This document shows positions 1 to 64,000 of a stretch of DNA of 64,000 nt, one piece after another. How positions within the stretch are numbered: position 1 is the stretch's first letter; each line of letters opens with the position of its first letter. Position numbers and translations under genes: made by a program. A model generated the notes under the pieces. That model saw only the letters and a list, made by a program, of their open reading frames with translations. It did no database searches and was not told the DNA's origin. The stretch comes from Candidatus Acetothermia bacterium (GTDB lineage Bacteria; Bipolaricaulota; Bipolaricaulia; RBG-16-55-9; JANLFV01): contig JANLFV010000004.1 in the NCBI GenBank assembly GCA_024653345.1, positions 1 to 64,000 on the forward strand, in the 5' to 3' direction.

Positions 1-14
1 TGCCACCTCCCTAG

Positions 15-433
15 CCAGAGGCCAAAATCTGTCCAACTCCAGGGGTCCACTTCACTCTGGGAACTATCCTCACTGCGCGAGTGTTGTTTGTCTCCTACAG
101 AGAGCTGGAGCCGGCGAAATGGGACTATCGACTCACATTCCTGGACCAATGTGGGCAGGAATGGAAGCTTGCGATTACCGATCTAGACTTTCGGAAGCAC
201 TGCGATGATAGAGGGGATCAGGGGAACGCCCGGATAGAATCGCGCTCGACCTAAAGGGGAAATTGAACAGGTGCAAACTATATCTTCGCATCGGACTGGC
301 CCGCGAATGGGAGAGGTTCCCCGAGCGCTGCTATTTGCAGGTAACAGGGCTACACTGCGTCGCGCCGTGCTTGAAAGGTGACACTGGTAAAGACTTAGGG
401 TCGGCTGCAGAGGACAAGGACGTTCCGTTCTAG
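15..433 (+). pseudogene. frameshifted remnant of a small dual-OB-like protein
   Basis: No intact gene covers this stretch, but two reading frames carry protein-like sequence in order. The first (positions 15-254, in-frame TAG just before it) includes WDYRLTFLDQCGQEWKLAIT and LDFRKHC. The second (open from about 211 to the TAG at 431-433) includes LYLRIGLAREW and RCYLQVTGLH. I recall these two blocks as neighbouring parts of a small widespread protein with paired OB-like folds, but I could not check this. A single frameshift near 205-212 would join them. The start is also missing. Base composition is poorer in GC than the neighbouring genes. Confidence 0.5.
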
Positions 434-465
434 CGCTCTGTCAAACATGCTTCGATAGGGAGCTT

Positions 466-532
466 CCTCTCCTCTGGAGAGAGAGGATTGAGGTGAGGGG
501 GGATCCCGACCTTCCCTCATTGAGGGGGAAGG
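466..532. repeat. intergenic palindromic (REP-like) element
   Basis: Two hairpins lie in tandem: CCTCTC (466-471) pairs with GAGAGG (481-486), and CCTTCCCTC (510-518) pairs with a GAGG...GGAAGG arm (522-532) with a two-base bulge. The purine-rich linker between them (TTGAGGTGAGGGG) resembles interspersed palindromic repeats seen between genes in many GC-rich genomes. Whether it recurs elsewhere in this genome cannot be seen. Confidence 0.4.
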
Positions 533-577
533 GGAACAGCTAGCCAGCCCATCAAAGAAAAGACGCAGAGCACTAGC

Positions 578-606
578 TTGCAGCCGGCGATATTCACCAC
601 TAGAAT
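578..606 (+). promoter_or_regulatory. promoter of rarA, leaderless
   Basis: TTGCAG (578-583), 17-base spacer, TAGAAT (601-606). The ATG at 616 lies 10 bases after the -10 box, so the expected transcript has almost no leader. No ribosome binding site precedes the ATG, which agrees. Confidence 0.6.
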
Positions 607-615
607 GGCTCTAGC

Positions 616-1926
616 ATGGGCGATCTCTTCAGTAAGATGGGCTCTCAGCCCCGGCCCCCGCTGGCCGAGCGGATGAGGCCGCGGACTCTAGACGAATTCG
701 TGGGCCAGGAGCACCTCGTCGGGCCGGGGAAGGTCCTCCAGACCCTGATCGAGCGGCACGAGATCCGCTCGTTGGTCCTCTGGGGCCCGCCTGGGACGGG
801 GAAGACGACCCTGGGGATGATCATCGCCCGCTCGTTCGGCGCGGAGTTCGTCTACTTCAGTGCCACCCGCTCCTCGATCAAGGAGGTCCAGGAGGCCCTC
901 GAGCGGTCGCGGAGGAAGTTCCAGGCCTACGGGACGAGGGACCTGATCTTCATCGACGAGCTCCACCGGTTCAATCGAGCCCAGCAGGCGGCCTTCCTCC
1001 CCTATGTAGAGGAGGGGAGCGCAATCTTGATCGGCGCGACCACGGAGAACCCCTCGTTCGAGATCATCTCGCCGCTCCTCTCGCGCTCCCAGGTCTTCAC
1101 CCTCAACCCCTTGAGCCCCGAGGAGATCAAGACGATCCTCAGGCGGGCCCTAGCCGATGAGGAGCGGGGCCTCGGCGGCCGGGGACTAGAGCTGGCCCCC
1201 GAGGCCGAGGAGTTCATCGCCCAATTCTCCGACGGCGATGCCCGGAGGGCACTGAACATCTTGGAGCTGGCCGCCGACATCGCCGCGGGGAAGGCCCTCG
1301 ACCTAGCGACCGTCCAGGAGGCGGCTCAGCGGCGGGTCCCGATCTACGACAAGGCCGGCGAGGAGCACTATAACCTCATCTCCGCGCTCCACAAGAGCAT
1401 CCGGAACTCCGACCCCGACGCGGCCCTCTACTGGCTCGCAAGGATGCTCGCCTCTGGTGAAGATCCGTTGTATATCGCTCGGAGGATGGTCCGGGTGGCC
1501 GCGGAGGACATCGGCCTGGCAGACCCCATGGCCTTGCAGGTGGCCGTGGCCGCGAAAGATGCTTACGACTTCCTCGGCTCGCCCGAGGGTGAGCTGGTCC
1601 TGGCCGAGGCCGCTTTGTATCTTGCGACCGCCCCGAAGAGCAATTCCATCTACAAGGCCTACGATGCGGCCATGGAGGATGTCGAGAGGACCCGGAACGA
1701 GCCGGTCCCCCTCCACCTCCGGAATCCGGTGACGAAGCTGATGCGGGAGGCCGGCTACGGCGAGGGCTACCAATACGCCCACGACCTCGAGGGCGGGGTC
1801 GCGCCGATGGAGTGCCTCCCTCCGAACTTGCGTGGCCGGAGGTATTACCATCCCAAGGAGGCGGGCTACGAGGCCGAGGTGGCGGCGCGGCTGCGGCAAT
1901 GGGAGAGGCTGCGGAAGGGCTCCTAA
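616..1926 (+). CDS. rarA: replication-associated recombination ATPase RarA (MgsA)
   Basis: A clamp-loader-like AAA+ ATPase that acts at stalled replication forks and loads or remodels proteins there. The 436-residue length is normal for the family. Visible motifs are Walker A GPPGTGKTT near residue 57, Walker B DLIFIDELHRF near 112, and sensor-1 GATTENPSFE near 140. The C-terminal helical region carries the family-typical YDAAMEDVERT and the closing YHPKEAGYEAEV segment. It is transcribed alone from a leaderless-type promoter. Its end overlaps the convergent alkyltransferase-like gene by four bases. Confidence 0.95.
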   Translation: MGDLFSKMGSQPRPPLAERMRPRTLDEFVGQEHLVGPGKVLQTLIERHEIRSLVLWGPPGTGKTTLGMIIARSFGAEFVYFSATRSSIKEVQEALERSRRKFQAYGTRDLIFIDELHRFNRAQQAAFLPYVEEGSAILIGATTENPSFEIISPLLSRSQVFTLNPLSPEEIKTILRRALADEERGLGGRGLELAPEAEEFIAQFSDGDARRALNILELAADIAAGKALDLATVQEAAQRRVPIYDKAGEEHYNLISALHKSIRNSDPDAALYWLARMLASGEDPLYIARRMVRVAAEDIGLADPMALQVAVAAKDAYDFLGSPEGELVLAEAALYLATAPKSNSIYKAYDAAMEDVERTRNEPVPLHLRNPVTKLMREAGYGEGYQYAHDLEGGVAPMECLPPNLRGRRYYHPKEAGYEAEVAARLRQWERLRKGS

Positions 1927-2228
1927 CTCGGCCCAGCCCAGCCGAACCGGGCTAGGTCGGTTTGGCCATGGCAATCGAAGACCACGCCCTCCTGCTCCAG
2001 CAGTTCTTGCTGGCGATAGCCGGTGCTCACTTTCCCCTGGGCGTTGATCACCCGCTGCCAGGGGACCGGGCGATCGATCGGATTGTAACGGAGTGACCCT
2101 AGCGCCCAGCCGACGATTCTGGCGTCGCACGGCGGGCCGGCGAGCCGGGCGATTTGGCCGTAGGTCGCGACCCTCCCGAACGGAATCTGCCTCACGACCT
2201 GGTAAATCTGCTCGTAGAGCTTGTCCAT
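1923..2228 (-). CDS. alkyltransferase-like (ATL) DNA repair protein
   Basis: Small (101 aa) relative of O6-methylguanine-DNA methyltransferase. The DNA-binding helix-turn-helix (VATYGQIARLAG, residues 20-31) is present, but the active-site PCHRV motif reads PWQRVI (56-61), so Trp57 replaces the acceptor cysteine. ATL proteins of this kind bind alkylated guanine and hand it to nucleotide excision repair rather than repairing it themselves. The start at 2228 was chosen because it opens directly on the conserved MDKLYEQIYQVVRQIPFG segment and follows the upstream gene's stop by five bases. The pair is probably one transcript. Confidence 0.85.
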   Translation of the reverse strand: MDKLYEQIYQVVRQIPFGRVATYGQIARLAGPPCDARIVGWALGSLRYNPIDRPVPWQRVINAQGKVSTGYRQQELLEQEGVVFDCHGQTDLARFGWAGPS

Positions 2229-2233
2229 CTCCG

Positions 2234-3208
2234 TCAGCCTGCGCTGAACCCGACCAGGGCCGAAGCCACTACGCAAGGCGGGGGCACTGCCAAGATCCTG
2301 GAGTAGTCCGAGAGCTCAAAGCGGAGGATCTCGTAGCTCGCGCCGGCACCCAGGTATTCGCCGATGACCGGCACGATCTGCCGCTGATCGCTCTTCAATT
2401 CCGCGCAAATGGCGAAGAAGCCCGCATAATCGCGCTCCCGCAGCGCCAGGTCGAGCGAATGACGGACGCGCCGGAGGAAGAACGACTCCAGGTTCGCCGG
2501 ATCGCGCGGCTTTCCCTCCATCTCCTTTGGAGAGCTGTAGCCGTTGCCGTAGTGAACGAGGTCCCCGGTCGCGACGAGCGCCGTCCGCGCGTCGACGACC
2601 CCGCTGAGCCACTGCGCAATCTCCGAGGCGACCTCGAACGAGCCGCGCGGATCGCGCGTCAACGAGACAAAGAGTGGCAGGACGGGAATAGGTTCGACGC
2701 GACGCTCCGCTGCGTGGAGTGCGAGCAAGCTAAAGAAGGCGTCGAGGGAAAACTCGCCTGAGAGCAGCTCCTCGGCCTCGCGAACCACATCGCCCAGCAA
2801 TCCCTCCGTCGGGCAGGCCAAGAGATGGCCGAAGGGCGTCTCGAGCGGCGCGGTCTTGACGAAGGCTCCCCGGAAGATGGCGAACAGCTCCTCAGCCCGC
2901 GGGACATGGATCTCATTGGTGCTGAGCCCTCGATAGAGCGCCTGGTAGGGCTCGGGTAGGGCCCCGCCGTGGAGGACCCCCAGCGCGACGACCTTTCCGG
3001 GCCTTAGCTTGTAGAGCGTGGTCACGAGGCGGGCAAGGGAGTCCCCGGCGTAGTAGATGGAGGTGTGCGGGAAGGAGACGATCCCGCCGCGCTCTAGGAT
3101 TCGCTCGAGCTGCGGCTCGCCTCGAGGGTAGCGGGCAAAGAGGTTGGCAATGTATCTCCGCCCCTCCGGGCTCAGCAGCTCAGCCCTGTAGTAGCTCTTC
3201 CAATCCAT
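2234..3208 (-). CDS. MEMO/LigB-like protein of unknown substrate
   Basis: 324-residue protein resembling the MEMO1 family (related to class III extradiol dioxygenases). Points of similarity are SFPHTSIYYAGDSLARL near residues 45-61, corresponding to the MEMO 'pHagY.YSG' block, a VALGVLHGG block, and VATGDLVHYGNGY near 212-224, corresponding to 'ssDlSHYg'. The histidines in these blocks would be the metal ligands. MEMO proteins are often near AMMECR1 and radical SAM genes, but neither is adjacent here. The start at 3208 avoids a 32-base overlap with the upstream gene that a longer reading would need. The family call is moderate because the blocks diverge. Confidence 0.55.
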   Translation of the reverse strand: MDWKSYYRAELLSPEGRRYIANLFARYPRGEPQLERILERGGIVSFPHTSIYYAGDSLARLVTTLYKLRPGKVVALGVLHGGALPEPYQALYRGLSTNEIHVPRAEELFAIFRGAFVKTAPLETPFGHLLACPTEGLLGDVVREAEELLSGEFSLDAFFSLLALHAAERRVEPIPVLPLFVSLTRDPRGSFEVASEIAQWLSGVVDARTALVATGDLVHYGNGYSSPKEMEGKPRDPANLESFFLRRVRHSLDLALRERDYAGFFAICAELKSDQRQIVPVIGEYLGAGASYEILRFELSDYSRILAVPPPCVVASALVGFSAG

Positions 3209-3218
3209 CCCGGCGAGC

Positions 3219-3755
3219 TCACTCCTCGTCCGGCCCGTGCCTCTCCACATCGCTCAGGCGGTGGAACATCTGGTCGAAGACGCGGCGGAGCCACTCGATC
3301 GCCTGCTTCGAGAACATCCCCGCGAGGCCGGCGAAGGCCAGGACCCCGAAGAGGTTGGCTGTCCTGGCCCCAGCGGCGGTCGAGAAGAGGAGCCCCCGGA
3401 CCACGAGGTAGAGGATCGTGGCCAGGACCGCCCCGATGAATGGCCGGAGGAGATACCACCAGAGCCAGCTTGCGGCCAGTTCCGACTTCCCGGCGAAGAG
3501 GGCGAACGAGGTCGCCATGTGGATGCAGGCCCCTAAGGCCCCCACCAGGGCGACGAGCAGGATCAGCCCTGCCTCCGGCCCCAATGAGAGAGGAGCAACC
3601 TCGCCCTCGCCGGCGGAAGGGAGGATGGTGATGATGAGGTAGAGCAAGGCAACGATGAAGAGCAGGCAATAGCCCCCGAGGAGGCCCCTTGCAAGCGGCT
3701 TCATCAGGGTCGCTCCTGGCGGTCCACCTTGCGGCTCGGGCCCTTTCGCCTCCAT
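3219..3755 (-). CDS. membrane protein of unknown function
   Basis: About 178 residues with a short charged, proline-rich N-terminus and four likely transmembrane helices (starting near GLLGGYCLLFIVALLYLII, LILLVALVGALGACIHM, LLRPFIGAVLATILYLVV and NLFGVLAFAGLAGMF). An amphipathic tail follows (FSKQAIEWLRRVFDQMF). I do not recognise a named family. The start at 3755 is preferred because it has GGAG five bases upstream and lies just after a well-formed promoter; an upstream ATG at 3779 would place the -10 box inside the gene. It heads a likely three-gene minus-strand transcript with the MEMO-like and ATL genes. Confidence 0.7.
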   Translation of the reverse strand: MEAKGPEPQGGPPGATLMKPLARGLLGGYCLLFIVALLYLIITILPSAGEGEVAPLSLGPEAGLILLVALVGALGACIHMATSFALFAGKSELAASWLWWYLLRPFIGAVLATILYLVVRGLLFSTAAGARTANLFGVLAFAGLAGMFSKQAIEWLRRVFDQMFHRLSDVERHGPDEE

Positions 3756-3769
3756 TTTCTCCGCTTGCG

Positions 3770-3798
3770 AGCTTAGCATCCCTGACCGCGCTGGTCAA
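3770..3798 (-). promoter_or_regulatory. promoter of the membrane protein/MEMO/ATL genes
   Basis: On the minus strand TTGACC (3793-3798), 17-base spacer, TAAGCT (3770-3775). It lies 15 bases from the ATG at 3755, back to back with the larA-like promoter. Confidence 0.5.
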
Positions 3799-3811
3799 TA
3801 CAGGGGGCCGA

Positions 3812-3840
3812 TTGGCCCAAACCGGCTAAGCTTGTATTAT
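3812..3840 (+). promoter_or_regulatory. promoter of the larA-like gene, leaderless
   Basis: TTGGCC (3812-3817), 17-base spacer, TATTAT (3835-3840). The ATG at 3848 is only eight bases beyond the -10 box and no ribosome binding site precedes it. Confidence 0.6.
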
Positions 3841-3847
3841 CCCCTCG

Positions 3848-5173
3848 ATGGCAGCTGAGGAGCTATTCGACCGGCTGAGCGGGATCGCCGATAGAGATCT
3901 GCCCAAGATGGCCCTCGTCCGCTGGCAGCGGCCGAGCCTGGCGATCGAGGACATTGAGGGGCGAGTGAGGAGCGCGCTTGGGGGGCTAGATCTCGCGAGC
4001 CGGCTCAAGCTCAAGCCCGGGGCTGAGGTCGCTCTCGCCTGCGGGAGCCGCGGGATCAGCAATATCGCCAGGATCGTCCGGGCGGCCGTCCAGCACCTTC
4101 AGGGGCTCGGGCTGAGGCCCTTCATCTTCCCCGCGATGGGCTCCCACGGGGGCGCGACGGGCGAAGGGCAGGCCCAGACCCTGGCGAGGCTCGGGCTCAC
4201 TGAGGCGGAGATGGGCTGCCCGGTCCGGTCGACGATGGAGGTAATCGAGCTCGGGCGGACCCCGAGCGGGATCCCCGTTCTGGTCGACCGCTATGCCGCC
4301 GCGGCTGACGGGATCTTCCTGATCAACCGGATCAAGCCGCACACGGCCTTTTCGGGGCGGATCGGCTCGGGCTTGCTAAAGATCATGACCGTGGGGATGG
4401 GGAAGCAGCCGGGGGCGAAGGCCATCCACCGGTTCGCCTTCCGGCTCGGCCTGGAGCGGGCGATCCTCGAGGTAGCCGAAGTCATGTTGAAAAAACTCCC
4501 GATCCTGGGTGGGCTGGCGATCATCGAGGGGTTCTACCACGAGACGGCCCGCCTCGAGGCCCTCCGGCCCGAAGAGCTCTTGACGCGAGAGCCGGAGCTG
4601 CTCGCCCAGGCGCGTGAGCTGATGCCCCGGCTCCCCTTTACGGAGCTCGATCTCCTGATCGTGGACGAGGCGGGGAAGGAGCTGAGCGGGACGGGGATGG
4701 ATACCCAGGTGATCGGAAGGCAATACATCCTCGGGGAGCCTGAGCCGGCCTCGCCGAAGATCAAGCGGATCTACCTCCGGAGCCTCTCTCCCGACTCCGC
4801 GGGGAATGCCCTGGGGATCGGGCTGGCGGACTTCGTCCACCGCCGGGTCGTCGAGGGGATGGACCGCGAGAAGACCTACATCAACGCCCTCACGGGGACC
4901 GGGCCGGAGAAGGCCCGGCTCCCGCCCTACTTCGGGAGCGATCGGACGGCCATCAAGCTGGCCCTGGCCACGATCGGCCCGGTCGAGCCCCGCGAGGCTC
5001 GAGTCCTCTGGATCAAGAACACCCTTGAGCTGGGGGAGTTCGCGATCTCCGAGGCCCTCATCGCGGAGGCGAAGGCCCACGGCGAGCTCGAGGTGGCGAG
5101 CCGGCTTTGGCCCCTCGCATTCGACGGGAAAGGGGACCTCATCGGGCTCGCTGGGGGCGGGCGGTCTCCATGA
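3848..5173 (+). CDS. LarA-like (DUF2088) nickel-pincer-type isomerase homologue
   Basis: 441-residue protein related to the lactate racemase catalytic subunit. Family-like blocks are GSHGGATGEG near residue 98, INRIKPHTAFSG near 158, and LLKIMTVGMGKQPGAK near 176. LarA uses a nickel-pincer nucleotide to epimerise 2-hydroxy acids, but distant homologues such as this act on unknown 2-hydroxy acids. None of the cofactor-building genes (larB, larC, larE) is in this window, so cofactor dependence is inferred only. Its 3' end overlaps the convergent yvcK gene by 35 bases. It is transcribed alone from a leaderless-type promoter. Confidence 0.75.
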   Translation: MAAEELFDRLSGIADRDLPKMALVRWQRPSLAIEDIEGRVRSALGGLDLASRLKLKPGAEVALACGSRGISNIARIVRAAVQHLQGLGLRPFIFPAMGSHGGATGEGQAQTLARLGLTEAEMGCPVRSTMEVIELGRTPSGIPVLVDRYAAAADGIFLINRIKPHTAFSGRIGSGLLKIMTVGMGKQPGAKAIHRFAFRLGLERAILEVAEVMLKKLPILGGLAIIEGFYHETARLEALRPEELLTREPELLAQARELMPRLPFTELDLLIVDEAGKELSGTGMDTQVIGRQYILGEPEPASPKIKRIYLRSLSPDSAGNALGIGLADFVHRRVVEGMDREKTYINALTGTGPEKARLPPYFGSDRTAIKLALATIGPVEPREARVLWIKNTLELGEFAISEALIAEAKAHGELEVASRLWPLAFDGKGDLIGLAGGGRSP

Positions 5174-6419
5174 TCAGCTTCGCCAGTCGCTTGGAGTCGT
5201 GCTTGACCGTCGGCTTCCCCTCGAGCTCCACGATCTCGAGCAGGTCGGCCTCGAGGACCTCGGGGCCCTTGAGATCGGCGAGATCGTTGACCACCGGGAC
5301 GGCCCCCTCGTCCCTGTATTGCTGCAGGAGCGGCTCAGGGATCGGCTGGGAGTTGACGATCACATAATCGAGGCTAGTGATGTCGATATACCTCCCCAGC
5401 GTGGCCAGGTGGCTCCGCGCGGTGAACCCGTCAGTCTCCCCCGGCTGGGTCATGAGGTTGACGACATAGAACTTCTTGGCCTCGGCCCGCTCCAGCCGGC
5501 TCGCGATATTGCCGACCAAGAGGTTCGGGATGATCGAGGTGAAGAGGCTCCCCGGCCCGAGGATGACCAACTCCGCCCGGTCGAGCTCTTCCAGGACCTG
5601 CTCATAGGGCCGGACTCGCTCCTTGGAGAGGAGCATCCGCTTGATCCGCCGGGGATCGCGGACGATCTCCGTCTCCCCGCGGACGAGCGAGCCGTCCTCC
5701 ATCTCAGCCACGAGGTCCACCTGCTCGAGGGTTGCCGGGAGGACCCGGCCGCGGATGTTGAGGATGTGGCTCATCTCAGCGATCGCCAGGTCGAACCGAC
5801 CCGTCCGCTCCTGGAGGCCAGCAATCACAAGGTTCCCCAGGGAGTGGCCGTTGAAGCTCCCCTCGCGGAAGCGGTGCTGGAAGAGCCCGGCGATCCGCGA
5901 CTCGTCGTCGGCCAGGGCGATGATGCAGTTCCTGATGTCGCCGGGCGGGAGGATGTCCAGCTCCCGGCGGAGCTGGCCCGAGGAGCCCCCAGTGTCCATG
6001 ACCGTGACCACCGCGGTGATATTGCTGGTGAACTCCTTCAGCCCGCGCAGGAGCACGGAGAGCCCCGTCCCGCCCCCGAGGGCCACCACTGACGGGCCGC
6101 GGGAGAGGAGCCGCCGGCTGTAGATCATCTCCCCCGCTCGCCCGATGGCCTCGGGAGCGACCCCCTTGATGACCGATCTTAGGAAGCGGTAGACCCCGAA
6201 TGCGGCCCCCGCCAGGCCGGCGAGCAAGAGGAGGCTCCCGATGAGCAGGCCATACCCTGGGGCTGGGACCAAGAGCCCGTAGAGCCAGCGGACGAGCTCC
6301 CGGCCGAAGAGCAGGACGAGCCCGAAGATGAAGGCCAGCATCGCCAGGGCGGCGACAGCCACCCAGCGCTTCACCCCCATCCCGGGGTAGAGCCACCTCA
6401 AGGAGCGCTTCAGCCTCAT
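5139..6419 (-). CDS. YvcK/CofD-like protein with membrane anchor
   Basis: 426 residues. The C-terminal three quarters match the YvcK (UPF0052) family, which binds UDP-sugars and links carbon metabolism to cell-wall growth. Visible blocks are VVALGGGTGLSVLLRGL near residue 113, VMDTGGSSGQLR, and LPPGDIRNCIIAL. Unlike the short soluble form, there are two N-terminal transmembrane helices (about 17-40 and 57-80), so the protein should sit at the inner membrane. It starts four bases before the end of dnaE (ATGA-type overlap) and is the last gene of the eno-ftsB-dnaE run. Confidence 0.85.
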   Translation of the reverse strand: MRLKRSLRWLYPGMGVKRWVAVAALAMLAFIFGLVLLFGRELVRWLYGLLVPAPGYGLLIGSLLLLAGLAGAAFGVYRFLRSVIKGVAPEAIGRAGEMIYSRRLLSRGPSVVALGGGTGLSVLLRGLKEFTSNITAVVTVMDTGGSSGQLRRELDILPPGDIRNCIIALADDESRIAGLFQHRFREGSFNGHSLGNLVIAGLQERTGRFDLAIAEMSHILNIRGRVLPATLEQVDLVAEMEDGSLVRGETEIVRDPRRIKRMLLSKERVRPYEQVLEELDRAELVILGPGSLFTSIIPNLLVGNIASRLERAEAKKFYVVNLMTQPGETDGFTARSHLATLGRYIDITSLDYVIVNSQPIPEPLLQQYRDEGAVPVVNDLADLKGPEVLEADLLEIVELEGKPTVKHDSKRLAKLIMETARPQRAR

Positions 6420-9400
6420 CTCGTCCTCCGGCGGGCGAGCTTGATCCCGCCCGGGCCGAGGAGCCGCCGCAACTCCTCCATCAGGCCCCGGGAGAGCCGG
6501 ACGGCGAACTCCTCCCCGGCCTTGATCAACTCCTGAGAGTCGCCCAGGTCGAGCTGGAGAAGGACCGGCGTCGGGCCCGCCGAGGCCCGCAGAAGGGCCC
6601 GTAGCCGCTCCAGCAGCCGCTCATCCACCTCCTCCAGGGGGAGGAGGAGCCGGAGCTCGAGCGATTCCGCCTCCTCCAGCGGATAGAGCTCCTCGACCAC
6701 AACCTGGGTCTGGCCCCCTCGCTGCTCCGCCCGCCCGATCAAGTGAATCAGATTGTCCTCCTGGAGGAGTGAGGCTTGCCTCTCATACAGGTCGGGGAAG
6801 ACGGTCAGTTCGGCCTTCCCCTTCAAGTCCTCCAGCCGGACGAAGGCCATCCTTCGCCCCTTCGAGGTCGTGACGACGCGGACACCGTCGATTCGGCCGC
6901 CGAGGTAGACCGGTTCCCCAGGCTTGGCCTCCGCTAGCTCATTCAGGCTGTGGGAGCGGAGGCAGGAGAGCTGCTCCTCCCACTCCTGCAAGGGGTGGGA
7001 GCTGATGTAGAGCCCGAGGAGCTCCTTCTCGAAGCGGAGGAGCGTCTCGCGCGGGAACTCCTCCTCGCTGGCCTCCAGGGTCGGAGTGACTTCCTCCTCG
7101 GCGAAGAACGAGCGCTGGCCGCTTCGGCGCTCCTCGTGGGCCACTTGGGCCAGCTCCAGGCCGACCTCGACCTGCCGCAAGAGCCCCTTCCGCGTGGCGA
7201 AGCGGTCGAAGACCCCGGCCTTGATCAGCGTCTCCAGGACCTCTCGATTCACCTGGCGGGGGTCGAGCCGGCGGCAGAAGTCCACGAACGAGCCGAACGG
7301 CCGGCCGCCCCGCGCCGCGAGGATCGCCCCGACGGCCCCCTCTCCAACATTCTTGATCGCCGCCAGGCCGAACCGGATCCGGCCATCGTGGGCCGTGAAG
7401 TAGAGATCGCTCTCGTTGATCTCCGGCGGGAGGACCTCGATCCCCATGTCACGGCACTCTTGGACATACTCCGCGATCTTGTCGGTGTTATCCGCCACGC
7501 TCGTCAAGAGCGCGGCCATGTATTGCGTGGGGTAGTTCGCCTTCAGATAAGCGGTCCAGTAGGTGATGAGCGCATAGGCGGTGGAGTGGGCCTTGTTGAA
7601 CCCGTAGCGGGCGAACTTCTCGATGTCGGCGAAGAGGTCGAGGGCCCGCTCGATGGGGATACCGTTCTTCACGCAGCCCTGGACGAACTTCTCCCGCGTC
7701 TCCTCCATCGTCTTCCGCTCCTTCTTCCCGATCGCCTTCCGCAGGAGGTCGGCCTCCCCGAGGGAGAAGCCAGCCAGGACCCTGGCCATGAGCAGCAACT
7801 GCTCCTGGTAGATCGGGAGGCCGTAGGTCTCCTCGAGGATCGGCTGGAGGTCGGGATGGGGATAAGAGACCCGCTGGCGGCCGTGCTTCCGGGCGATGAA
7901 CTCCGCGGCCATCCCGCTCTCCAGCGGCCCGGGCCGATAGAGGGCCAGGAGCGCGGCGATGTCCTTGAACTCCGTGGGCGCGAGCCCCCGCACCAACTCC
8001 TTGATCCCGGCCCCCTCGAGCTGGAAGATCCCCGTGGTCCGCCCCTCCTGGAGAAGCTGATAGACCTTGGGATCGTCGAGCGGGAGCCGCTCCAGGTCGA
8101 TCTTCTCGCCCGTGGTCCGCTCGACCAGTTGGAGCGTGTCTGCAAGGACGGTGAGGTTCCGCAGGCCGAGCAGGTCGATCTTGAGCATCCCGATCGCCTC
8201 GAGGGCCACCATGTCATACTGGGTGACGAGTGAGCCGTCGCTCAGCCGGAGCAAGGGGGCGTAGTCGGTCAGCTCGGCCGGGGCGATCACGATCCCCGCG
8301 GCGTGGGTCGAGGGGTTCCGGACCAGGCCCTCCAGCTTCTTCGAGAGCTCGAGGAGCCGCCGGACTTGAGGGTCGTCCTCGTAGCGCTGCTTCAGCTCGC
8401 GGACGCTCTCCAGCGCCTCCTCCAGGGAGGCGCCGAAGGGGATCAGCTTAGCGATTCGATCGGCATCGCTGTAGGACATTCCCAGGACGCGGGCCACATC
8501 GCGGACCGCGCCCCGCGCGGCCATCGTGTCGAAGGTCACGATCTGGGCCACGCGGTCCTGGCCATACCGCACGGTCACATAGCGGATCACTTCGTCCCGC
8601 CGGCGGGGGCAGAAGTCGATGTCGATGTCCGGGAGGCTGATCCGGGCCGGGTTGAGGAAGCGCTCGAAGAGCAGGCCATACTTGAGCGGATCGATCGCCG
8701 TGATCCCCAGGCAGTAAGAGACAAGGCTCCCCGCGGCCGAGCCCCGCCCCGGCCCGACGGTAATCCCCTGCTCCTTCGCGTAGCGGACGAAGTCCCACAC
8801 GATCAGGAAGTATGAGGCATAGCCCATCTCCGCGATCACCCCGAGCTCATACTCCAGCCGCTCGCGGACCTCCGCGGGGAGCTCCTCACCGTAGCGCTCC
8901 CGCGCCCCGCGGAGGGCCAGCGCGCCCAGATATTCGTCGAGGTTCGCATACCCCGGCGGGAGGTCGAACGGCGGAAGATGGGCCACCTCCAGCTCCAGGT
9001 CGAAGTTGCACCGCTCGGCAATGCGGAGAGTGTTCTCCAGGGCCTCGGGCCAGGGGGCGAAGAGGCGGGCCATCTCCTCGCCCGACTTGAAGTAGTATTG
9101 ATCGCCCTCGTAGGCCCGGAGTTCCTCGCGATCGCGCGACTGGATGTTCAAGAGGATCTGATGCGCCTTGCTGTCCTCAGCGGAGATGTAGTGGACATCA
9201 TTCGTGGCCACGAGCGGGAGCTCCAGCCGGCGAGCGAGCTTCACCAACTCCTCCAAGAGCCCCTGCTCCTCAGGTAGGCCGTGGTTCTGGAGCTCGATGA
9301 AGAAGCTCTCCCTCCCGAAGAGCTCGCGGAGCCGATGGGCCCACTCGTCGGCCTCGCGCGCCTGGCCGGCGAGGAGCGGCTTGGCCAGGACACCGCTCTT

Positions 9401-9807
9401 GCAGGCGCTGGTGACGATCAGGCCGTCGCGATACTCCCGCAATAGCTCCAGATCGATCCGCGGTTTATAGTAGAACCCCTCGATGTAGCCGAGGCTGGAG
9501 AGCTTGAGGAGGTTCTTGTAGCCCCGCTCGTTCTCCGCTAGGGCCAGGAGGTGGCGGTAGCGCTCGCGGCCGGGGCTCTTCTCCCGCCGACCGCGCGGGG
9601 CGAGGTAGAACTCGACGCCGATCAGCGGCTTGATCCCGTAGTTTCGGGCCTTCTGATAGAACTCGACCGCCCCGGGGAGCGCCCCGTGGTCGGTGAGAGC
9701 GAGCGCGGGCATGGAGAACTCCTTGGCCCGCAGGAGCAGTTCCTCGATGCGACAGGTGGCGTCGAGCATGCTGTATTCCGAGTGGACATGGAGATGGACG
9801 AAGTCCA

Positions 9808-9808
<1 letters not shown>
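6416..9808 (-). CDS. dnaE: DNA polymerase III alpha subunit
   Basis: Replicative polymerase, 1130 residues, normal for DnaE. The N-terminal PHP domain begins DFVHLHVHSEYSMLDATC and keeps LTDHG. The polymerase active site carries LPDIDIDF near residue 396, with the preceding GPGRGSAAGSLVSY block. Helix-hairpin-helix segments follow, then an OB-fold (VYLGGRIDGVRVV). The start codon overlaps the stop of the ftsB-like gene (TAATG), so the two are translationally coupled. Confidence 0.97.
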
Positions 9809-11463
<1,655 letters not shown>

Positions 11464-11464
<1 letters not shown>

Positions 11465-11478
11465 GTGACTCTGTCACT
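11464..11478. promoter_or_regulatory. inverted repeat upstream of the enolase promoter
   Basis: Perfect repeat AGTGAC-TCT-GTCACT, six-base arms and three-base spacer, touching the upstream edge of the -35 box. Its position suits a regulator site; no family is recognised. Confidence 0.35.
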
Positions 11479-11513
11479 CCACGGTGTGCCGGACGGCGCC
11501 CGGCCAGGCCGGG

Positions 11514-11810
11514 CTAGATCCGCAGCGCGAGCCGGTATAGCCAGGTGATGAGGAATCTCTGGATGACGATGAGGAGCAGGATCAGGACCAGCGGCGAGAA
11601 GTCGAACTCAGTCGGCGGAACATACCGGAGGAGGAGGCGACGGATCGGACAGAGGAACGGCTCGGTGGTGAGGTAGAGGAGACGGACCAACGGGTTCCGC
11701 GGATTGGGCTGGAACCAAGAGACGATGGCCCGCGCGATCGTCAGCACATACAGGGCATTGATCGCCGTGTCTAGGACCCTCGCCAGCGCGTAGAAGAACT
11801 CGCCCGCCAA
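11514..11810 (-). CDS. YggT family membrane protein
   Basis: 98 residues with two hydrophobic helices (near ALYVLTIARAIVSWF and FSPLVLILLLIVIQRFLI) around the conserved NPRNPLVRLLYLTTEPFLCP loop, which defines the YggT family (CCB3/YggT). Members help osmotic tolerance and division-related membrane organisation, with no known biochemical activity. The start is TTG at 11810, with GGAG five bases upstream. A GCCCGG/CCGGGC hairpin overlaps its stop codon but has no T-run after it, so it is a weak terminator candidate. Confidence 0.85.
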   Translation of the reverse strand: MAGEFFYALARVLDTAINALYVLTIARAIVSWFQPNPRNPLVRLLYLTTEPFLCPIRRLLLRYVPPTEFDFSPLVLILLLIVIQRFLITWLYRLALRI

Positions 11811-11866
11811 CGGTCTCCTCCCGAGAGGAAGTCCTCACGGCCAAGCTGATCTCATCCCGGTCGGAC

Positions 11867-12514
11867 TCAGATCCCCAGGACAATGACGACCTGGAGGAGC
11901 GGCCCGCTGAAGCTCGCGCTCGGGCCGGGGAGGTCCCGCCCGTCCGTGCGCCAGTCGCTCACCTCGCCGGCCCAGAGATAGCCAAGAGATATCCGGACCC
12001 GCTGGGCTCCGAGGGCCCACTCCCCGCCCGCATATAGCTCGAGTGAGAGGAGCTCGCGGGTCAGGCCCGTCCCGGTCGGCCTTGCCAGCCCGGACTGGAA
12101 ATCGGCGGCCGGCTGGAAGGCGACCTCCAGCGCCAGGTGAGCCGGGGCAGCCAGCCCTCCGACGAAGATTCCCCAGCGCTCCGTGACGAGCTCGCCGTAT
12201 TCCAGCGCTAGGCCGGCCAAGCGGAGGCTGAGCCTGACGGACTTGGCGAGCCGCGAGGCCGCACTCTCGCCGAAGGCCGCAAGACCTCCGATGGCCAGCT
12301 TGTCTCGCCGGTCCCCAGAGTAGCTTGCCCCAAAGATGGCTAACCCCGGCGGAAGCTGGGGCAAGTCTGCCCGGCCCAAGTCCCTGTTGAGCTCGGCCAA
12401 CTCGAGCGGGAGCCAGGCCAGCATCGGCCCGCCGCCGGGGGCGAGCGGCTGGGCCTGCCCGAGCGTCACGAGCCCGGCCACGGCCACCAGCAGCAGAGCC
12501 AGCCCCGACCTCAC
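11867..12514 (-). CDS. exported protein of unknown function
   Basis: About 215 residues beginning with a Sec signal peptide (RSGLALLLVAVAGLVTLGQAQ). The mature part is rich in alternating hydrophobic/polar strands (VRLSLRLAGLALEYGELV, WGIFVGGLAAPAHLALEV, LLSLELYAGGEWALG, VRISLGYLWAGEV, LLQVVIVLGI) that would suit an outer-membrane or periplasmic beta structure. I recognise no family. The GTG at 12514 is preferred to the GTG at 12523 because it gives normal spacing to GAGGAGG. It lies after the creatininase-family gene in a long minus-strand run. Confidence 0.65.
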   Translation of the reverse strand: MRSGLALLLVAVAGLVTLGQAQPLAPGGGPMLAWLPLELAELNRDLGRADLPQLPPGLAIFGASYSGDRRDKLAIGGLAAFGESAASRLAKSVRLSLRLAGLALEYGELVTERWGIFVGGLAAPAHLALEVAFQPAADFQSGLARPTGTGLTRELLSLELYAGGEWALGAQRVRISLGYLWAGEVSDWRTDGRDLPGPSASFSGPLLQVVIVLGI

Positions 12515-12537
12515 TCCGCTCACCTCCTCGGCCAGAT

Positions 12538-13296
12538 CTAGGGCTTGTGCTCCCCCGGCCGGAGAGCCTCCTCGGGGAGGCTCTCAAGCCACCTCACCAG
12601 TCCCACGAGCTGCTCGACCGCGGCCCGGAAGAGCCTCTTCCCGATCTCGGCTGTCCCTCGCTGGGGGTCGCCGGTAGCGCCGCTCTCCGAGAAGTCGACC
12701 GTGTCGAAGCTCACCTCAGTGCCGAACAGCTGCCGGCCCCAGCGGGGCGGGCCCCCTGCAGCTGCCTCGGCCAAGGCCGACCGGTCGACCGACTCCCCCT
12801 CGAGGTAGAGCATCATCGAGGTCTCCACCTCTCCCGCGTGCGAGCCGAACTGGGGGAAGATCTCCCGCTCCAGCTCGGCCACCGCGTGCCACCACTGCCA
12901 GACCAGCGCGTAGACCCCGTCAAGGTGGAGCTCGCGGCAGACCTCCTGGAGCGCGGCCAGGTTCCCGCCGTGGCCGTTGACATAGATCACCCTTCGCAGG
13001 CCGTGATGGGCCAGGCTCTCCGCAATCCCTCTCATGTAGCCGCGAAAGTGCTCCGGCGCGACCCAGAGGGTCCCCCAGAACTGGCGGTGGTGCTCGGAGA
13101 GGCCGACGGGGATCGCCGGGGTGCACAGCGCGCCGGTCGCCTCGGCCGCGGCCTCTGCGAGGGCCTTCGCCGTGAGAAAATCCGTCCCCAGTGGGAGATG
13201 CGGCCCGTGCTGCTCGATGCTCCCCACCGGGATGAGGGCCACCTTCGCCCTTCGCAGCTCTTCACGCGCCTGCTTCCAGGTCTTCTTCTCCAGCAT
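12538..13296 (-). CDS. creatininase-family amidohydrolase
   Basis: 252-residue metal-dependent amidohydrolase of the creatininase/FAPy-deformylase/MftE superfamily. Motifs are GSIEQHGPHLPLGTD (residues about 24-38), NGHGGN, and SHAGEVETSM, which carry the His, Asp and Glu metal ligands. The family includes creatinine amidohydrolases, an archaeal deformylase in riboflavin/F420 synthesis and the mycofactocin peptidase, so the substrate cannot be assigned. No mycofactocin or F420 genes are nearby. It lies five bases after coaE in the same direction. Confidence 0.8.
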   Translation of the reverse strand: MLEKKTWKQAREELRRAKVALIPVGSIEQHGPHLPLGTDFLTAKALAEAAAEATGALCTPAIPVGLSEHHRQFWGTLWVAPEHFRGYMRGIAESLAHHGLRRVIYVNGHGGNLAALQEVCRELHLDGVYALVWQWWHAVAELEREIFPQFGSHAGEVETSMMLYLEGESVDRSALAEAAAGGPPRWGRQLFGTEVSFDTVDFSESGATGDPQRGTAEIGKRLFRAAVEQLVGLVRWLESLPEEALRPGEHKP

Positions 13297-13301
13297 ACTC
13301 G

Positions 13302-13913
13302 CTATTCTATGCCCTTCCCGAGGAGCGAGGCAATCAGCTCCCCGACCTTGGCCACCGTCTCCTCCGGCCTCCCCGAGGCCTCGATGATGTAGTCCGCGCC
13401 TTGGAGGCTCTCTGGCTCTTGGGCTTTGATCCGCAGCTCCGCCTCCTCCTGAGAGAGCCCATCACGCTCCCGCAGCCGGCGAAGCTGCTCCTCCTGACCG
13501 ACCTTGAGAGCGATGATGTAGTCGAAGAGTGCGCGCTCGACATGCCTGGACTCCAGGAGGACCGCCGCCTCGAGGATCAGGACCTTCGTCCCGCGCCGGC
13601 GCTCTCTCTCCACCAGCTCTCTCAATCTAGCAGTGATCGCCGGATGGACCGTCTCGCTGAGGAACTGGAGCTCGGTCCTGTCCTTGAACACGATCTCCCC
13701 CAGCTTCTTCCGGTCGATCTCCCCGCCGCTACGGAGAATCCCGGGGCCGAAGTGCTCGACCAGCCTGTTGTAGACGGGCGAGCCGGGACGATAGACCTCC
13801 CAGGCCAGCCTGTCGATTTCGATCGCGGCGAAGCCCGGCCGCTTCGCCAACTCCCGGGCCACGAGGCTCTTCCCGCTCGCGATTCCGCCCGTAAGGCCGA
13901 TGACGATCATCAT
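13302..13913 (-). CDS. coaE: dephospho-CoA kinase
   Basis: Last step of coenzyme A synthesis, phosphorylating the 3'-hydroxyl of dephospho-CoA. 203 residues, normal length. Walker A GLTGGIASGKS is at the N-terminus; the substrate-binding EIDRLAWEVYRPG block and the LVEHFGPGIL segment follow. The start at 13913 overlaps the stop of the upstream exonuclease gene (ATGATGA arrangement), and the longer upstream reading is the shadow of that gene. Confidence 0.93.
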   Translation of the reverse strand: MMIVIGLTGGIASGKSLVARELAKRPGFAAIEIDRLAWEVYRPGSPVYNRLVEHFGPGILRSGGEIDRKKLGEIVFKDRTELQFLSETVHPAITARLRELVERERRRGTKVLILEAAVLLESRHVERALFDYIIALKVGQEEQLRRLRERDGLSQEEAELRIKAQEPESLQGADYIIEASGRPEETVAKVGELIASLLGKGIE

Positions 13914-14611
13914 CCCCCGTCGGCGAGGAAGAGGAACGGCTCCCAGCGCCGGTAGAGTTCGGCCGTGGCCACCACATCCCCCAGGCAGTATTGGGCGATC
14001 TCCCGATACTTCCCCTCGGCAAAGAGCCGGTTGAGATCGAGGCCGGTGATCCCGTGTCCCTTGGGGCTCTCGATCCCGAAGGCCTTGCAGTAGAAGTCGA
14101 GGTTGAAGCTTCTCACCGACCGGTAGAAGGTGAGCTGGTCGAGGAGGTCGCAGTGGACTCGGGCGTCGAAGCGCGGCGGCATGAGGTTCCTGGTCGGCTT
14201 GAGGCCGTGGATGGCAGACCGGATCATCAGGAAGGGGCAATCGAAGCCCCGGCCGTTGAACGTGATGAACCGGTCGTAGTTCCGGATCGCTTCCCAGAAG
14301 CGCTCGAGGATCCCGCGCTCGTCCGCTGACTCGAACTTCACCGCCCCGTCTGGGGAGGCCCAGCTCTCGCGCTCCGGGGACTGATAGTAGACCCGACCGC
14401 GGTTGGTCTCGACATTGAGGAGCCCGATCGCCACGATCTCGGCCGTCAGAGGCGCGAAGTTGAGCCCCTGGAACAGCTCCTCCCGCTTCCGCTGACGCCT
14501 CTCCTCTGTCTCCTCCTGCTCGGCCAGCTTCATCAGATAATCCTGCTGGACCTCGTCAAAGCTCTCCCAGGTCAGGCCGACGGTCTCGATATCGAAGACG
14601 ACCTTGGACAT
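13910..14611 (-). CDS. PolB-like 3'-5' exonuclease
   Basis: 233-residue DEDD-family exonuclease of the 'predicted 3'-5' exonuclease related to PolB' type. The acidic triad positions are visible: FDIETVG at the N-terminus, ITFNGRGFDCPFL in the middle, and YCLGDVVATAELY near the end. A charged insertion (EQEETEERRQRKREE) follows the first motif, as in the family. It probably trims DNA or RNA 3' ends in repair. The start at 14611 has GGAGGGACC directly upstream. Confidence 0.8.
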   Translation of the reverse strand: MSKVVFDIETVGLTWESFDEVQQDYLMKLAEQEETEERRQRKREELFQGLNFAPLTAEIVAIGLLNVETNRGRVYYQSPERESWASPDGAVKFESADERGILERFWEAIRNYDRFITFNGRGFDCPFLMIRSAIHGLKPTRNLMPPRFDARVHCDLLDQLTFYRSVRSFNLDFYCKAFGIESPKGHGITGLDLNRLFAEGKYREIAQYCLGDVVATAELYRRWEPFLFLADGG

Positions 14612-14660
14612 GGTCCCTCCTTCCACGATTCTCTCACGCGCCCGAAAGGGCCGGGTGGTG

Positions 14661-15506
14661 TCAGCCATCGAGTGCGGAGTGGGCGGCCTCGACCACCCCC
14701 TCAAGATCGGCTCCTGCCGGGAGCCCGCGTGAGTTCACGAGATGGAGGAAGAACTCGATGTTCCCCTCCGGCCCCTTGAGGGGCGAGAAGGTGGCGTTCA
14801 GAACCGAGAGGCCCAGCTCAGCGGTGATGAACTGTCGAAGGTCCTCCAGGACCTCGAGCTGGACTCGGGGGTCGTGGACCACGCCCCGTCTTACTCTATC
14901 TTTCCCGGCCTCGAACTGCGGCTTCACCAGGGGGATGATCGCCCCGCCCTCCTTCACGATCGGCGGAAGCGGCGGGAGAAGCTTCTTCAGGGAGATGAAG
15001 GAGGCATCGATCGTCGCCAGGTCTACCGGCTCCCCGATGTCCTCCGGCTGAAGGTAGCGCGCGTTCAGCCTCTCGAGGACCACCACCCGCTCGTCCTGAC
15101 GCAGGGGCCAAGCGAGCTGGCCTCGGCCGACATCGACGGCATAGACCCTGCTCGCGCCGTGCTGGAGGAGGCAGTCGGTGAACCCGCCGGTCGAGGCACC
15201 GATGTCGAGGGCCACCTTGCCCTGGACATCGATCGCAAAGGCCCGGAGCGCGTGCTCGAGCTTGAGCCCCCCGCGGCTGACATACTTGGGACCGGGGAGG
15301 AGCTCGATCTCCACCCCCTCCCTGACCAGTGCTCCCGGCTTATCAACGGGAGCACCGTCGACCAAGACCTTCCCCGCCCGGATCTCCCGCTGAGCCTGGG
15401 CGCGGCTCCGCACCAGGCCCCGCTCCTCGACGAGGAGGTCGAGCCGCCGCTTCCGGCCCTCAGGCTCGGCTCGCAGCCTCCCCCCGCTCCGCCCAGACTG
15501 TGGCAT
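14661..15506 (-). CDS. tlyA: TlyA-family rRNA 2'-O-methyltransferase
   Basis: 281 residues: N-terminal S4 RNA-binding domain (RLDLLVEERGLVRSR, then AGKVLVDG) and a SAM-dependent RrmJ-like domain with VALDIGASTGGFTDCLL and VYAVDVGRGQLAW. TlyA proteins methylate ribose in 16S and/or 23S rRNA, affecting capreomycin sensitivity; the hemolysin name is historical. The only good start (ATG 15506) overlaps the upstream aminotransferase by 47 bases. Confidence 0.9.
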   Translation of the reverse strand: MPQSGRSGGRLRAEPEGRKRRLDLLVEERGLVRSRAQAQREIRAGKVLVDGAPVDKPGALVREGVEIELLPGPKYVSRGGLKLEHALRAFAIDVQGKVALDIGASTGGFTDCLLQHGASRVYAVDVGRGQLAWPLRQDERVVVLERLNARYLQPEDIGEPVDLATIDASFISLKKLLPPLPPIVKEGGAIIPLVKPQFEAGKDRVRRGVVHDPRVQLEVLEDLRQFITAELGLSVLNATFSPLKGPEGNIEFFLHLVNSRGLPAGADLEGVVEAAHSALDG

Positions 15507-16689
15507 ACTCCGCTAGCGCCTCCTCAAGGAGCCAGAGAGCCCTCTTCAGGTCTTCCCTTCTTAGGACATAGGCGATCCGGACCTCGTTCCGCCCCAGGCC
15601 GGGGGTCTTGTAAAACCCTCCCCCCGGCGCGACCATCACCGTCTCCCCGTCCCGCTCGAAGTCGGTCAGCAGCCAGGCCGCGAACTCCTCCGCATCGGCC
15701 AGGGGCAGCTCGGCCATGACATAGAATGCCCCTTGGGGCTTGACGCACCGGACGCCGGGGATCTTCCTCAGCTCCTCATAGAGCAGGTCCCGCCGGGCGC
15801 GGAACTCCGCGATCATCTCCTCCGTCTTCCGCGGATAGGCTGGGGAGTTGAGATAGCAAGTGAGCCCGAGCTGGCCTGCAGTCGGGGGCGAGAGGCGGGT
15901 CTGAGCCAGCCTCATTGCCGCGCCCATCACTTCCTCGTTCCGGCTGGCAATCGCCCCGATCCGCGCCCCGCAGGCACTGAACCTCTTGGAGATCGAGTCG
16001 ACGAGGATCGCCTGCTCCTCCAGGTCGGGAAGCTGGAGGACGCTCGTGTGCTCTAGGCCATCGTAGATGAACTCGCGGTAGACCTCGTCGGAGATGAGGA
16101 AGAGATCATGCTCCCGGACTATCCTGCTCAGCTCTTCAAGCTCGGCCCGGCTGTAGACCACGCCCGTCGGGTTGCCGGGATTGGTGATGAGGATCGCCCT
16201 GGTTCGCTCGGTGATCCTCTCCTCGATCTCCTCGCGCGCCGGGAGCCGGAACCCATCCGCAGCGCGGGTGGTGAGCGGGACGATCTCCCCCGCGGCGATC
16301 TCGGCATAGCCGTTGTAAGGGCCGTAGAACGGCTCGGGGATGATCACCTCGTCCCCGGGGTCGAGGACAGCGAGCAGGGCGAAGGTCACCGCCTCGCTCC
16401 CGCCGACGGTGACGATGATCTGGCTCTTGTCAAGGGCGATCCCGAACCGGCGATAGTAGCGGACGAGGGCCTCCCGCGCCTCCTCGTAGCCCGGCGAGGG
16501 GCTGTAGGCCAGGATCTCGGGAGCATGGTAGTAGCCCTCGAGGAACTCCTTCGGCGTCGGGATGTCCGGCTGGCCGATGTTCAGGTGGTAGATCTTCTTC
16601 CCCGCCCGCTTCGCTCGGTCTGCGAGCGGGACGAGCTTCCTGATCGGTGAGGGCGGGATCCGCCTCGCCCTAGCTGATATCTGGGGCAT
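15460..16689 (-). CDS. class I PLP aminotransferase (AspC-like)
   Basis: 409-residue fold-type I aminotransferase. It shows HLNIGQPDIPTP near the N-terminus, ITNPGNPTGVVYSRAEL, ISDEVYREFIYDG, the PLP-lysine segment SISKRFSACGARIGAI, and the C-terminal arginine block GRNEVRIAYVL. Family members use aspartate, alanine or aromatic amino acids; the exact substrate cannot be read from sequence. The gene overlaps ddl by 20 bases and tlyA by 47, so all three should share one mRNA. Confidence 0.9.
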   Translation of the reverse strand: MPQISARARRIPPSPIRKLVPLADRAKRAGKKIYHLNIGQPDIPTPKEFLEGYYHAPEILAYSPSPGYEEAREALVRYYRRFGIALDKSQIIVTVGGSEAVTFALLAVLDPGDEVIIPEPFYGPYNGYAEIAAGEIVPLTTRAADGFRLPAREEIEERITERTRAILITNPGNPTGVVYSRAELEELSRIVREHDLFLISDEVYREFIYDGLEHTSVLQLPDLEEQAILVDSISKRFSACGARIGAIASRNEEVMGAAMRLAQTRLSPPTAGQLGLTCYLNSPAYPRKTEEMIAEFRARRDLLYEELRKIPGVRCVKPQGAFYVMAELPLADAEEFAAWLLTDFERDGETVMVAPGGGFYKTPGLGRNEVRIAYVLRREDLKRALWLLEEALAEYATVWAERGEAASRA

Positions 16690-17638
16690 CTTCCTCCTCC
16701 TTTGCGACCGCTGTCTTGAGCATGAATTCTACCAGCTCTTCGAACGAGATCCCCGCCGCCTGTGCCGCCTTGGGGAGGTCGCTCGTGGCGGTCATCCCCG
16801 GGATCGTATTGACCTCGAGTATATAGACCTCACCATCGGCCGTGACGCGGAGGTCGACGCGGGAGAAGCCGAAGCAGCCGAGAGCCCGATGAGCGGCCAG
16901 CGCCAACTCCTGGACCTCGGCCCCTACGCGGTCCGGTACCTCGGCGGGGATGACGAACTCCGTGGCCCCCGGTGTGTATTTGGCCCTGTAGTCGTAGAAT
17001 TCCTCCTTCGGCCGGAGCTCGATGAGCGGGAGGGGCCGATCTTCCCGATCGAGCCGGAGGATCCCCGCGGTGACCTCCTTGCCGGGGATGAATCGCTCGA
17101 GGTAGAGGTCGCCGAACTTCTCCCTCGTCTCACGGAGGGCCGGCTCTAGCTCACCTTCTCGGCGGACGATCTTCACCCCCAGGCTCGAGCCCTCGGCCCG
17201 CGGCTTGACCACCAAGGGATAGCCGAGGGAGTTCGCGCCCTCGATCGCCTCCTCCAGCCAGCGAGTCCCCTGCGGATGCACATAGGCGGGGGTGGGGAGC
17301 CCTGCGGCGGCGAAGGCCTCCTTCGCCAGCAGCTTGTCGAGGGCCATGCGACAGGCGAGGGCCGGCGAGCCGGTGTAGGGCTTGGCCAAGAGATCGAGGA
17401 GCGCCTGAATCGTCCCATCCTCCCCGATCCCGCCGTGGAGGCAGATAAAGACCAGCTCGACCTCGCTGAGCTGGGGAATCAGTTGGTCGGCGGCGGAGAG
17501 CTCGAGCTTCATCGCCTCATACCCGCGCTTTCTCAGGGTGCGATAGACATTCTCCCCCGATCTCAGGGAGACCTCGCGCTCCCCGGAGAGGCCGCCGAGC
17601 AGGACGCCGATCCGCTGCCCCTCGAGCTCAACACCCAT
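16670..17638 (-). CDS. ddl: D-alanine--D-alanine ligase
   Basis: ATP-grasp enzyme joining two D-alanines for peptidoglycan. 322 residues. Recognisable parts are GVLLGGLSGEREVSLRSG, FICLHGGIGEDGTIQALLDL, KPRAEGSSLGVKIV, and the C-terminal metal/ATP block YILEVNTIPGMTATSDLP. It shows that the organism makes peptidoglycan. It is the first gene of the minus-strand run to yggT and starts within a leaderless-type promoter: the ATG is seven bases after the -10 box and lacks a ribosome binding site. Confidence 0.93.
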   Translation of the reverse strand: MGVELEGQRIGVLLGGLSGEREVSLRSGENVYRTLRKRGYEAMKLELSAADQLIPQLSEVELVFICLHGGIGEDGTIQALLDLLAKPYTGSPALACRMALDKLLAKEAFAAAGLPTPAYVHPQGTRWLEEAIEGANSLGYPLVVKPRAEGSSLGVKIVRREGELEPALRETREKFGDLYLERFIPGKEVTAGILRLDREDRPLPLIELRPKEEFYDYRAKYTPGATEFVIPAEVPDRVGAEVQELALAAHRALGCFGFSRVDLRVTADGEVYILEVNTIPGMTATSDLPKAAQAAGISFEELVEFMLKTAVAKEEEDAPDIS

Positions 17639-17644
17639 AGCCCT

Positions 17645-17673
17645 AGGATAGCAGGGCCCGCTCGCAGAGGCAA
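17645..17673 (-). promoter_or_regulatory. promoter of ddl, leaderless
   Basis: Minus strand TTGCCT (17668-17673), 17-base spacer, TATCCT (17645-17650). The ATG at 17638 is at or next to the expected first transcribed base. Confidence 0.6.
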
Positions 17674-17733
17674 GCCTATCTCCGTCTTGCGGGGGTGAGC
17701 CAGCGCGGGCATCGCGGCTTGGGATGGAACTTG

Positions 17734-19542
17734 CTAGACCTCGCCCGCGGCGGCGCGGGCCTGGAGGCTGTAGAGCGCGTAGTAGAGCCCCTGGCGGCGG
17801 AGAAGCTCCTCGTGAGTCCCCTGCTCCACGATCCGGCCGCGGCTTAGGACCAAGATCTTGTCGGCATCGCGGATCGTGGAGAGCCGGTGAGCGATCGCGA
17901 TCGAGGTCCGGCCGTCCATGATCTTCTCCAGCGCCTCCTGGATCAGCCGCTCGGTCTGGGAGTCGATGTTCGCCGTCGCCTCGTCCAGGATCAAGATCCG
18001 CGGGTTGAAGGCCACCGCCCGGGCGAAGGCCAAGAGCTGCCGCTGGCCGACCGAGAGGGTCGCCCCCCGCTCACCGAGCTCCGTCTCGTAGCCTGCAGGG
18101 AGCTCGGAGATGAACCGGTGGGCCTGGACGAACTTCGCCGCCTCGATCGCCCGCTCCGCCGGAAGACCCTCGTTCCACAGCCTGATGTTCCCCAGGACAT
18201 CCCCGGAGAAGATGAAGACATCTTGCAGGACCACAGCCATTCTGGCCCGCAGGGCTGCCGAGTCGAGCTCGCGGATGTCCACGCCGTCGATGAGGATCTG
18301 CCCCCGCTGAGGCTCGTAGAGCCTGAGGAGGAGGTTGATGATCGTCGTCTTCCCCGACCCGGTCGGGCCGACGAGGGCCACTCGCTCTCCGGGCCGGACG
18401 CGGAAGGAGATGTCGCGCAAGACCCACTCCTCGTCCTTGTAGGCGAACCAGACATGGCGGAACTCGACCTCCCCGCGCCCGCCTGCGGGAGGCTCGAGCC
18501 GGCCGTGCTCCTCCTCCGGCTTGTCGAGCAGGGTGAAGATCTTCTCCGCTGCGGCCATCGCCCCCTGCATGATGTTGTATTTCTCCGCCAGCTCGATCAG
18601 CGGCTGGAAAAGCATCCGGACATAGTTGATGAACGCGACCAGCGCCCCGAGGGTGAAGGTCCCGCGGATCACGCCTCCGCCGCCATACCAGAGGAGCAGG
18701 GCGAGCGCGAGCGACTGCATCAGGCTGATCAGCGGGTTGAAGATCGCGTAGACGTTGAGCTGGCGCATGTCCGCCTCGTATTTGGCCCGGTTGATCTCTC
18801 CGAACTGCTCCCGGCTCCGCCGCTCCTGGTTGAAGAGCTGGATGATCCACATGCCCGAGATTGCCTCCTGGAGGAAGGCGTTCAGCTGGGCGATCCTCCG
18901 GCGGACGGCCCGGTAGGCCGCGCGGGCCTTGATCCGGAAGACGAGGGCCGTGAAGCCGACCGCGGGGGCAAAGAGGAGGATGAGCAGGGCCAGCCGGGCG
19001 TTGAGCTGGAACATGATCGCGACCGTCCCCACTAGCAGGAAGCCGTCGCGGAGGAGGTTGACCAGGACGCTAGTATACATCTCGTTGATCGCCACCACGT
19101 CGTTCGTCGCGCGGGTTACCAGCCGCCCGACGGGGTTCCGATCGAAGAACCTCGCGGGGAGCCGGAGGACATGCTCAAAGATCTCCTTCCGGAGGTCGAA
19201 CATCACCCGCTGGCCGGTGTATTGCGAGAGATACATCTGGCCGAAGGAGAGGAGGAAGCGGGCTCCGAGGATTCCCAAGTAGGCGAGGGCCAAGAGGCCG
19301 ATCCCGCGGAGGGCCGCCTCCCGGGCTATCTGCGCCCCGGTGGCCGGCTCCATGTAGAGGTCGATCGCGAGCTTGGTGATGTAGGGCATGGCCAGCTCCA
19401 GGCCCATCAAGACCAATCCCAGGGCGAGCGTGAGCGCGAACAGCCTGCGATAAGGCCGGAGATAGCGGAGCAGGCGCCGGGTCAGCCGAGCATCGTAAGC
19501 CTTCCCGAGCCGCTCCTCCTCGTAGAAGTAGTCCTGGCTCAT
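17734..19542 (-). CDS. ABC exporter half, consensus ATPase site
   Basis: 602-residue half-transporter: six-helix membrane domain (about 1-330) fused to an ATPase domain. Walker A GPTGSGKTT is near residue 393; Walker B with catalytic glutamate is LILDEATANID near 517; the H-loop is AIAHRLSTI. The signature is altered to LSVGQRQ instead of LSGGQ. With its neighbour it forms an asymmetric heterodimer like BmrCD or TM287/288, exporting drugs or lipids across the inner membrane. It starts inside the last codons of the upstream half (ATGA overlap). Confidence 0.92.
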   Translation of the reverse strand: MSQDYFYEEERLGKAYDARLTRRLLRYLRPYRRLFALTLALGLVLMGLELAMPYITKLAIDLYMEPATGAQIAREAALRGIGLLALAYLGILGARFLLSFGQMYLSQYTGQRVMFDLRKEIFEHVLRLPARFFDRNPVGRLVTRATNDVVAINEMYTSVLVNLLRDGFLLVGTVAIMFQLNARLALLILLFAPAVGFTALVFRIKARAAYRAVRRRIAQLNAFLQEAISGMWIIQLFNQERRSREQFGEINRAKYEADMRQLNVYAIFNPLISLMQSLALALLLWYGGGGVIRGTFTLGALVAFINYVRMLFQPLIELAEKYNIMQGAMAAAEKIFTLLDKPEEEHGRLEPPAGGRGEVEFRHVWFAYKDEEWVLRDISFRVRPGERVALVGPTGSGKTTIINLLLRLYEPQRGQILIDGVDIRELDSAALRARMAVVLQDVFIFSGDVLGNIRLWNEGLPAERAIEAAKFVQAHRFISELPAGYETELGERGATLSVGQRQLLAFARAVAFNPRILILDEATANIDSQTERLIQEALEKIMDGRTSIAIAHRLSTIRDADKILVLSRGRIVEQGTHEELLRRQGLYYALYSLQARAAAGEV

Positions 19543-21302
19543 CGGGAGTGCTCCTCCTGGTCCACCCCGACCGTCCGCGCGCTCCGCGCCTGGGCTTCCT
19601 CCAACTGCTGCAACTGATGGAGGCGATAGTAGAGCCCTCCCAGGCCCACCAACTCCTCGTGCGTCCCTCTCTCGATGATCCGGCCGCCCTCCATGACCAC
19701 GATCAGGTCGGCCTCGCGGACCGCGGAGATCCGGTGGGAGATGATGATCGAAGTCCGCGCCCGGAGGACCTCGCGGAGGTTGTGAAGGATCAGCTCTTCA
19801 ATGTGGGCATCGACGGCCGAGAGGGCATCGTCTAGGATGAGGATCTTTGGGTCGCGCAAGAGCGCGCGGGCGATCCCCACCCGCTGGCGCTGGCCGCCGG
19901 AGAGGGAGAGGCCTCGCTCGCCGACAACCGTCTCCAGGCCCTCGGGGAAGGCGGCGATCTCCTCCCAGAGCCCGGCCAGCTCCGCCGCCCTTTTCACTTC
20001 CGCCTCGCTCGCCCCCGCCCGGCCGAAGGCGATGTTCTCGCGGATCGTTGCGGAGAAGAGGAAGACATCCTGGGGGACCATCCCGATCAACTCCCGGAGC
20101 GCGCGGAGGTCCAGCTCGCGGATGTCGACCCCGTCGATGAGGACCGAGCCCGGAGGGGGATCGAACCGCCGCGTGAGCAGATCTACCAAAGTGGACTTCC
20201 CCGAGCCGGTCAGCCCGATCACCCCGAGGACGGTCCCGGGATTGATGCGCAGGTTCAGATCGCGTAGGACCGGCGCGCCGTTGCCGTAGGCGAAGGTGAG
20301 GTTCCGGAACTCGATCTCCCCTCTGCCGGGGATGGCCCGCGGGCGTGCCGGGGCAGTGATCTCCGGCCTCTCGGCCAGGACCCGCTTCAGCCGGTCCATC
20401 GAGGCCGCGCCCCGCTGGAGCAGGTTGACCACCCATCCTAGGGCCATCATCGGCCAGGTGAGCATCCCCAGATAGGAGGTGAAGGCCACGAAGTCCCCCA
20501 GGCTGATCCCCTTGAGGATGACCGCTCGCCCGCCGAGCCAAAGCACAATCGCCACCGAGAGGCCGGCGAGGAGGGTGATCGCTGGGTCGAAGAGGCCCCA
20601 GACACGGACGAGGGTCATGTTCTTCGCCACGAACAGCTCGTTCGTCCGGGCGAAGTCCCGCGCCGCCCCCTCCTCCTGGGCGAAGGACTTCACCACCCGG
20701 ATCCCGGCGAAGTTCTCCCGCACCTTCTCCGTGACCGTGGAGAAGGCCGCCTGGACCGCCTCAAACCGGCGATGGATCACCCTGCCGAACCCCAGGGCCA
20801 CGGCGGTGATGAACGGGAGCGGGATGAAGGCATAGAGGGTGAGCTTAGTGTTGATGGCTAGCATCGCGGCGATCGAGAAGGAGACCATCACCACAGCGTC
20901 GGCGAGCGCGAGCAGTCCCATCCCGCAGGCCATCCTCACGGCATCGACATCGTTGTTCGCGTGGGCCATGAGGTCACCGGTCCTCGTCCTGTTGTAGAAC
21001 TGAGGCGAGAGCGTGAGAAGGTGGTCGTAGAGCTGGGCGCGCAGGTCCTGTTCGATCCGGCGAGCGCTGCCGAAGATGAAGTAGCGCCAGTAGTAGCGGA
21101 GGACGAGGATCACGGCCGCAAGGCCGGCCACATAGAGGGCGTAGCGCACGAGGTTCTCCCCGACCCCGGCGGAGAGCTGGTCGACGGCCTGGCGGATGAT
21201 CAGCGGGACGACGAGCTGGGCTCCGTCGACGATGAAGAGCGCGGCCACTCCCAAGAGCAGCCGGTAGCGGTAGCGCCAGAGATGCCTCAGAATCTCGCGC
21301 AT
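19539..21302 (-). CDS. ABC exporter half, degenerate ATPase site
   Basis: 587-residue half-transporter with six membrane helices and an ATPase domain. Walker A GLTGSGKST is near residue 362 and the signature is a normal LSGGQRQRVGIARAL. The Walker B segment reads ILILDDALSAVD, with aspartate in place of the catalytic glutamate, so its own ATP site should hydrolyse poorly. This is the classic partner pattern of heterodimeric exporters such as TM287. The substrate is unknown. A strong promoter lies about 70 bases upstream. Confidence 0.92.
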   Translation of the reverse strand: MREILRHLWRYRYRLLLGVAALFIVDGAQLVVPLIIRQAVDQLSAGVGENLVRYALYVAGLAAVILVLRYYWRYFIFGSARRIEQDLRAQLYDHLLTLSPQFYNRTRTGDLMAHANNDVDAVRMACGMGLLALADAVVMVSFSIAAMLAINTKLTLYAFIPLPFITAVALGFGRVIHRRFEAVQAAFSTVTEKVRENFAGIRVVKSFAQEEGAARDFARTNELFVAKNMTLVRVWGLFDPAITLLAGLSVAIVLWLGGRAVILKGISLGDFVAFTSYLGMLTWPMMALGWVVNLLQRGAASMDRLKRVLAERPEITAPARPRAIPGRGEIEFRNLTFAYGNGAPVLRDLNLRINPGTVLGVIGLTGSGKSTLVDLLTRRFDPPPGSVLIDGVDIRELDLRALRELIGMVPQDVFLFSATIRENIAFGRAGASEAEVKRAAELAGLWEEIAAFPEGLETVVGERGLSLSGGQRQRVGIARALLRDPKILILDDALSAVDAHIEELILHNLREVLRARTSIIISHRISAVREADLIVVMEGGRIIERGTHEELVGLGGLYYRLHQLQQLEEAQARSARTVGVDQEEHSR

Positions 21303-21375
21303 TGGTTCTGCCCCGATTTCAAGAGGTCGGGAAGGTGGAGGCCCTGTTCAAGCCCCGCCAGTCACGGATGAGAGG

Positions 21376-21404
21376 ATTATACCAGCCCGATCGCGCTCGC
21401 TCAA
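21376..21404 (-). promoter_or_regulatory. promoter of the ABC exporter pair
   Basis: Minus strand TTGAGC (21399-21404), 17-base spacer, perfect TATAAT (21376-21381) with an extended TGG before it. It leaves a leader of about 65 bases before the ATG at 21302. Confidence 0.6.
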
Positions 21405-21412
21405 CCGTTCGG

Positions 21413-22402
21413 CTAGATGTGAATCTCCACGACATCGCGGTCTTGGAGGGCGTGATCACGCGGGACCTGCTGCCCCTCGAATCGCCCCGAGCCCCAGAGC
21501 CGGGCGAACCGGAGTCGCGAAGCGAAGTCCTGGTGGATCGCCCTCGCGAGATCGAGCACTGTGCTGCCCTGGGGGAGAATGTAGGGCTTATCCATGTCGG
21601 GCCGCTTCCCTGGCTCCTTGGTGTAGATCCGGATGATCTGGAGTGCGGTGAAGACCGCTCGCTTGAACTCCTCGAGCCCCTCGCCGGTCGAGGCCGAGAC
21701 GGCCACGAGCGGGAGCTCCAAGCCCGCGGCGATAAGCTTGGCGGGATGCTCCCGTGCGCCGGGGAAGTCGAGCTTCGTCCCGCAGAGCAGGCCGCGCTTG
21801 ACGAGCATCCCCGAGTCGAGCCCCTCGATCGGCTCAGGGGCCAAGCGGAGGCGCTCCTCCTCCAAAAGGCTGAGCAGCTCCAATAGGTCGCTCTCGGGAT
21901 CGGCTGACGCCAGGTCGAGAACGGCCACGACAAGGTCGGCATTCCTGATGTGGGAGTAGACCCAGCCCTCGGTATACCCCGAGGCGAGCGGGGGTAGGTC
22001 GACTAGCTGGATCTGGACATCCTCGAACTCCATCATCCCCGGGAGGGGCTTGAGCGTGGAGAAGGGGTAGTCGGCGATCTCCGGGCGGGCGTTGGTGAGC
22101 CTGGCGAGGAGGCTGGACTTCCCGGAGTTGGGGAGCCCGGCCAGGGCCACCTGGCCCGCGCCCTCGCGCTCGATCGAGTCCAGGGTCGAGCGGCTCGGGC
22201 CTCTAGGCGAGCCTCGCTTCTTCGGGGCGGTCCGGAGCTGGGCGATCTTCCGCTTGATCTCGGCCTGGAGCTTCTCCGTCCCCTTGTGCTTGGGGATGGT
22301 CGAGAGCATCTCGCGGAGGGCCTCCAAGCGCTCTTTGTCGGTCTTGGCCGCGCGATAGCGCGCCTCAGCTGCGATGTATTCCGGCGTGAGGTTCGCGGGC
22401 AT
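21413..22402 (-). CDS. DRG-type (Obg superfamily) GTPase with TGS domain
   Basis: 329 residues. An N-terminal helical segment (RYRAAKTDKERLEALREML) is followed by the G domain: G1 GLPNSGKSSLLARL, then YPFSTLKPLPGMM and G3 VDLPPLASG. A C-terminal TGS domain ends the protein (KPYILPQGSTVLDLARAIH). This order matches developmentally regulated GTP-binding proteins, common in archaea and eukaryotes and sporadic in bacteria, and linked to ribosome function. It is transcribed alone. Confidence 0.85.
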   Translation of the reverse strand: MPANLTPEYIAAEARYRAAKTDKERLEALREMLSTIPKHKGTEKLQAEIKRKIAQLRTAPKKRGSPRGPSRSTLDSIEREGAGQVALAGLPNSGKSSLLARLTNARPEIADYPFSTLKPLPGMMEFEDVQIQLVDLPPLASGYTEGWVYSHIRNADLVVAVLDLASADPESDLLELLSLLEEERLRLAPEPIEGLDSGMLVKRGLLCGTKLDFPGAREHPAKLIAAGLELPLVAVSASTGEGLEEFKRAVFTALQIIRIYTKEPGKRPDMDKPYILPQGSTVLDLARAIHQDFASRLRFARLWGSGRFEGQQVPRDHALQDRDVVEIHI

Positions 22403-22421
22403 CTTCGCTCACTCCCGCTCA

Positions 22422-22451
22422 ATTTTAGCTGTCGCCGGCCACCACGGCCAA
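22422..22451 (-). promoter_or_regulatory. probable promoter of the DRG GTPase
   Basis: Minus strand TTGGCC (22446-22451), 18-base spacer, TAAAAT (22422-22427). The ATG at 22402 follows a short leader with GGGAG. Confidence 0.4.
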
Positions 22452-22492
22452 GGAGGGGGACCTCGATCGCTCGGTGATGCGGATTACACTGG

Positions 22493-23395
22493 TCACCCGA
22501 GCGCCCCGCCGAGGAAGTAGCCGAGGGCCAGCAGGAGGTCCGTGCCCAGAATGGTCTGGACATTGGCCGCGAGGGCGGGAATCAACCCAGAGAGATCATC
22601 CTGCTGCTGGAGCGCGATATGGCCCGCTCTCCAGGCCAGCGGGAGGCTGAGGAGCCCGAGCAGGCACCAGCGCGGCGCTATCGCCGAGGCTGCACTGCCG
22701 ATGATCGAGAGATAGGTTGCGCAGAGCAGCGTGACATAGATGTAGGCCGCTCGGCGCTTCCCTAGTAGGATTACCAGGTGGGCCCGGCCGCCCCGGCGGT
22801 CGGCCTCGGCGTCGGGGAACTCGTTGAGCAAGAGGAGATTGCTCGTGAGGAAGCCCGGCGCCAGCCCGGCAACGACGGAGGCGAGGCTGAAACTGCCACT
22901 CTGGACGAAGTAGGCCCCCATGACGGGGAGGCTTCCGAGCCCCAGCCCGGCGACGAGCTCGCCCGCCCCCCAGCGAGCCAGGTGGGTGGTGTAGAAGTAG
23001 ATCATCGCCCCTCCGGCGAAGATCAGGATCAGCAGGAGAGGGCCGGAGAGGATTGCTAGATAAAGGCCGATCGCGAAGGCACCGAGAAGCGCCGCCAGGG
23101 CCAGTCTATAAACAGCCGCGGGCTGCAGGAAGCCGGCAGGGAGGACCCCGCTCCCCCCGCTGAAGGGGGTCTTCACCGTCCTCAGGTCTATCCCGGTCCG
23201 GTAGTCGCTGTATTCGTTGAGGAGGTTCACACTGATGTGGGCCAGCACGAGCCCGGCGAGGGTCCAGAGGGATCGAGCTAGAGAGAAGACTCCCGCCTCC
23301 CACCAGGCGGCGGCGACGCCTACAGGGACCAGGACCAAGGAAAGCAGCAGGAACGGGGCCCGGACCGCCCGGGCCCAGGTCTTGAGCTTCAGCAC
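22493..23395 (-). CDS. MenA/UbiA-family prenyltransferase
   Basis: 300-residue integral membrane protein with about eight or nine helices. Both Asp-rich prenyl-diphosphate motifs are visible: NLLNEYSDYRTGID near residue 58 and LLNEFPDAEADRRGGR near 185. Both fit 1,4-dihydroxy-2-naphthoate prenyltransferases (menaquinone synthesis) better than protoheme or chlorophyll relatives. No other quinone genes are in the window, so the aromatic acceptor is inferred. It starts five bases after the response regulator stop and probably shares its transcript. Confidence 0.75.
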   Translation of the reverse strand: MLKLKTWARAVRAPFLLLSLVLVPVGVAAAWWEAGVFSLARSLWTLAGLVLAHISVNLLNEYSDYRTGIDLRTVKTPFSGGSGVLPAGFLQPAAVYRLALAALLGAFAIGLYLAILSGPLLLILIFAGGAMIYFYTTHLARWGAGELVAGLGLGSLPVMGAYFVQSGSFSLASVVAGLAPGFLTSNLLLLNEFPDAEADRRGGRAHLVILLGKRRAAYIYVTLLCATYLSIIGSAASAIAPRWCLLGLLSLPLAWRAGHIALQQQDDLSGLIPALAANVQTILGTDLLLALGYFLGGALG

Positions 23396-23400
23396 CGTAG

Positions 23401-24075
23401 CTAGGGCTCCTCGCTCACCGCGAGCTTGTATCCGAAGCCGCGGCTGGTGAGGATGATCTTCGGCTGCTCCGGGTCTTCCTCGATCTTGTTCCGGAGGAGA
23501 TAGACATACTTCTTCACATCCTCCGAGGAGGCGAAGTCGCTCCCGGTCCAGATCTTCCCCAGGATCTCGCGGTGGGAGAAGACCTTCCCCGGGCGGGAGG
23601 CGAGCAGCCGGAGGAGGTCATACTCCTTAGGGGAGAGCTCGACCGGCTTGCCGCGGACTCGGACCTCCTTCTTCTCGTCGTCGATCCTCAGGGGGCCCAG
23701 CTCGATGAGCGGGCCGGGGGCGACGCGACGCATCACCGCCGCGATCCGGGCCTCCAATTCGCGCAGGTCGAACGGCTTGGTCACATAGTCATCAGCGCCG
23801 AGCTGGAGCCCCTTGATCTTCTCCTCGGTCGAATCCTTGACCGTGACCATGATCACCGGCACGGAGGACCTCTGCCGGATCTCCTCGAGGACGGCCCAGC
23901 CGTCGAGCCGCGGCATCATCACATCGAGCAGGAGGAGGTCGGCTCCGTGCGCCTCGAACTGCTCCAGGAGCTCGACGCCGTTCGCTACGGCGATCACCTC
24001 GTGGCCGCGAGACTCGAGGAACCGGCGGAGGAGCTCGCGCGAGCCGGCGTCGTCCTCAGCGATCAGCAGTCTCAT
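23401..24075 (-). CDS. OmpR/PhoB-type response regulator
   Basis: 224 residues: receiver domain (RLLIAEDDAGSRELL, phospho-acceptor Asp in LLLLDVMMPRLDGW, switch Thr in IMVTVKD, Lys in YVTKPFD) and a C-terminal winged-helix DNA-binding domain (LSPKEYDLLRLLASRPGKVF, RGFGYKL). The start at 24075 opens on the receiver fold; longer readings lie inside the kinase gene. It overlaps the kinase by 20 bases and is its cognate regulator. The target genes are unknown; the inverted repeat over the operon's own -35 box is a candidate site. Confidence 0.93.
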   Translation of the reverse strand: MRLLIAEDDAGSRELLRRFLESRGHEVIAVANGVELLEQFEAHGADLLLLDVMMPRLDGWAVLEEIRQRSSVPVIMVTVKDSTEEKIKGLQLGADDYVTKPFDLRELEARIAAVMRRVAPGPLIELGPLRIDDEKKEVRVRGKPVELSPKEYDLLRLLASRPGKVFSHREILGKIWTGSDFASSEDVKKYVYLLRNKIEEDPEQPKIILTSRGFGYKLAVSEEP

Positions 24076-25507
24076 CGCGCACCTCCCGGGAGATGGTGAA
24101 ATAGAATCGGCTCCCCTTCCCCGGCTCGCTCTCCAGCCAGACTCGCCCGCCGTGGAGCTCGACATACTTCTTCACGATCGCCAGCCCGAGCCCGATCCCG
24201 GTCGCCTCCCGCCTGTCGGAGAAGTCCACCTGAGTGAACGGCTCGAAGACCCGCTCACGATACTCCGGCGGGATCCCCCGCCCGCTGTCCGCGACGGTGA
24301 AGAGGGCCTCGCCATCGCGGGCGGCCGCCTCGATCTTGATCCAGCCGTGGTCGGTGTATTTCAGCGCATTGCTCACAAGGTTCATCAGCACCTGCCGCAG
24401 CTTCGTCCGGTCGGCCCTCAGCACGAACGGATCGACCGCCGACTCCAGGCGGAGGCCCCGTTGCTGCGCGAACCGCTCGAAGTTCTGGACCACCTCCGCT
24501 ACCAGCCCCTTCGCTTCGACCTCCTCCAGGTGGAGCCGCTCCTCGCCCGCCTCGATCTTGGAGAACCTCAGGATATTGTCGATCAGCTCGAGCAGGTGGT
24601 TCCCCGAGGCCAGGATCGCCTCGATGTCCTCCTGCTGCTTCGGGGTGAGCGGTCCGTCGATCCTCTCCAGGAGGAATTGGGCGAACCCGCGGATCGTGTG
24701 GAGCGGGGTCTTCAGCTCGTGCCCCATCATCGCCAGGAACTCCGACTTGATGCGATTCGCCTCCAGCAGCTTCTCATCCCGCTCGGCGATCGTGTCCGCC
24801 ATCTTGTTGAACTCCTCCGCTAGGAGGGCCAGCTCATCGCTCCCCTGGACCGGGGCGCGAACACGCCGGTCCAGCCGGAAACGCTTCACCGAGCTGCTCA
24901 AGCTCTCCACCGGCCCGAGGATCATCTGGTAGAAGAGGAAGGCCACGAGCATCCCGACAATAGCGTAGCCGAGGGCCACGAGCGCGATTATCCCCAACTC
25001 CTGGCGGATCTTGGTCCCGACCCGGGCGAGGGAGAGGCCGACGCGCACATACCCGCGGGAGAGCTCGATCCCCTCGGGGTTCATCACCCAGCGGGCGGGC
25101 ACGGCCCGCCAGAGGTCGAGGTAGCTCGTCCCGTTCGGGAGTTGGCGCTGGAGCTTCCCCTGGGAGGAAAGACCGGGCTCGAACGGCGGAATCTCCTCCA
25201 GGCCCGGCTGGACCGCGGCATAGGCCTGCCCTCCAATGATGATCTGGATGTAAAGGACATCCCCGGAGCGGCTCTCCTGGAGGAACTGGAGGTTCTGCAT
25301 GAACGTGAGCAAGGGGATCTCCGAATCGGCAAACTTCTCTGCTAGCGTGCGCAGCAGGTCCTGGCCCTCCTTGACCAGCTGGTTGTGCAGCTCGCTGGAG
25401 AGGCGTTTCAGAGAGACCGCGGCAAAGGAGATGGAGAGCAGAAAGGCGAAGGCGACCAAGGCCAGGATGAACTTGTATTTCAGGCTGAACTTCCTCTTGC
25501 GCCTCAT
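24056..25507 (-). CDS. membrane sensor histidine kinase
   Basis: 483 residues: transmembrane helix at about 12-32, extracytoplasmic sensor region of about 130 residues, second helix near 172-195, HAMP linker, HisKA domain with phospho-His in MMGHELKTPLHTIRGF near residue 263, and an ATPase domain with N box LMNLVSNALKYTDH, G1 DSGRGIPPEY and G2 GIGLGLAIVKKYVELHGG. The signal is unknown. The transcript should be nearly leaderless: the -10 box ends ten bases before the ATG. Confidence 0.93.
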   Translation of the reverse strand: MRRKRKFSLKYKFILALVAFAFLLSISFAAVSLKRLSSELHNQLVKEGQDLLRTLAEKFADSEIPLLTFMQNLQFLQESRSGDVLYIQIIIGGQAYAAVQPGLEEIPPFEPGLSSQGKLQRQLPNGTSYLDLWRAVPARWVMNPEGIELSRGYVRVGLSLARVGTKIRQELGIIALVALGYAIVGMLVAFLFYQMILGPVESLSSSVKRFRLDRRVRAPVQGSDELALLAEEFNKMADTIAERDEKLLEANRIKSEFLAMMGHELKTPLHTIRGFAQFLLERIDGPLTPKQQEDIEAILASGNHLLELIDNILRFSKIEAGEERLHLEEVEAKGLVAEVVQNFERFAQQRGLRLESAVDPFVLRADRTKLRQVLMNLVSNALKYTDHGWIKIEAAARDGEALFTVADSGRGIPPEYRERVFEPFTQVDFSDRREATGIGLGLAIVKKYVELHGGRVWLESEPGKGSRFYFTISREVRDETADR

Positions 25508-25516
25508 CCTATCTCA

Positions 25517-25556
25517 AGTTTAGCAGAAGCTCCTGGAAAGGTCAATGGTTGACCTT
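25517..25556 (-). promoter_or_regulatory. promoter and operator-like palindrome of the two-component operon
   Basis: Minus strand TTGACC (25540-25545), 17-base spacer, TAAACT (25517-25522). The -35 box lies inside a perfect palindrome, AAGGTCAA-TGG-TTGACCTT (25538-25556), with eight-base arms. A protein bound there would block or recruit polymerase, so autoregulation by the response regulator is plausible. Confidence 0.55.
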
Positions 25557-25765
25557 GATTTCACCGAATTCTCACCCCCCTTCCACCACCTTTCCACGCG
25601 CGCGGGCGAAGAATGAGGGGCTTGGCGGAAGAAGCCCTCGACCGAGCGGCTGGCACCGATGATCTTACCCATCTGCAGAAGGCCGGCCCTTCAATCTCTG
25701 CCCGGTCTCGCACTCCGACCGAGCCTCGCCTGCCAGGGGCGAATCGCGCGGCCGTCCAGCGGACC
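25557..25765. other. intergenic region, no gene seen
   Basis: The gap between the kinase and the exported-protein gene holds no supported gene. A 69-codon open frame (25613-25822) has no family resemblance and would overlap the downstream promoter, so I do not call it. Confidence 0.5.
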
Positions 25766-25794
25766 TTGACAAGGGGCTCCCTGCTCATTAGCAT
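25766..25794 (+). promoter_or_regulatory. promoter of the exported protein gene
   Basis: Perfect TTGACA (25766-25771), 17-base spacer, TAGCAT (25789-25794). The leader of about 25 bases carries GGAGGTG before the ATG at 25827. Confidence 0.65.
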
Positions 25795-25826
25795 TGACTG
25801 GAAGAGCACGCACTGGAGGTGATGCG

Positions 25827-26732
25827 ATGCGCAGCTCGAAAGGGGGGCTCCTCCTGATCGCCGCGGCTCTTTGGACCCTGCAAGCGTTGCCATCCCTCGG
25901 CCTCCCCTGCCCCTCGGTGGCACGGCCCGACCTCTGCGCCGCGAGCCCCTCCCTCTCACTGGCAGTGAGCGAGGCCGCCCTCTCCCCAGTGGATCTCCTC
26001 CCCTGGACTCCGGCGGTGAGCGTCAGAGGGGTCGAGGAACTCTTGGCCCAGACGGCTGCAGGGATCGGCCAGCCCCCTGGAGATCGGGCAGCACTAAGGG
26101 AGCTCTTCATGGGCCTCAGCCTCTCCTTCGACCTCTGGCAGTTCAGCCAGAGCCCTCCTGACCAGGAGATAGTGCTAGCCTTGGGGAACATCGCGGCGCT
26201 GGAGGCCAGGCTCGATCTGCTCACCACGCTCGTCGGCCTGATGCTGGAGAAGCTGGGCGGCGCCGCCCTGAGCGAGGACCAGGAGGTGAACCTGGTGCTC
26301 AAATTGGAGGGACTGAGCCTCGGTCCGGGGACCATCCTCCAAGGACGGAGCGTGCTCACCCTAGACAAAGATCTGAATTTCTATGTGGACAAGATCACCT
26401 TGACGATCACGAGCGGCGCACTCCTCAGCGAGACGGAGCTCGAGCCGCGGGGATTCTCCATCACCGAGGAGCGGCTGGGGATCCAATTCAACCTCGGCTT
26501 GGTCTCCATCAGCAGCGGGATCGTCATCGGCGATCAGCGCCTGGTGAGGGAGACGATTCGCATGAGCGCCTCCTCGGGCGACCTGAACCTGGTGAGCGAG
26601 ATCTCCTTCACTACCGAGAGCCAGGAGTTCATGATCGGCGCGACCATCGGGAACCTCAGGCTTTCCTCCTCCTCTCTCCTCACGCCCCTCGGGCTGGGAA
26701 GCCAGACATTCCAATTGGAGTGGGAGTTCTAG
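25827..26732 (+). CDS. exported beta-rich protein of unknown function
   Basis: 301 residues with a Sec signal peptide (LLLIAAALWTLQALPSLG). The mature N-terminal half is helical (ALRELFMGLSLSFDLWQF, NIAALEARLDLLTTLVGLM) and the C-terminal half is a series of alternating strands (LNFYVDKITLTITSGALL, LGIQFNLGLVSISSGIVIG, LNLVSEISFTTESQEFMI) ending FQLEWEF. The terminal aromatic residue hints at an outer-membrane barrel but this is weak. No family is recognised. GGAGGTG precedes the start. The stop shares its CTAG with the stop of convergent nadK. Confidence 0.65.
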   Translation: MRSSKGGLLLIAAALWTLQALPSLGLPCPSVARPDLCAASPSLSLAVSEAALSPVDLLPWTPAVSVRGVEELLAQTAAGIGQPPGDRAALRELFMGLSLSFDLWQFSQSPPDQEIVLALGNIAALEARLDLLTTLVGLMLEKLGGAALSEDQEVNLVLKLEGLSLGPGTILQGRSVLTLDKDLNFYVDKITLTITSGALLSETELEPRGFSITEERLGIQFNLGLVSISSGIVIGDQRLVRETIRMSASSGDLNLVSEISFTTESQEFMIGATIGNLRLSSSSLLTPLGLGSQTFQLEWEF

Positions 26733-27562
26733 CGCCGCTCAGGGTGGCTCCCCCAGTCGAGCTTGCGCGCCAGCAAGGAGAAGAAGCCCGGAGCGGGGTT
26801 GACCATCACGACCTTGATCCGCGAGGCGGAGCGCCCGACCAAGAGCTGATCGCCGGACGCGAGCTCCCCCGCCCGGTCGCCATCGATGAACAGGGCCGCG
26901 GGCTCACGGGCCACGACCCTCAGCCTCGCCTCGGGAGGGAAGATGACCGTGCGCAGCCCGAGCCGGTGGGGTGCGATCGGGGTGACGATGATCATCTCCA
27001 GGCGGGGGTCGACGATCGGCCCGCCCGCGGCGAGCGAGTACGCGGTCGACCCGGTAGGGGTGGCGATGATCAGCCCGTCCCCGGGGTAGAAGGCGACGAA
27101 CTCCTCCCCCGAGAAGAGCTCGAGCTCCGCCAGCTCTCCCAGGGACGGGCGAGAGATGAAGACCTCGTTCAGGGCGAGAAAGCTCCTCTGGCCAAGCCGG
27201 GCCTCGAGCAGCATCCGCTCCTCGAGCGCGAACTCCCCCCGGCGGAGCTTCTCCAGGGCCTGGAGGGCCTCTTCTTCCCCAACCTGGGTGAGAAAGCCGA
27301 GGCTCCCCAGATTGATCCCCAAGAGAGGGACCTCTTCCCGGCCAAACCTCATGGCCGCGCGGAGGAATGTCCCGTCCCCTCCGAGAGTGAGGGCTACCGT
27401 CCCCGGCCCGGCCTCCAGCTCGCCTTCCTCCAGGCTCCCGTGGACTGTGACCTCGATCCCGCGCTCCTTCCCCCAGGCCTTAATCCGCTCAACCAGGGGC
27501 GGGGCGCCGGCCTTGGCGAAGTTCACCAGCAGAACGAGCCTCTCTAAGCCCACATCAGCCAT
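26729..27562 (-). CDS. nadK: NAD kinase
   Basis: 277 residues. It phosphorylates NAD to NADP using ATP or polyphosphate. The diagnostic glycine-rich LTLGGDGTFLRA is present, followed by LLGINLGSLGFLTQV, the NE/S block FLALNEVFISRP, and YPGDGLIIATPTGSTAYSLAAGGPI. It begins 12 bases after the permease stop and may be carried on the importer transcript. Confidence 0.95.
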   Translation of the reverse strand: MADVGLERLVLLVNFAKAGAPPLVERIKAWGKERGIEVTVHGSLEEGELEAGPGTVALTLGGDGTFLRAAMRFGREEVPLLGINLGSLGFLTQVGEEEALQALEKLRRGEFALEERMLLEARLGQRSFLALNEVFISRPSLGELAELELFSGEEFVAFYPGDGLIIATPTGSTAYSLAAGGPIVDPRLEMIIVTPIAPHRLGLRTVIFPPEARLRVVAREPAALFIDGDRAGELASGDQLLVGRSASRIKVVMVNPAPGFFSLLARKLDWGSHPERR

Positions 27563-27574
27563 TCTACCCCGCGA

Positions 27575-28345
27575 TCAGAGGTGCTTCCAGCGGCAGAGGA
27601 GCCGCTCGAGGAGGTCGAGCAGCCCGTAGAGGACAAGGCCGAGGAGGCCCATGACCATGATCCCGGCGAAGAGGGCCTCGAAGCTGAACTGGCGCCTGGC
27701 GCTCAGGAGGAAGTAGCCCAGCCCGGAGTTAACCCCGGTGGTCTCGGCAAGGTAGAGGGCGGCGATCGCGATCCCGATGGAGATCCGCACCGAGGCCAGA
27801 ACCTCGGGGAGCGAGGCGGGGATGATCACATGCCGGTAGAGCTGCCACTTATTGGCCCCGGCGCTCCTCACGCTCAAGACATAGTCTTGGGGGACATTCC
27901 GCGCGGCATCCCTGGCTGCCAGCAGCGTCTGGAAGGCCACGATCAGGGCGATGGTCAGGACGATCGAGAGCTCGCTCAAGCCGAAGAGGACGAACAATAG
28001 CGGGAGGAAGACGATCTTGGGGATGGGGAAGGTGATGTAGATGATGGGGCTGAAGATGCGATCGAGGGCCTCCTCGTGGCCGATCACCAGCCCGAGTGGA
28101 GCAGCGAAGACGATCGCCAGGAGCAGGCCAAGCAGGACCCGGAGCCCACTGGAGAGGAGGTTCCTCCCCAGCTCGCTCCAGCTGCTGTAGACGGCCTTGA
28201 AGGCCATGATCGGGTCGGGGAAGGCACGGGCCTTAGCCGGCTCGTCGCTGAAGACCCATTCCATGATCAGGCTCCCGAGGAACCACAGGGCAACGAGGAT
28301 GAGGACGCCCAAGAGATAGTAGGAGAGCTTCCGGCGCGCGCTCAT
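27575..28345 (-). CDS. ABC importer permease (SsuC/TauC type)
   Basis: 256-residue permease with about six helices and the cytoplasmic EAA-like loop (AARDAARNVPQDYVLSVRSAGA) of the nitrate/sulfonate/taurine family (BPD_transp_1). It partners the ATPase and the substrate-binding protein upstream. Its start overlaps the stop of the ATPase gene by one base. The transported compound is unknown; relatives carry sulfonates, taurine, nitrate, or thiamine and riboflavin precursors. Confidence 0.88.
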   Translation of the reverse strand: MSARRKLSYYLLGVLILVALWFLGSLIMEWVFSDEPAKARAFPDPIMAFKAVYSSWSELGRNLLSSGLRVLLGLLLAIVFAAPLGLVIGHEEALDRIFSPIIYITFPIPKIVFLPLLFVLFGLSELSIVLTIALIVAFQTLLAARDAARNVPQDYVLSVRSAGANKWQLYRHVIIPASLPEVLASVRISIGIAIAALYLAETTGVNSGLGYFLLSARRQFSFEALFAGIMVMGLLGLVLYGLLDLLERLLCRWKHL

Positions 28346-29103
28346 CAGAGGAGCTCCCGGAGCCGGCGGACCAGCTCGTAGAACTCGGGGCTCCGGCGGT
28401 ATTCGACCGCCCCCATCCCGGGGTTCTCCAGGAGGGCCTTCATCCTCGCCGGACGGGGCGTGAGCACGGCGATCCGCTCGCCGAGGAAGACCGCCTCCTC
28501 GATATCGTGGGTCACGAGCACCATCGTCAGCCGCTCCTTCCGCTCCTGCCAGAGCTGGAGGATCGAGTCCTGGATCTCCTCCTTCGTCTGCTCGTCGAGG
28601 AAGGCCAGCGGCTCGTCCATCAGCAGGACCTCCGGCTCGACGGCCAGAGCCCGGGCCAGGCCGACCCGCTTCTTCTGGCCGCCCGAGAGCTGGGCGGGAT
28701 AGCGGCCCCGGAGCTCGGCCAGCCCCAGCTCCTTCAGGATCGCCTCCACTCTCGCCAAGTGAGCCTGATCCAGCCCGCCGTTCAGCTCCAACCCCAGGAC
28801 CACATTCTTCCAGACGGTCTTCCAGGGCAGGAGGCCGATGTCCTGGAGGATGAGGGCCACATCCCGCCGCGGGCCGCGGACCTCCTCGCCGGCGATCCGC
28901 ACGCTCCCCGCGGTCGGGCGGCGGATTCCCGCCAGGACATAGAGCAGGCTGGTCTTCCCGCAGCCGGAGGGGCCGATGATCGCCAGACTCTCGCCCCGCT
29001 CGACGCGCAGCGAGAGCTCGGCGATTGCCTCCTGGCTCCGCTCCCCACCTCGCTGGCCGCGGCCGAACTGGTAAGCGAGCTGGAGGCCCTCAACCTCGAT
29101 CAT
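28345..29103 (-). CDS. ABC importer ATPase (SsuB/TauB type)
   Basis: 252-residue ATPase. Walker A GPSGCGKTSLLY, Q-loop LILQDIGLLPWKTV, signature LSGGQKKRVGLARAL, Walker B VLLMDEPLAFLD and H-loop VLVTHDIEEAVFLG all fit the sulfonate/taurine importer class. The start at 29103 opens on MIEVEGLQLAY and lies one base after the stop of the binding-protein gene. It energises uptake through the downstream permease. Confidence 0.92.
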   Translation of the reverse strand: MIEVEGLQLAYQFGRGQRGGERSQEAIAELSLRVERGESLAIIGPSGCGKTSLLYVLAGIRRPTAGSVRIAGEEVRGPRRDVALILQDIGLLPWKTVWKNVVLGLELNGGLDQAHLARVEAILKELGLAELRGRYPAQLSGGQKKRVGLARALAVEPEVLLMDEPLAFLDEQTKEEIQDSILQLWQERKERLTMVLVTHDIEEAVFLGERIAVLTPRPARMKALLENPGMGAVEYRRSPEFYELVRRLRELL

Positions 29104-29104
29104 C

Positions 29105-30166
29105 TCATGCCCCGAGGAAACTGTTGTCAGTCGCCTGCGCGTAGGAGACCGCCTGGCGAATGAATCCCTTCCGAAGCGCCCACTCGACCACCGCTCCAAG
29201 TTCGTCTTCCGCGAGCCTGCGCGGCTGGGGGAAGGAAGGAATGTCGAACATCTCAAGGAACCCCTCGGGCAGGTCAGCCTTCGTATACTGCTGGTCAGGG
29301 ATCACCTGGTTGAAGACCTCGATCCCGATGTCGGCGGCGAGGTCGAGGAACTCTTCCCGCGGGGCGAGATTGATCTCGGAGACCGCCTGGGTGTAGGCCC
29401 GATAGAAGCGGTCGATCTGCTCGGGACGGCTCTCCAGGACGCTCCTCTGGAAGGCGATCACCGCCGGCATCAGCTTGATCCCCTCGTAGCTGGAGAGGTA
29501 GGTCGCGCGGTCCCGCTCCTGGAGGAGCGTGTCCTCCGGCCCGGCGAGGGTCGCCAGCGGCTCGGGAAGGACGGCCGCGAGGACGCTCCCCCCGATGAGC
29601 AGCGTGTAGATGTTCACCAGATCCCCGCCCTCGGTGTAAATGACCCTGTCGTCGAACCTCTGCCCCAGGCTCGCCAGGAGTTGGTCTGTGGCGTAGTGCA
29701 TATCCGTCTGCTGGAGGATCATGATCGACTCGGACGATCTGCCGCTGACGCGGTTGAAGAGGTCGTCCAGGCTCTGGACCCTGAACGGCCCGCTCCCGAG
29801 CAAGGCCAGGGTCTGGCTCCCCTGGACGCGCTCGAAGGCTGTGGAGGTGACGGCGATCCTGGCCCCGGCGTTGGCTAGTCCAAAGACGACGGTCGAGAGG
29901 TCGCAGATGAGCCCATCGAGCCTCCCGGAGATGAAGGCCTCGCGCCGCGCGAGATCGTCGACGAGCGAGACGACCTCCACCTCGACGCCGTGGGCTTGGA
30001 AGAGCCCCTTCTTCTGGGCGAGCTTCAAAGGTATGGCCTCAAGGGAGAGGGGATAGCTGATCTGGAGCGGCGGCTGCGCGCGAGCCAGCCGGGGCGAGAC
30101 GAGCAGCCCGGCTAGGCCGAGTCCGGCGGACTTGAGGAAGGAGCGCCTCGTGAGTTTCGCTTCCAT
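29105..30166 (-). CDS. Tat-exported ABC substrate-binding protein (SsuA/NMT1 type)
   Basis: 353 residues beginning with a twin-arginine signal (LTRRSFLKSAGLGLAGLLVS), so it is exported folded. The mature part resembles the NMT1/THI5/SsuA group (PLSLEAIPLKLAQKKGLFQAHG, FISGRLDGLICDLSTVVFGLANAG). These proteins bind sulfonates, aromatic acids or pyrimidine precursors; the ligand here is unknown. It is the first gene of the three-gene importer with a strong promoter and GGGAGG before the ATG. Confidence 0.85.
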   Translation of the reverse strand: MEAKLTRRSFLKSAGLGLAGLLVSPRLARAQPPLQISYPLSLEAIPLKLAQKKGLFQAHGVEVEVVSLVDDLARREAFISGRLDGLICDLSTVVFGLANAGARIAVTSTAFERVQGSQTLALLGSGPFRVQSLDDLFNRVSGRSSESIMILQQTDMHYATDQLLASLGQRFDDRVIYTEGGDLVNIYTLLIGGSVLAAVLPEPLATLAGPEDTLLQERDRATYLSSYEGIKLMPAVIAFQRSVLESRPEQIDRFYRAYTQAVSEINLAPREEFLDLAADIGIEVFNQVIPDQQYTKADLPEGFLEMFDIPSFPQPRRLAEDELGAVVEWALRKGFIRQAVSYAQATDNSFLGA

Positions 30167-30200
30167 CTTCTCTTACCTCCCAGTCGCGTAGGCTTTTCTC

Positions 30201-30229
30201 ATTATAGCAGCGCCATATTGGCAGGGCAA
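30201..30229 (-). promoter_or_regulatory. promoter of the SsuABC-type importer
   Basis: Minus strand TTGCCC (30224-30229), 17-base spacer, perfect TATAAT (30201-30206). The leader is about 28 bases with a clear ribosome binding site. Confidence 0.65.
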
Positions 30230-30231
30230 TC

Positions 30232-31227
30232 TCAAGGGATCAACACCGCCGCGGCGCGAACTCGACCCTCCTTCAGCCGGAGGAGGACCTCATTGGCCTC
30301 AGCGAGGCGATAAGTCTCGACCGCGGTCTCGATGGGGATCTTGCCCGCTAGCTCTAGGAGCTCTCGGGCATCGGCGCGGGTCATGTTCGCCACGCTCCGG
30401 ACCGTCCGCTCGCCGTAGATGAGCTCGTAGCTCATCTCCGGGATGGGGCTCATGTAGATCCCCGCGAGGGCCACCGTCCCGCCCGGGCGGAGCGCGCGGA
30501 GCGACTCGGGGACGAGCCACCCCGCCGGGGCGAAGATGATCGCGCTATCGAGTAGCTCGGGCGGCTGGGCCCGCGGCTCGCCCACCCAAGCGGCGCCGAG
30601 CTCGCGGGCCAGCTTCTGATGCTCCACGCTTCTGGTGAAGACAAAGACCTTGCACCCTAGGTAGCGGGCGACCTGGATCGTCACATGGGCCGAGGCCCCG
30701 AAGCCGTAGAGCCCGAGCCGCTCGCCCGGGCTCACCCCGCTCAAGCGGAGGGCTCGGTAGCCGATCACGCCCGCGCAGAGGAGCGGGGCCGCCCTCTCGT
30801 CGGGAAACCCGTCGGGCAGAGGATAGGCAAACTCCTCATGGACGACGGCGTATTGGGCGTAGCCTCCATCGACATGGAGGCCAGTAAACCGGGCGTGGGG
30901 ACAGAGGTTCTCCAGGCCCTTCCGGCAGAAGTCGCACTCCCCGCAGGCCCAGTTGAGCCAGGGGACCCCGACCCGCTCGCCCGGCCGGAAGCGGCTCGCC
31001 TCCTTCCCCAGCCTTTCCACTATCCCGACGATCTGATGGCCGGGCATCAGGGGAAGCTTCGGCAGGCGGAGCTCGCCCTCGACCGTGTGCAGATCGGTGT
31101 GGCAGACGCCGCACGCCCGGACACGTAGGAGAACCTCATTCTCCCGCGGCTCCGGCTCGGGAGCCTCCTCCAGCGCCAGCGGCTTCTCCTCGATCGACCG
31201 CGGCTGGCGCAAGACCATCGCTTGCAT
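30232..31227 (-). CDS. zinc-dependent alcohol dehydrogenase (MDR family)
   Basis: 331 residues. Catalytic-zinc segment GVCHTDLHTVEGE, GHQIVGIVERLG, structural-zinc cysteines in CGECDFCRKGLENLC, and a nucleotide-binding segment LYGFGASAHVTIQVARYLG. The layout matches the AdhA-like zinc alcohol dehydrogenases of medium-chain type. It oxidises an alcohol or reduces an aldehyde with NAD(P); the substrate is unknown. The start at 31227 lies ten bases after an extended -10 box, so the mRNA is likely leaderless. Confidence 0.9.
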   Translation of the reverse strand: MQAMVLRQPRSIEEKPLALEEAPEPEPRENEVLLRVRACGVCHTDLHTVEGELRLPKLPLMPGHQIVGIVERLGKEASRFRPGERVGVPWLNWACGECDFCRKGLENLCPHARFTGLHVDGGYAQYAVVHEEFAYPLPDGFPDERAAPLLCAGVIGYRALRLSGVSPGERLGLYGFGASAHVTIQVARYLGCKVFVFTRSVEHQKLARELGAAWVGEPRAQPPELLDSAIIFAPAGWLVPESLRALRPGGTVALAGIYMSPIPEMSYELIYGERTVRSVANMTRADARELLELAGKIPIETAVETYRLAEANEVLLRLKEGRVRAAAVLIP

Positions 31228-31236
31228 CGACGGCTC

Positions 31237-31245
31237 ATTATACCA
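31237..31245 (-). promoter_or_regulatory. extended -10 promoter of the alcohol dehydrogenase, leaderless
   Basis: Minus strand TGGTATAAT (31237-31245), ten bases before the ATG at 31227. I see no good -35 box; an extended -10 can compensate. Confidence 0.5.
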
Positions 31246-31316
31246 GGGCAGGTGGGAAGGAGGCGTCGGCAAGCCGGCGACAGGCCATCGCCCTGCTGGA
31301 GCAGGGGCCACAGGAC

Positions 31317-31345
31317 TTGCCCTCGAATCGGGGCTTCACTAACAT
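31317..31345 (+). promoter_or_regulatory. promoter of adenosine deaminase, leaderless
   Basis: TTGCCC (31317-31322), 17-base spacer, TAACAT (31340-31345). The GTG at 31355 is ten bases after the -10 box with no ribosome binding site. Confidence 0.55.
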
Positions 31346-31354
31346 CCAGATCCT

Positions 31355-32392
31355 GTGGATCGAGAATGGATCGCGCGGTTGCCGAAGTTCGACTTGCACG
31401 TCCACCTGGACGGGTCGCTCCGGCCGGGGACGATCCTGGAGCTGACCAAGAGAGGCCCCAGAGGGCCGCACCTCCCAAACTTAGAGGCCATCGAGCGCGC
31501 GGTCACCCCGCCCCGGCACTGCCAGCTCGAGGAATACCTCCAGCCTTTTCAGGTCACGCTGGCGCTGTTGCAGACAGACGAGGCCCTCGAGCGAGCAGCC
31601 TACGAGCTGTGCGAGGATGCGGCCCGCGAGCAAGTGGTCTACATCGAGATCCGCTTCGCCCCCCTCCTCCACCTGAAGGCGGGGTTGAGCCCGCAGAAGG
31701 CCGTCGAGTCGGTCCTGGCGGGGATGCGCCGGGCGGAGCAGGCGTATCCGGTCAAGACCGGCCTGATCATCTGCGGAATGAAGCAACATCCTCCGGAGAA
31801 GGTCGAGCGGACTGCTAGGCTGGCGGCGGACTACCTCGGCCAGGGCGTGGTGGGGTTCGACCTAGCCGGGCCGGAAGAGCCCTTCCCGCCGTCATTGCAC
31901 CGTCGGGCGATCGAGCTAGCCCGGGCGGCCGGACTCCACCTCACCCTGCACGCCGGAGAGGGATGCTGTCCCGAGCAGATCAAAGAGGCCGTCGCGCTCG
32001 GGGCCGAGCGCATCGGGCACGGCTTCTACCTCTATCAGGATCAGGAGACGGAGCGGCGGGTTGCCGCTGCCGGGATCGCGCTCGAGGTCTGCCCGACGAG
32101 CAACCTCCAGATCTCAGGCCAGATGGAGACCTACGCCGATCACCCCTTGAAGCGCTACCTCGATCGCGGGATCCGCGTGACCGTCAACACCGACAACCGC
32201 CTGATGTCCAAGACAAGCTCGACCCGGGAGTTTAGCGAGGTGATCGAGGCCTTCTCGCTCACGCCTGCGGAGGTCAAGAGGCTCCTCCTCAACAGCGCCG
32301 CGGCGGCGTTCGCCCCGGAGGCATTGAGGAGAATGCTCTCTAGCCAAGTGAACGAGGCTTTCTCCGAGATCCCCGCTAGCCAAGGCCGCTAG
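31355..32392 (+). CDS. add: adenosine deaminase
   Basis: 345-residue zinc hydrolase converting adenosine to inosine. Conserved blocks are FDLHVHLDGSLRPGTI at the N-terminus, TLHAGEGC, ERIGHGFYL, EVCPTSNLQISG and VTVNTDNRLMSKT, supplying zinc ligands and catalytic residues. The start is the GTG at 31355, supported by the leaderless promoter geometry and immediate entry into the conserved fold. It complements the purine transport and catabolism island further along. Confidence 0.9.
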   Translation: MDREWIARLPKFDLHVHLDGSLRPGTILELTKRGPRGPHLPNLEAIERAVTPPRHCQLEEYLQPFQVTLALLQTDEALERAAYELCEDAAREQVVYIEIRFAPLLHLKAGLSPQKAVESVLAGMRRAEQAYPVKTGLIICGMKQHPPEKVERTARLAADYLGQGVVGFDLAGPEEPFPPSLHRRAIELARAAGLHLTLHAGEGCCPEQIKEAVALGAERIGHGFYLYQDQETERRVAAAGIALEVCPTSNLQISGQMETYADHPLKRYLDRGIRVTVNTDNRLMSKTSSTREFSEVIEAFSLTPAEVKRLLLNSAAAAFAPEALRRMLSSQVNEAFSEIPASQGR

Positions 32393-32418
32393 CTCCCCCG
32401 GTGCACGAGCTACCTCGG

Positions 32419-32970
32419 CTAAGGCGAGCTCGCCTCAGCAGCGGACTCGGCTTGAGCTGCCTCTTCCCAGGTATAGCCCCAGGCCGCGCCGAAGCCTGCG
32501 GAGACGGGGATCGCGACATAGATGAAGAAATGGCCCAGCAGGCTCGCCAGGCCCTGGAAGGCTGGATTGTCCCCGACAATCGCGCTGAGGAGGGCTAGCG
32601 CGCCGATTGCCAAGCCTTCCCCGGCAGCCGCCCCGAGGAACGCGCCCCACAGGCTGCCGGGCACTCTGGCGACCTGCCCGGCGACGCCCGCTCCCAGCGC
32701 GGCGCCGGTGGGGACCCCAGCGAGGTAGCCGAACAGGCCGAAGAAGGCACAGGTGATGTCGTTCCAGCCAATCGCGGGGATGCGGTGGCAGATGAAGTGC
32801 AACCCCTCGCTCCCTACCAGCGCTCCGCCGAGCGCGCCGAGCGTTCCTCCGAAGGCGAGGGGCAGGAGATCCTCCCTCGCGGAAGCCTCTCCTGTTGCAC
32901 GATCTGCGCCTAGCCCACTCACGCTAAGAGACAGCGCTAAGACCACAACGACCAGCACTAGCCTGCGCAT
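32419..32970 (-). CDS. small membrane/exported protein of unknown function
   Basis: 183 residues: signal peptide or N-terminal helix (RRLVLVVVVLALSLSVSGLG), then Gly/Ala-rich hydrophobic segments (LAFGGTLGALGGALVG, AFFGLFGYLAGVPTGAALGAGVAG, LWGAFLGAAAGEGLAIGALALL) and an acidic Ala-rich tail. The glycine-zipper-like pattern suggests membrane-embedded helices. No family is recognised. The start at 32970 is set by AGGAGGAG upstream. A perfect inverted repeat lies between its promoter and start. Confidence 0.65.
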   Translation of the reverse strand: MRRLVLVVVVLALSLSVSGLGADRATGEASAREDLLPLAFGGTLGALGGALVGSEGLHFICHRIPAIGWNDITCAFFGLFGYLAGVPTGAALGAGVAGQVARVPGSLWGAFLGAAAGEGLAIGALALLSAIVGDNPAFQGLASLLGHFFIYVAIPVSAGFGAAWGYTWEEAAQAESAAEASSP

Positions 32971-32985
32971 CGCTCCTCCTTGGGG

Positions 32986-33013
32986 GACAAGAGTCTTGTC
33001 AAGTGGCATTATA
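32986..33013 (-). promoter_or_regulatory. promoter -10 and operator-like inverted repeat of the 32970 gene
   Basis: Minus strand TATAAT (33008-33013), with no clear -35 box. Just downstream, over the expected start of transcription, is a perfect repeat GACAAG-AGT-CTTGTC (32986-33000), placed where a repressor would bind. Confidence 0.45.
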
Positions 33014-33179
33014 GCATTTCTCCGCCTGAAGCGAGAAGCGAAGGTCCTCTGGTGGGCTCAAGTCGTTCCAGAAGGCGCTCTTGCCGCACCAAGCGGGAGC
33101 GCGAGCGCCGAAGGGAGCGGGAACTTGTCTTCCGCGGAGCTTGGGAGAGGCTCGTGGCGCGGGAATTCCCAGATGCGGT

Positions 33180-33208
33180 TTGACAGGTGACCGCGCCCTT
33201 GTTATCCT
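33180..33208 (+). promoter_or_regulatory. strong promoter of the fur-feoABC operon
   Basis: Perfect TTGACA (33180-33185), 17-base spacer, TATCCT (33203-33208). Transcription should begin near 33215, inside the palindrome at 33212-33230. Confidence 0.7.
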
Positions 33209-33211
33209 CTA

Positions 33212-33230
33212 ATTGCAAATGGTTCGCAAT
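33212..33230 (+). promoter_or_regulatory. Fur-family (Nur-like) operator
   Basis: Imperfect palindrome ATTGCAAATGGTTCGCAAT. It fits TTGCaa-N5-ttGCAA, which I recall as the box of the nickel-responsive Fur relative Nur; rhizobial Mur boxes look similar. It covers the expected transcription start, the right place for repression by the Fur-family protein encoded directly downstream. Confidence 0.55.
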
Positions 33231-33254
33231 AGCGTTCAGCCGGAGGAGGCGAGG

Positions 33255-33671
33255 ATGCTGGAGGCAAGCGCTTTCCTCAGGGCCGAGAAGAAGCGCCTCA
33301 CTCCCCAGCGATCGCTGCTCCTCGGGATCATCCGCCAGCACGGCCACCTGGACGCGGACGAGATCTACCGCCTGGCCAGGCGAGAGAATCCTCGCCTCAG
33401 CCTCTCCACAGTCTACCGGACGCTCAACCTGCTCAAGGAGCTCGGCCTGGTCGAGGAGCTCCACCTGGGCGAGGAACACCACCACTACGAGGCCAAGGCC
33501 GAGGAGCACCATCACCTGGTCTGCCTCAGCTGCGGGAAGGTCATCGAGTGTCGGCTCACCGAGGACCTTCGAGAGCTGGGCCGGAGGCATGGCTTCACGA
33601 TGGTCAGCGCGCAGGTGGAGCTCGCCGGCTACTGCGCCGATTGCCGGAAACAAGGAGAGAATGATCCGTGA
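33255..33671 (+). CDS. Fur-family metalloregulator
   Basis: 138 residues. N-terminal winged helix (LTPQRSLLLGIIRQHGHLDADEIYRLA, LSTVYRTLNLLKELGLV), then the histidine-rich regulatory metal region EEHHHYEAKAEEHHH and two CxxC pairs (CLSCGK, CADCRK) of a structural zinc site. It represses metal uptake when loaded. Fe, Ni, Zn or Mn sensing cannot be told from sequence; the feo genes argue for iron, the operator for Nur-like recognition. The start at 33255 has GGAGGAGG; an upstream ATG (33219) near the transcription start is possible. Confidence 0.88.
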   Translation: MLEASAFLRAEKKRLTPQRSLLLGIIRQHGHLDADEIYRLARRENPRLSLSTVYRTLNLLKELGLVEELHLGEEHHHYEAKAEEHHHLVCLSCGKVIECRLTEDLRELGRRHGFTMVSAQVELAGYCADCRKQGENDP

Positions 33672-33906
33672 CACCCAGGTGCCGCTCAGCGCCCTCCCCG
33701 CCGGCGAGGTGGGGCTGGTCCGGGCCCTGACCGGCGGGCGGGGGCTTGTGGCCCGGCTGGCCGCGCTGGGCTTCATCCCGGGGACGGAGGTGATGATGCT
33801 CCAGAACTTCGGGAGGGGGCCGCTGCTCGTCGCCGTGCGGAACACCCGTGTGGCCCTGGGGCGGGGCGAGGCGGCCCGTATCTGGGTGAGCCGGAAGAGG
33901 GGCTAA
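33661..33906 (+). CDS. feoA: FeoA-domain protein
   Basis: 81 residues with an SH3-like FeoA fold: PLSALPAGEVGLVRALTGG, LAALGFIPGTEVMMLQN, GPLLVAVRNTRVALGRGEA. FeoA is a cytoplasmic helper of the ferrous iron transporter FeoB. The ATG at 33661 lies inside the end of the fur gene (11-base overlap), giving tight coupling, and feoB follows four bases after its stop. Confidence 0.9.
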   Translation: MIRDTQVPLSALPAGEVGLVRALTGGRGLVARLAALGFIPGTEVMMLQNFGRGPLLVAVRNTRVALGRGEAARIWVSRKRG

Positions 33907-33910
33907 GGCC

Positions 33911-35932
33911 ATGGTCGAGCGGGTCTCCCAGGCTCAGCGGACGATCACTGTGGCCCTGGCGGGCCAGCCGAATGTGGGCAAGTCCACGGTCTTCAACCTC
34001 TTGACCGGCCTCTCCCAGCATGTGGGGAACTGGCCGGGGAAGACGGTGGAGCGGAAGACCGGGATCCATCAGCATAACGGCACGATAATGCGCATCGTCG
34101 ACCTCCCCGGGACCTACAGCCTGACCGCCAACTCCCTGGAGGAGCGGATCGCCCGGGACTACATCATCAAGGAGCGGCCCGATGTGGTGGTGGCCGTCGC
34201 TGACGCCACGGCCCTGGAGCGGAACCTCTACCTGGTGGCGGAGCTGCTCTCCCTCCCCGTGCCGGTGATAGTAGCGCTGAACATGATCGATGTGGCCGAG
34301 CAGCAGGGGCTCCATATCGAGCCGCATGTCCTCGAGGCCGCGCTCGGCCTGCCGGTGGTCCCGATGGTGGCCACCAAGGGGCGTGGTCTGACCGAGCTAG
34401 TCGAGGCCATCGCCCGGCTGGCCCAGGGCGAGGTAGCCTATGCCCCGAGCCGGCCCCGGATCCGGGAGGACCACCGGGCGGTCCTGGAGGAGCTCGAGCG
34501 GCTCATCGCCGATGCCGTGCCCGAGCCATACCCCAACGATTGGGTCGCACTGAAGCTCCTGGAGGGGGACGAGGAGCTCACCCGGATGATCCGGGAGCAG
34601 CTAGCGCCGGAGCGGTGGGAGGAGGTCCATTCGATCCTGAGGCGCCATGAGGACGCCGTGCTGGCCGTGGCCGGCGGGCGCTACGAGTGGATCGGGCGGA
34701 TGGTCCGGGCCGCGGTCACCCGCCCGAGGGCCGGCCAGATCAGCCTCACCGAGCGGCTCGACCGGGTCGCGGCCCACCCGGTCTGGGGCCTCGGGCTCCT
34801 CTTGGGTGTTCTGGGGCTGGTCTTCTTTCTGACTTACGCCATCGGCTCGCCACTCCAGGGCCTGCTCGAGGCCCATCTCGTCCGGGCCGGGGCCGACTGG
34901 GCCGCCCGCCTCCTCGCTGGCGCTCCGGCTTGGCTTGTCGGGTTGGTCGCCAACGGCCTCATCGGCGGGGTCGGGAGGGTCCTCACCTTCCTCCCGATCC
35001 TGCTCGTCTTCTTCGCCGCCTTCGGCTTCCTCGAGGACCTGGGGTATATGGCCCGGGCCGCCTATGTCATGGACCGGTTCATGCACCGGATGGGGCTGCA
35101 CGGGAAGAGCTTCCTGCCGCTCTTCTTGGGCTTCGGCTGCAATGTCCCGGCGGTGATGGGCGCGCGAGTGGTCGAGGGCGAGCGGGCCCGGCTCCTCACG
35201 ATCCTGGTGGCTCCACTAGTGCCCTGCACCGCCCGCATGGCCGTCCTGGCCTTCCTCGTGCCGATCTTCTTCGGGAGGGCCTCCACCTTGGTCTCCTGGG
35301 GGCTGGTGGCGTTCAACCTGCTCATCCTCGTGCTCTTGGGGATCGGGCTCAACAAGCTGGTCTTCCGCGGCGAGCGGGCGGCCTTCATCATGGAGCTGCC
35401 GCTGTATCACATCCCCAACCTCCGGACGATCGGGCTCTTCGTCTGGCGGCGGACAGCGGCCTTCATCCGGCGGGCGGGGACGATCATCCTGGCCGTCTCC
35501 GTCTTGATCGCGGCCCTGGCGGCCCTCCCGAGCGGCGAGCTCGGCTCGAGCTACTTGGCAGCCATAGGCCGCTTCTTGGCCCCCCTGGGAGCTTTGATGG
35601 GCCTGGGCTGGGAGATGATGGTGGCCCTGCTCACCAGCTTCGTGGCCAAGGAGACCGCGATCGCCACCCTCGGGGTGCTCTATGGCGCCGGCGCCGGCGG
35701 GGAGGCGGGGCTGGCCGGGATCTTGGGCAGCCTCTTGGCCCCGTCCGCAGCATTGGCGTTCCTCGTGGTGGAGATGCTCTTCATCCCCTGCGCGGCCACG
35801 GTCGCGACCATCCGCCAGGAGACGGGCTCGTGGAGGTGGACCCTCTTGGATGTGGCCCTTCTACTCGTCCTCTCCTTGGCCATGGGCCTACTCGTCTATC
35901 AGGGGGCGAGGCTGCTCGGATGGGGGACCTGA
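33911..35932 (+). CDS. feoB: ferrous iron transporter FeoB
   Basis: 673 residues. N-terminal GTPase: G1 GQPNVGKST near residue 18, G2 region GNWPGKTVERKTG, G3 DLPGTYSL, G4 NMID. Then a helical regulatory domain and a membrane domain of about eight to ten helices with the FeoB gate repeats (LPLFLGFGCNVPAVMGARV, later AKETAIATLGVLYGAGAGG). It imports Fe(II) under reducing conditions. Its TGA overlaps the next start (TGATG). Confidence 0.96.
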   Translation: MVERVSQAQRTITVALAGQPNVGKSTVFNLLTGLSQHVGNWPGKTVERKTGIHQHNGTIMRIVDLPGTYSLTANSLEERIARDYIIKERPDVVVAVADATALERNLYLVAELLSLPVPVIVALNMIDVAEQQGLHIEPHVLEAALGLPVVPMVATKGRGLTELVEAIARLAQGEVAYAPSRPRIREDHRAVLEELERLIADAVPEPYPNDWVALKLLEGDEELTRMIREQLAPERWEEVHSILRRHEDAVLAVAGGRYEWIGRMVRAAVTRPRAGQISLTERLDRVAAHPVWGLGLLLGVLGLVFFLTYAIGSPLQGLLEAHLVRAGADWAARLLAGAPAWLVGLVANGLIGGVGRVLTFLPILLVFFAAFGFLEDLGYMARAAYVMDRFMHRMGLHGKSFLPLFLGFGCNVPAVMGARVVEGERARLLTILVAPLVPCTARMAVLAFLVPIFFGRASTLVSWGLVAFNLLILVLLGIGLNKLVFRGERAAFIMELPLYHIPNLRTIGLFVWRRTAAFIRRAGTIILAVSVLIAALAALPSGELGSSYLAAIGRFLAPLGALMGLGWEMMVALLTSFVAKETAIATLGVLYGAGAGGEAGLAGILGSLLAPSAALAFLVVEMLFIPCAATVATIRQETGSWRWTLLDVALLLVLSLAMGLLVYQGARLLGWGT

Positions 35933-36222
35933 TGCTGGGGAGACTCCTGGAAAGCCTGCGCCGCGGTGGGACGGAGAGCCTCTCCGGCCTAGCGAGAGAA
36001 CTGGGCGTAAGCGAGGCATTGCTGGAGCGGATGCTGGAAGACTTGGCTCGCAGAGGTTACTTAACGCAGCTGAACAACGGTTGTCCAGGCCAGTGTGCTC
36101 GCTGCGCGGCAGCCTCGCTCTGCAGCAGTGGCAGGCCGACGCGTGCCTGGGCTCTGACAGGGAAGGGTTCCGGGATGATCGCCGGTCGCACTTGTTGGAA
36201 GGCAGGGCGGATCGTGACCTAG
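35932..36222 (+). CDS. FeoC-like winged-helix protein with cysteine cluster
   Basis: About 96 residues. The N-terminal helix-turn-helix (LLESLRRGGTESLSGLARE, LLERMLEDLARRGYL) is followed by CPGQCARCAAASLC (C-x3-C-x2-C-x5-C), the pattern proposed to hold an iron-sulfur cluster in FeoC. It is coupled to feoB through a TGATG junction. FeoC protects or senses iron/redox state for FeoB. The last 40 residues are low in similarity and the true end may be less conserved. Confidence 0.75.
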   Translation: MLGRLLESLRRGGTESLSGLARELGVSEALLERMLEDLARRGYLTQLNNGCPGQCARCAAASLCSSGRPTRAWALTGKGSGMIAGRTCWKAGRIVT

Positions 36223-36513
36223 GGGGGACCTCTCACTTGGTGAGCACCGGATCCTGTGCCTTGCAGAGCGCATATAGGAGATCGAGGTGCTGGTGCAAGC
36301 CTTGGGAAACCACCCCAGTCTCGAGGATGACGCTGCTGGCAAAGCACAGTCCGGAGTGCGGCGTAGGGCTGATGCTGCCGGCCCAGGCATTAGAGGAGAT
36401 CGCTTGCTGTAAGGTCTGTAGGGAAGCAGTCGCACTGGGGCGAGGCTCGGCATGATTGGTGAGGGAGTCTGATCTCCGTGACCGCAGACGTGCGGATGGA
36501 CTGCGCTCGCACG
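36223..36513. other. intergenic region, possible decayed Cys-rich frame
   Basis: No gene is supported. One 42-codon frame beginning at ATG 36328 and ending at 36456 contains HSPECG and ACCKVCREAV with paired cysteines and fairly coding-like codons, but I recognise no family. Another frame is open over the preceding 100 bases, so this may be a decayed gene. I looked for purine-riboswitch-like features because of the downstream genes and saw none. Confidence 0.3.
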
Positions 36514-36538
36514 CTCCCCCTCCCGCTGGCTGGGGGAG
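36514..36538. terminator. GC-rich hairpin after the feo operon
   Basis: CTCCCCC (36514-36520) pairs with GGGGGAG (36532-36538) across an 11-base loop. There is no T-run after it, so it is at best a factor-dependent terminator; it could also be a palindromic repeat unit. Confidence 0.3.
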
Positions 36539-36546
36539 GAGATCTC

Positions 36547-36575
36547 TTGACTTTGTAAGAGACTTGCGCTAAGAA
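36547..36575 (+). promoter_or_regulatory. promoter of the purine island
   Basis: TTGACT (36547-36552), 17-base spacer, TAAGAA (36570-36575, weak -10). It leaves a leader of about 75 bases with AAAGGAGG before the ATG at 36658. Confidence 0.45.
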
Positions 36576-36657
36576 TGGGCAGGAGGCTGGGAAAGGAGGT
36601 GGTGGATCGGGTGCAGTTTCTGAACAATCTAGACCACATTCCGTAAAGGAGGGAAAG

Positions 36658-37875
36658 ATGAAGGGGATCTGGATTAGGGTTTTGTTGGTATTCCTCTTGG
36701 TTAGTGGCCTCGGCCTCATGCCGCTATTGATCGGCTCGGCGGCCGGGGCCGGGGGGAACTTGAAGGCCGGGTTCATCTATGTCGGCCCGATCGGGGACTA
36801 CGGCTGGTCTCACGCCCACAATGCGGCCCGCCTGATCGTGGAGGAGACCTTCCCCTGGCTCGAGACCGTCTATGTCGAATCGGTCCCCGAGGCCGAGGTC
36901 GGGACTTACATCGACCGTCTGATCCAACAGGAGAAGGTCGATGTGGTCTTCACCACCAGCTTCGGGTTCATGGACGGGACCCTCGCCGCGGCCCAGCGCT
37001 ACCCCGAGAAGATCTTCGCCCACTGCTCGGGGTTCAAGCGGGCCCCGAATATGGCCACCTACATGGCCGACTTCTACCAGGTCTACTACCTCAACGGGCT
37101 GATGGCCGGGGCGCTCACCAAGAGCGGGAAGGTCGGGTATGTCGGGGCCTTCCCCATCCCCGAGGTGAAGCGCCACATCAATGCCTTTACCATCGGGGTC
37201 CGGGAGGTGAACCCCACCGCCGAGGTCCATGTCCGCTGGATCTTCGAGTGGTATAACCCCGCGGCGGCCAAGGAGGCGGCCGAGGCGCTGATCAAGGACG
37301 GGGCCGATGTCTTCGCCTTCACCGAGGACTCGCCCACCGTGGTCCAGGTGGCGGCCCAGAACGGCCTCCCCAGCTTCGGCCACTACTCCCCAATGTTCGA
37401 CTTCGCCCCGGACTATGTCGTCTCCGGGCAGATCGTCCACTGGGAGAAGTTCTACCTCGACTTCCTCGCCAAGGTCTACGCCGGGATGTATAACACGACG
37501 AATCTCCAGGATGTCGACTATTGGGGGCTCCTGCGCGAGGGGGCCGTCGAGGCCGGGGCCAAGCCGGGGATGCTCATCAACCCCAAGTTCGAGGGGGCGC
37601 TCAAGGACAAGAAGGTGAGGATCTGTATAGGGATTCACCTCCCTGATTCCACCTGTATTGGGGTGTGGATTGAAATCTCCGTCTACGAGCTCGTCATGCT
37701 CCGCCTTGAGCAGATGAAGGACTTCGAGATGGTCTTCGACCCCTTCACCGGGCCGATCTACGACCGGAAGGGGAACCTGGTCATCCAGCCGGGAGCCCGC
37801 GCGACCTATGACGAGCTCCTGACGATGGAGTGGGCCGTCGAGGGCGTGGTCGGCCCCTGGCCGGGCGAGCCTTAA
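36658..37875 (+). CDS. BMP-family nucleoside-binding protein of an ABC importer
   Basis: 405 residues with a Sec signal (VLLVFLLVSGLGLMPLLIG) and no lipobox cysteine. The mature part is a basic membrane protein (BMP/PnrA-like) receptor: AGFIYVGPIGDYGWSHAHN, KIFAHCSGFKRAPNMATY, KVGYVGAFPIPEVKRHINAF. BMP proteins bind purine nucleosides or bases, which fits the adenine deaminase and permease genes directly downstream. An atypical stretch of about 12 extra residues (RICIGIHLPDSTCIGVWI, codons 321-338) precedes EISVYELV; its codons are AT-rich and the DNA looks like a CRISPR repeat end. Confidence 0.92.
   Translation: MKGIWIRVLLVFLLVSGLGLMPLLIGSAAGAGGNLKAGFIYVGPIGDYGWSHAHNAARLIVEETFPWLETVYVESVPEAEVGTYIDRLIQQEKVDVVFTTSFGFMDGTLAAAQRYPEKIFAHCSGFKRAPNMATYMADFYQVYYLNGLMAGALTKSGKVGYVGAFPIPEVKRHINAFTIGVREVNPTAEVHVRWIFEWYNPAAAKEAAEALIKDGADVFAFTEDSPTVVQVAAQNGLPSFGHYSPMFDFAPDYVVSGQIVHWEKFYLDFLAKVYAGMYNTTNLQDVDYWGLLREGAVEAGAKPGMLINPKFEGALKDKKVRICIGIHLPDSTCIGVWIEISVYELVMLRLEQMKDFEMVFDPFTGPIYDRKGNLVIQPGARATYDELLTMEWAVEGVVGPWPGEP
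37627..37676 (+). repeat. AT-richer in-frame insertion with CRISPR-repeat-like end
   Basis: Within the BMP gene this stretch uses codons rare around it (ATA, ATT, TGT, GAT). It ends GGGGTGTGGATTGAAAT, like the 3' end of many type I-C/I-B CRISPR repeats (GTGGATTGAAAC), and CACC/GGTG could form the usual stem. Before that is a rough direct repeat (GATTCACCTCCCT / GATTCCACCTGTAT). Only one copy is present here. Confidence 0.35.
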
Positions 37876-37881
37876 GCCTTA

Positions 37882-39777
37882 ATGAATGAAAGCGAGGCAG
37901 GGGCGGCTGCTCAGATCGAACGGGCAGCCGCCCCTTCCCTGACCGAACTGACTGCAGGGATGCCCCCGCGGAGGCCGCTCCATGAGATGACCCAAGAGCT
38001 CGTGGCCGTCGCCATGGGCCGCCGACCCGCCGACCTGGTCATCCGCGACGGCCGCTGGGTGAACCTCTGTTCCGGTGAGATCATCGAGCACACCGACATC
38101 GCGGTCCTGGGGAGCCGGATCGCCTACTGCGGCCCCGGCGCTTCAGGGATGATCGGCCCGAAGACCGAGGTGATCGAGGCCGAGGGGCGCTACCTCCTCC
38201 CCGGCCTGCTCGATGCTCATCTCCACATCGAGAGCTCGCTCCTCACCGTCACGGAGTTCGCCCGGGCCGTCCTCCCCCACGGGACGACCGGGGCGTTCAT
38301 CGACCCCCACGAGATCGCCAATGTCCTCGGCCTGGCGGGGGTGAGGCTGATGCTGGAGGAGGCAGCCCGGACGCCGCTGCAGATCTATGTTCAGGTCCCC
38401 TCCTGCGTCCCGGCCGCGCCGGGGCTCGAGACCCCGGGGGCCGAGCTCGGCCCGGAGGAGGTAGAGGAGGCCCTGGCCTGGCCGGACGACAGGGTAATCG
38501 GCCTGGGGGAGGTGATGAATTACCCCGGCCTCGTCGCCGGGGATGCGGGGCTCCACCGGAAGGTCGCGGCGGCCCTCAGGCTAGGGAAGGCCGTCGGGGG
38601 GCACTATGCCTCGCCCGACCTGGGCCGGATGTTCCATGCCTATGCCGCCGGCGGGCCGGAGGACTGCCACGAGGGGACCCGGCCTGAGGATGTGATAGCC
38701 CGGGTCCGACAGGGGCTGTTCGCCATCTTGCGCCAGGGCTCGGCCTGGCAGGACCTTATCCCCCAGCTCCGGGCCGTCACGGAGATGGGGCTCGAGCCGC
38801 GCCATCTCCTCCTGTGCACCGACGACCGCCATGCTGGGACGATCCTCGCTCAGGGCCATATGGATGAGGTCGTCCGGCTGGCGATCTCTCGGGGAGTCTC
38901 GCCCATTTCGGCCCTGCAAATGGCGACCTTGAACACCGCCGAGCGGTTCGGCGTGGCGAAGGATGTGGGCCTGCTCGCCCCAGGCCGCTACGCCGATATC
39001 CTCCTGGTCCGGGACCTCGCCGAGCTCGAGGTCGAGCTGGTGCTCGCCGCGGGGGAGGTCGTGGCCGAGAGAGGCCGCCTGGTGGTGGAGCTTCCGGCTT
39101 ACCCCTACCCCGAGGAGGCAAAGGCCACAGTCCGGCTTAAGCGGCCACTGGCCCCTTCCGATTTCACTGTCCCGGCCCCGGCTTCCTCGGGCGCGGGGCG
39201 GGTCGCGGCCCGCGTGCGTGTGATCGAGGTGAGCGAGAACCAGGCCCAAACGAGAGGGCTCATCCTCGAGCTTCCGGTGAAGGACGGCGCGGTCCAGCCC
39301 GATCCGAAGAGGGATGTCGCCCTCCTCGCGGTCGCGGAGCGGCACCATGCAAGTGGCCGGATCGGGCTGGGCTTCGTCAAGGGTTTCGGCCTGAGGGCGG
39401 GCTGCGCCCTGGCGAGCACGGTGGCCCATGACAGCCACAACCTCCTGATCATGGGGACCTCCCCGGAGGCGATGGCCCTCGCGGGGAACCGGCTCGCGGC
39501 GCTAGGGGGCGGGCTCTGCCTGGTCAGGGATGGGGCGATCTTGGCGGAGGTCCCCCTCCCGACCGCCGGGCTGATGGCCGACCGGCCCGCCGAGGCTGTG
39601 GCGGCGGAGCTTGAGGAGCTTGAGCGGGGCTTGCAAAGCTGCGGCTGCAAGCTGAGGGGTGCCTTCATGACCTTCTCGCTCCTCGCGCTCGGGGTGATCC
39701 CCGAGCTAAGGCTCAGCGACCTCGGGCTGATCGATGTGGCCTCCTTCGCGCTCGTCCCGCTCTTCCCGGAGGAATAG
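37882..39777 (+). CDS. ade: adenine deaminase
   Basis: 631-residue amidohydrolase converting adenine to hypoxanthine. Metal-site and family blocks are LPGLLDAHLHIESSLLT near residue 107, FIDPHEIANVLG, GLGEVMNYPG, CTDDRHAGTILAQGHMDEVV, and the C-terminal RIGLGFVKGFGL and VAHDSHNLLIMGT. Length is slightly above the usual 580-600 because of an N-terminal extension of about 40 residues. Its place between the receptor gene and the transporter ATPase ties it to imported purines. The start at 37882 is six bases after the receptor stop. Confidence 0.93.
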   Translation: MNESEAGAAAQIERAAAPSLTELTAGMPPRRPLHEMTQELVAVAMGRRPADLVIRDGRWVNLCSGEIIEHTDIAVLGSRIAYCGPGASGMIGPKTEVIEAEGRYLLPGLLDAHLHIESSLLTVTEFARAVLPHGTTGAFIDPHEIANVLGLAGVRLMLEEAARTPLQIYVQVPSCVPAAPGLETPGAELGPEEVEEALAWPDDRVIGLGEVMNYPGLVAGDAGLHRKVAAALRLGKAVGGHYASPDLGRMFHAYAAGGPEDCHEGTRPEDVIARVRQGLFAILRQGSAWQDLIPQLRAVTEMGLEPRHLLLCTDDRHAGTILAQGHMDEVVRLAISRGVSPISALQMATLNTAERFGVAKDVGLLAPGRYADILLVRDLAELEVELVLAAGEVVAERGRLVVELPAYPYPEEAKATVRLKRPLAPSDFTVPAPASSGAGRVAARVRVIEVSENQAQTRGLILELPVKDGAVQPDPKRDVALLAVAERHHASGRIGLGFVKGFGLRAGCALASTVAHDSHNLLIMGTSPEAMALAGNRLAALGGGLCLVRDGAILAEVPLPTAGLMADRPAEAVAAELEELERGLQSCGCKLRGAFMTFSLLALGVIPELRLSDLGLIDVASFALVPLFPEE

Positions 39778-39779
39778 AG

Positions 39780-41321
39780 ATGGCCAAGAGCGAGCGACTG
39801 GAGATGCGGGGGATCGTCAAGCGCTTCCCCGGGGTGGTGGCCAACGACGGGGTGGACTTCACCGCCCGGGCGGGCGAGATCCACGCCCTCCTGGGAGAGA
39901 ACGGGGCGGGGAAGACGACCCTGATGCGGGTCCTCTACGGGATCTACCAGCCCGATGCGGGCGAGATCTTCCTCGACGGGCGGCCGATCCGGGTCCGCTC
40001 GCCCGCCGAGGCCCTGGCCCTGGGGATCGGGATGGTCCACCAGCACTTCCGGCTCGTCCCGACCCTGAGCGTGGAAGAGAATGTGGTCCTCGGGCTGCGG
40101 GAGGGGCTCTCGCCCTTCCCCCATCTCCGAAGAGTTCGGGAGCGGCTGGCGGCGATCGCCCGCGATTACGGGCTGGAGGTGGACCCCCGGGCGAAGGTCT
40201 TCGAGCTCTCCGTGGGGGAGCAGCAGCGGGTCGAGATCCTGAAGGCCCTCTACCGTCGGGTCCAGATCCTGATCATGGACGAGCCCACGAGCGTCCTCAC
40301 CCCGCAGGAGGTCGAGCAGCTCTTCTCGACCCTCCGCTCGCTCGTCGAGGCCGGCCTGACGGTGATCTTCATCACCCACAAGCTCGATGAGGTCCTGGCG
40401 GTGAGCGATCGGGTCACGGTCCTCCGGAAGGGGAAGGTGGTGGCCACCCTTCCGACCGCCGAGGCGGATAAGCCCTCCCTCGCGAGGATGATGGTCGGGA
40501 GGGAGGTGGTCTTCCGGCTCGAGCGCGGGCCGGCCAAGCGGGGGGAGAGGCTCCTGGAGGTCCGTGACCTCCAGGCCCTGAGCGACCGCGGCCTCCCGGC
40601 GATCCGCGGCCTCTCCTTCGAGCTCTACGCCGGTGAGATCCTCGGCGTGGCCGGTGTGGCCGGGAACGGCCAAAAAGAGCTGGTCGAGGTCCTCACCGGC
40701 CTGAGGCGGGCCACCAAGGGCCGGGTCCTCCTCTTCGGGAAGGACCTGACCAACCGCTCGCCCAGGGAGATCGCGGCCGCGGGGGTGGCCCACATCCCGG
40801 AGGAGCGGCTCCGGCGGGGGCTGGTCCCGGAGATGAGCGTGGCCGAGAACCTGGTCCTCAAGGGCTACCGCGACCCGCCCTTCGCGCGGGGCCCGTTCCT
40901 CGACCAGCGGGCGATCATCGGCCATGCCGAGGAGGCGATCGCGGCCTACCAGATCATGACCCCGAGCCCCAATACCCCGGCCAAGCTCCTCTCTGGGGGG
41001 AACCTCCAGCGGCTGATCCTCGCCCGGGAGCTCTCCGGCCAGCCGCGGCTGATCATCGCCGCCCATCCCACCTACGGGCTCGATGTCGGGGCCACGGAGC
41101 AGATCCGCGGGCTCCTCCTGAAGCAGCGGGAGCTCGGGGCCGGGGTCTTGCTCATCTCTGAGGACCTGGAGGAGATCCTGAGCCTCTCCGACCGGATCCT
41201 GGTCCTCTTCGCCGGCCAGGCGATGGGGCTCTTCAAGGCCGGTGAGGCCGCGCTGGAGGAGCTGGGCCTGTTGATGGCCGGGGCCAGGTCAGGGAAGGGG
41301 GAGGAGGCGAGCGCAGGATGA
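39780..41321 (+). CDS. nucleoside ABC importer ATPase with two domains
   Basis: 513 residues with two tandem ATPase domains, as in ribose and nucleoside importers (NupA/YufO, RbsA). First domain: Walker A GENGAGKTTLM near residue 40, signature LSVGEQQRVEILKAL, Walker B ILIMDEPTSVLTP. Second domain: degenerate Walker A GVAGNGQKEL, signature LSGGNLQRLILAREL. It drives uptake by the two following permeases. The start is two bases after the ade stop. Confidence 0.93.
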   Translation: MAKSERLEMRGIVKRFPGVVANDGVDFTARAGEIHALLGENGAGKTTLMRVLYGIYQPDAGEIFLDGRPIRVRSPAEALALGIGMVHQHFRLVPTLSVEENVVLGLREGLSPFPHLRRVRERLAAIARDYGLEVDPRAKVFELSVGEQQRVEILKALYRRVQILIMDEPTSVLTPQEVEQLFSTLRSLVEAGLTVIFITHKLDEVLAVSDRVTVLRKGKVVATLPTAEADKPSLARMMVGREVVFRLERGPAKRGERLLEVRDLQALSDRGLPAIRGLSFELYAGEILGVAGVAGNGQKELVEVLTGLRRATKGRVLLFGKDLTNRSPREIAAAGVAHIPEERLRRGLVPEMSVAENLVLKGYRDPPFARGPFLDQRAIIGHAEEAIAAYQIMTPSPNTPAKLLSGGNLQRLILARELSGQPRLIIAAHPTYGLDVGATEQIRGLLLKQRELGAGVLLISEDLEEILSLSDRILVLFAGQAMGLFKAGEAALEELGLLMAGARSGKGEEASAG

Positions 41322-42412
41322 GGCTCTTCACGATCGAGAAGCGGCCTTCGCCCTCGGGCGGGCTCGTCCTCCTCACCTCGGTCTTAGCGATCCTGGCGGC
41401 ACTGGTGGTGGCCGGGATCTTCTTCTGGGCCTGGGGGGCCTCCCCGCTCCACGCCTACCGGCTGATCTTGCAGGGGGCCCTGGGGAGCAAGCTCGGCCTG
41501 GCGGAGACGGTGAGGCGGGCCATCCCGCTCCTGCTCTGCGGGGTCGGCCTGACCCTGGCCTTCCGGGCCCTCTTCTGGAACATCGGCGCGGAGGGCCAGC
41601 TTCTCCTCGGCGCGGTGGCCGCGACCTGGGTGGCCCTCTTCTCCGGGCTAGAGGGGCCCTGGCTCATCCCGGCGATGCTGGCGTTGGGCTTCCTCGCCGG
41701 GGCGATCTGGGCCCTCATCCCCGCGCTCTTGAAGGCCAGGCTGGGGATCAACGATGTGATCACCACACTGATGATGAACTACATCGCCATGTATCTGGTC
41801 CTCTACTTAATCCACGGGCCGTGGAAGGGGCCGCAGATGCGCGGCTTCGCCTATACTGATTTCTTCCCCAAGGCCGCCTGGCTCCCCCTGGTCCCAGGGA
41901 CGCGGATCCATTGGCTCACCCTGATCCTGGGGGTCCTGGCGGCCCTCGGGGCCTACATTCTTCTCACCAAGACCAAGCGGGGGTTCGAGATCCGGGTGAT
42001 CGGGGAGAACCCCGAGGCCGCAAGGTTCGCCGGGATGAGCTACACCCGGACGATCTTGCTCGTCATGGCCCTCTCGGGCGGGCTGGCCGGCCTGGCCGGG
42101 GTCGGCGAGGTCGCGGGCGTCCACCACATCTTGAGGCAGCCGGAGCAGATCTCCCTCGGCTACGGCTATACCGCGATCATCGTCGCCTGGCTCGCCCAGC
42201 GGAACCCGCTGGCGGTGATCCTGACCGCCCTCTTGCTCGGGGCCCTCATGGCCGGCGGGGATGTGATCAAGGCCTCACTAGGGCTCCCCTTCCAGTTGGT
42301 GAACATGTTCAACGGGCTGATCCTGGCCTTCCTGATCAGCGCTGAGCTCCTGATGCGGTATAAGGTCTCGTTCCGGCCGAGGAGGAAGGGATGGGCTGGG
42401 AGACCTGGCTAA
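41318..42412 (+). CDS. nucleoside ABC importer permease 1
   Basis: 364-residue membrane protein with about nine or ten helices, of the branched-chain/ribose-type permease family used by BMP importers (YufP/NupB-like). Typical blocks are AIPLLLCGVGLTLAFRALFWNIGAEGQ (residues about 68-94), INDVITTLMMNYIAMYLV and GENPEAARFAGM. It overlaps the ATPase gene by four bases and the second permease by 22. Confidence 0.92.
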   Translation: MRLFTIEKRPSPSGGLVLLTSVLAILAALVVAGIFFWAWGASPLHAYRLILQGALGSKLGLAETVRRAIPLLLCGVGLTLAFRALFWNIGAEGQLLLGAVAATWVALFSGLEGPWLIPAMLALGFLAGAIWALIPALLKARLGINDVITTLMMNYIAMYLVLYLIHGPWKGPQMRGFAYTDFFPKAAWLPLVPGTRIHWLTLILGVLAALGAYILLTKTKRGFEIRVIGENPEAARFAGMSYTRTILLVMALSGGLAGLAGVGEVAGVHHILRQPEQISLGYGYTAIIVAWLAQRNPLAVILTALLLGALMAGGDVIKASLGLPFQLVNMFNGLILAFLISAELLMRYKVSFRPRRKGWAGRPG

Positions 42413-43320
42413 TCGGGACGATCAGCCGGGCCTTGGCCTACGGGACCCCGCTCCTTTTGGGGACCCTCGGGGAGATCTACGCCGAGCGGTCGGGGGTCCT
42501 GAACCTCGGGGTCGAGGGGATGATGGTCATGGGGGCCTTCTCCGCCTTCGCTACGGCCTACACTACCGGGAACCCCTGGCTGGGGCTCCTCGTGGCCGCC
42601 TGCGTCGGGGGGGCGTTCTCGCTGATCCACGCCTTCGTGAGCATCACCTTGAGGGCCAACCAGATCGTCTCCGGCCTGGCCCTGACGATGCTGGGGCTGG
42701 GGCTCGCGGGGGTCTTGGGCCGGGGCTGGGAGGGGAAGCCCCTTGAGGCCGCCCTCCCCGCGCTCACCGTCCCCCACCTGGCGAAGATCCCCGGCTTAGG
42801 GCCGAGCCTCTTTGTGAACCAGAATGCCCTGGTCTACCTCGCGGCCGGGCTGGCGGTCCTCCTCTGGTTCGTCCTGTATAAGACCAAGATCGGGATCAGC
42901 ATCCGGGCCGTGGGGGACGATCCGGCCACCGCGGACGCGATGGGGGTCAATGTCTTCCGGACCCGGTATCTATGCGTCCTTTTAGGCGGGGTCCTCGCCG
43001 GCCTCGGCGGGGGCTACCTCTCGGTCGCCTACCGCCCGGCCTGGACTGAGGGGATGACCGCGGGGATGGGGTGGATCGTGATCGCCCTCACGATCTTCGC
43101 CTTCTGGAACCCGCTCCTCGGGCTGGTGGGGGCCTACTTCTTCGGGGCGCTGTATCACCTCTCTTATCGGCTCCAGCCTTGGACCTCTCCGGAGCTATTG
43201 AAGACCATGCCCTATGTCTTCGCGATCCTGGTCCTGGCGCTCGTGGCCCGGGGGACCCTCAAAAGGAGGATGAATGCCCCGGCCGCGCTCTGTGAGCCTT
43301 ATATCCGCGGGGAGGAGTAG
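42391..43320 (+). CDS. nucleoside ABC importer permease 2
   Basis: 309 residues, about eight helices, YufQ/NupC-like partner of the first permease. Blocks are YGTPLLLGTLGEIYAERSG, VLNLGVEGMMVMGAFSAF, LRANQIVSGLALTMLGLG and GDDPATADAMGVNVFRTR. GGAGGAAGG lies just before the ATG at 42391 inside the first permease gene. The two permeases form the heterodimeric channel. Confidence 0.92.
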   Translation: MGWETWLIGTISRALAYGTPLLLGTLGEIYAERSGVLNLGVEGMMVMGAFSAFATAYTTGNPWLGLLVAACVGGAFSLIHAFVSITLRANQIVSGLALTMLGLGLAGVLGRGWEGKPLEAALPALTVPHLAKIPGLGPSLFVNQNALVYLAAGLAVLLWFVLYKTKIGISIRAVGDDPATADAMGVNVFRTRYLCVLLGGVLAGLGGGYLSVAYRPAWTEGMTAGMGWIVIALTIFAFWNPLLGLVGAYFFGALYHLSYRLQPWTSPELLKTMPYVFAILVLALVARGTLKRRMNAPAALCEPYIRGEE

Positions 43321-43396
43321 CCTTGGAATTCGGGCCGCCTCTCCGGGTATCATCGATCCAATGTCGAACCGCCGGGAAAGGAGTGAGGTGAGGGAG

Positions 43397-46210
43397 ATGG
43401 AGCTCCATCTGAAAGTTAATGGCGAGGCGAAGGTCTTCCAGGCCGGCCCCCGTGACCGCTTGGCCGATCTCCTCCGCCGGGAGGGCTACTTCGGGGTCAA
43501 GCTCGGCTGCCGGACTGGCGACTGCGGGAGCTGCACCGTCCTTGTGGACGGGAAGCCGCTCAAGTCCTGCATGGTCCCCGCGGCCAAGGCCGAGGGGAAG
43601 GAGATCACCACCATCGAGGGCTTAGCTCAGGATGGCAAGCTCCACCCCCTGCAGGAGCAGTTCCTGGCCCACGGGGCAGTCCAGTGCGGCTTCTGCACCC
43701 CGGGGATGATCCTAGCTGCCAAGGCCCTCTTGGACGAGAACCCCGACCCGGACGAAGCGGCGGTGAGGAAGGCCCTCAAGGGCGTCCTCTGCCGCTGCAC
43801 CGGCTACGAGAAGCCGGTCCGGGCGGTCCTGGCCGCGGCCAAGGTCATGCGCGGCGAGCCTATTGCTAACCCCACGGTCGCGGTCGAGGAGGCGAGGAAG
43901 TTCAGGGTCGTCGGGAGGAGCGTCCCCAGGGTCGACGGCCTCCAGCTCGTCACAGGAAGGCCGGCGTTCACCGACGACTTCCGCTTGCCGGGGATGCTCT
44001 ACGCCAAGATCCTCTGGAGCCCTCACGCCCATGCCCGGATAAGAAGGATCGACAAGAGCAAGGCCGAGGCCCTCCCGGGTGTCCGCGCGGTCCTGACCTA
44101 CAAGGATGTCCCCAGGGTGGCCTATACCCGCGCGGGGCAGGACTACCCCGAGCCCTCGCCCTACGACTACTTCATCTTGGACAAGAAGGTCCGCTATGTC
44201 GGGGACCGGGTCGCGGCCGTGGCCGCCGACTCGCTGGAGATCGCGGAGGAGGCCCTCAAGCTGATCGAGGTCGAGTATGAGCCCCTCCCGGCGGTCTTCT
44301 CCCCCGAGGAGGCCCTCGCCCCAGGCGCGCCGGTGATCCACGACGAGCCCGAGGCCCGGGGGATCTACGACCCGAAGCGGAACATCTGCGCCCATGTCGA
44401 TGTCCAACTCGGGGATGTCAAGCGGGGCTTCGAGGAGGCCGACCTCGTCCTGGAGAACGAGTATCGGACCCACCGGGTCCAGCACGCCCAGCTCGAGCCG
44501 CACATCACGATCACCTACCTCGACGAGCATGACCGGCTGGTGGTCCGGACGAGCAACCAGGTCCCGTTCCACATCCGGCGGCAGCTCTCCCAGGTCCTCG
44601 GCCTCCCGGTCGGAAGGATTCGGGTCATCAAGCCCCGGATCGGCGGGGGCTTCGGCGGGAAGCAGGAGATGGTCCTGGAAGATATCTGCGCCGCCTTGAC
44701 GCTCGCCACCCGGAGGCCGGTCCGGCTCGAGCTCACGAGGGAGGAGGACTTCCGGAGCGCCAGGACCCGCCACCCGATGATCATCCGGATGAAGAGCGGG
44801 GTGAAGCGGGACGGGACGCTCGTGGCGAACGAGATGGTGGCCCTCGTGGATGCCGGGGCCTACGGGTCTCACAGCCCGACCGTCCCCAGCAACACCGGGA
44901 ACAAGAACCTCCCCCGCTATCGCTGCCCGAACATCCGCTACGCCTTCACCGCGGCCTATACGAACCTCCCGATCAGCGGGGCCATGCGGGGGTATGGGAC
45001 CCCTCAGGGGGCCTTCGCGCTCGAGTGCCAGATCGACGAGCTGGCCTACTCTCTCGGGATGGACCCCCTCGATTTCCGGCTGAAGAACATCGTCCGCGCG
45101 GGGGATGTCGACCGCCTCTCGCCCTTGGTCTATGAGATCAAGTCCGAGGCGGCGAACGACTGGGTCATCCAAGGGAATGGGCTGGAGCAGTGCATCCTCA
45201 AGGGGGCTGAGCTGATCCGCTGGAAGGAGCGCCGGCGGGAATTTGAGGAATGGAATAAGAAAAACCCGCGGCTCAAGAGGGGATTGGGGATGGCCTGCCT
45301 CTCCCAGGGGAGCGGGGTGGCCGGGATCGACAAGGCCGCGGCCACGATCAAGCTGAATGAGGACGGCTCGTTCAACCTCTTCGTCGGGGCCACGGACCTC
45401 GGGACCGGAGCCGACACCGTCCTGGCCCAGATCGCGGCGGAGGTGCTGGGAGTGGATGTGGAGGCCATCATCGTCTACGGCGGGGACACCGACTTCTGCC
45501 CCTTCGACTCCGGGGCCTATGCCTCGAGCACCACCTATGTCTCCGGCGGGGCGGTGAAGAAGGCCGCGGAACTGGTGAAGGACCAGCTCCTCGAGGTGGC
45601 GGGGAGGATGCTCGGCGAAGAGCCGGAGAGCCTCCGCCTCGAGGCCAAGAAGATCATCTCGGACTCGGGGAAGGAAGTCCCCCTGTCTGAGGTCGCCATC
45701 CAAGCCTTCTACAGGGAGAAGTTCCAGGTCGAGGCCACGGCCTCAAACTGCTCGCCCGCCAGCCCGCCGCCGTTCGCGGCCCAGTTCGCCGAGATCGAGG
45801 TCGATACCGAGACGGGTAAGATGGAGGTCAACAGATTCCTCTCCGTGGTCGATTGCGGGACGGCGATCAACCCTGCCCTGGCCGAGGGCCAAGTTGAGGG
45901 GGCGGTCGCCCAGGGCCTGGGCTATGCCCTCTTCGAGGAGATGGCGTTCGATGGCGAAGGGAGGTTGCTGAACCCGAGTTACCGCCATTACCCCATCTTG
46001 AGGGCCGACCAGATGCCCCGCCTGGAGACGGTCCTGGTCCAGACCTTCGAGCCGAGCGGTCCCTACGGCGCGAAGGCCGTTGGCGAGATCGCCATCAATG
46101 GCCCTGCGCCGGCAATTGCGAATGCAGTCTATCATGCTCTAGGGGTCAGGATCAGAAGCCTCCCCATCACCCCGGCAAAGGTCCTCAAGGCGCTGGGGAG
46201 AGCTCCGTAG
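43397..46210 (+). CDS. molybdenum hydroxylase, fused 2Fe-2S and Moco domains (Mop/XdhA-like)
   Basis: 937 residues. Plant-type 2Fe-2S domain with cysteines 38, 43, 46 and 58, helical 2Fe-2S domain with cysteines 97, 100, 132 and 134, then the molybdopterin domain with GGGFGGKQE near 416 and the base-catalyst glutamate in GPYGAKAVGEIA (Glu897). There is no FAD domain, so the layout matches the Desulfovibrio aldehyde oxidoreductase Mop rather than full xanthine dehydrogenase. Its location after a purine importer suggests oxidation of hypoxanthine or xanthine, but aldehydes remain possible. An upstream ATG (43361), eight bases after a TATCAT, is an alternative start. Confidence 0.88.
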   Translation: MELHLKVNGEAKVFQAGPRDRLADLLRREGYFGVKLGCRTGDCGSCTVLVDGKPLKSCMVPAAKAEGKEITTIEGLAQDGKLHPLQEQFLAHGAVQCGFCTPGMILAAKALLDENPDPDEAAVRKALKGVLCRCTGYEKPVRAVLAAAKVMRGEPIANPTVAVEEARKFRVVGRSVPRVDGLQLVTGRPAFTDDFRLPGMLYAKILWSPHAHARIRRIDKSKAEALPGVRAVLTYKDVPRVAYTRAGQDYPEPSPYDYFILDKKVRYVGDRVAAVAADSLEIAEEALKLIEVEYEPLPAVFSPEEALAPGAPVIHDEPEARGIYDPKRNICAHVDVQLGDVKRGFEEADLVLENEYRTHRVQHAQLEPHITITYLDEHDRLVVRTSNQVPFHIRRQLSQVLGLPVGRIRVIKPRIGGGFGGKQEMVLEDICAALTLATRRPVRLELTREEDFRSARTRHPMIIRMKSGVKRDGTLVANEMVALVDAGAYGSHSPTVPSNTGNKNLPRYRCPNIRYAFTAAYTNLPISGAMRGYGTPQGAFALECQIDELAYSLGMDPLDFRLKNIVRAGDVDRLSPLVYEIKSEAANDWVIQGNGLEQCILKGAELIRWKERRREFEEWNKKNPRLKRGLGMACLSQGSGVAGIDKAAATIKLNEDGSFNLFVGATDLGTGADTVLAQIAAEVLGVDVEAIIVYGGDTDFCPFDSGAYASSTTYVSGGAVKKAAELVKDQLLEVAGRMLGEEPESLRLEAKKIISDSGKEVPLSEVAIQAFYREKFQVEATASNCSPASPPPFAAQFAEIEVDTETGKMEVNRFLSVVDCGTAINPALAEGQVEGAVAQGLGYALFEEMAFDGEGRLLNPSYRHYPILRADQMPRLETVLVQTFEPSGPYGAKAVGEIAINGPAPAIANAVYHALGVRIRSLPITPAKVLKALGRAP

Positions 46211-46278
46211 CTCGGAGCCAACCCCGAGGGGCGTTCAGCTCACCCCCTGGTGCGCATCGCCTGCTTCGCCCAGCTTCC

Positions 46279-46307
46279 TTGAGGGGGAGCCCCGGCCTCC
46301 CTATAAT
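46279..46307 (+). promoter_or_regulatory. promoter of the metal-cluster island
   Basis: TTGAGG (46279-46284), 17-base spacer, perfect TATAAT (46302-46307). It drives the DUF134 gene and probably the whole downstream run. Confidence 0.7.
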
Positions 46308-46319
46308 GTGCATATGCAC
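46308..46319. promoter_or_regulatory. 12-base perfect palindrome operator
   Basis: GTGCATATGCAC starts on the base after the -10 box and spans the expected transcription start. It is a natural repressor site; the DUF134 protein encoded 17 bases downstream is the obvious candidate binder. Confidence 0.6.
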
Positions 46320-46335
46320 GGAATGGAGGAGGGCG

Positions 46336-46761
46336 ATGCCACGGCGGAGGAAGTGGCGCCGGTGCGCCTTCCGGCCGCGGGCCAGGTGGTTCTACCCCGC
46401 CCCAACGCCGGGGAGCGCCCTCGTGCAGCCGCCGGTCGAGCTCGGCTCCGACGAGCTGGAGGCGATGCGCTTGGTTGACCTGCTCGGGAAGGAGCAGAGC
46501 GCGGCCGGGGAGGAGATGGGCATCTCCCGCGGGACGGTCCAGCGCTTGCTCTATTCAGGCCGGGCGAAGGTGGCCCAGGCCCTCCTCGAGGGCCGGCCGC
46601 TCCGGCTCAAGGGCAACGAAGCCTTGCTGCGCTGCGCGGTCTGTGGCTTCGAGCTGTCCGCGCCGCTCTCATCAGGTAGCGTGAGCTACCTGCGCTGCTG
46701 CCGCTGTGGCAGCCCGAATCTCTACCGTGTCGAGCAGATAGAGAAAGAGGAGGTGAGCTAG
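46336..46761 (+). CDS. DUF134 family predicted DNA-binding protein
   Basis: 141 residues. The central part has a sigma-like helix-turn-helix (LDELEAMRLVDLLGKEQSAA region, then ISRGTVQRLLYSGRAKVAQ), the DUF134 core. An N-terminal basic Arg/Phe stretch and a C-terminal zinc-ribbon-like part with CAVCG and CCRCGS follow. DUF134 genes often sit with NifX-like genes, as here, and are presumed regulators. The start at 46336 has GGAGGAGGGCG and opens PRRRKWRRCAF, a typical N-terminus. It probably controls its own operon through the palindrome at 46308-46319. Confidence 0.85.
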   Translation: MPRRRKWRRCAFRPRARWFYPAPTPGSALVQPPVELGSDELEAMRLVDLLGKEQSAAGEEMGISRGTVQRLLYSGRAKVAQALLEGRPLRLKGNEALLRCAVCGFELSAPLSSGSVSYLRCCRCGSPNLYRVEQIEKEEVS

Positions 46762-47094
46762 ATGCCAGGAGGCTACCGTTGGATGTATCAGTTGACCGGC
46801 TTGCCGGGCTGGATGCGGTTCGGCTACTCGCCGGGGTGGGGCGGCTTGCCCCCGGGGGCCCAGTTCCTGATGGAGTCGGGGCTGTGGCCCCAGTTCCAGA
46901 GCTGGATGCAGAGCCGGATGCCCTATCCAGCTTGGCCGATGGTCTCGCCCTTCATGGCCTATCCTCAAGCTCCGGGGATGCCCGCTAGTCAGGAGGTCGA
47001 GCTGCTGAAGGGCCAGGCGCAGGTGCTGGAGCAGCAACTGGAGGCGATCCGGAAGCGGATCGAGGAGCTGAGCGGGAAGGAGAAAAGCAGATGA
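46762..47094 (+). CDS. DUF5320-like small protein with coiled-coil tail
   Basis: 110 residues starting directly after the DUF134 stop. The N-terminal 75 residues are rich in Gly, Pro, Met, Trp and Tyr (MPGGYRWMYQLTGLPGWM, MQSRMPYPAWPM). The C-terminus is a coiled coil (ELLKGQAQVLEQQLEAIRKR). This matches DUF5320 proteins found next to NifX-like genes, with unknown function. The tail is nearly the same as that of the next protein, suggesting the two pair up. Confidence 0.75.
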   Translation: MPGGYRWMYQLTGLPGWMRFGYSPGWGGLPPGAQFLMESGLWPQFQSWMQSRMPYPAWPMVSPFMAYPQAPGMPASQEVELLKGQAQVLEQQLEAIRKRIEELSGKEKSR

Positions 47095-47678
47095 AGATCG
47101 TGGTCGCGACGACTAAGGGCGGCCTCGACGACCAGGTCGCGCCAACCTTCGGCCGGACGCCGACCTTCACGGTGGTCGAGGTCGAGGGTGGCAAGATCGG
47201 CAAGGCCGAGGTGGTCCCCAACCAGTTCGCCGGGGCCCCCGGCGGGGCCGGAATTCAGGCCGCGCAGTGGGCGGCCAATGCCGGGGCGAAGGCGGTCATC
47301 GCTGGAAACTACGGCCCGAACGCCTCGGGCGTCTTGGGCCAGGCGGGGATCGAGCTGCTCACCGTCTCCGGGCTCACGGTCCGCGAGGCGGTCGAGCGCT
47401 ACCTCAAGGGCGAGCTCGCCCCTTTTAGTGTCGGGGCGATGGCCACCCCCGGCTGTGGCATGGGGCGCGGTATGGGCCGCGGCGGGGGCATGGGTATGGG
47501 CCGCGGGATGTGGGGCCAGGGAATGATGCCCCCACCTCAAGCCCCCATCCCGCCCGCTGGGGGAACGCCACCCATGTCCAAGGAGCAGGAACTGAGGATG
47601 TTGAGAGATCAGGCCGAGATGCTCGAGCAGCAACTGAAGCAGATCAAGAAGAGGCTCGAGGAGCTAGGAGGAGAGTGA
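47091..47678 (+). CDS. NifX-like domain fused to Gly/Met linker and coiled coil
   Basis: 195 residues. Residues 1-115 form a dinitrogenase FeMo-cofactor-binding (NifX/NifB C-terminal/VnfY) domain: IVVATTKGGLDDQVAPTFGR, FTVVEVEGG, AVIAGNYGPNASGVL. A Gly/Met/Arg-rich linker with one Cys follows (PGCGMGRGMGRGGGMGMGR), then a DUF5320-type coiled coil (LRDQAEMLEQQLKQIKKRLE). Such domains carry metal-sulfur clusters. No nitrogenase genes are present, so the cargo is probably another Mo/Fe/Cu cluster. It overlaps its neighbours by four and one bases. Confidence 0.88.
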   Translation: MKIVVATTKGGLDDQVAPTFGRTPTFTVVEVEGGKIGKAEVVPNQFAGAPGGAGIQAAQWAANAGAKAVIAGNYGPNASGVLGQAGIELLTVSGLTVREAVERYLKGELAPFSVGAMATPGCGMGRGMGRGGGMGMGRGMWGQGMMPPPQAPIPPAGGTPPMSKEQELRMLRDQAEMLEQQLKQIKKRLEELGGE

Positions 47679-48151
47679 TGGGCACGAAGGCAAGGGAGAT
47701 CGTCGAGCTGGATGTTGAGAAGCTGATCGCCGAGCTGAACAGGGCCTACGCCGATGAGTGGCTTGCGTTCTACCAATACTGGATCAGTGCTAGGGTGGCT
47801 CAGGGCCGGGAGAGCAAGGTGGTCGTTGAGGAGCTGAAGCGCGTCGCTCTGGAAGAGCTGGAGCACGCCGAGGAGCTGGCTGACCGGATCATCCAACTGG
47901 GCGGCCGGCCATTGACCAACCCCAAGGAGTGGCTCACCAAGGCTAACTGCGCCTACAAGGAGCCGCCCAACGACCCCAAGGATGTCGCTCGAATCATCAA
48001 GGACGCCATCGAGGCCGAGCGGTGTGCCATCTCCGTCTACAACAAGCTGGCGGAGACAACTCATAGCAAGGACCATGCCACCTATCATCTGGCGCGGCAC
48101 ATCCTGGACGAGGAACTGGCGCACGAGGATGCCTTTGAGAACATGCTCTGA
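47678..48151 (+). CDS. DPS-like (DPSL/thioferritin-type) di-iron ferritin
   Basis: 157-residue four-helix protein. Di-iron ligands fall at Glu27, Glu60 with His63 (ExxH), Glu112 or Glu114, and Glu146 with His149 (ExxH), a bacterioferritin-like site. Cys91 and Cys116 are 25 apart, the same spacing I recall for the Cys pair of archaeal DPSL proteins that form 12-subunit cages against peroxide. It would store iron and detoxify peroxide. The start at 47678 couples by TGATG to the NifX-fusion gene, tying iron storage to the cluster genes. Confidence 0.8.
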   Translation: MGTKAREIVELDVEKLIAELNRAYADEWLAFYQYWISARVAQGRESKVVVEELKRVALEELEHAEELADRIIQLGGRPLTNPKEWLTKANCAYKEPPNDPKDVARIIKDAIEAERCAISVYNKLAETTHSKDHATYHLARHILDEELAHEDAFENML

Positions 48152-48170
48152 AGAAGAGGAGGTGATCTAG

Positions 48171-48419
48171 ATGCCCAGAGGCTTTGGCCGCGGTATAGGG
48201 TATGGGATGGGCGCTGGGATGGGCTACTATGGTCGGCCCGGCGGCCGGGGGAACCCTTACCCATTCTGTCGCTTCTTCCCCTGGCTCCCTCGTGGCTGGT
48301 GGCGCACCGGAATGTATGGACCGATGACGCGCTATTCCTATCAGTCTTACGGCGCTTCCCCTCAGTATTCGCCCTATGGGCCTTACTCGACTGCCTACGC
48401 GCCGCCTTATTACTACTGA
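48171..48419 (+). CDS. small Gly/Tyr/Pro-rich protein
   Basis: 82 residues, low complexity: MPRGFGRGIGYGMGAGMGYY, a middle FCRFFPWLPRGWWRTGMYG, and a Tyr/Pro/Ser tail ending APPYYY. The opening MPRG and Gly-Met pattern resembles DUF5320 N-termini, without the coiled coil. GAGGTGAT lies upstream of the ATG. The role is unknown; it sits between the DPS-like and second NifX genes and is probably part of the same assembly. Confidence 0.65.
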   Translation: MPRGFGRGIGYGMGAGMGYYGRPGGRGNPYPFCRFFPWLPRGWWRTGMYGPMTRYSYQSYGASPQYSPYGPYSTAYAPPYYY

Positions 48420-48420
48420 G

Positions 48421-48798
48421 ATGAGGGTCTGTATACCAACTGAGGGGAGCGGCGGGCTGGACGATCGAGTGGGCGAGCACTTCGGCCGCGTCCCGACCTA
48501 CACCATCGTAGACACGGAGACCGGCGCGGTCGAGGTCCTCCCCAACGAGAGCGAGCACATGGGCGGCACGGGGCTGCCCGGGGAGCTGTTGGCCCGGGCG
48601 GGCGTTGACGCTCTCCTCTGCGCCGGGCTGGGCCCCCGGGCGATGGCGTTACTTGAGGAGCACGGCGTGAGGGTCTACATCGGCGCCAATGGTAGCGTGC
48701 GCGATGCTCTCGGGGCTTGGAAGAGAGGAGAGCTCCAAGCCGCTACGGATGAGGACATCTGCCGCGAGCACAAGTTCGGTGAGCACCATCACCACTGA
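48421..48798 (+). CDS. NifX-like cluster-binding protein with His tail
   Basis: 125 residues, a single NifX/NifB-C-terminal domain: VCIPTEGSGGLDDRVGEHFG, YTIVDTETGAVEVLP, ALLCAGLGPRAMALLEEHG, VRDALGAWKRGEL. It ends CREHKFGEHHHH, a natural histidine tail with an added Cys that could bind metal. The start is one base after the previous stop. Related stand-alone proteins include ORP-like (orange protein) and YbaX-type cluster carriers. Confidence 0.88.
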   Translation: MRVCIPTEGSGGLDDRVGEHFGRVPTYTIVDTETGAVEVLPNESEHMGGTGLPGELLARAGVDALLCAGLGPRAMALLEEHGVRVYIGANGSVRDALGAWKRGELQAATDEDICREHKFGEHHHH

Positions 48799-48819
48799 GC
48801 TGGGAAAGAGGCACGCGCG

Positions 48820-49677
48820 TTGCAGATCGTGGTGACCGCCGGCAAGGGCGGGACGGGGAAGACGACCGTGGCGACCTCGCTCGCCCTCGCCCTCCAGGAG
48901 CGATACCCTGTTCAGTTCCTCGACTGCGATGTCGAGGAGCCCGACGCCCATATCCTGCTCAAGCCCCAAATCAAGGAGCGCGAGCCGGTCTATGTCAACC
49001 GGCCGAAGATCGACGAAGCCAAGTGCGATTACTGCGGGAAGTGCAGTGAGGCTTGCCAGTTCAACGCCATCATGGTCATCAAGGACAAACTGGTCCTCGT
49101 CTATGACGAGCTCTGCCACGGCTGCGGGCTCTGCCATCTGGTCTGCCCCAAAACCGCCATCTCTGAATACGAGGTGGAGATGGGCCTCATCGAGCGCGGC
49201 ACCGCTGGCGGCATGGAGTATCTCCAGGGGACCCTCACCGTCGGGGAGCCGCTCGCCACCCCGATCATCCGCCGGTTGAAGGAGAAGATAGACCAAAAGA
49301 AGGTCGCGATCCTCGACTCCGCCCCGGGGACCGGCTGCCCGGTGATCGAGACGATGCACGGGGCCGACTTCGTCCTCTTGGTGACCGAGCCGACCCCGTT
49401 CGGCCTCCACGACTTGAGGCTGACGGTCGATGTGGCCCGGACGCTGGGGCTGCGGATGGGTGTCGTGCTCAACCGCGACGGGGTCGGGGATCGCGGGGTA
49501 GAAGAATACTGCGAGAAGGAGGGGCTCCCGATCCTGCTCCGCATCCCGCTGGACCGGCGGATCGCCGTGGCTTACTCGAACGGTGTCCCGCTCGTCCTGG
49601 AGCTGCCGGAGTGGCGAGAGCGCTTCCGGGAGATGTTCGCCGCGCTCGCGGAGCTGGCCGAACCGGAGCGAAGATGA
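48820..49677 (+). CDS. MinD-superfamily ATPase with inserted 2[4Fe-4S] ferredoxin (first copy)
   Basis: 285 residues. Deviant Walker A GKGGTGKTTVATSLALAL at the N-terminus, an inserted bacterial ferredoxin domain with CDYCGKCSEACQFNAI and CHGCGLCHLVCPKTAI (residues about 69-110), then DSAPGTGCPVIE. These ATPases are relatives of the Mrp/NBP35 scaffolds and accompany ORP and NifX genes. The start is a TTG at 48820 with AAAGAGG before it, opening directly on QIVVTAGKGG. The next ATPase gene begins two bases after its stop. Confidence 0.9.
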   Translation: MQIVVTAGKGGTGKTTVATSLALALQERYPVQFLDCDVEEPDAHILLKPQIKEREPVYVNRPKIDEAKCDYCGKCSEACQFNAIMVIKDKLVLVYDELCHGCGLCHLVCPKTAISEYEVEMGLIERGTAGGMEYLQGTLTVGEPLATPIIRRLKEKIDQKKVAILDSAPGTGCPVIETMHGADFVLLVTEPTPFGLHDLRLTVDVARTLGLRMGVVLNRDGVGDRGVEEYCEKEGLPILLRIPLDRRIAVAYSNGVPLVLELPEWRERFREMFAALAELAEPERR

Positions 49678-49678
49678 A

Positions 49679-50596
49679 ATGAAGCAACTGGTCGTGATCA
49701 GCGGTAAGGGCGGGACGGGGAAGACGACGCTCGTGGCCGCCTTCGCCGCCCTGGCGCAGAGCAAGGTCCTGGCCGACTGCGATGTCGATGCCGCCGACCT
49801 CCATCTGCTGCTGGACCCCAAGGTCGAGAGGTCCGAGGCGTTCGAGGGCTCGAAGGTGGCGATCCTCGACCAAGAGAAGTGCATCCAATGCGGGGCCTGC
49901 CTTGCGAGCTGCCGCTTCGGGGCCATCTCCGAGAGCGGCGGGCTCTTCGCGATCGACCCCTTCCGCTGCGAGGGCTGCGGGGTCTGCGCCTTCGTCTGCC
50001 CCGCGGGGGCGATCAAGCTTGAGCCACGCCTCTCGGGCCGCATCTACATCTCCTCCACCAGGTTCGGGCCGCTGGTCCACGGCCAGCTCGAGCCGGGGGA
50101 GGGGACCTCAGGGAAGCTCGTCTCCTTAGTGAAACAGCGGGCGATGGAGCTGGCCCAGCTTGAGGGGAGGGACTTGATCATCGTCGACGGCGCCCCGGGG
50201 ATCGGCTGCCCGGTGATCGCCTCCCTCGGCAACGCGACCGCAGCCCTGATCGTCACCGAGCCGACCCTCTCCGGGATCCACGATATGGAGAGAGTCCTCG
50301 GCGTGGCTCGCCACTTCCGGACAAGGGCATTCATCTGCATCAACAAGTGCGATCTGAACCGAGAGATGGCGCGACGGATCGAGGAATTCGCCGCCGAGCG
50401 GGGGCTCGAGGTGGTAGGCCAAATCCCCTACGACGATGCCGTGACCGAGGCCCTGGTCCAAGGGAAGACGGTCGTCGAGCATGCCTCCGACTCACCGGTA
50501 GTCCAGGAGATCGAGCTGATGTGGTCTAGACTAGCAGAGGTCCTGGAGCTCGGGGAGGCGACGCGAACCGGCCCCTCCCACCGAGGCCGGGGCTGA
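49679..50596 (+). CDS. MinD-superfamily ATPase with inserted ferredoxin (second copy)
   Basis: 305 residues, paralogue of the preceding gene: deviant Walker A SGKGGTGKTTLVAAFAAL, ferredoxin insertion with CIQCGACLASCRFGAI and CEGCGVCAFVCPAGAI, then DGAPGIGCPVIASLG. Such pairs are assumed to act as a heterodimer in metal-sulfur cluster assembly, in the cytoplasm. It has a longer C-terminus (QEIELMWSRLAEVLELGEA) than the first copy. Confidence 0.9.
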   Translation: MKQLVVISGKGGTGKTTLVAAFAALAQSKVLADCDVDAADLHLLLDPKVERSEAFEGSKVAILDQEKCIQCGACLASCRFGAISESGGLFAIDPFRCEGCGVCAFVCPAGAIKLEPRLSGRIYISSTRFGPLVHGQLEPGEGTSGKLVSLVKQRAMELAQLEGRDLIIVDGAPGIGCPVIASLGNATAALIVTEPTLSGIHDMERVLGVARHFRTRAFICINKCDLNREMARRIEEFAAERGLEVVGQIPYDDAVTEALVQGKTVVEHASDSPVVQEIELMWSRLAEVLELGEATRTGPSHRGRG

Positions 50597-50650
50597 AGGA
50601 GGGTCTCCGGCCGGGGACAGGGAGAGTGGACCGGCGCTTCGGGGGTGACG

Positions 50651-51430
50651 ATGATCATCGAAGAGATTCTCGACTCGGTGAAGCAGGAGTTGGAAGCAAG
50701 GGCTGTTGAGGACATCCGGATCGGGCTCGGCTATACCGCGGTGAAGCTGGACGACGGGAGTTGCGGCCTCGCCGCGACGATGCGGGACGAGATCTCGGCC
50801 TGCTGCACGGTGCTGGAGAAGGCGGGAGCGCTCCGCAACGAGCGAGCCGACTCCTTGGCCGAGCTGGCCCTATCCCCTGACGGCCTGGAAGCAGCGCTGG
50901 GGGTCGCCACGATCAACGCGATCCTAGGCCGCAGGCCCCTGGAAGGGGAGTGCGAGGCGAGCGAGATCGTGCGGGACCTTGGGATTGCGAAGGGTGATGC
51001 GGTCGGGATGATCGGCTACTTCGGGCCGTTGATCGAGCCGATTCGCCGCGCCTGCAGGGAGCTATACATCTTCGAGCGGCGGCTCCCCGCATTCCAAGCT
51101 GTCGTTGGCGAGCGGCCGGCCGAGGCTCCGCGGGTCTATCCCGATTGGGCCGTGGAGCTCTTGCTCCCGAGGTGCGATGCGGTCCTCATCTCCGGCACGA
51201 CCGTGCTGAACAAGACGATCGATCATCTGCTCCGGCTCTGCCGGGGGAGGGTGGCCCTTGTCGGGCCGACGACGCCGCTCTCGGACATCTTTGCCAAATA
51301 CGGGGTCTCGCTCCTCTTCGGCTCGAGAGTGAGGGATCCCGCGCGGGTCTTGAGGGTTGTCTCCGAAGGCGGCGGGACGGCCACCTTCGGCTCGGCGGTC
51401 TCTAAGGTCACGGTGAGGCTTAGGAGGTAA
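50651..51430 (+). CDS. DUF364/DUF4213 putative heavy-metal chelation protein
   Basis: 259 residues: N-terminal DUF4213 (enolase-N-like) part with IRIGLGYTAVKLDDGSCG, then a DUF364 Rossmann-like part with GYFGPLIEPIRRACRELYIF, DAVLISGTTVLNKTIDHLL and VALVGPTTPLSDIFAKYG. A structure in this family suggested heavy-metal chelation, and its genes often lie with Mo/Fe uptake or cofactor genes. The ATG at 50651 is chosen over the GTG six bases earlier. It fits the metal-cluster theme. Confidence 0.82.
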   Translation: MIIEEILDSVKQELEARAVEDIRIGLGYTAVKLDDGSCGLAATMRDEISACCTVLEKAGALRNERADSLAELALSPDGLEAALGVATINAILGRRPLEGECEASEIVRDLGIAKGDAVGMIGYFGPLIEPIRRACRELYIFERRLPAFQAVVGERPAEAPRVYPDWAVELLLPRCDAVLISGTTVLNKTIDHLLRLCRGRVALVGPTTPLSDIFAKYGVSLLFGSRVRDPARVLRVVSEGGGTATFGSAVSKVTVRLRR

Positions 51431-51434
51431 GCAG

Positions 51435-52268
51435 ATGCACAGTCAACAACAGAGGCTCAAGATGGTCGAGGAGCAAGAGCGGAGGATCAAGGATAATTTA
51501 GCGCGGATCAAGCACAAGCTCGTGGTCTTCAGCGGGAAGGGCGGGGTGGGGAAGACGACGGTGGCGGTTAACCTCGCCTATGCCCTGGCGCGGAGCGGGA
51601 AAGAGGTCGGCCTCCTGGACGCGGACCTCACCGGCCCGAATGTCCCGCAGATGGTCGGGCTCCAGGAGCCGCCTGCCGTAGCTGAGGAGGAGATGCTCCC
51701 CCAGGCCGCGAGCTTGCCCAACCTCAAGGTCATCTCCCTGGCCACGATGATCCCCGCGGACGCCCCGGTGATCTGGCGCGGGCCGATGCGCTCGAAGGCC
51801 CTCGAGCAGTTCCTGGGAGATGTGGCCTGGGGCGAGCTGGACTTCCTCGTGGCCGACCTCCCGCCTGGCACCGGCGATGAGGTCATGACCATCGCCCAGC
51901 GGATGGAGCCGGAGCTGGCGATCATCGTCACCACCCCGCAGGAGGTCTCGTTGATCGACGCCCGGCGGGCGATCAACATGGCTAAGAGGATGGGGATCCC
52001 CAAGATCGGGGTGGTGGAGAACATGTCCAGCTTCAGGTGCCCCAACTGCGGCCATGAGCTCGAGCTCTTTGGGAGCGGGGGCGGCGAGCGGGCCGCGCGG
52101 GAGCTTGCGGTCATGTTCCTCGGCAAGATCCCCTTCAATCTCGAGGCCCGCCGGGGGGCCGATCTCGGGCGGCCGATCGTCCTCGAGGACCAGGGGGCGG
52201 ACATCTCCGAAGCTTTCGAGCAGATCGCGCGGGAGATCGTGCGGCTCTTGGATGAAGAATCCTCCTGA
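51435..52268 (+). CDS. Mrp/NBP35 iron-sulfur cluster carrier ATPase
   Basis: 277 residues. An N-terminal helix is followed by deviant Walker A SGKGGVGKTTVAVNLA, LDADLTGPNVPQMVGL, VIWRGPMRSKALEQFLGDV, FLVADLPPGTGDEVMT, and the bridging-cluster CPNCGHEL (CxxC) near residue 202. Mrp proteins carry a [4Fe-4S] cluster on a dimer and deliver it to target enzymes. The start at 51435 has AGGAGG before it. The following radical SAM gene starts within its last codons. Confidence 0.93.
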   Translation: MHSQQQRLKMVEEQERRIKDNLARIKHKLVVFSGKGGVGKTTVAVNLAYALARSGKEVGLLDADLTGPNVPQMVGLQEPPAVAEEEMLPQAASLPNLKVISLATMIPADAPVIWRGPMRSKALEQFLGDVAWGELDFLVADLPPGTGDEVMTIAQRMEPELAIIVTTPQEVSLIDARRAINMAKRMGIPKIGVVENMSSFRCPNCGHELELFGSGGGERAARELAVMFLGKIPFNLEARRGADLGRPIVLEDQGADISEAFEQIAREIVRLLDEESS

Positions 52269-53229
52269 GCAGAGGAGCGCGCGGGCCTTCGGGCCAGTCC
52301 CCTCGCGCTGCCTGGGAAGGAGCCTGGGGATCAACAACATCCCCCCGAAGGTCTGCAGCTATTCCTGCGTCTACTGCCAGTTGGGCCGGACCATTGCTCT
52401 TGAGATCGAGCGCCGCAGCTTCTACCAGCCCGAGGAGATCCAGCAAGATGTCCTGGAAAGGGTCGCGAGGGCGCGAAGGCTGGGAGAGCCCATCGACTAC
52501 CTCACCTTCGTCCCCGACGGGGAGCCGACACTGGACTCCAACTTGGGCCGGGAGATCGAGCTCTTGAGGCCCCTAGGGATCAAGATCGCCGTGATCAGCA
52601 ACGGCTCGCTCGTCTGGCGCGAGGATGTCCGGGAGGAGCTGGGGAAGGCTGACTGGGTCTCGTTGAAGGTCGATGCGGTCAGAGAAGAGCCCTGGCGGAG
52701 GATCAACCGCCCCCATCCGGCCCTGCGCTTGGGCTCGATCCTCGAAGGGATGAGGGCCTTCGCCAGAGCTTACAAGGGGAAACTGGCGACCGAGACGATG
52801 CTCGTCCGTGGGCTCAACGATGGCGAGGAGGACCTCACTGAGGTGGCCGGGTTCCTCGCGGAGCTAGAGCCGTCTCGGGCCTATCTCGCTGTCCCCACCC
52901 GACCCCCGGCAGAGGGGTGGGTCGAGCCTCCCGATGAGGAGAGGATCAATCAGGCCTATCAAGTCCTTCGCGAACAGCTCGAGCATGTGGAGCTTCTCAT
53001 CGGCTATGAGGGCAATGCCTTTGCCTTTACAGGCAATGTCGAGGAAGATCTCTTGAGCATTACGGCCGTCCATCCTCTGAGGGAGGAGGCGGTGAGGGAA
53101 CTCCTGGCCAAGGCTGGGGCAGACTGGCAGGTCGTCCGCAAGCTGATCGACGCGGATCGCTTGGTAGAGCTAGAGTATAGAGGGCGGAAGTTCTACATGA
53201 GGCAGGTCGGCGGAAGGCTCGGCCTGTAG
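52252..53229 (+). CDS. radical SAM protein of the COG0731 type
   Basis: 325 residues. The radical SAM cluster motif is Cys35-x3-Cys39-x2-Cys42 (KVCSYSCVYCQLG), after the family opening FGPVPSRCLGRSLGIN. Also present are FVPDGEPTLDSNLG, a GEPTL-like block contacting SAM, and VISNGSL. COG0731 proteins are related to TYW1 but lack its flavodoxin domain, and their reactions are unknown. It overlaps the mrp gene by 17 bases and is the last gene of the metal-cluster island. Confidence 0.85.
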   Translation: MKNPPEQRSARAFGPVPSRCLGRSLGINNIPPKVCSYSCVYCQLGRTIALEIERRSFYQPEEIQQDVLERVARARRLGEPIDYLTFVPDGEPTLDSNLGREIELLRPLGIKIAVISNGSLVWREDVREELGKADWVSLKVDAVREEPWRRINRPHPALRLGSILEGMRAFARAYKGKLATETMLVRGLNDGEEDLTEVAGFLAELEPSRAYLAVPTRPPAEGWVEPPDEERINQAYQVLREQLEHVELLIGYEGNAFAFTGNVEEDLLSITAVHPLREEAVRELLAKAGADWQVVRKLIDADRLVELEYRGRKFYMRQVGGRLGL

Positions 53230-53315
53230 AGGAATGGGCATCTTGAAGATCCCTCAGCCACCTGGGCGGTGCAGGGCTCCCTTAGGGAGGTTGTCGCCCA
53301 TGCAAGGAGGCGGGG

Positions 53316-54146
53316 ATGCTGGGAGCGATGGACATCGCGGCCAGGATGGCGGCCATAGCGGTCCTAGCGGCGCTCACCCTGGGCACCACGATGAGGTGCG
53401 TCGAGCAGACGAGTCCTTTGCCGGAGGAGGTGGGGACTGTGACTCTGACGGTGCTCTATGACAACTACGAATCCGACCGGCGGCTCAAGCCAGGCTGGGG
53501 CTTCTCCTGCCTGCTCCAGGGCCTGGAGGAGACCATCCTCTTCGATACTGGAGGTGATAGCGCGATCCTCCTCGGGAACATGCGGGCCCTGGGGATCGAG
53601 CCCTCCCGGATAGACTCGATCTTCCTCTCCCATAGCCATGGTGACCATGTCGGGGGGCTAGCGGGGCTGCTCGAGGAGCACAGTGCCGTTAGGGTCTATC
53701 TCCTGAGGTCTTTCCCCGAGGAGTTCAAGGGGCTGGTCCGCGGCTCCGGGGCGGAGGTAGTAGAGGTTCAAGAACCAATGGAGATCTCTCCCCACGCCTG
53801 GTCGACGGGCGCGCTCGGCACCTCCATCGGCGAGCAGTCGTTGGTTCTCGAGACAGACGTGGGCCTCGTCCTCATCACCGGCTGCGCCCATCCGGGGATT
53901 GTAGAGATCATCAAGAGGGCTAAGCGGCTACTGGGTCGGGATGTCTACCTCGCACTGGGGGGCTTCCACATGCTGGGGATGAGCGCGGTCGAGATCCAGG
54001 AGATCATCGCGCAGCTCAGGGCCGAGGGGGTCAAGAAGGTCGGCCCCTGCCACTGCTCCGGGGACCTCACCCGCAGGCTCTTCCGGGAGGCTTACGGGGA
54101 GGACTACATCGAGGTCGGCGTGGGGTCCGTGATAAGCTTGGAGTAG
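53316..54146 (+). CDS. MBL-fold metallohydrolase, exported or membrane-anchored
   Basis: 276 residues. A hydrophobic N-terminus (MAAIAVLAALTLGTTMRC) could be a signal peptide with the Cys as lipid site. The metallo-beta-lactamase fold is clear: LLQGLEETILFDTGGDS, ligands FLSHSHGDHVGG near residue 109, and LVLITGCAHPGIVEII. It resembles the dihydropteridine/7,8-dihydropterin-6-yl-methyl group (COG1237), whose reactions are mostly unknown. The start at 53316 has AAGGAGG. It follows the radical SAM gene after an 86-base gap and may or may not be on its transcript. Confidence 0.82.
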   Translation: MLGAMDIAARMAAIAVLAALTLGTTMRCVEQTSPLPEEVGTVTLTVLYDNYESDRRLKPGWGFSCLLQGLEETILFDTGGDSAILLGNMRALGIEPSRIDSIFLSHSHGDHVGGLAGLLEEHSAVRVYLLRSFPEEFKGLVRGSGAEVVEVQEPMEISPHAWSTGALGTSIGEQSLVLETDVGLVLITGCAHPGIVEIIKRAKRLLGRDVYLALGGFHMLGMSAVEIQEIIAQLRAEGVKKVGPCHCSGDLTRRLFREAYGEDYIEVGVGSVISLE

Positions 54147-54193
54147 CCTCACAGACTGCCGGGCTAGAGGCTCCCCTCGGGGGTGAGCTGAGC

Positions 54194-54652
54194 TCAATCC
54201 ACCTGGACTTGCGCGGCCGTGATGAGGCGGCCGTCGTGGGTGATCCCGATATTGTAGACCCCGGGGTTAAGCCGGCGGAGCTCGCCGCGGTAGGAGACGG
54301 AGCCGAGGCACTCGATGCAGTAGCCCTCCTGCGCCTTGGAGGTGATCGCGATCTCGTAGGTGTTGACGCACCTCTCCCCCGGGCCGCAACGCATGGTTAT
54401 CAACTCCGCCGTGAGATCATAGCAGGGAGTGGGGGTCGAGACCGCTCCGGAAAAGGTGATCCTCCCCCTGCCGCCCTGGAGCTCGGCCCCTTCCGCTACG
54501 GAGGCGCAGCTCGAGCCGAGCTGCGCGAAGGAGAGGAGCGGCTCCGATGGGCCAGGGTTCCAGAGCGCGTCACAACTCTGGAGGCCAAGGACCGCCCCGA
54601 GGCCGAGAAGCCCGCTCGCCTTCAAGAACTGACGCCGCGTGAGCTTTTCCAT
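54194..54652 (-). CDS. Tat-exported Cys-rich protein of unknown function
   Basis: 152 residues starting with a twin-arginine signal (LTRRQFLKASGLLGLGAVLG) followed by LQSC, which could be a lipobox. The mature part has four or five more cysteines (SSCASV, PCYDLTAELITMRCG, RCVNTYEI, GYCIECLGS), favouring disulfides, and a beta-sandwich feel (GVYNIGITHDGRLI). No family is recognised. Its start is only eight bases downstream of the 3' end of the tRNA-Leu gene on the same strand, so it is probably read from the tRNA transcript. Confidence 0.6.
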   Translation of the reverse strand: MEKLTRRQFLKASGLLGLGAVLGLQSCDALWNPGPSEPLLSFAQLGSSCASVAEGAELQGGRGRITFSGAVSTPTPCYDLTAELITMRCGPGERCVNTYEIAITSKAQEGYCIECLGSVSYRGELRRLNPGVYNIGITHDGRLITAAQVQVD

Positions 54653-54659
54653 CCTCATC

Positions 54660-54746
54660 TGGTGCCGGGGGAGGGATTTGAACCCACACGAGCTTTCGCC
54701 CACTAGCTCCTGAAGCTAGCGCGTCTTCCGGTTCCGCCACCCCGGC
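54660..54746 (-). tRNA. tRNA-Leu (anticodon CAG)
   Basis: On the minus strand the acceptor arms GCCGGGG and CCCCGGC pair fully, the anticodon stem CTAGC/GCTAG closes the loop TTCAGGA (anticodon CAG), and a long variable arm (GGGC GAAA GCTC) marks a class II leucine tRNA. The T loop is TTCAAAT with one T-T mismatch in its stem. CCA is encoded at 54660-54662. Confidence 0.95.
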
Positions 54747-54774
54747 GGCATCCGCATTCTATCCCTTGCAGGGG

Positions 54775-56370
54775 CTACCTGTCAACCGCCGACTCTTCCT
54801 GATAGAGGTAGCGCTTGATCTCCTGCTTCGTGGTCTTCTCGAACGGCTCGGAGAGGATGATCAAGTCCTCCCGGCTCTTGATCCGCTTGTAGTGCGCGAG
54901 GTTGCGGCAGCGGAGGCTCACCTCCTCCCAGATCAACTCCCGGATCTTCTCCACCTCCGTAATTCCCTGCTCCCTCAGGCCGTCCCAGTTGGGATAGACG
55001 AGGGCCTGGACGACCTCCTTCCCCTGGCGGGAGCCGCGCTTCACCAGGATCTCCTTGACGTAGGGGATCCGGCCCAGCTCGAACTCCACCTCCTCGGGAT
55101 AGACGTTCTTCCCCGTCTCCAGGACGATCACGTTCTTCCTCCTCCCGTGGAGGTAGAGCCAGCCGTCGCGATCCAGCCTGCCCAGATCGCCGGTGTGGAA
55201 CCATCCGTCTGGGTCCAGGACTTCCTTGGTCCGCGCGGGGTTCTTGTAGTAACCCTGCATGATGTTCGGGCCGCGGGCCACCACCTCCCCGACCCCCTGC
55301 CTGTCGGGGTTGAGGATCTTCAGCTCCACGCCGGGGACGGCCGGGCCGACCGAGCCGGCCTTCCGGTTGAACGGCGTGCTGAAGGTCAGCACGGGAGAGG
55401 TCTCGCTCAGGCCGTAGCCCTCGATCACCCCGAACCCGAGCCGCCGGAAGCCGCGGATCGCCCGCGGACTCAGCGGGGCCCCTCCGGAGACGAAGAACCG
55501 GAACGCCTGGCCGGTAAGGTTCTCCCGCAGGACTCTCCCTGCCAGCCGCGGCAGCAGGCGGTAGATCAGCCGGGCCTTCAGCCCGCCTCTGGTCAGCCGC
55601 TCCTCGATCTTCTCGAACATCGCATGGTAGAGCTTGGGAACGCCGATCACCACGGTCACGCCATTCTGGAGCATCAGCTTCGGAATCCCCTTGTAATCAG
55701 CAGTGTAGATCAGGGTCGCCCCCACAGCCGTGGGGGCAAGGATTGAGGTGGTGAAGCCGAAGATGTGATGCCACGGGATGATCGAGAGGACAATGTCCTT
55801 CGAGGTCACATCCAGCCTCTCGAGGAAGGCCTGGACATTCGAGGTGAGGTTGCCATGGGAGAGCATCACCCCTTTCGCGTTCCCGGTCGTCCCCGAGGTG
55901 TAGATGATCAGGGCGAGGTCCTCGGGTCGACTAGGCACCTCCGCCCCGGGCTTCCGGCCCTCGAGCAGCTTCCAGAACTGCTCACCCATCGGGATGACCT
56001 CTACCCCGGCGGCGGGCCTCTCGGAGACGAGGAGCTTGGCCTCGGACTCCGCAAGGATTCGTTCGACCTCCGGAGGCGTCAGCTCAGTGTCGATCGGAGT
56101 GATCACCGCGCCGCGGCGGAGCGCGCCCCAGAGAGCCACCTGCCACTCCAGCCTCGGCCGGGCCAGGATCGCCACGCGGTCGCCCTTACCAATCCCCAGC
56201 TCTTCCAGAAGCCCCGAGAAGCGCGCGGCCAGCTCGCCCAGCTCGCCGTAGGTCGTGGGAAGATACGGGCTCTCCCCTCTCTCCGGCCCGGCGAGCTTGA
56301 GTGCCACCAAGTCCCGGTAGCGCTCGACAGATGCGGCGAATAGCTCGACGAGGGTCGCGAAGCCTTTCAT
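54775..56370 (-). CDS. AMP-forming acyl-CoA synthetase (FadD-like), copy 2
   Basis: 531 residues of the ANL superfamily. Signature A3 is LIIYTSGTTGNAKGVMLSHG near residue 170; also present are GYGLSETSPVL, GWFHTGDLGRLDRDGWLYL, the hinge GRRKNVIVL and the A10 region KTTKQEIKRYLYQEE. It adenylates a fatty acid and makes its CoA (or ACP) thioester. Similar to the upstream copy almost end to end, so a tandem duplication. Its ATG overlaps the stop of that copy (ATGA). Confidence 0.9.
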   Translation of the reverse strand: MKGFATLVELFAASVERYRDLVALKLAGPERGESPYLPTTYGELGELAARFSGLLEELGIGKGDRVAILARPRLEWQVALWGALRRGAVITPIDTELTPPEVERILAESEAKLLVSERPAAGVEVIPMGEQFWKLLEGRKPGAEVPSRPEDLALIIYTSGTTGNAKGVMLSHGNLTSNVQAFLERLDVTSKDIVLSIIPWHHIFGFTTSILAPTAVGATLIYTADYKGIPKLMLQNGVTVVIGVPKLYHAMFEKIEERLTRGGLKARLIYRLLPRLAGRVLRENLTGQAFRFFVSGGAPLSPRAIRGFRRLGFGVIEGYGLSETSPVLTFSTPFNRKAGSVGPAVPGVELKILNPDRQGVGEVVARGPNIMQGYYKNPARTKEVLDPDGWFHTGDLGRLDRDGWLYLHGRRKNVIVLETGKNVYPEEVEFELGRIPYVKEILVKRGSRQGKEVVQALVYPNWDGLREQGITEVEKIRELIWEEVSLRCRNLAHYKRIKSREDLIILSEPFEKTTKQEIKRYLYQEESAVDR

Positions 56371-57974
56371 CGCTTCACCCCCTCCTCTTGGTAGAGGTAG
56401 CGCTTGATGTCCATGGTCGAGGTCTTGGCGAAGGGCTGCTCGACGAGGACGAGGTCCTCCTTGCTCTTGAGCCGCTTGTAGTGGGCTAGCTCCTCGGAGA
56501 CACGCTTGACCTCCTCCCAGATGAGGTCCAACGCTACCTGCGGGTCCTTTGTCCCCAGCCGCTCCCAGTTGGGATAGACGTGGGCCTGGACGACCTCCTT
56601 CCCGCCGCGGTAGCCGCGCTTCACCAAGACCTCCGCGATGTAGGGGATGTGCGAGAGCTCCCACTCGATCTCCTCCGGGTAGACATTCTTCCCGCTCTCC
56701 AGGACGATCACATTCTTGCGCCGGCCCTTGATGTAGATGTAGCCGTCCTTGTCCAGCATTCCGGAGTCGCCGGTATGGAGCCAGCCTTCTTGATCGAGGG
56801 CCTCAGCCGTCCGCGCGGGGTTCTTGTAGTAGCCGCGCATCACATTCGGGCCGCGGACGAGGACCTCCCCCACCCCCTCGTCGTTCGGCTCGAGAATCCT
56901 CACCTCCATCCCCGGAAGGATCGGCCCGACGGTCCCGACCTTCCGGTCGAAGGGATAGCTGAAGGCCACCACCGGCCCGGCCTCGGTGAGGCCGTAGCCC
57001 TCGATGATCCCGATCCCGAGCCGCCGGAAGTCCCGCGCCACCTTCGGGGTGAGGGGCGCGCTCCCGGAGACGAAGAACCGGAGCCGCGCGGAGGCCAGCT
57101 CGCGCTTCACTCGCCGGCCCACGAGCTTCGGAGCGAGCCGGAAGGCCAGCCGCCCGAGGAGCCGCTTCTCCACCGCCTCGCGGACATGGTCGAACATCAG
57201 ATGGTAGAGCTTGGGAACCCCGATGAGGATCGTCATCCCCGTCTCCTTCATCAGCCGGGGAAGCTCCTTGTAGTTGTCGGTGTAGATCGTGGCCGCACCG
57301 GTCCAGAAGGGAACGAACAGCCCGACCGTCAGCCCATAGCTATGATACCAGGGAGCGATGGAGAGGAAGACATCCTCCGGCCCGATCGGCATCCGCTCGA
57401 GGCAGGCCGCTACATCGGCGTTGAAGTTGCGATGGGTGAGCATCACCCCCTTGGCATCCCCAGTGGTCCCCGAGGTGAAGGCGATCACCGCCAGGTCGTC
57501 CGGGGCGGGCTGGCGCTCCAGCTCCCCCTCCTCACGGAGGAGCTCGGGGAGGCGGAGGAGCTTCCCATCGCCTCCCAGCTCGCTGGTCAGGCCGATCAGC
57601 TCCAGCCCTAGCCCCTGGCTGGCCCGAAGGCACTCGGGCCCCACGAAGACCACCCTCGCTTCGGCCTGGGCGATGATCCGCTCGACCTCCCTGGCCCGCA
57701 GCTGCGCGTCGAGCGGGACCGCCACCGCCCCGGCCTTGAGGATCCCGAGGAGCGCGACGGCCCACTCGATCCGCGGGGGCGAGAAGATCACCACCTTCTC
57801 GCCTCGAGCGATCCCCCGCCGGGCCAGGGCCACGGCCAGCCGGGTCGAGCGGAGGTCGAGCTCCCGATAGGAGATCTCATCGTAGCCCTTCTCCCGAGGG
57901 ATCTTGATTGCCGTCCGGTCGGGATAGCGCGCCGCCGTCTCCTGGAAGAACTGGGGAATGGTCCTCTCGTCCAT
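56367..57974 (-). CDS. AMP-forming acyl-CoA synthetase (FadD-like), copy 1
   Basis: 535 residues, same superfamily: VIAFTSGTTGDAKGVMLTH, GYGLTEAGPVVAFSY, GWLHTGDSGMLDKDGYIYI, GRRKNVIVLESGKNVYPEE, and the acyl-transfer lysine near the C-terminus (TSTMDIKRYLYQEE). It activates fatty acids for lipid synthesis or breakdown. The ATG at 57974 with AGGTGA upstream is preferred over the GTG at 57983. A TATCCT about 27 bases upstream may be its -10 box; no well-spaced -35 box is seen. Confidence 0.9.
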   Translation of the reverse strand: MDERTIPQFFQETAARYPDRTAIKIPREKGYDEISYRELDLRSTRLAVALARRGIARGEKVVIFSPPRIEWAVALLGILKAGAVAVPLDAQLRAREVERIIAQAEARVVFVGPECLRASQGLGLELIGLTSELGGDGKLLRLPELLREEGELERQPAPDDLAVIAFTSGTTGDAKGVMLTHRNFNADVAACLERMPIGPEDVFLSIAPWYHSYGLTVGLFVPFWTGAATIYTDNYKELPRLMKETGMTILIGVPKLYHLMFDHVREAVEKRLLGRLAFRLAPKLVGRRVKRELASARLRFFVSGSAPLTPKVARDFRRLGIGIIEGYGLTEAGPVVAFSYPFDRKVGTVGPILPGMEVRILEPNDEGVGEVLVRGPNVMRGYYKNPARTAEALDQEGWLHTGDSGMLDKDGYIYIKGRRKNVIVLESGKNVYPEEIEWELSHIPYIAEVLVKRGYRGGKEVVQAHVYPNWERLGTKDPQVALDLIWEEVKRVSEELAHYKRLKSKEDLVLVEQPFAKTSTMDIKRYLYQEEGVKR

Positions 57975-58041
57975 CGGACTCACCTGCCTTGTCGATCAAA
58001 AGGATAAATGAGAGCTCCACGGCCCAACCGGACCACCCCCA

Positions 58042-58263
58042 TCAAGCTCCGCCCTCCCAATCGAAGGGGAGCTCGGCCTTCTCCAGGATCTGCTTGACCC
58101 GCAGGCGGCTCTCCTCCAGCTCCCGCCGGGCGGCCTCGGCCAGGCCCACCCCCTCCTCAAAGAGCGCGAGCGACCTCTCCAAGGAGACCTCCTCGCGCTC
58201 CAGTTCCTGGACGATCTCCTCGAGCCGCGCGAGCCGCTCCTCCAGGCTCAGTGGCTCGGCCAT
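58042..58263 (-). CDS. xseB: exodeoxyribonuclease VII small subunit
   Basis: 73 residues, all helical: SLEERLARLEEIVQELEREE, VSLERSLALFEEGVGLAEAA. This matches XseB, of which several copies bind each XseA. The start at 58263 overlaps the xseA stop by one base (ATGA), as is normal for xseAB. Confidence 0.9.
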   Translation of the reverse strand: MAEPLSLEERLARLEEIVQELEREEVSLERSLALFEEGVGLAEAARRELEESRLRVKQILEKAELPFDWEGGA

Positions 58264-59516
58264 CAGCCGACCTCCTCGACGCGACAGAGAAGCTCGCCCC
58301 GGTGGAGCCTGACCTTGAGGCGATCGCCCACGGCCGCCTCCGCGGCGGCCTTCATGACCCGCCCGCTCCGGAGATCGATGGCGATGGCATAGCCCCGAGC
58401 GAGGACCGCCAGGGGATTGGCCACCTCCAGGCGCCCGAGAAGGCTCTGGAGCTGCTCTTCGCAACGCTGGAGGTGCCGGGCGATCGCTCGGCCAAGGCGC
58501 TCGCCGAGCTCATCCAGGGCTTGCAGCTCCTCTTCCAATCTCTTGCCGGTCAAACGGAAGGCGTAGCTGCGGAGGATGCTCTCCAGGCGAGCCTCCTGTT
58601 GTTGGAGCAGGCTCTGCTCCGCGTTGATGAGCTTCCCCAAGCGCTCGCGAATCCGGGCGATGATCTCAGCCCGGTCGGGAACGACCAGTTCCGCGGCCGC
58701 GCTCGGCGTGGGGGCGCGGACATCGGCCACGAAGTCGGCGATGGTGAAGTCAATCTCGTGCCCCACGGCCGAGACGACCGGGACCTTGGAGCCGTAGATG
58801 GCGCGCGCCACAATCTCCTCATTGAAGGCCCACAGGTCCTCCAGTGAGCCGCCGCCCCGACCGACAATCAACACGTCCAGCCCTCGCCCGTCTCGCCGAT
58901 ACTCATTAGCTGCGGCGATCGCCCTGGCGATCTCCGCCGCAGCTCCCTCCCCTTGAACCCGGGCGGGGAAGAGCAGGAGCTCCACGAGAGGATACCGCCT
59001 GGCGATGATGGAGCAGATGTCGCGGATCGCCGCACCCTCGGGGGAGGTGACGATCCCGATCAGCTCGGGGAACGGGGGCAAGGGCCTCTTCCGGGCCTCA
59101 TCGAAGAGGCCTTCAGCCCGCAAGTGCTCCTTGAGCCGCTCGAACTCAAGCTGGAGCCGGCCGATCCCCGCGGGCCGGAGCTCGCGGATCACTAGTTGAT
59201 AACGGCCTCGGCGCTCGAAGATGGTCACCCGGCCGAAGGCCAGGACCTTCTGGCCGTTCTCGGGGAGGAAGGCCAGGCCCCGGCTCTCCGCGCCGAAGAG
59301 GGCCGCATCGATCTCCGCCCCCTCGTCCTTCAGGGTGAAATAGAGGTGGCCCGAGCTGTGAAGCTTCAGGTTCGAGACCTCCCCCTCGACCCAGAGGTAG
59401 GCCAGCGCTGATTCCAGAAGCTCCCGCACCTCCCGGTTGAGCTCCGAGACGGTGTAGACCCTCCCGCCCCAGCCCCGCCGGACCGGAGGCCCCTCCTCAA
59501 AGTGGAAGGAATACAT
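58263..59516 (-). CDS. xseA: exodeoxyribonuclease VII large subunit
   Basis: 417 residues. N-terminal OB domain (VYTVSELNREVRELLESAL, WVEGEVSNLKLHSSGHLYFT), catalytic domain with IGIVTSPEGAAIRDI, DVLIVGRGGGSLEDLWAFN and VVSAVGHEIDFTIADFVAD, then a coiled-coil region and the C-terminal QRCEEQLQSLLGRLEV. It degrades single-stranded DNA from both ends in repair. The ATG is ten bases after a -10 box, so the mRNA is likely leaderless. Confidence 0.95.
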   Translation of the reverse strand: MYSFHFEEGPPVRRGWGGRVYTVSELNREVRELLESALAYLWVEGEVSNLKLHSSGHLYFTLKDEGAEIDAALFGAESRGLAFLPENGQKVLAFGRVTIFERRGRYQLVIRELRPAGIGRLQLEFERLKEHLRAEGLFDEARKRPLPPFPELIGIVTSPEGAAIRDICSIIARRYPLVELLLFPARVQGEGAAAEIARAIAAANEYRRDGRGLDVLIVGRGGGSLEDLWAFNEEIVARAIYGSKVPVVSAVGHEIDFTIADFVADVRAPTPSAAAELVVPDRAEIIARIRERLGKLINAEQSLLQQQEARLESILRSYAFRLTGKRLEEELQALDELGERLGRAIARHLQRCEEQLQSLLGRLEVANPLAVLARGYAIAIDLRSGRVMKAAAEAAVGDRLKVRLHRGELLCRVEEVG

Positions 59517-59525
59517 CCCGGCCTT

Positions 59526-59554
59526 ATGATAGCCGAAGCGGCCAGACCGGTCAA
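59526..59554 (-). promoter_or_regulatory. promoter of xseAB, leaderless
   Basis: Minus strand TTGACC (59549-59554), 17-base spacer, TATCAT (59526-59531). The ATG at 59516 is ten bases after the -10 box. Confidence 0.6.
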
Positions 59555-59560
59555 TCAGTC

Positions 59561-60148
59561 TCAGCAGCGCCCGAGCGGATCCTCGCCTGAGCCTCGCTGG
59601 AGGAGCTCGACGATCACTCGCCAGAGGCCGAGGTGCGCCCGGCCCCGCTCCGAGGCCGAGACGAGCAGGAGGAGATCGCCCTCGGCCTGATGGGGGAAGC
59701 TCTCCCGGAGCGAGCGGGCGGCCTCCGGATTCCGCTCAGCCAAAGGCTCCCCGCTATCGCTGAACCGCAGGGCAGCCGCCGGCCCGGCGATCAAGATCGC
59801 CCCGGTTGCCCCTTCCCGGATCACGAGGTCCCGGAGCCGCCAGCTCGGCCCGCAGCCCCCGGCTCCCGCGATCTGCGCCCCTACAGTGAACCGATCGAGC
59901 GCCAGCTCGCCCGGACGAAGCTCTCGCACCTCCTTCACGCGCTGGAGGATCGCGGCGGACTGGCGGCGACCCTCCGGGGTGAGGCGCGTCCCGCGCCGGT
60001 CCATCTCCAGGAGGCCGAGCCGGTGAAGCCTCTCCAGTTCCTGCCGGACGACGATCTCTCCCAGCCCCGTAGCGCGGGCCAGCCTCCGCCGCCCGCCTGG
60101 GGCGCGCCCGAGCAGCCAGATCAGCTCGCTCGCGATATGAGCTCTCAC
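59561..60148 (-). CDS. winged-helix regulator of the DUF4443 kind
   Basis: 195 residues. N-terminal winged helix (GGRRRLARATGLGEIVVRQE, LERLHRLGLLEMDRRG, TRLTPEGRRQ) resembling archaeal DUF4443 transcription factors. The C-terminal part has a ligand-domain-like core (RDLVIREGATGAILIAGPA). The GTG at 60148 is chosen because it is eight bases after a good -10 box; longer readings run into the divergent promoter. It is divergent from the BCAM0308-like gene, which it may regulate. Confidence 0.65.
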   Translation of the reverse strand: MRAHIASELIWLLGRAPGGRRRLARATGLGEIVVRQELERLHRLGLLEMDRRGTRLTPEGRRQSAAILQRVKEVRELRPGELALDRFTVGAQIAGAGGCGPSWRLRDLVIREGATGAILIAGPAAALRFSDSGEPLAERNPEAARSLRESFPHQAEGDLLLLVSASERGRAHLGLWRVIVELLQRGSGEDPLGRC

Positions 60149-60155
60149 CGCTGCT

Positions 60156-60184
60156 AGGATAGCGCATTGCCGGCGGGTGCCCAA
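60156..60184 (-). promoter_or_regulatory. promoter of the DUF4443-like regulator, leaderless
   Basis: Minus strand TTGGGC (60179-60184), 17-base spacer, TATCCT (60156-60161). It lies back to back with the promoter at 60198-60226. Confidence 0.55.
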
Positions 60185-60197
60185 GTCCGTCGCCCGG

Positions 60198-60226
60198 TTG
60201 CAGCGCAGGGCGGGGGCAGCTATATT
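60198..60226 (+). promoter_or_regulatory. promoter of the BCAM0308-like operon
   Basis: TTGCAG (60198-60203), 17-base spacer, TATATT (60221-60226). The short leader carries GAGGTGAT before the ATG at 60249. Confidence 0.6.
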
Positions 60227-60248
60227 GATCCTATGCGAGGTGATCACG

Positions 60249-60728
60249 ATGAGGGAGCGGCGCGCCGATATCGGTGCTGAGCGGAAGAGCCCCTACCGGG
60301 AGGAACGGAAGTTCCCCGAACCGACGATCTGCCCCCGCTGCGGGCTGGTCTATCTCGGCGGTGGCTGGCAGCAGGCCAAGGGCGAGCTGCCTAAGGAGGC
60401 GAACAAGGAGCTCTGCCCCGCCTGTCGGCGCGAGACCGATCGCTACCCCGGCGGGATCGTCTACCTCTCCGGCGGCTACCTCTGGGCCAAGGAGAGCGAG
60501 ATCATGAACATCGTCAAGAACCAGGAGGAGCAGGCCAAGGCCAAGCGCCCGCTCCAGCGGATCATGTGGGTGGAGAGGAAGGACGAGGGGATCGAGATCG
60601 CCACGACCAATCAGCATCTCGCCCGCCGGATCGGACGGGCCATCAACTCGGCCCACGCCGGCGCTCTCGTGATCAAGCAGAAGGCGGGGGAGAACTTCGT
60701 CCGGATCTATTGGGAGCGGGAGGGATGA
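60249..60728 (+). CDS. BCAM0308-like / NMD3-like zinc protein
   Basis: 159 residues. It has a two-CxxC zinc ribbon (CPRCGLVYLGGGWQ and CPACRRETDRYPGG) followed by an alpha/beta part (RIMWVERKDEGIEIATTNQH, RRIGRAINSAHAGALVI). This matches the BCAM0308 family, whose fold resembles part of the archaeal/eukaryotic ribosome-export factor NMD3. The function is unknown. Its stop overlaps the start of the cyclodeaminase gene (ATGA). It is divergent from a regulator gene. Confidence 0.8.
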   Translation: MRERRADIGAERKSPYREERKFPEPTICPRCGLVYLGGGWQQAKGELPKEANKELCPACRRETDRYPGGIVYLSGGYLWAKESEIMNIVKNQEEQAKAKRPLQRIMWVERKDEGIEIATTNQHLARRIGRAINSAHAGALVIKQKAGENFVRIYWEREG

Positions 60729-61345
60729 GCCGGCTCGACCAGCCGCTCGGGCTCCTCCTTGAGGAGCTCGCCTCGAGCTCGCCGACCCCCGGCGGGGGAG
60801 CGGCGGCGGCCCTCGCCGGTGCGCTCGCCGCGGCACTCACCGCGATGGTCGCCAGCCTCACTCAAGGGAAGAAGGGCTACGAGGCGGCCCAGCCGGAGAT
60901 GGAGAGGATAGCGCGGGAGGCCGGGGCATTGCGTGACCGGCTCGCGCGGCTGCTGGAGGAGGACGTCGCCGCCTTCGAGGGCGTGGTGGCCGCCCATCGC
61001 CTCCCCAGGGCCGACCCGGCCCGCGCGCTCAGCGTCGAGGAGGCCCTCAAGCGCGCCTCTCGCGTCCCCCTGGAGACCGCCGAGAGTTGCCTCGGCGTCC
61101 TGCGGTTGGCAAAGATCGCCGCAGCACGGGGGAAGAAGGAGGCCGTGACCGATGCCGGAGCCGCGGTGGCCCTGGCCTATGCCGGACTGGAGGCAGCCTT
61201 GCTCAATGTGAGAGTGAACCTGCTGGCGATCCAGGACGAGGCGTTTGCCGCAGAACATTCCGAGCGAGCTGAAGCGCTCGCCACTGCCGGCAGCCGACTG
61301 AAAGGGGAAGCATTGAAACTGGTGCAAGAGAGGATGGAAGGGTGA
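60725..61345 (+). CDS. FTCD/FchA-type cyclodeaminase family protein
   Basis: 206-residue helical protein of the formiminotransferase-cyclodeaminase family: SSSPTPGGGAAAALAGALAA (residues about 17-36), MVASLTQGKKGYE, DVAAFEGVVAA, VTDAGAAVALAYAGLEAALLN. Stand-alone members act as methenyl-THF cyclohydrolase (FchA) in one-carbon metabolism of anaerobes, or as formimino-THF cyclodeaminase in purine and histidine breakdown. Both roles would fit this genome. It is tightly packed between BCAM0308 and surE genes. Confidence 0.85.
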   Translation: MSRLDQPLGLLLEELASSSPTPGGGAAAALAGALAAALTAMVASLTQGKKGYEAAQPEMERIAREAGALRDRLARLLEEDVAAFEGVVAAHRLPRADPARALSVEEALKRASRVPLETAESCLGVLRLAKIAAARGKKEAVTDAGAAVALAYAGLEAALLNVRVNLLAIQDEAFAAEHSERAEALATAGSRLKGEALKLVQERMEG

Positions 61346-62124
61346 AGTTCCTGCTGACGAACGACGACGGGATCGGCGCTCCGGGGCTCGTGGCCCTCGC
61401 AGTTGAGCTGGGGAAGCTGGGCGAGGTCTTGATCGTCGCTCCGGAGCGGGAGATGAGCGGCTCCGGGCACGCCTTCACCAGGCACTCTCCGCTGCGGCTC
61501 CGCCGATTCCACATGGACGGGAGGCTCTTCGGCTATGCGACGACCGGGACGCCGGCCGATTCGGTCAAGCTCGGCCTGTTCCTAGCCAAACGCCAGGTCG
61601 ACTGGGTGATCTCGGGGATCAACCGCGGGGGAAACCTGGGCGTGGACCTCTTCTACTCTGGGACCGTCTCCGGGGCGATCGAGGGGGCGATCGACGGCTT
61701 CCCCGCGATCGCCTTCTCCCTCCCGACAAAGGAGTATCGCTACCCCGACGAGCCGCGGTTCGGCGAGGCAGCCGCGATCGCGCGCGAACTGCTCGAGCAG
61801 CTGATCCGCCGCGGGCCGCTACCGCGCCGACTCTGCCTCAATGTCAACATCCCCAACCTCCCGCGCGAGCAGATCCGCGGGGTCAGGCTCGCCGCCCAGG
61901 CCCTCCAGCGCTATGACGACGATTTCGCCGTTGGGGCGGACCCGTTCGGCGAGCGATACTACTGGCTGAGCGGCGGGGCGGTCGAGGAGGATCATCGCGA
62001 GGACTCTGATCTGGTCGGGATCAGAGACGGTCGGGTCACGATCACCCCGCTCCGGATCGACCTCACCGACTGGGAGCTGCTGGAGAAGATGCGGGAATGG
62101 GAGCTGAGCCTTTCCGCGAGGTAG
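61342..62124 (+). CDS. surE: 5'/3'-nucleotidase SurE
   Basis: 260 residues. LLTNDDGIGAPGLVAL at the N-terminus holds the metal-binding aspartates, then VAPEREMSGSGHAFT, GTPADSVKLGL, WVISGINRGGNLGVDLFYSGTV and EGAIDGFPAIAFS. SurE dephosphorylates nucleoside monophosphates and polyphosphate, and would feed nucleosides to the deaminases here. The start is GTG at 61342, overlapping the previous stop (GTGA). Confidence 0.95.
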   Translation: MKFLLTNDDGIGAPGLVALAVELGKLGEVLIVAPEREMSGSGHAFTRHSPLRLRRFHMDGRLFGYATTGTPADSVKLGLFLAKRQVDWVISGINRGGNLGVDLFYSGTVSGAIEGAIDGFPAIAFSLPTKEYRYPDEPRFGEAAAIARELLEQLIRRGPLPRRLCLNVNIPNLPREQIRGVRLAAQALQRYDDDFAVGADPFGERYYWLSGGAVEEDHREDSDLVGIRDGRVTITPLRIDLTDWELLEKMREWELSLSAR

Positions 62125-62906
62125 CCCTCGAGGCGGCGCGCGCGGCGGGTGAGCTCCTCCGGGAGGGCTTCGGCGCGAACCAGCGGTTCGCCCTCAAGAG
62201 CAGCCGGCTCGACCTGGTGACCGAATACGATCGCCGCTCGGAAGCCTTGATCGTCGACAAGATCGGGGCGCGCTTCCCTGACCACGAGATCCTCGCCGAG
62301 GAGAGCAGCGCCTCACTCCGCGGGACTGGCTCGCCCTACCGCTGGCTCATTGACCCCTTGGATGGGACGACGAACTTCGCCCACGGCTACCCGATCTTCG
62401 CGGTCTCAATCGCCCTCGCGCGAGATGATGAACCGCTCCTCGGGGTGGTCTACAACCCGGTCCTGGACGAGCTCTTCTTCGCCGAGCGGGGGAGGGGGGC
62501 AATGCTCAACGGCAGGCCGATCCGGGTCTCCGGGATAGATAAGCTCGGCCAGGCCCTCCTCGCCACCGGCTTCCCCTATGATCCGGGGCAGATCGGGCTG
62601 AACCTCGAGCTCTTCGAGCGGTTCATCTACCGGGCCCAAGCGATCAGGCGCGACGGCTCGGCGGCCCTCAACCTCTGCTATGTCGCCTGCGGGCGGTTCG
62701 ACGGCTTCTGGGAGCTGGACCTGCGGCCCTGGGACATCGCCGCGGGGGCCCTGATCGTCCGCGAGGCCGGTGGAGAGGTCACGGCCTTCTCCGGCGGGGA
62801 GCTCGACCTCTACGGGAACGAAGTCCTCGCCTCGAACGGGAAGATCCACCAAGAGATGGTGGCCGTCCTTCGAGGGGGCCTTGACTTCCCTTCCGAAGGG
62901 GAATAG
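62097..62906 (+). CDS. inositol monophosphatase family protein (SuhB-like)
   Basis: 269 residues. Metal-binding motifs are ILAEESSA near residue 64, WLIDPLDGTTNFAHGYPIFAV near 82, and ELDLRPWDIAAGALIVREAGG near 205. The family covers inositol monophosphatase, fructose-1,6-bisphosphatase and 3'(2'),5'-bisphosphate nucleotidase; which applies cannot be told. It overlaps surE by 28 bases. The asnS promoter is embedded in its 3' end. Confidence 0.9.
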   Translation: MGAEPFREVALEAARAAGELLREGFGANQRFALKSSRLDLVTEYDRRSEALIVDKIGARFPDHEILAEESSASLRGTGSPYRWLIDPLDGTTNFAHGYPIFAVSIALARDDEPLLGVVYNPVLDELFFAERGRGAMLNGRPIRVSGIDKLGQALLATGFPYDPGQIGLNLELFERFIYRAQAIRRDGSAALNLCYVACGRFDGFWELDLRPWDIAAGALIVREAGGEVTAFSGGELDLYGNEVLASNGKIHQEMVAVLRGGLDFPSEGE

Positions 62907-62909
62907 ACT
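62881..62909 (+). promoter_or_regulatory. promoter of asnS, leaderless
   Basis: TTGACT (62881-62886), 17-base spacer, TAGACT (62904-62909), overlapping the suhB-like stop codon. The ATG at 62919 is ten bases after the -10 box. Confidence 0.6.
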
Positions 62910-62918
62910 CTCTCCCTG

Positions 62919-64000
62919 ATGGAGGGCCAAACTTACATCGAGGAGATCGCGGATAAAGTCGGCCAGGAGGTCCTGCTCTGCGGCTGGCTCTACAACCGCC
63001 GCTCGAGCGGGAAGATCCAGTTCCTCCTCGTCCGGGACGGGACCGGGATCATTCAATGTGTCCTGGTCAAGGGCGAGGTCCCCGATGAGGTCTTCGAGCT
63101 GGCCGAGCGGCTCACACAAGAGTCCTCGATCAAGGTCCGCGGGGTAGTCCGAGCCGACCCCCGGGCCCCCGGGGGCTTCGAGCTGGCGGTCACGGGGCTA
63201 GAGTTGGTCCACCTGGCCGAAGAATACCCGATCGGGAAGAAGGAGCACGGGATCGGCTTCCTGATGGACCACCGGCACCTCTGGCTCCGCTCCTCCCTCC
63301 AGGTCCCGATCCTCCGCGTCCGCCATGAGGTCTTGCAGGCGATCCGGGACTTCTTCAACGAGCGGGGGTTCATCGCCACCGAGGCCCCGATCCTCACCCC
63401 CGCGGCCGTGGAGGGGACGACTACCCTCTTCGAGGTCAACTACTTCGATGAGAAGGCCTATCTCACCCAGAGCGGCCAGCTCTACCTTGAGGCCACGGCG
63501 ATGGCCCTGGGGAGGGTCTACTGGATCGGGCCGACCTTCCGGGCCGAGCGGTCGAAGACGCGGAAGCACCTGACAGAATTCTGGATGGCCGAGGCCGAGA
63601 TGGCCTACTTCGACCATGACGACAACTTGAGACTGCAGGAGGAGCTGGTCCGCTACCTCGTCCAGCGGGTGAGTGAGCGGCGGCGGAGAGAGCTGGAGGA
63701 GTTGGAGCGGGATGTCGACCTCCTCCGGTCAGAGGTCGAGGGCCCCTTTGCCCGGATCACCTACGATGAGTCCCTAGAGATCCTGAAGCAGAAGGGGCTC
63801 GAGCTCCCCTGGGGGAAGGACTTCGGGGCCCTGGAGGAGGAGGCCTTGGGGGACCACTTCGGGAGGCCGGTCTTCGTCGAGGCCCTCCCCGCGGAGATGA
63901 AGGCCTTCTACATGGAGCCGATGCCCGAGAACCCCGAGCTAGTCCTGGCCGCGGACCTGATCGTCCCCGAGGGGTATGGGGAGCTGATCGGCGGGAGCCA
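62919..64000 (+). CDS. asnS: asparaginyl-tRNA synthetase, 3' end outside window
   Basis: About 360 codons are visible before the window ends, with no stop. An N-terminal OB-type anticodon-binding domain ([20 protein letters not shown]) leads to a class II synthetase core: motif 1 region [54 protein letters not shown], motif 2 [15 protein letters not shown], and [12 protein letters not shown]. The ..[10 protein letters not shown].. and FWMAEAEM blocks favour asparagine over aspartate specificity. It makes Asn-tRNA directly. Confidence 0.9.

Follow-up and report, generated by a model that had tools for sequence, protein, structure and literature searches.

A bacterial operon with a putative role in iron-sulfide storage and iron-sulfur cluster delivery shares an operator site with archaeal issA

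An operon from the anaerobic host Candidatus Acetothermia/Bipolaricaulota probably serves, under the control of a single repressor, to store iron sulfide and to deliver iron-sulfur clusters. Storage of iron and sulfide bound to protein, with their release as iron-sulfur clusters, is its most likely role, because the 12-base site in front of the operon also fronts archaeal issA. The product of that gene, IssA, stores thioferrate; sulfide induces it in an iron-dependent manner, and in vitro it is an Fe-S donor for ferredoxin (PMC5524996). The best explanation of the sequence data is a predicted system related to both IssA and ORP/MrpORP and controlled by DUF134. The preliminary description of the window (the whole 64,000-nucleotide stretch analysed) had proposed a novel Fe/Mo/Cu-S cofactor. 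Such a cofactor is not needed, as storage and trafficking of iron sulfide fit the locus.

Operon organization

Eleven open reading frames, all on the plus strand, form a single co-directional operon (Table 1), and family profile matches bear out the families to which they had been assigned. The tight coupling described earlier is confirmed as well, with intergenic gaps of -17 to +21 nt, except for the 54 nt before the DUF364 gene. The true start of the operon is at 46336, where DUF134 begins with an ATG codon; the TTG at 46279 falls within the promoter. The MBL-fold gene is probably the twelfth gene of the operon.

The promoter matches the consensus at 10/12 positions. About one such match is expected by chance in the scanned region, and the call is supported by the conserved operator that adjoins it. 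This operator has a single exact copy in the genome. Its core, GCATATGC, is found upstream of DUF134 in relatives, and DUF134 is a putative autoregulator of the operon.

Table 1. Features of the operon and its surroundings
Feature	Position	Strand	Details
feoA-like, feoB, feoC-like	33672..36222	+	feoB 33911-35932, feoC-like 35932-36222; FeoA/FeoC named by position and sequence
Sigma-70-like promoter	46279..46307	+	TTGAGG-17 nt-TATAAT; -35 box TTGAGG 46279-46284, -10 box TATAAT 46302-46307
Operator palindrome	46308..46319	.	GTGCATATGCAC, directly behind the -10 box
DUF134 HTH protein	46336..46761	+	PF02001, 1.9e-19
SPGW protein	46762..47094	+	N-terminal TGLPGWMRFGYSPGWGG motif, C-terminal DUF5320 coiled-coil-like module (DUF5320, 2.1e-6)
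NifX1	47091..47678	+	NifX domain (PF02579, 5.9e-21), Gly/Met/Arg-rich linker, DUF5320 module
DPS-like ferritin	47678..48151	+	Ferritin, 1.3e-26
Gly/Tyr microprotein	48171..48419	+	82 aa, core GNPYPFCRFFPWLPRGWW
NifX2	48421..48798	+	NifX domain (5.6e-22), His-rich C terminus
MinD1	48820..49677	+	CbiA/ParA P-loop ATPase, inserted 2x[4Fe-4S] ferredoxin, invariant Cys173
MinD2	49679..50596	+	MinD1 paralogue, CbiA/ParA with 2x[4Fe-4S], invariant Cys177
DUF4213/DUF364 protein	50651..51430	+	7.7e-37, putative chelator enzyme
Mrp/NBP35-type Fe-S carrier ATPase	51435..52268	+	Mrp/ParA, 2.5e-93, CxxC
Radical SAM protein	52252..53229	+	Radical SAM, 7.9e-17, CxxxCxxC; COG0731 in the preliminary description
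MBL-fold hydrolase	53316..54146	+	86 nt downstream of the radical SAM gene; found again in related loci

Encoded proteins

The DUF134 protein scores 70.5 bits, above the curated cut-off of 27 for PF02001, and carries a C-terminal CxxC...CCxxC region that is present in a minority of its homologues. Literature searches on DUF134, COG1342, and the palindrome returned no regulator paper and no function for the DUF134 family. The C-terminal DUF5320 module of the SPGW protein is also found on NifX1 itself (2e-13), whose Gly/Met/Arg-rich tail has a pI of 9.5, two aromatic residues, and one Cys. The closest solved relative of the ferritin is the DPS-like ferritin 2vzb (1.7e-32), which shares both cysteines in the alignment.

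The Gly/Tyr microprotein has no family match in Pfam or NCBIfam. It is strongly basic (pI 9.8), with no acidic residues, a single Cys, 22/82 aromatic residues, and 17/82 Gly. Its motif, GNPYPFCRxFPWLPRxWW, is cross-domain and unannotated, and comparison with the sister species gives a dN/dS of 0.25. The cluster-ligand cysteines of the MinD and Mrp proteins are all conserved. Mrp combines a deviant Walker A with a CxxC motif, and its K35, K40, C202, and C205 are conserved. Against the MrpORP model it scores 316 bits, under the cut-off of 450, and covers model positions 1 to 254 of 365; the search with this model detected no NifX-Mrp fusion at the locus.

Conservation and genomic neighbors

The core conserved within the phylum consists of DUF134, the SPGW/DUF5320 protein, NifX1, the Gly/Tyr microprotein, NifX2, MinD1, MinD2, and Mrp. 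It is found again in ANME archaea, Bathyarchaeota, Chloroflexi, and other anaerobes, and the microprotein family is common to ANME archaea and several bacterial phyla. Random mixing of these genes in relatives, looked for as a possible refutation, was not found. The arrangement is far beyond chance, since a MinD gene lies directly 3' of NifX2 in 35/37 phylum loci. The earlier suggestion of one system, plausibly carrying and buffering metal-sulfur material, is supported. The proposed membership of DUF364 and the radical SAM protein is upheld too, as both recur alongside the core, as does the MBL-fold protein; DUF364 is linked to NifX in 16 of its 24 strong phylum matches.

Other parts of the preliminary description did not stand. 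The ferritin, said to be directly linked to the set, lies near NifX in 1/37 phylum ferritin matches, that of this genome only, and the sister species has no ferritin at this position; it is therefore rejected as a core component. The molybdenum hydroxylase (XDH) encoded upstream, suggested as the client, sits in a purine-type block that is absent from the junction in the sister species and is likewise rejected. In the sister species, feoB-feoC lies directly upstream of the island. The linked or co-regulated genes, namely, feoB, issA, Mrp, and a cation exporter, suggest chiefly iron and sulfide; nothing found at this locus hints at Mo or Cu, both named earlier. The stated lack of nitrogenase was borne out: neither the genome itself (92% complete) nor the sister species has a match to PF00148 (NifDK/NifEN-type proteins), and a role in nitrogenase cofactor maturation (Nif) is rejected.

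An operator shared with Thermococcales issA

In Thermococcales, the same 12-mer, GTGCATATGCAC, is found directly behind the BRE/TATA of issA. Of 20 issA genes, 19 have an exact copy at a distance of 32 to 49 bp before the start; in the remaining gene the start is mis-called. Shuffled controls contained no exact copy. Exact sites are present in 66 of the 74 genomes of the Thermococcales phylum (reversed control, 0). Those examined precede issA and genes for NifX2-type, MinD, Mrp, and cation-exporter proteins; by sequence, these sites mark the gene set of the bacterial operon as a scattered regulon. A few distant operator sites in Thermococcales adjoin Mo/W-related genes.

DUF134 is encoded in 73/74 genomes of this phylum, so that its co-occurrence with the operator is uninformative as to the regulator. 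Also conserved in front of issA is another element, TTAGG...CCGAAA, to which the iron response may be due. No regulator of the iron-dependent sulfide response of issA is named in the literature searched.

In the NifX tree, NifX1 falls in with MTH1175, ORP, and the MGRG-NifX of Thermococcales, and Thermococcales IssA forms a separate branch (the basal fork has values of 90/92 and is not starred). A direct orthology of NifX1 and IssA is thus unsupported by the tree, and the thioferrate-storage reading is borrowed from a co-regulated neighbor rather than from an orthologue. The MGRG-type NifX encoded next to issA in Thermococcales is the best scorer against the NifX1 model. The best solved relative of NifX1 is MTH1175 (1eo1; 2e-22), which has been called IssA-type (PMC5524996), and ORP (2wfb) is matched at 7.6e-13.

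Proposed mechanism and alternatives

In the proposed mechanism, DUF134 would bind GTGCATATGCAC, the observed site behind the promoter, and repress the operon when iron and sulfide are scarce. An abundance of both would lead to joint production of NifX1, the SPGW protein, and the microprotein, which is cationic and aromatic and has a single Cys. The DUF5320 modules, which match between NifX1 and the SPGW protein, might join the two; the segments of Gly, Arg, and aromatic residues might wrap an anionic Fe-S polymer, e.g., thioferrate, as proposed for the IssA tail. NifX2 would act as a small carrier of Fe-S pieces, which the MinD-ferredoxin pair would reduce or move in an ATP-dependent manner via the 2x[4Fe-4S] insert and the extra invariant Cys, and Mrp would hand finished clusters to apo-proteins. 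DUF364, the radical SAM protein, and the MBL-fold protein would be recurrent accessories. The DPS-like ferritin, added in this species, is probably an oxide-type iron buffer or an oxygen guard.

An ORP-like assembly of a heterometal sulfide cofactor (Mo/Cu or W) for one particular enzyme, carried by NifX and inserted by MinD/Mrp, is unlikely, even though Orp3/4, Orp8, and Orp9 have their counterparts in the MinD pair, NifX, and Mrp, respectively (PMC6345978), and NifX1 is related to ORP. Some exact Thermococcales sites adjoin MoaC/cation exporter, FmdE, and molybdate/tungstate-type binding protein genes, which leaves room for Mo/W, and DUF364 has been tied to rare-metal transport genes (PMC2954201). 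However, NifX1 is nearer to MTH1175 than to ORP, there is neither a NifX-Mrp fusion nor a conserved molybdoenzyme partner, and the adjoining XDH belongs to a purine block in whose place the sister species has feoB-feoC.

Somewhat less probable still is general Fe-S biogenesis without a storage body, with NifX proteins as scaffolds, MinD proteins as reductases, and Mrp as the carrier. The conserved SPGW protein, the Gly/Met/Arg linkers, and the microprotein, cationic and aromatic, look more like a mineral-binding matrix than like a cysteine scaffold, and the operator held in common with issA points to storage, whereas the conserved MinD and Mrp ligand cysteines and the in vitro transfer of Fe-S clusters by the Mrp domain of MrpORP (PMC6345978) would fit biogenesis. 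Detoxification of sulfide/iron or heavy metals, by precipitation of excess metal sulfide that is not a usable store, is very improbable: the presence of Mrp and MinD genes in the operon speaks for re-use, and IssA donates Fe-S in vitro (PMC5524996). Detoxification could explain why some Thermococcales operator sites lie next to an arsenite-type transporter and a cation exporter, and sipA has been proposed to serve iron sulfide detoxification (PMC6981617).

Much is still to be learned about the way in which anaerobes hold iron and sulfide in reserve and feed them back into Fe-S cluster assembly, and IssA is the sole characterised iron-sulfide store of anaerobes found in the literature searched. 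A single 12-bp site now connects issA with the operon of a bacterium and a dispersed regulon of archaea, which provides a candidate operator and, in DUF134, a candidate regulator for issA. The microprotein represents a new, unannotated cross-domain family. Tentatively, and with slightly less than even confidence, the iron-sulfide store favored here may be a so-far-undescribed cross-domain system of anaerobes, in which NifX1, SPGW, and the single-Cys microprotein, as separate proteins, build a mineral-binding matrix on which Mrp and the MinD-ferredoxin ATPases act, with DUF134 exerting control via the conserved palindrome by which Thermococcales issA would be controlled as well.

Comparison with known systems

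The likeness to ORP operons pointed out earlier holds, as the MinD-ferredoxin pair and a NifX-domain protein are present. Specifically, the operon shares paired MinD-ferredoxin ATPases, a NifX-domain protein, and an Mrp ATPase with the ORP complex/MrpORP of Desulfovibrio (PMC6345978). In contrast to MrpORP, its Mrp is not fused to NifX, and whereas ORP is encoded in two divergent sigma-54 operons, here a single co-directional operon has a sigma-70-like site and DUF134 as its first gene. The SPGW protein, the microprotein, DUF364, the radical SAM protein, and the MBL-fold protein are additions relative to ORP, and Mo/Cu evidence is absent. MTH1175, unlike NifX1, has a short tail and lacks the DUF5320 module.

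With IssA (SipA, PF2025) of Pyrococcus furiosus (PMC5524996), the operon shares the NifX domain, cationic Gly-rich segments, and a 12-bp operator that is identical in sequence and in its place in the promoter, and in Thermococcales MinD, NifX, and Mrp genes stand behind the identical site. The Thermococcales genes are scattered, whereas here they form one operon. The NifX1 tail, rich in Gly/Met/Arg, has few aromatics, unlike that of IssA; the aromatic/Arg/Gly/Cys tail is here a separate microprotein, which resembles the description of the IssA tail in its positive charge, its many Gly and aromatic residues, and its single Cys.

Organization of the island

The eleven genes of the island, encoding DUF134, the SPGW protein (C-terminal DUF5320 module), NifX1, ferritin, an 82-residue Gly/Tyr microprotein, NifX2, MinD1, MinD2, DUF364, Mrp, and a radical SAM protein, are all present, as claimed in the preliminary description, and co-directional, and each family name is confirmed by Pfam. 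The successive junctions measure 0, -4, -1, 19, 1, 21, 1, 54, 4, and -17 nt. The start previously assigned to the island proves to be the -35 box, with DUF134 beginning farther downstream. The operator palindrome occurs once in the 1.71-Mb genome (whole-genome scan). The listed start of the small ORF beyond the operon is doubtful because a tRNA gene overlaps its 5' end.

Features of the island and its surroundings in the window
Feature	Position	Strand	Remarks
feoA-feoB-feoC	33.7-36.2 kb
Purine-type block	36658-46210		BMP-type lipoprotein, amidohydrolase, nucleoside-type ABC transporter, XDH-type hydroxylase
-35 box	46279
Operator GTGCATATGCAC	46308-46319		perfect palindrome, directly 3' of -10 box TATAAT
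DUF134 start codon (ATG)	46336
Small ORF	54194-54703	opposite
tRNA-Leu (CAG)	54660-54746	-	downstream of the operon

In the sister species (Candidatus Acetothermia bacterium RSWS19), feoB, 84% identical to that of the window, and a feoC-like gene lie directly 5' of the operator. In the window, the purine-type block sits between feoABC and the island; the sister species lacks it at the equivalent junction. The molybdenum hydroxylase, named in the preliminary description as a possible client of the island, thus belongs to the purine block and lies outside the island. The hydroxylase was assigned by Pfam and NCBIfam, and the purine reading of the BMP, amidohydrolase, and ABC transporter genes by sequence inspection; we read the amidohydrolase as adenine deaminase-like.

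Phyletic distribution

DUF134 is found in 55 and a NifX2 relative in 54 of 100 genomes of Bipolaricaulota, the phylum of the host; the sister species NifX2 is 85% identical to that of the window. Gene order rebuilt around NifX2 or DUF134 places a MinD gene directly after NifX2 in 35 of the 37 loci with a strong NifX2. Within 9 kb, these loci contain Mrp (at least 23), DUF364 (at least 13), radical SAM (at least 8), and MBL-fold (at least 5) genes, all lower bounds because contig ends interrupt many loci, and ferritin in none of the 37 as far as these contigs extend. In whole-genome coordinates, 16 of 24 strong DUF364 matches lie within 8 kb of NifX, as does 1 of 37 ferritin matches, that of the window itself. 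The NifX1 and microprotein genes adjoin each other in the sister species. Ferritin, listed with the system in the preliminary description, is therefore not a core part but an addition between these two genes in the lineage of the window. Two more ferritin-family genes, about 2.3 kb apart, are found elsewhere in the same genome (contig C27, 47265-50447).

Searching 84,980 species genomes with the SPGW/DUF5320 alignment gave 210 relatives, of which 80 were retrieved. The 69 loci counted outside Bipolaricaulota include NifX (65), MinD (38), DUF134 (37), Mrp (34), radical SAM (17), MBL (7), and DUF364 (3), and none has ferritin. Because SPGW alone picked these loci, the linkages of the other genes are independent evidence that they work together. 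The hosts, mostly from lineages known to be anaerobic, include ANME-1, ANME-2, Syntrophoarchaeum, Bathyarchaeota, Thermoplasmatales, Chloroflexi, Planctomycetes, Armatimonadetes, Omnitrophota, and others.

Operator and DUF134

The exact GTGCATATGCAC is found in 66 of 74 genomes of the Thermococcales phylum, at 1 to 4 sites each; the reversed control pattern has no site in the same 74. The sites examined include ones 5' of issA, of MinD1, of Mrp, and of a NifX2-type gene that often diverges from FmdE; these four are the window's own gene set. Further sites precede a cation-efflux transporter (once divergent from MoaC), a molybdate/tungstate-type solute-binding protein, and an arsenite-type transporter, the last named by sequence inspection (FmdE, MoaC/exporter, binding-protein, and arsenite-type cases in loci L289, L294, L295, L304, L306, and L317, position 1501). 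In Bipolaricaulota, the variant TATRWGCATATGCWC, with one mismatch allowed, has 62 sites, of which 36, from 34 genomes, lie at the DUF134/NifX island; 51 genomes have a strong DUF134 match. At most two mismatches to the 12-mer are found in 17 of 68 DUF134 upstream regions (a few species counted twice) versus about 1% of shuffles. Archaeal SPGW loci, including those of the ANME type, have a longer palindrome, TGAATATATATTCA, in a similar place 5' of DUF134. Its pattern GTGAATATATATTCAC is matched within 3 mismatches in 24 of 36 archaeal DUF134 upstream regions versus 0.2% of shuffles, a partly circular comparison, as the pattern was derived from these loci.

As the product of the first gene behind its own operator, DUF134 is the likely palindrome-binding protein; its presence in 73 of the 74 genomes of the Thermococcales phylum neither proves nor disproves this role. 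Many DUF134 proteins carry Gly/Arg-rich tails (GRGRGRR, GRGMGRGRW) like those of NifX; DUF134 might be a sensor of the anionic Fe-S polymer that the NifX tails would wrap.

Protein features

The eight ferredoxin cysteines of MinD1 and MinD2 are all retained in more than 70 sequences, as is an additional invariant Cys (C173 and C177, respectively) in an S/G-A-P-G-x-G-C-P-V motif. As a lead from NifH-like ATPases, this additional Cys would correspond to the position at which NifH holds its bridging cluster. Mrp retains its CxxC motif and the radical SAM protein its CxxxCxxC motif. NifX1 and the SPGW protein end in the same DUF5320 module, which suggests that the two pair.

The microprotein has no family match in Pfam or NCBIfam, the sole NCBIfam match (E 0.84) being noise. 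In the SPGW loci, 50 proteins share the core N-P-Y/F-x-F/Y-C-R-x-F/Y-P-W-L/M-P-R-x-W; most of them have a single Cys and lack acidic residues, and their median pI is 10.3. Relative to the sister species, the microprotein gene of the window has a dN/dS of 0.25.

Comparison with IssA

In Pyrococcus furiosus, IssA is a store of iron and sulfide in the form of thioferrate, and sulfide induces it provided that iron is sufficient (PMC5524996). Twenty NifX loci were taken from genomes of the Thermococcales phylum, and issA-type genes were assigned by a Pro-rich, WGRG-rich tail with one Cys, fitting the published description (PMC5524996). In 19 of the 20, a second NifX gene, mostly with an MGRG-repeat tail, lies beside issA or a few kilobases away; it scores 134 to 177 bits with the NifX1 model versus 84 to 118 bits for IssA. 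Many of these loci contain radical SAM, MinD1/MinD2, DUF364, MBL, and DUF134 genes within the same 13 to 20 kb.

In 19 of the 20 issA genes, the exact GTGCATATGCAC lies 32 to 49 bp 5' of the start codon; none of about 2,000 shuffles gave an exact match. The start of the twentieth gene is miscalled, and the upstream peptide FCAYAHN reads through the site. A second conserved element, TTAGG...CCGAAA, about 20 bp 5' of the palindrome and overlapping the BRE, could be a separate iron-responsive site.

The preliminary description proposed one system that builds, carries, and buffers a novel Fe/Mo/Cu-S cofactor. The single system stands; as far as sequence can tell, its substance would be iron sulfide rather than a Mo/Cu cofactor. 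The island would serve in iron-sulfide storage, with the labor probably divided among its proteins. Identity of NifX1 with IssA itself is not supported by the NifX tree (120 columns, 113 rows, many forks open), in which NifX1 groups with the Thermococcales MGRG-NifX, MTH1175, and ORP, and NifX2 with TM1816 and the Thermococcales NifX2, while IssA occupies a separate branch. The island is accordingly proposed to work with and like IssA, not to be IssA. In composition, the microprotein (22 aromatic, 17 Gly, 12 Pro, and 8 Arg/Lys among 82 residues) resembles the published description of the 70-residue IssA tail, with 14 aromatic, 15 Gly, 11 Pro, and 7 cationic residues and one Cys (PMC5524996). 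The issA promoters align in the order BRE, TATA box, palindrome; the palindrome just behind the core promoter, a position that suits a repressor, matches the order of -10 box and palindrome in the window.
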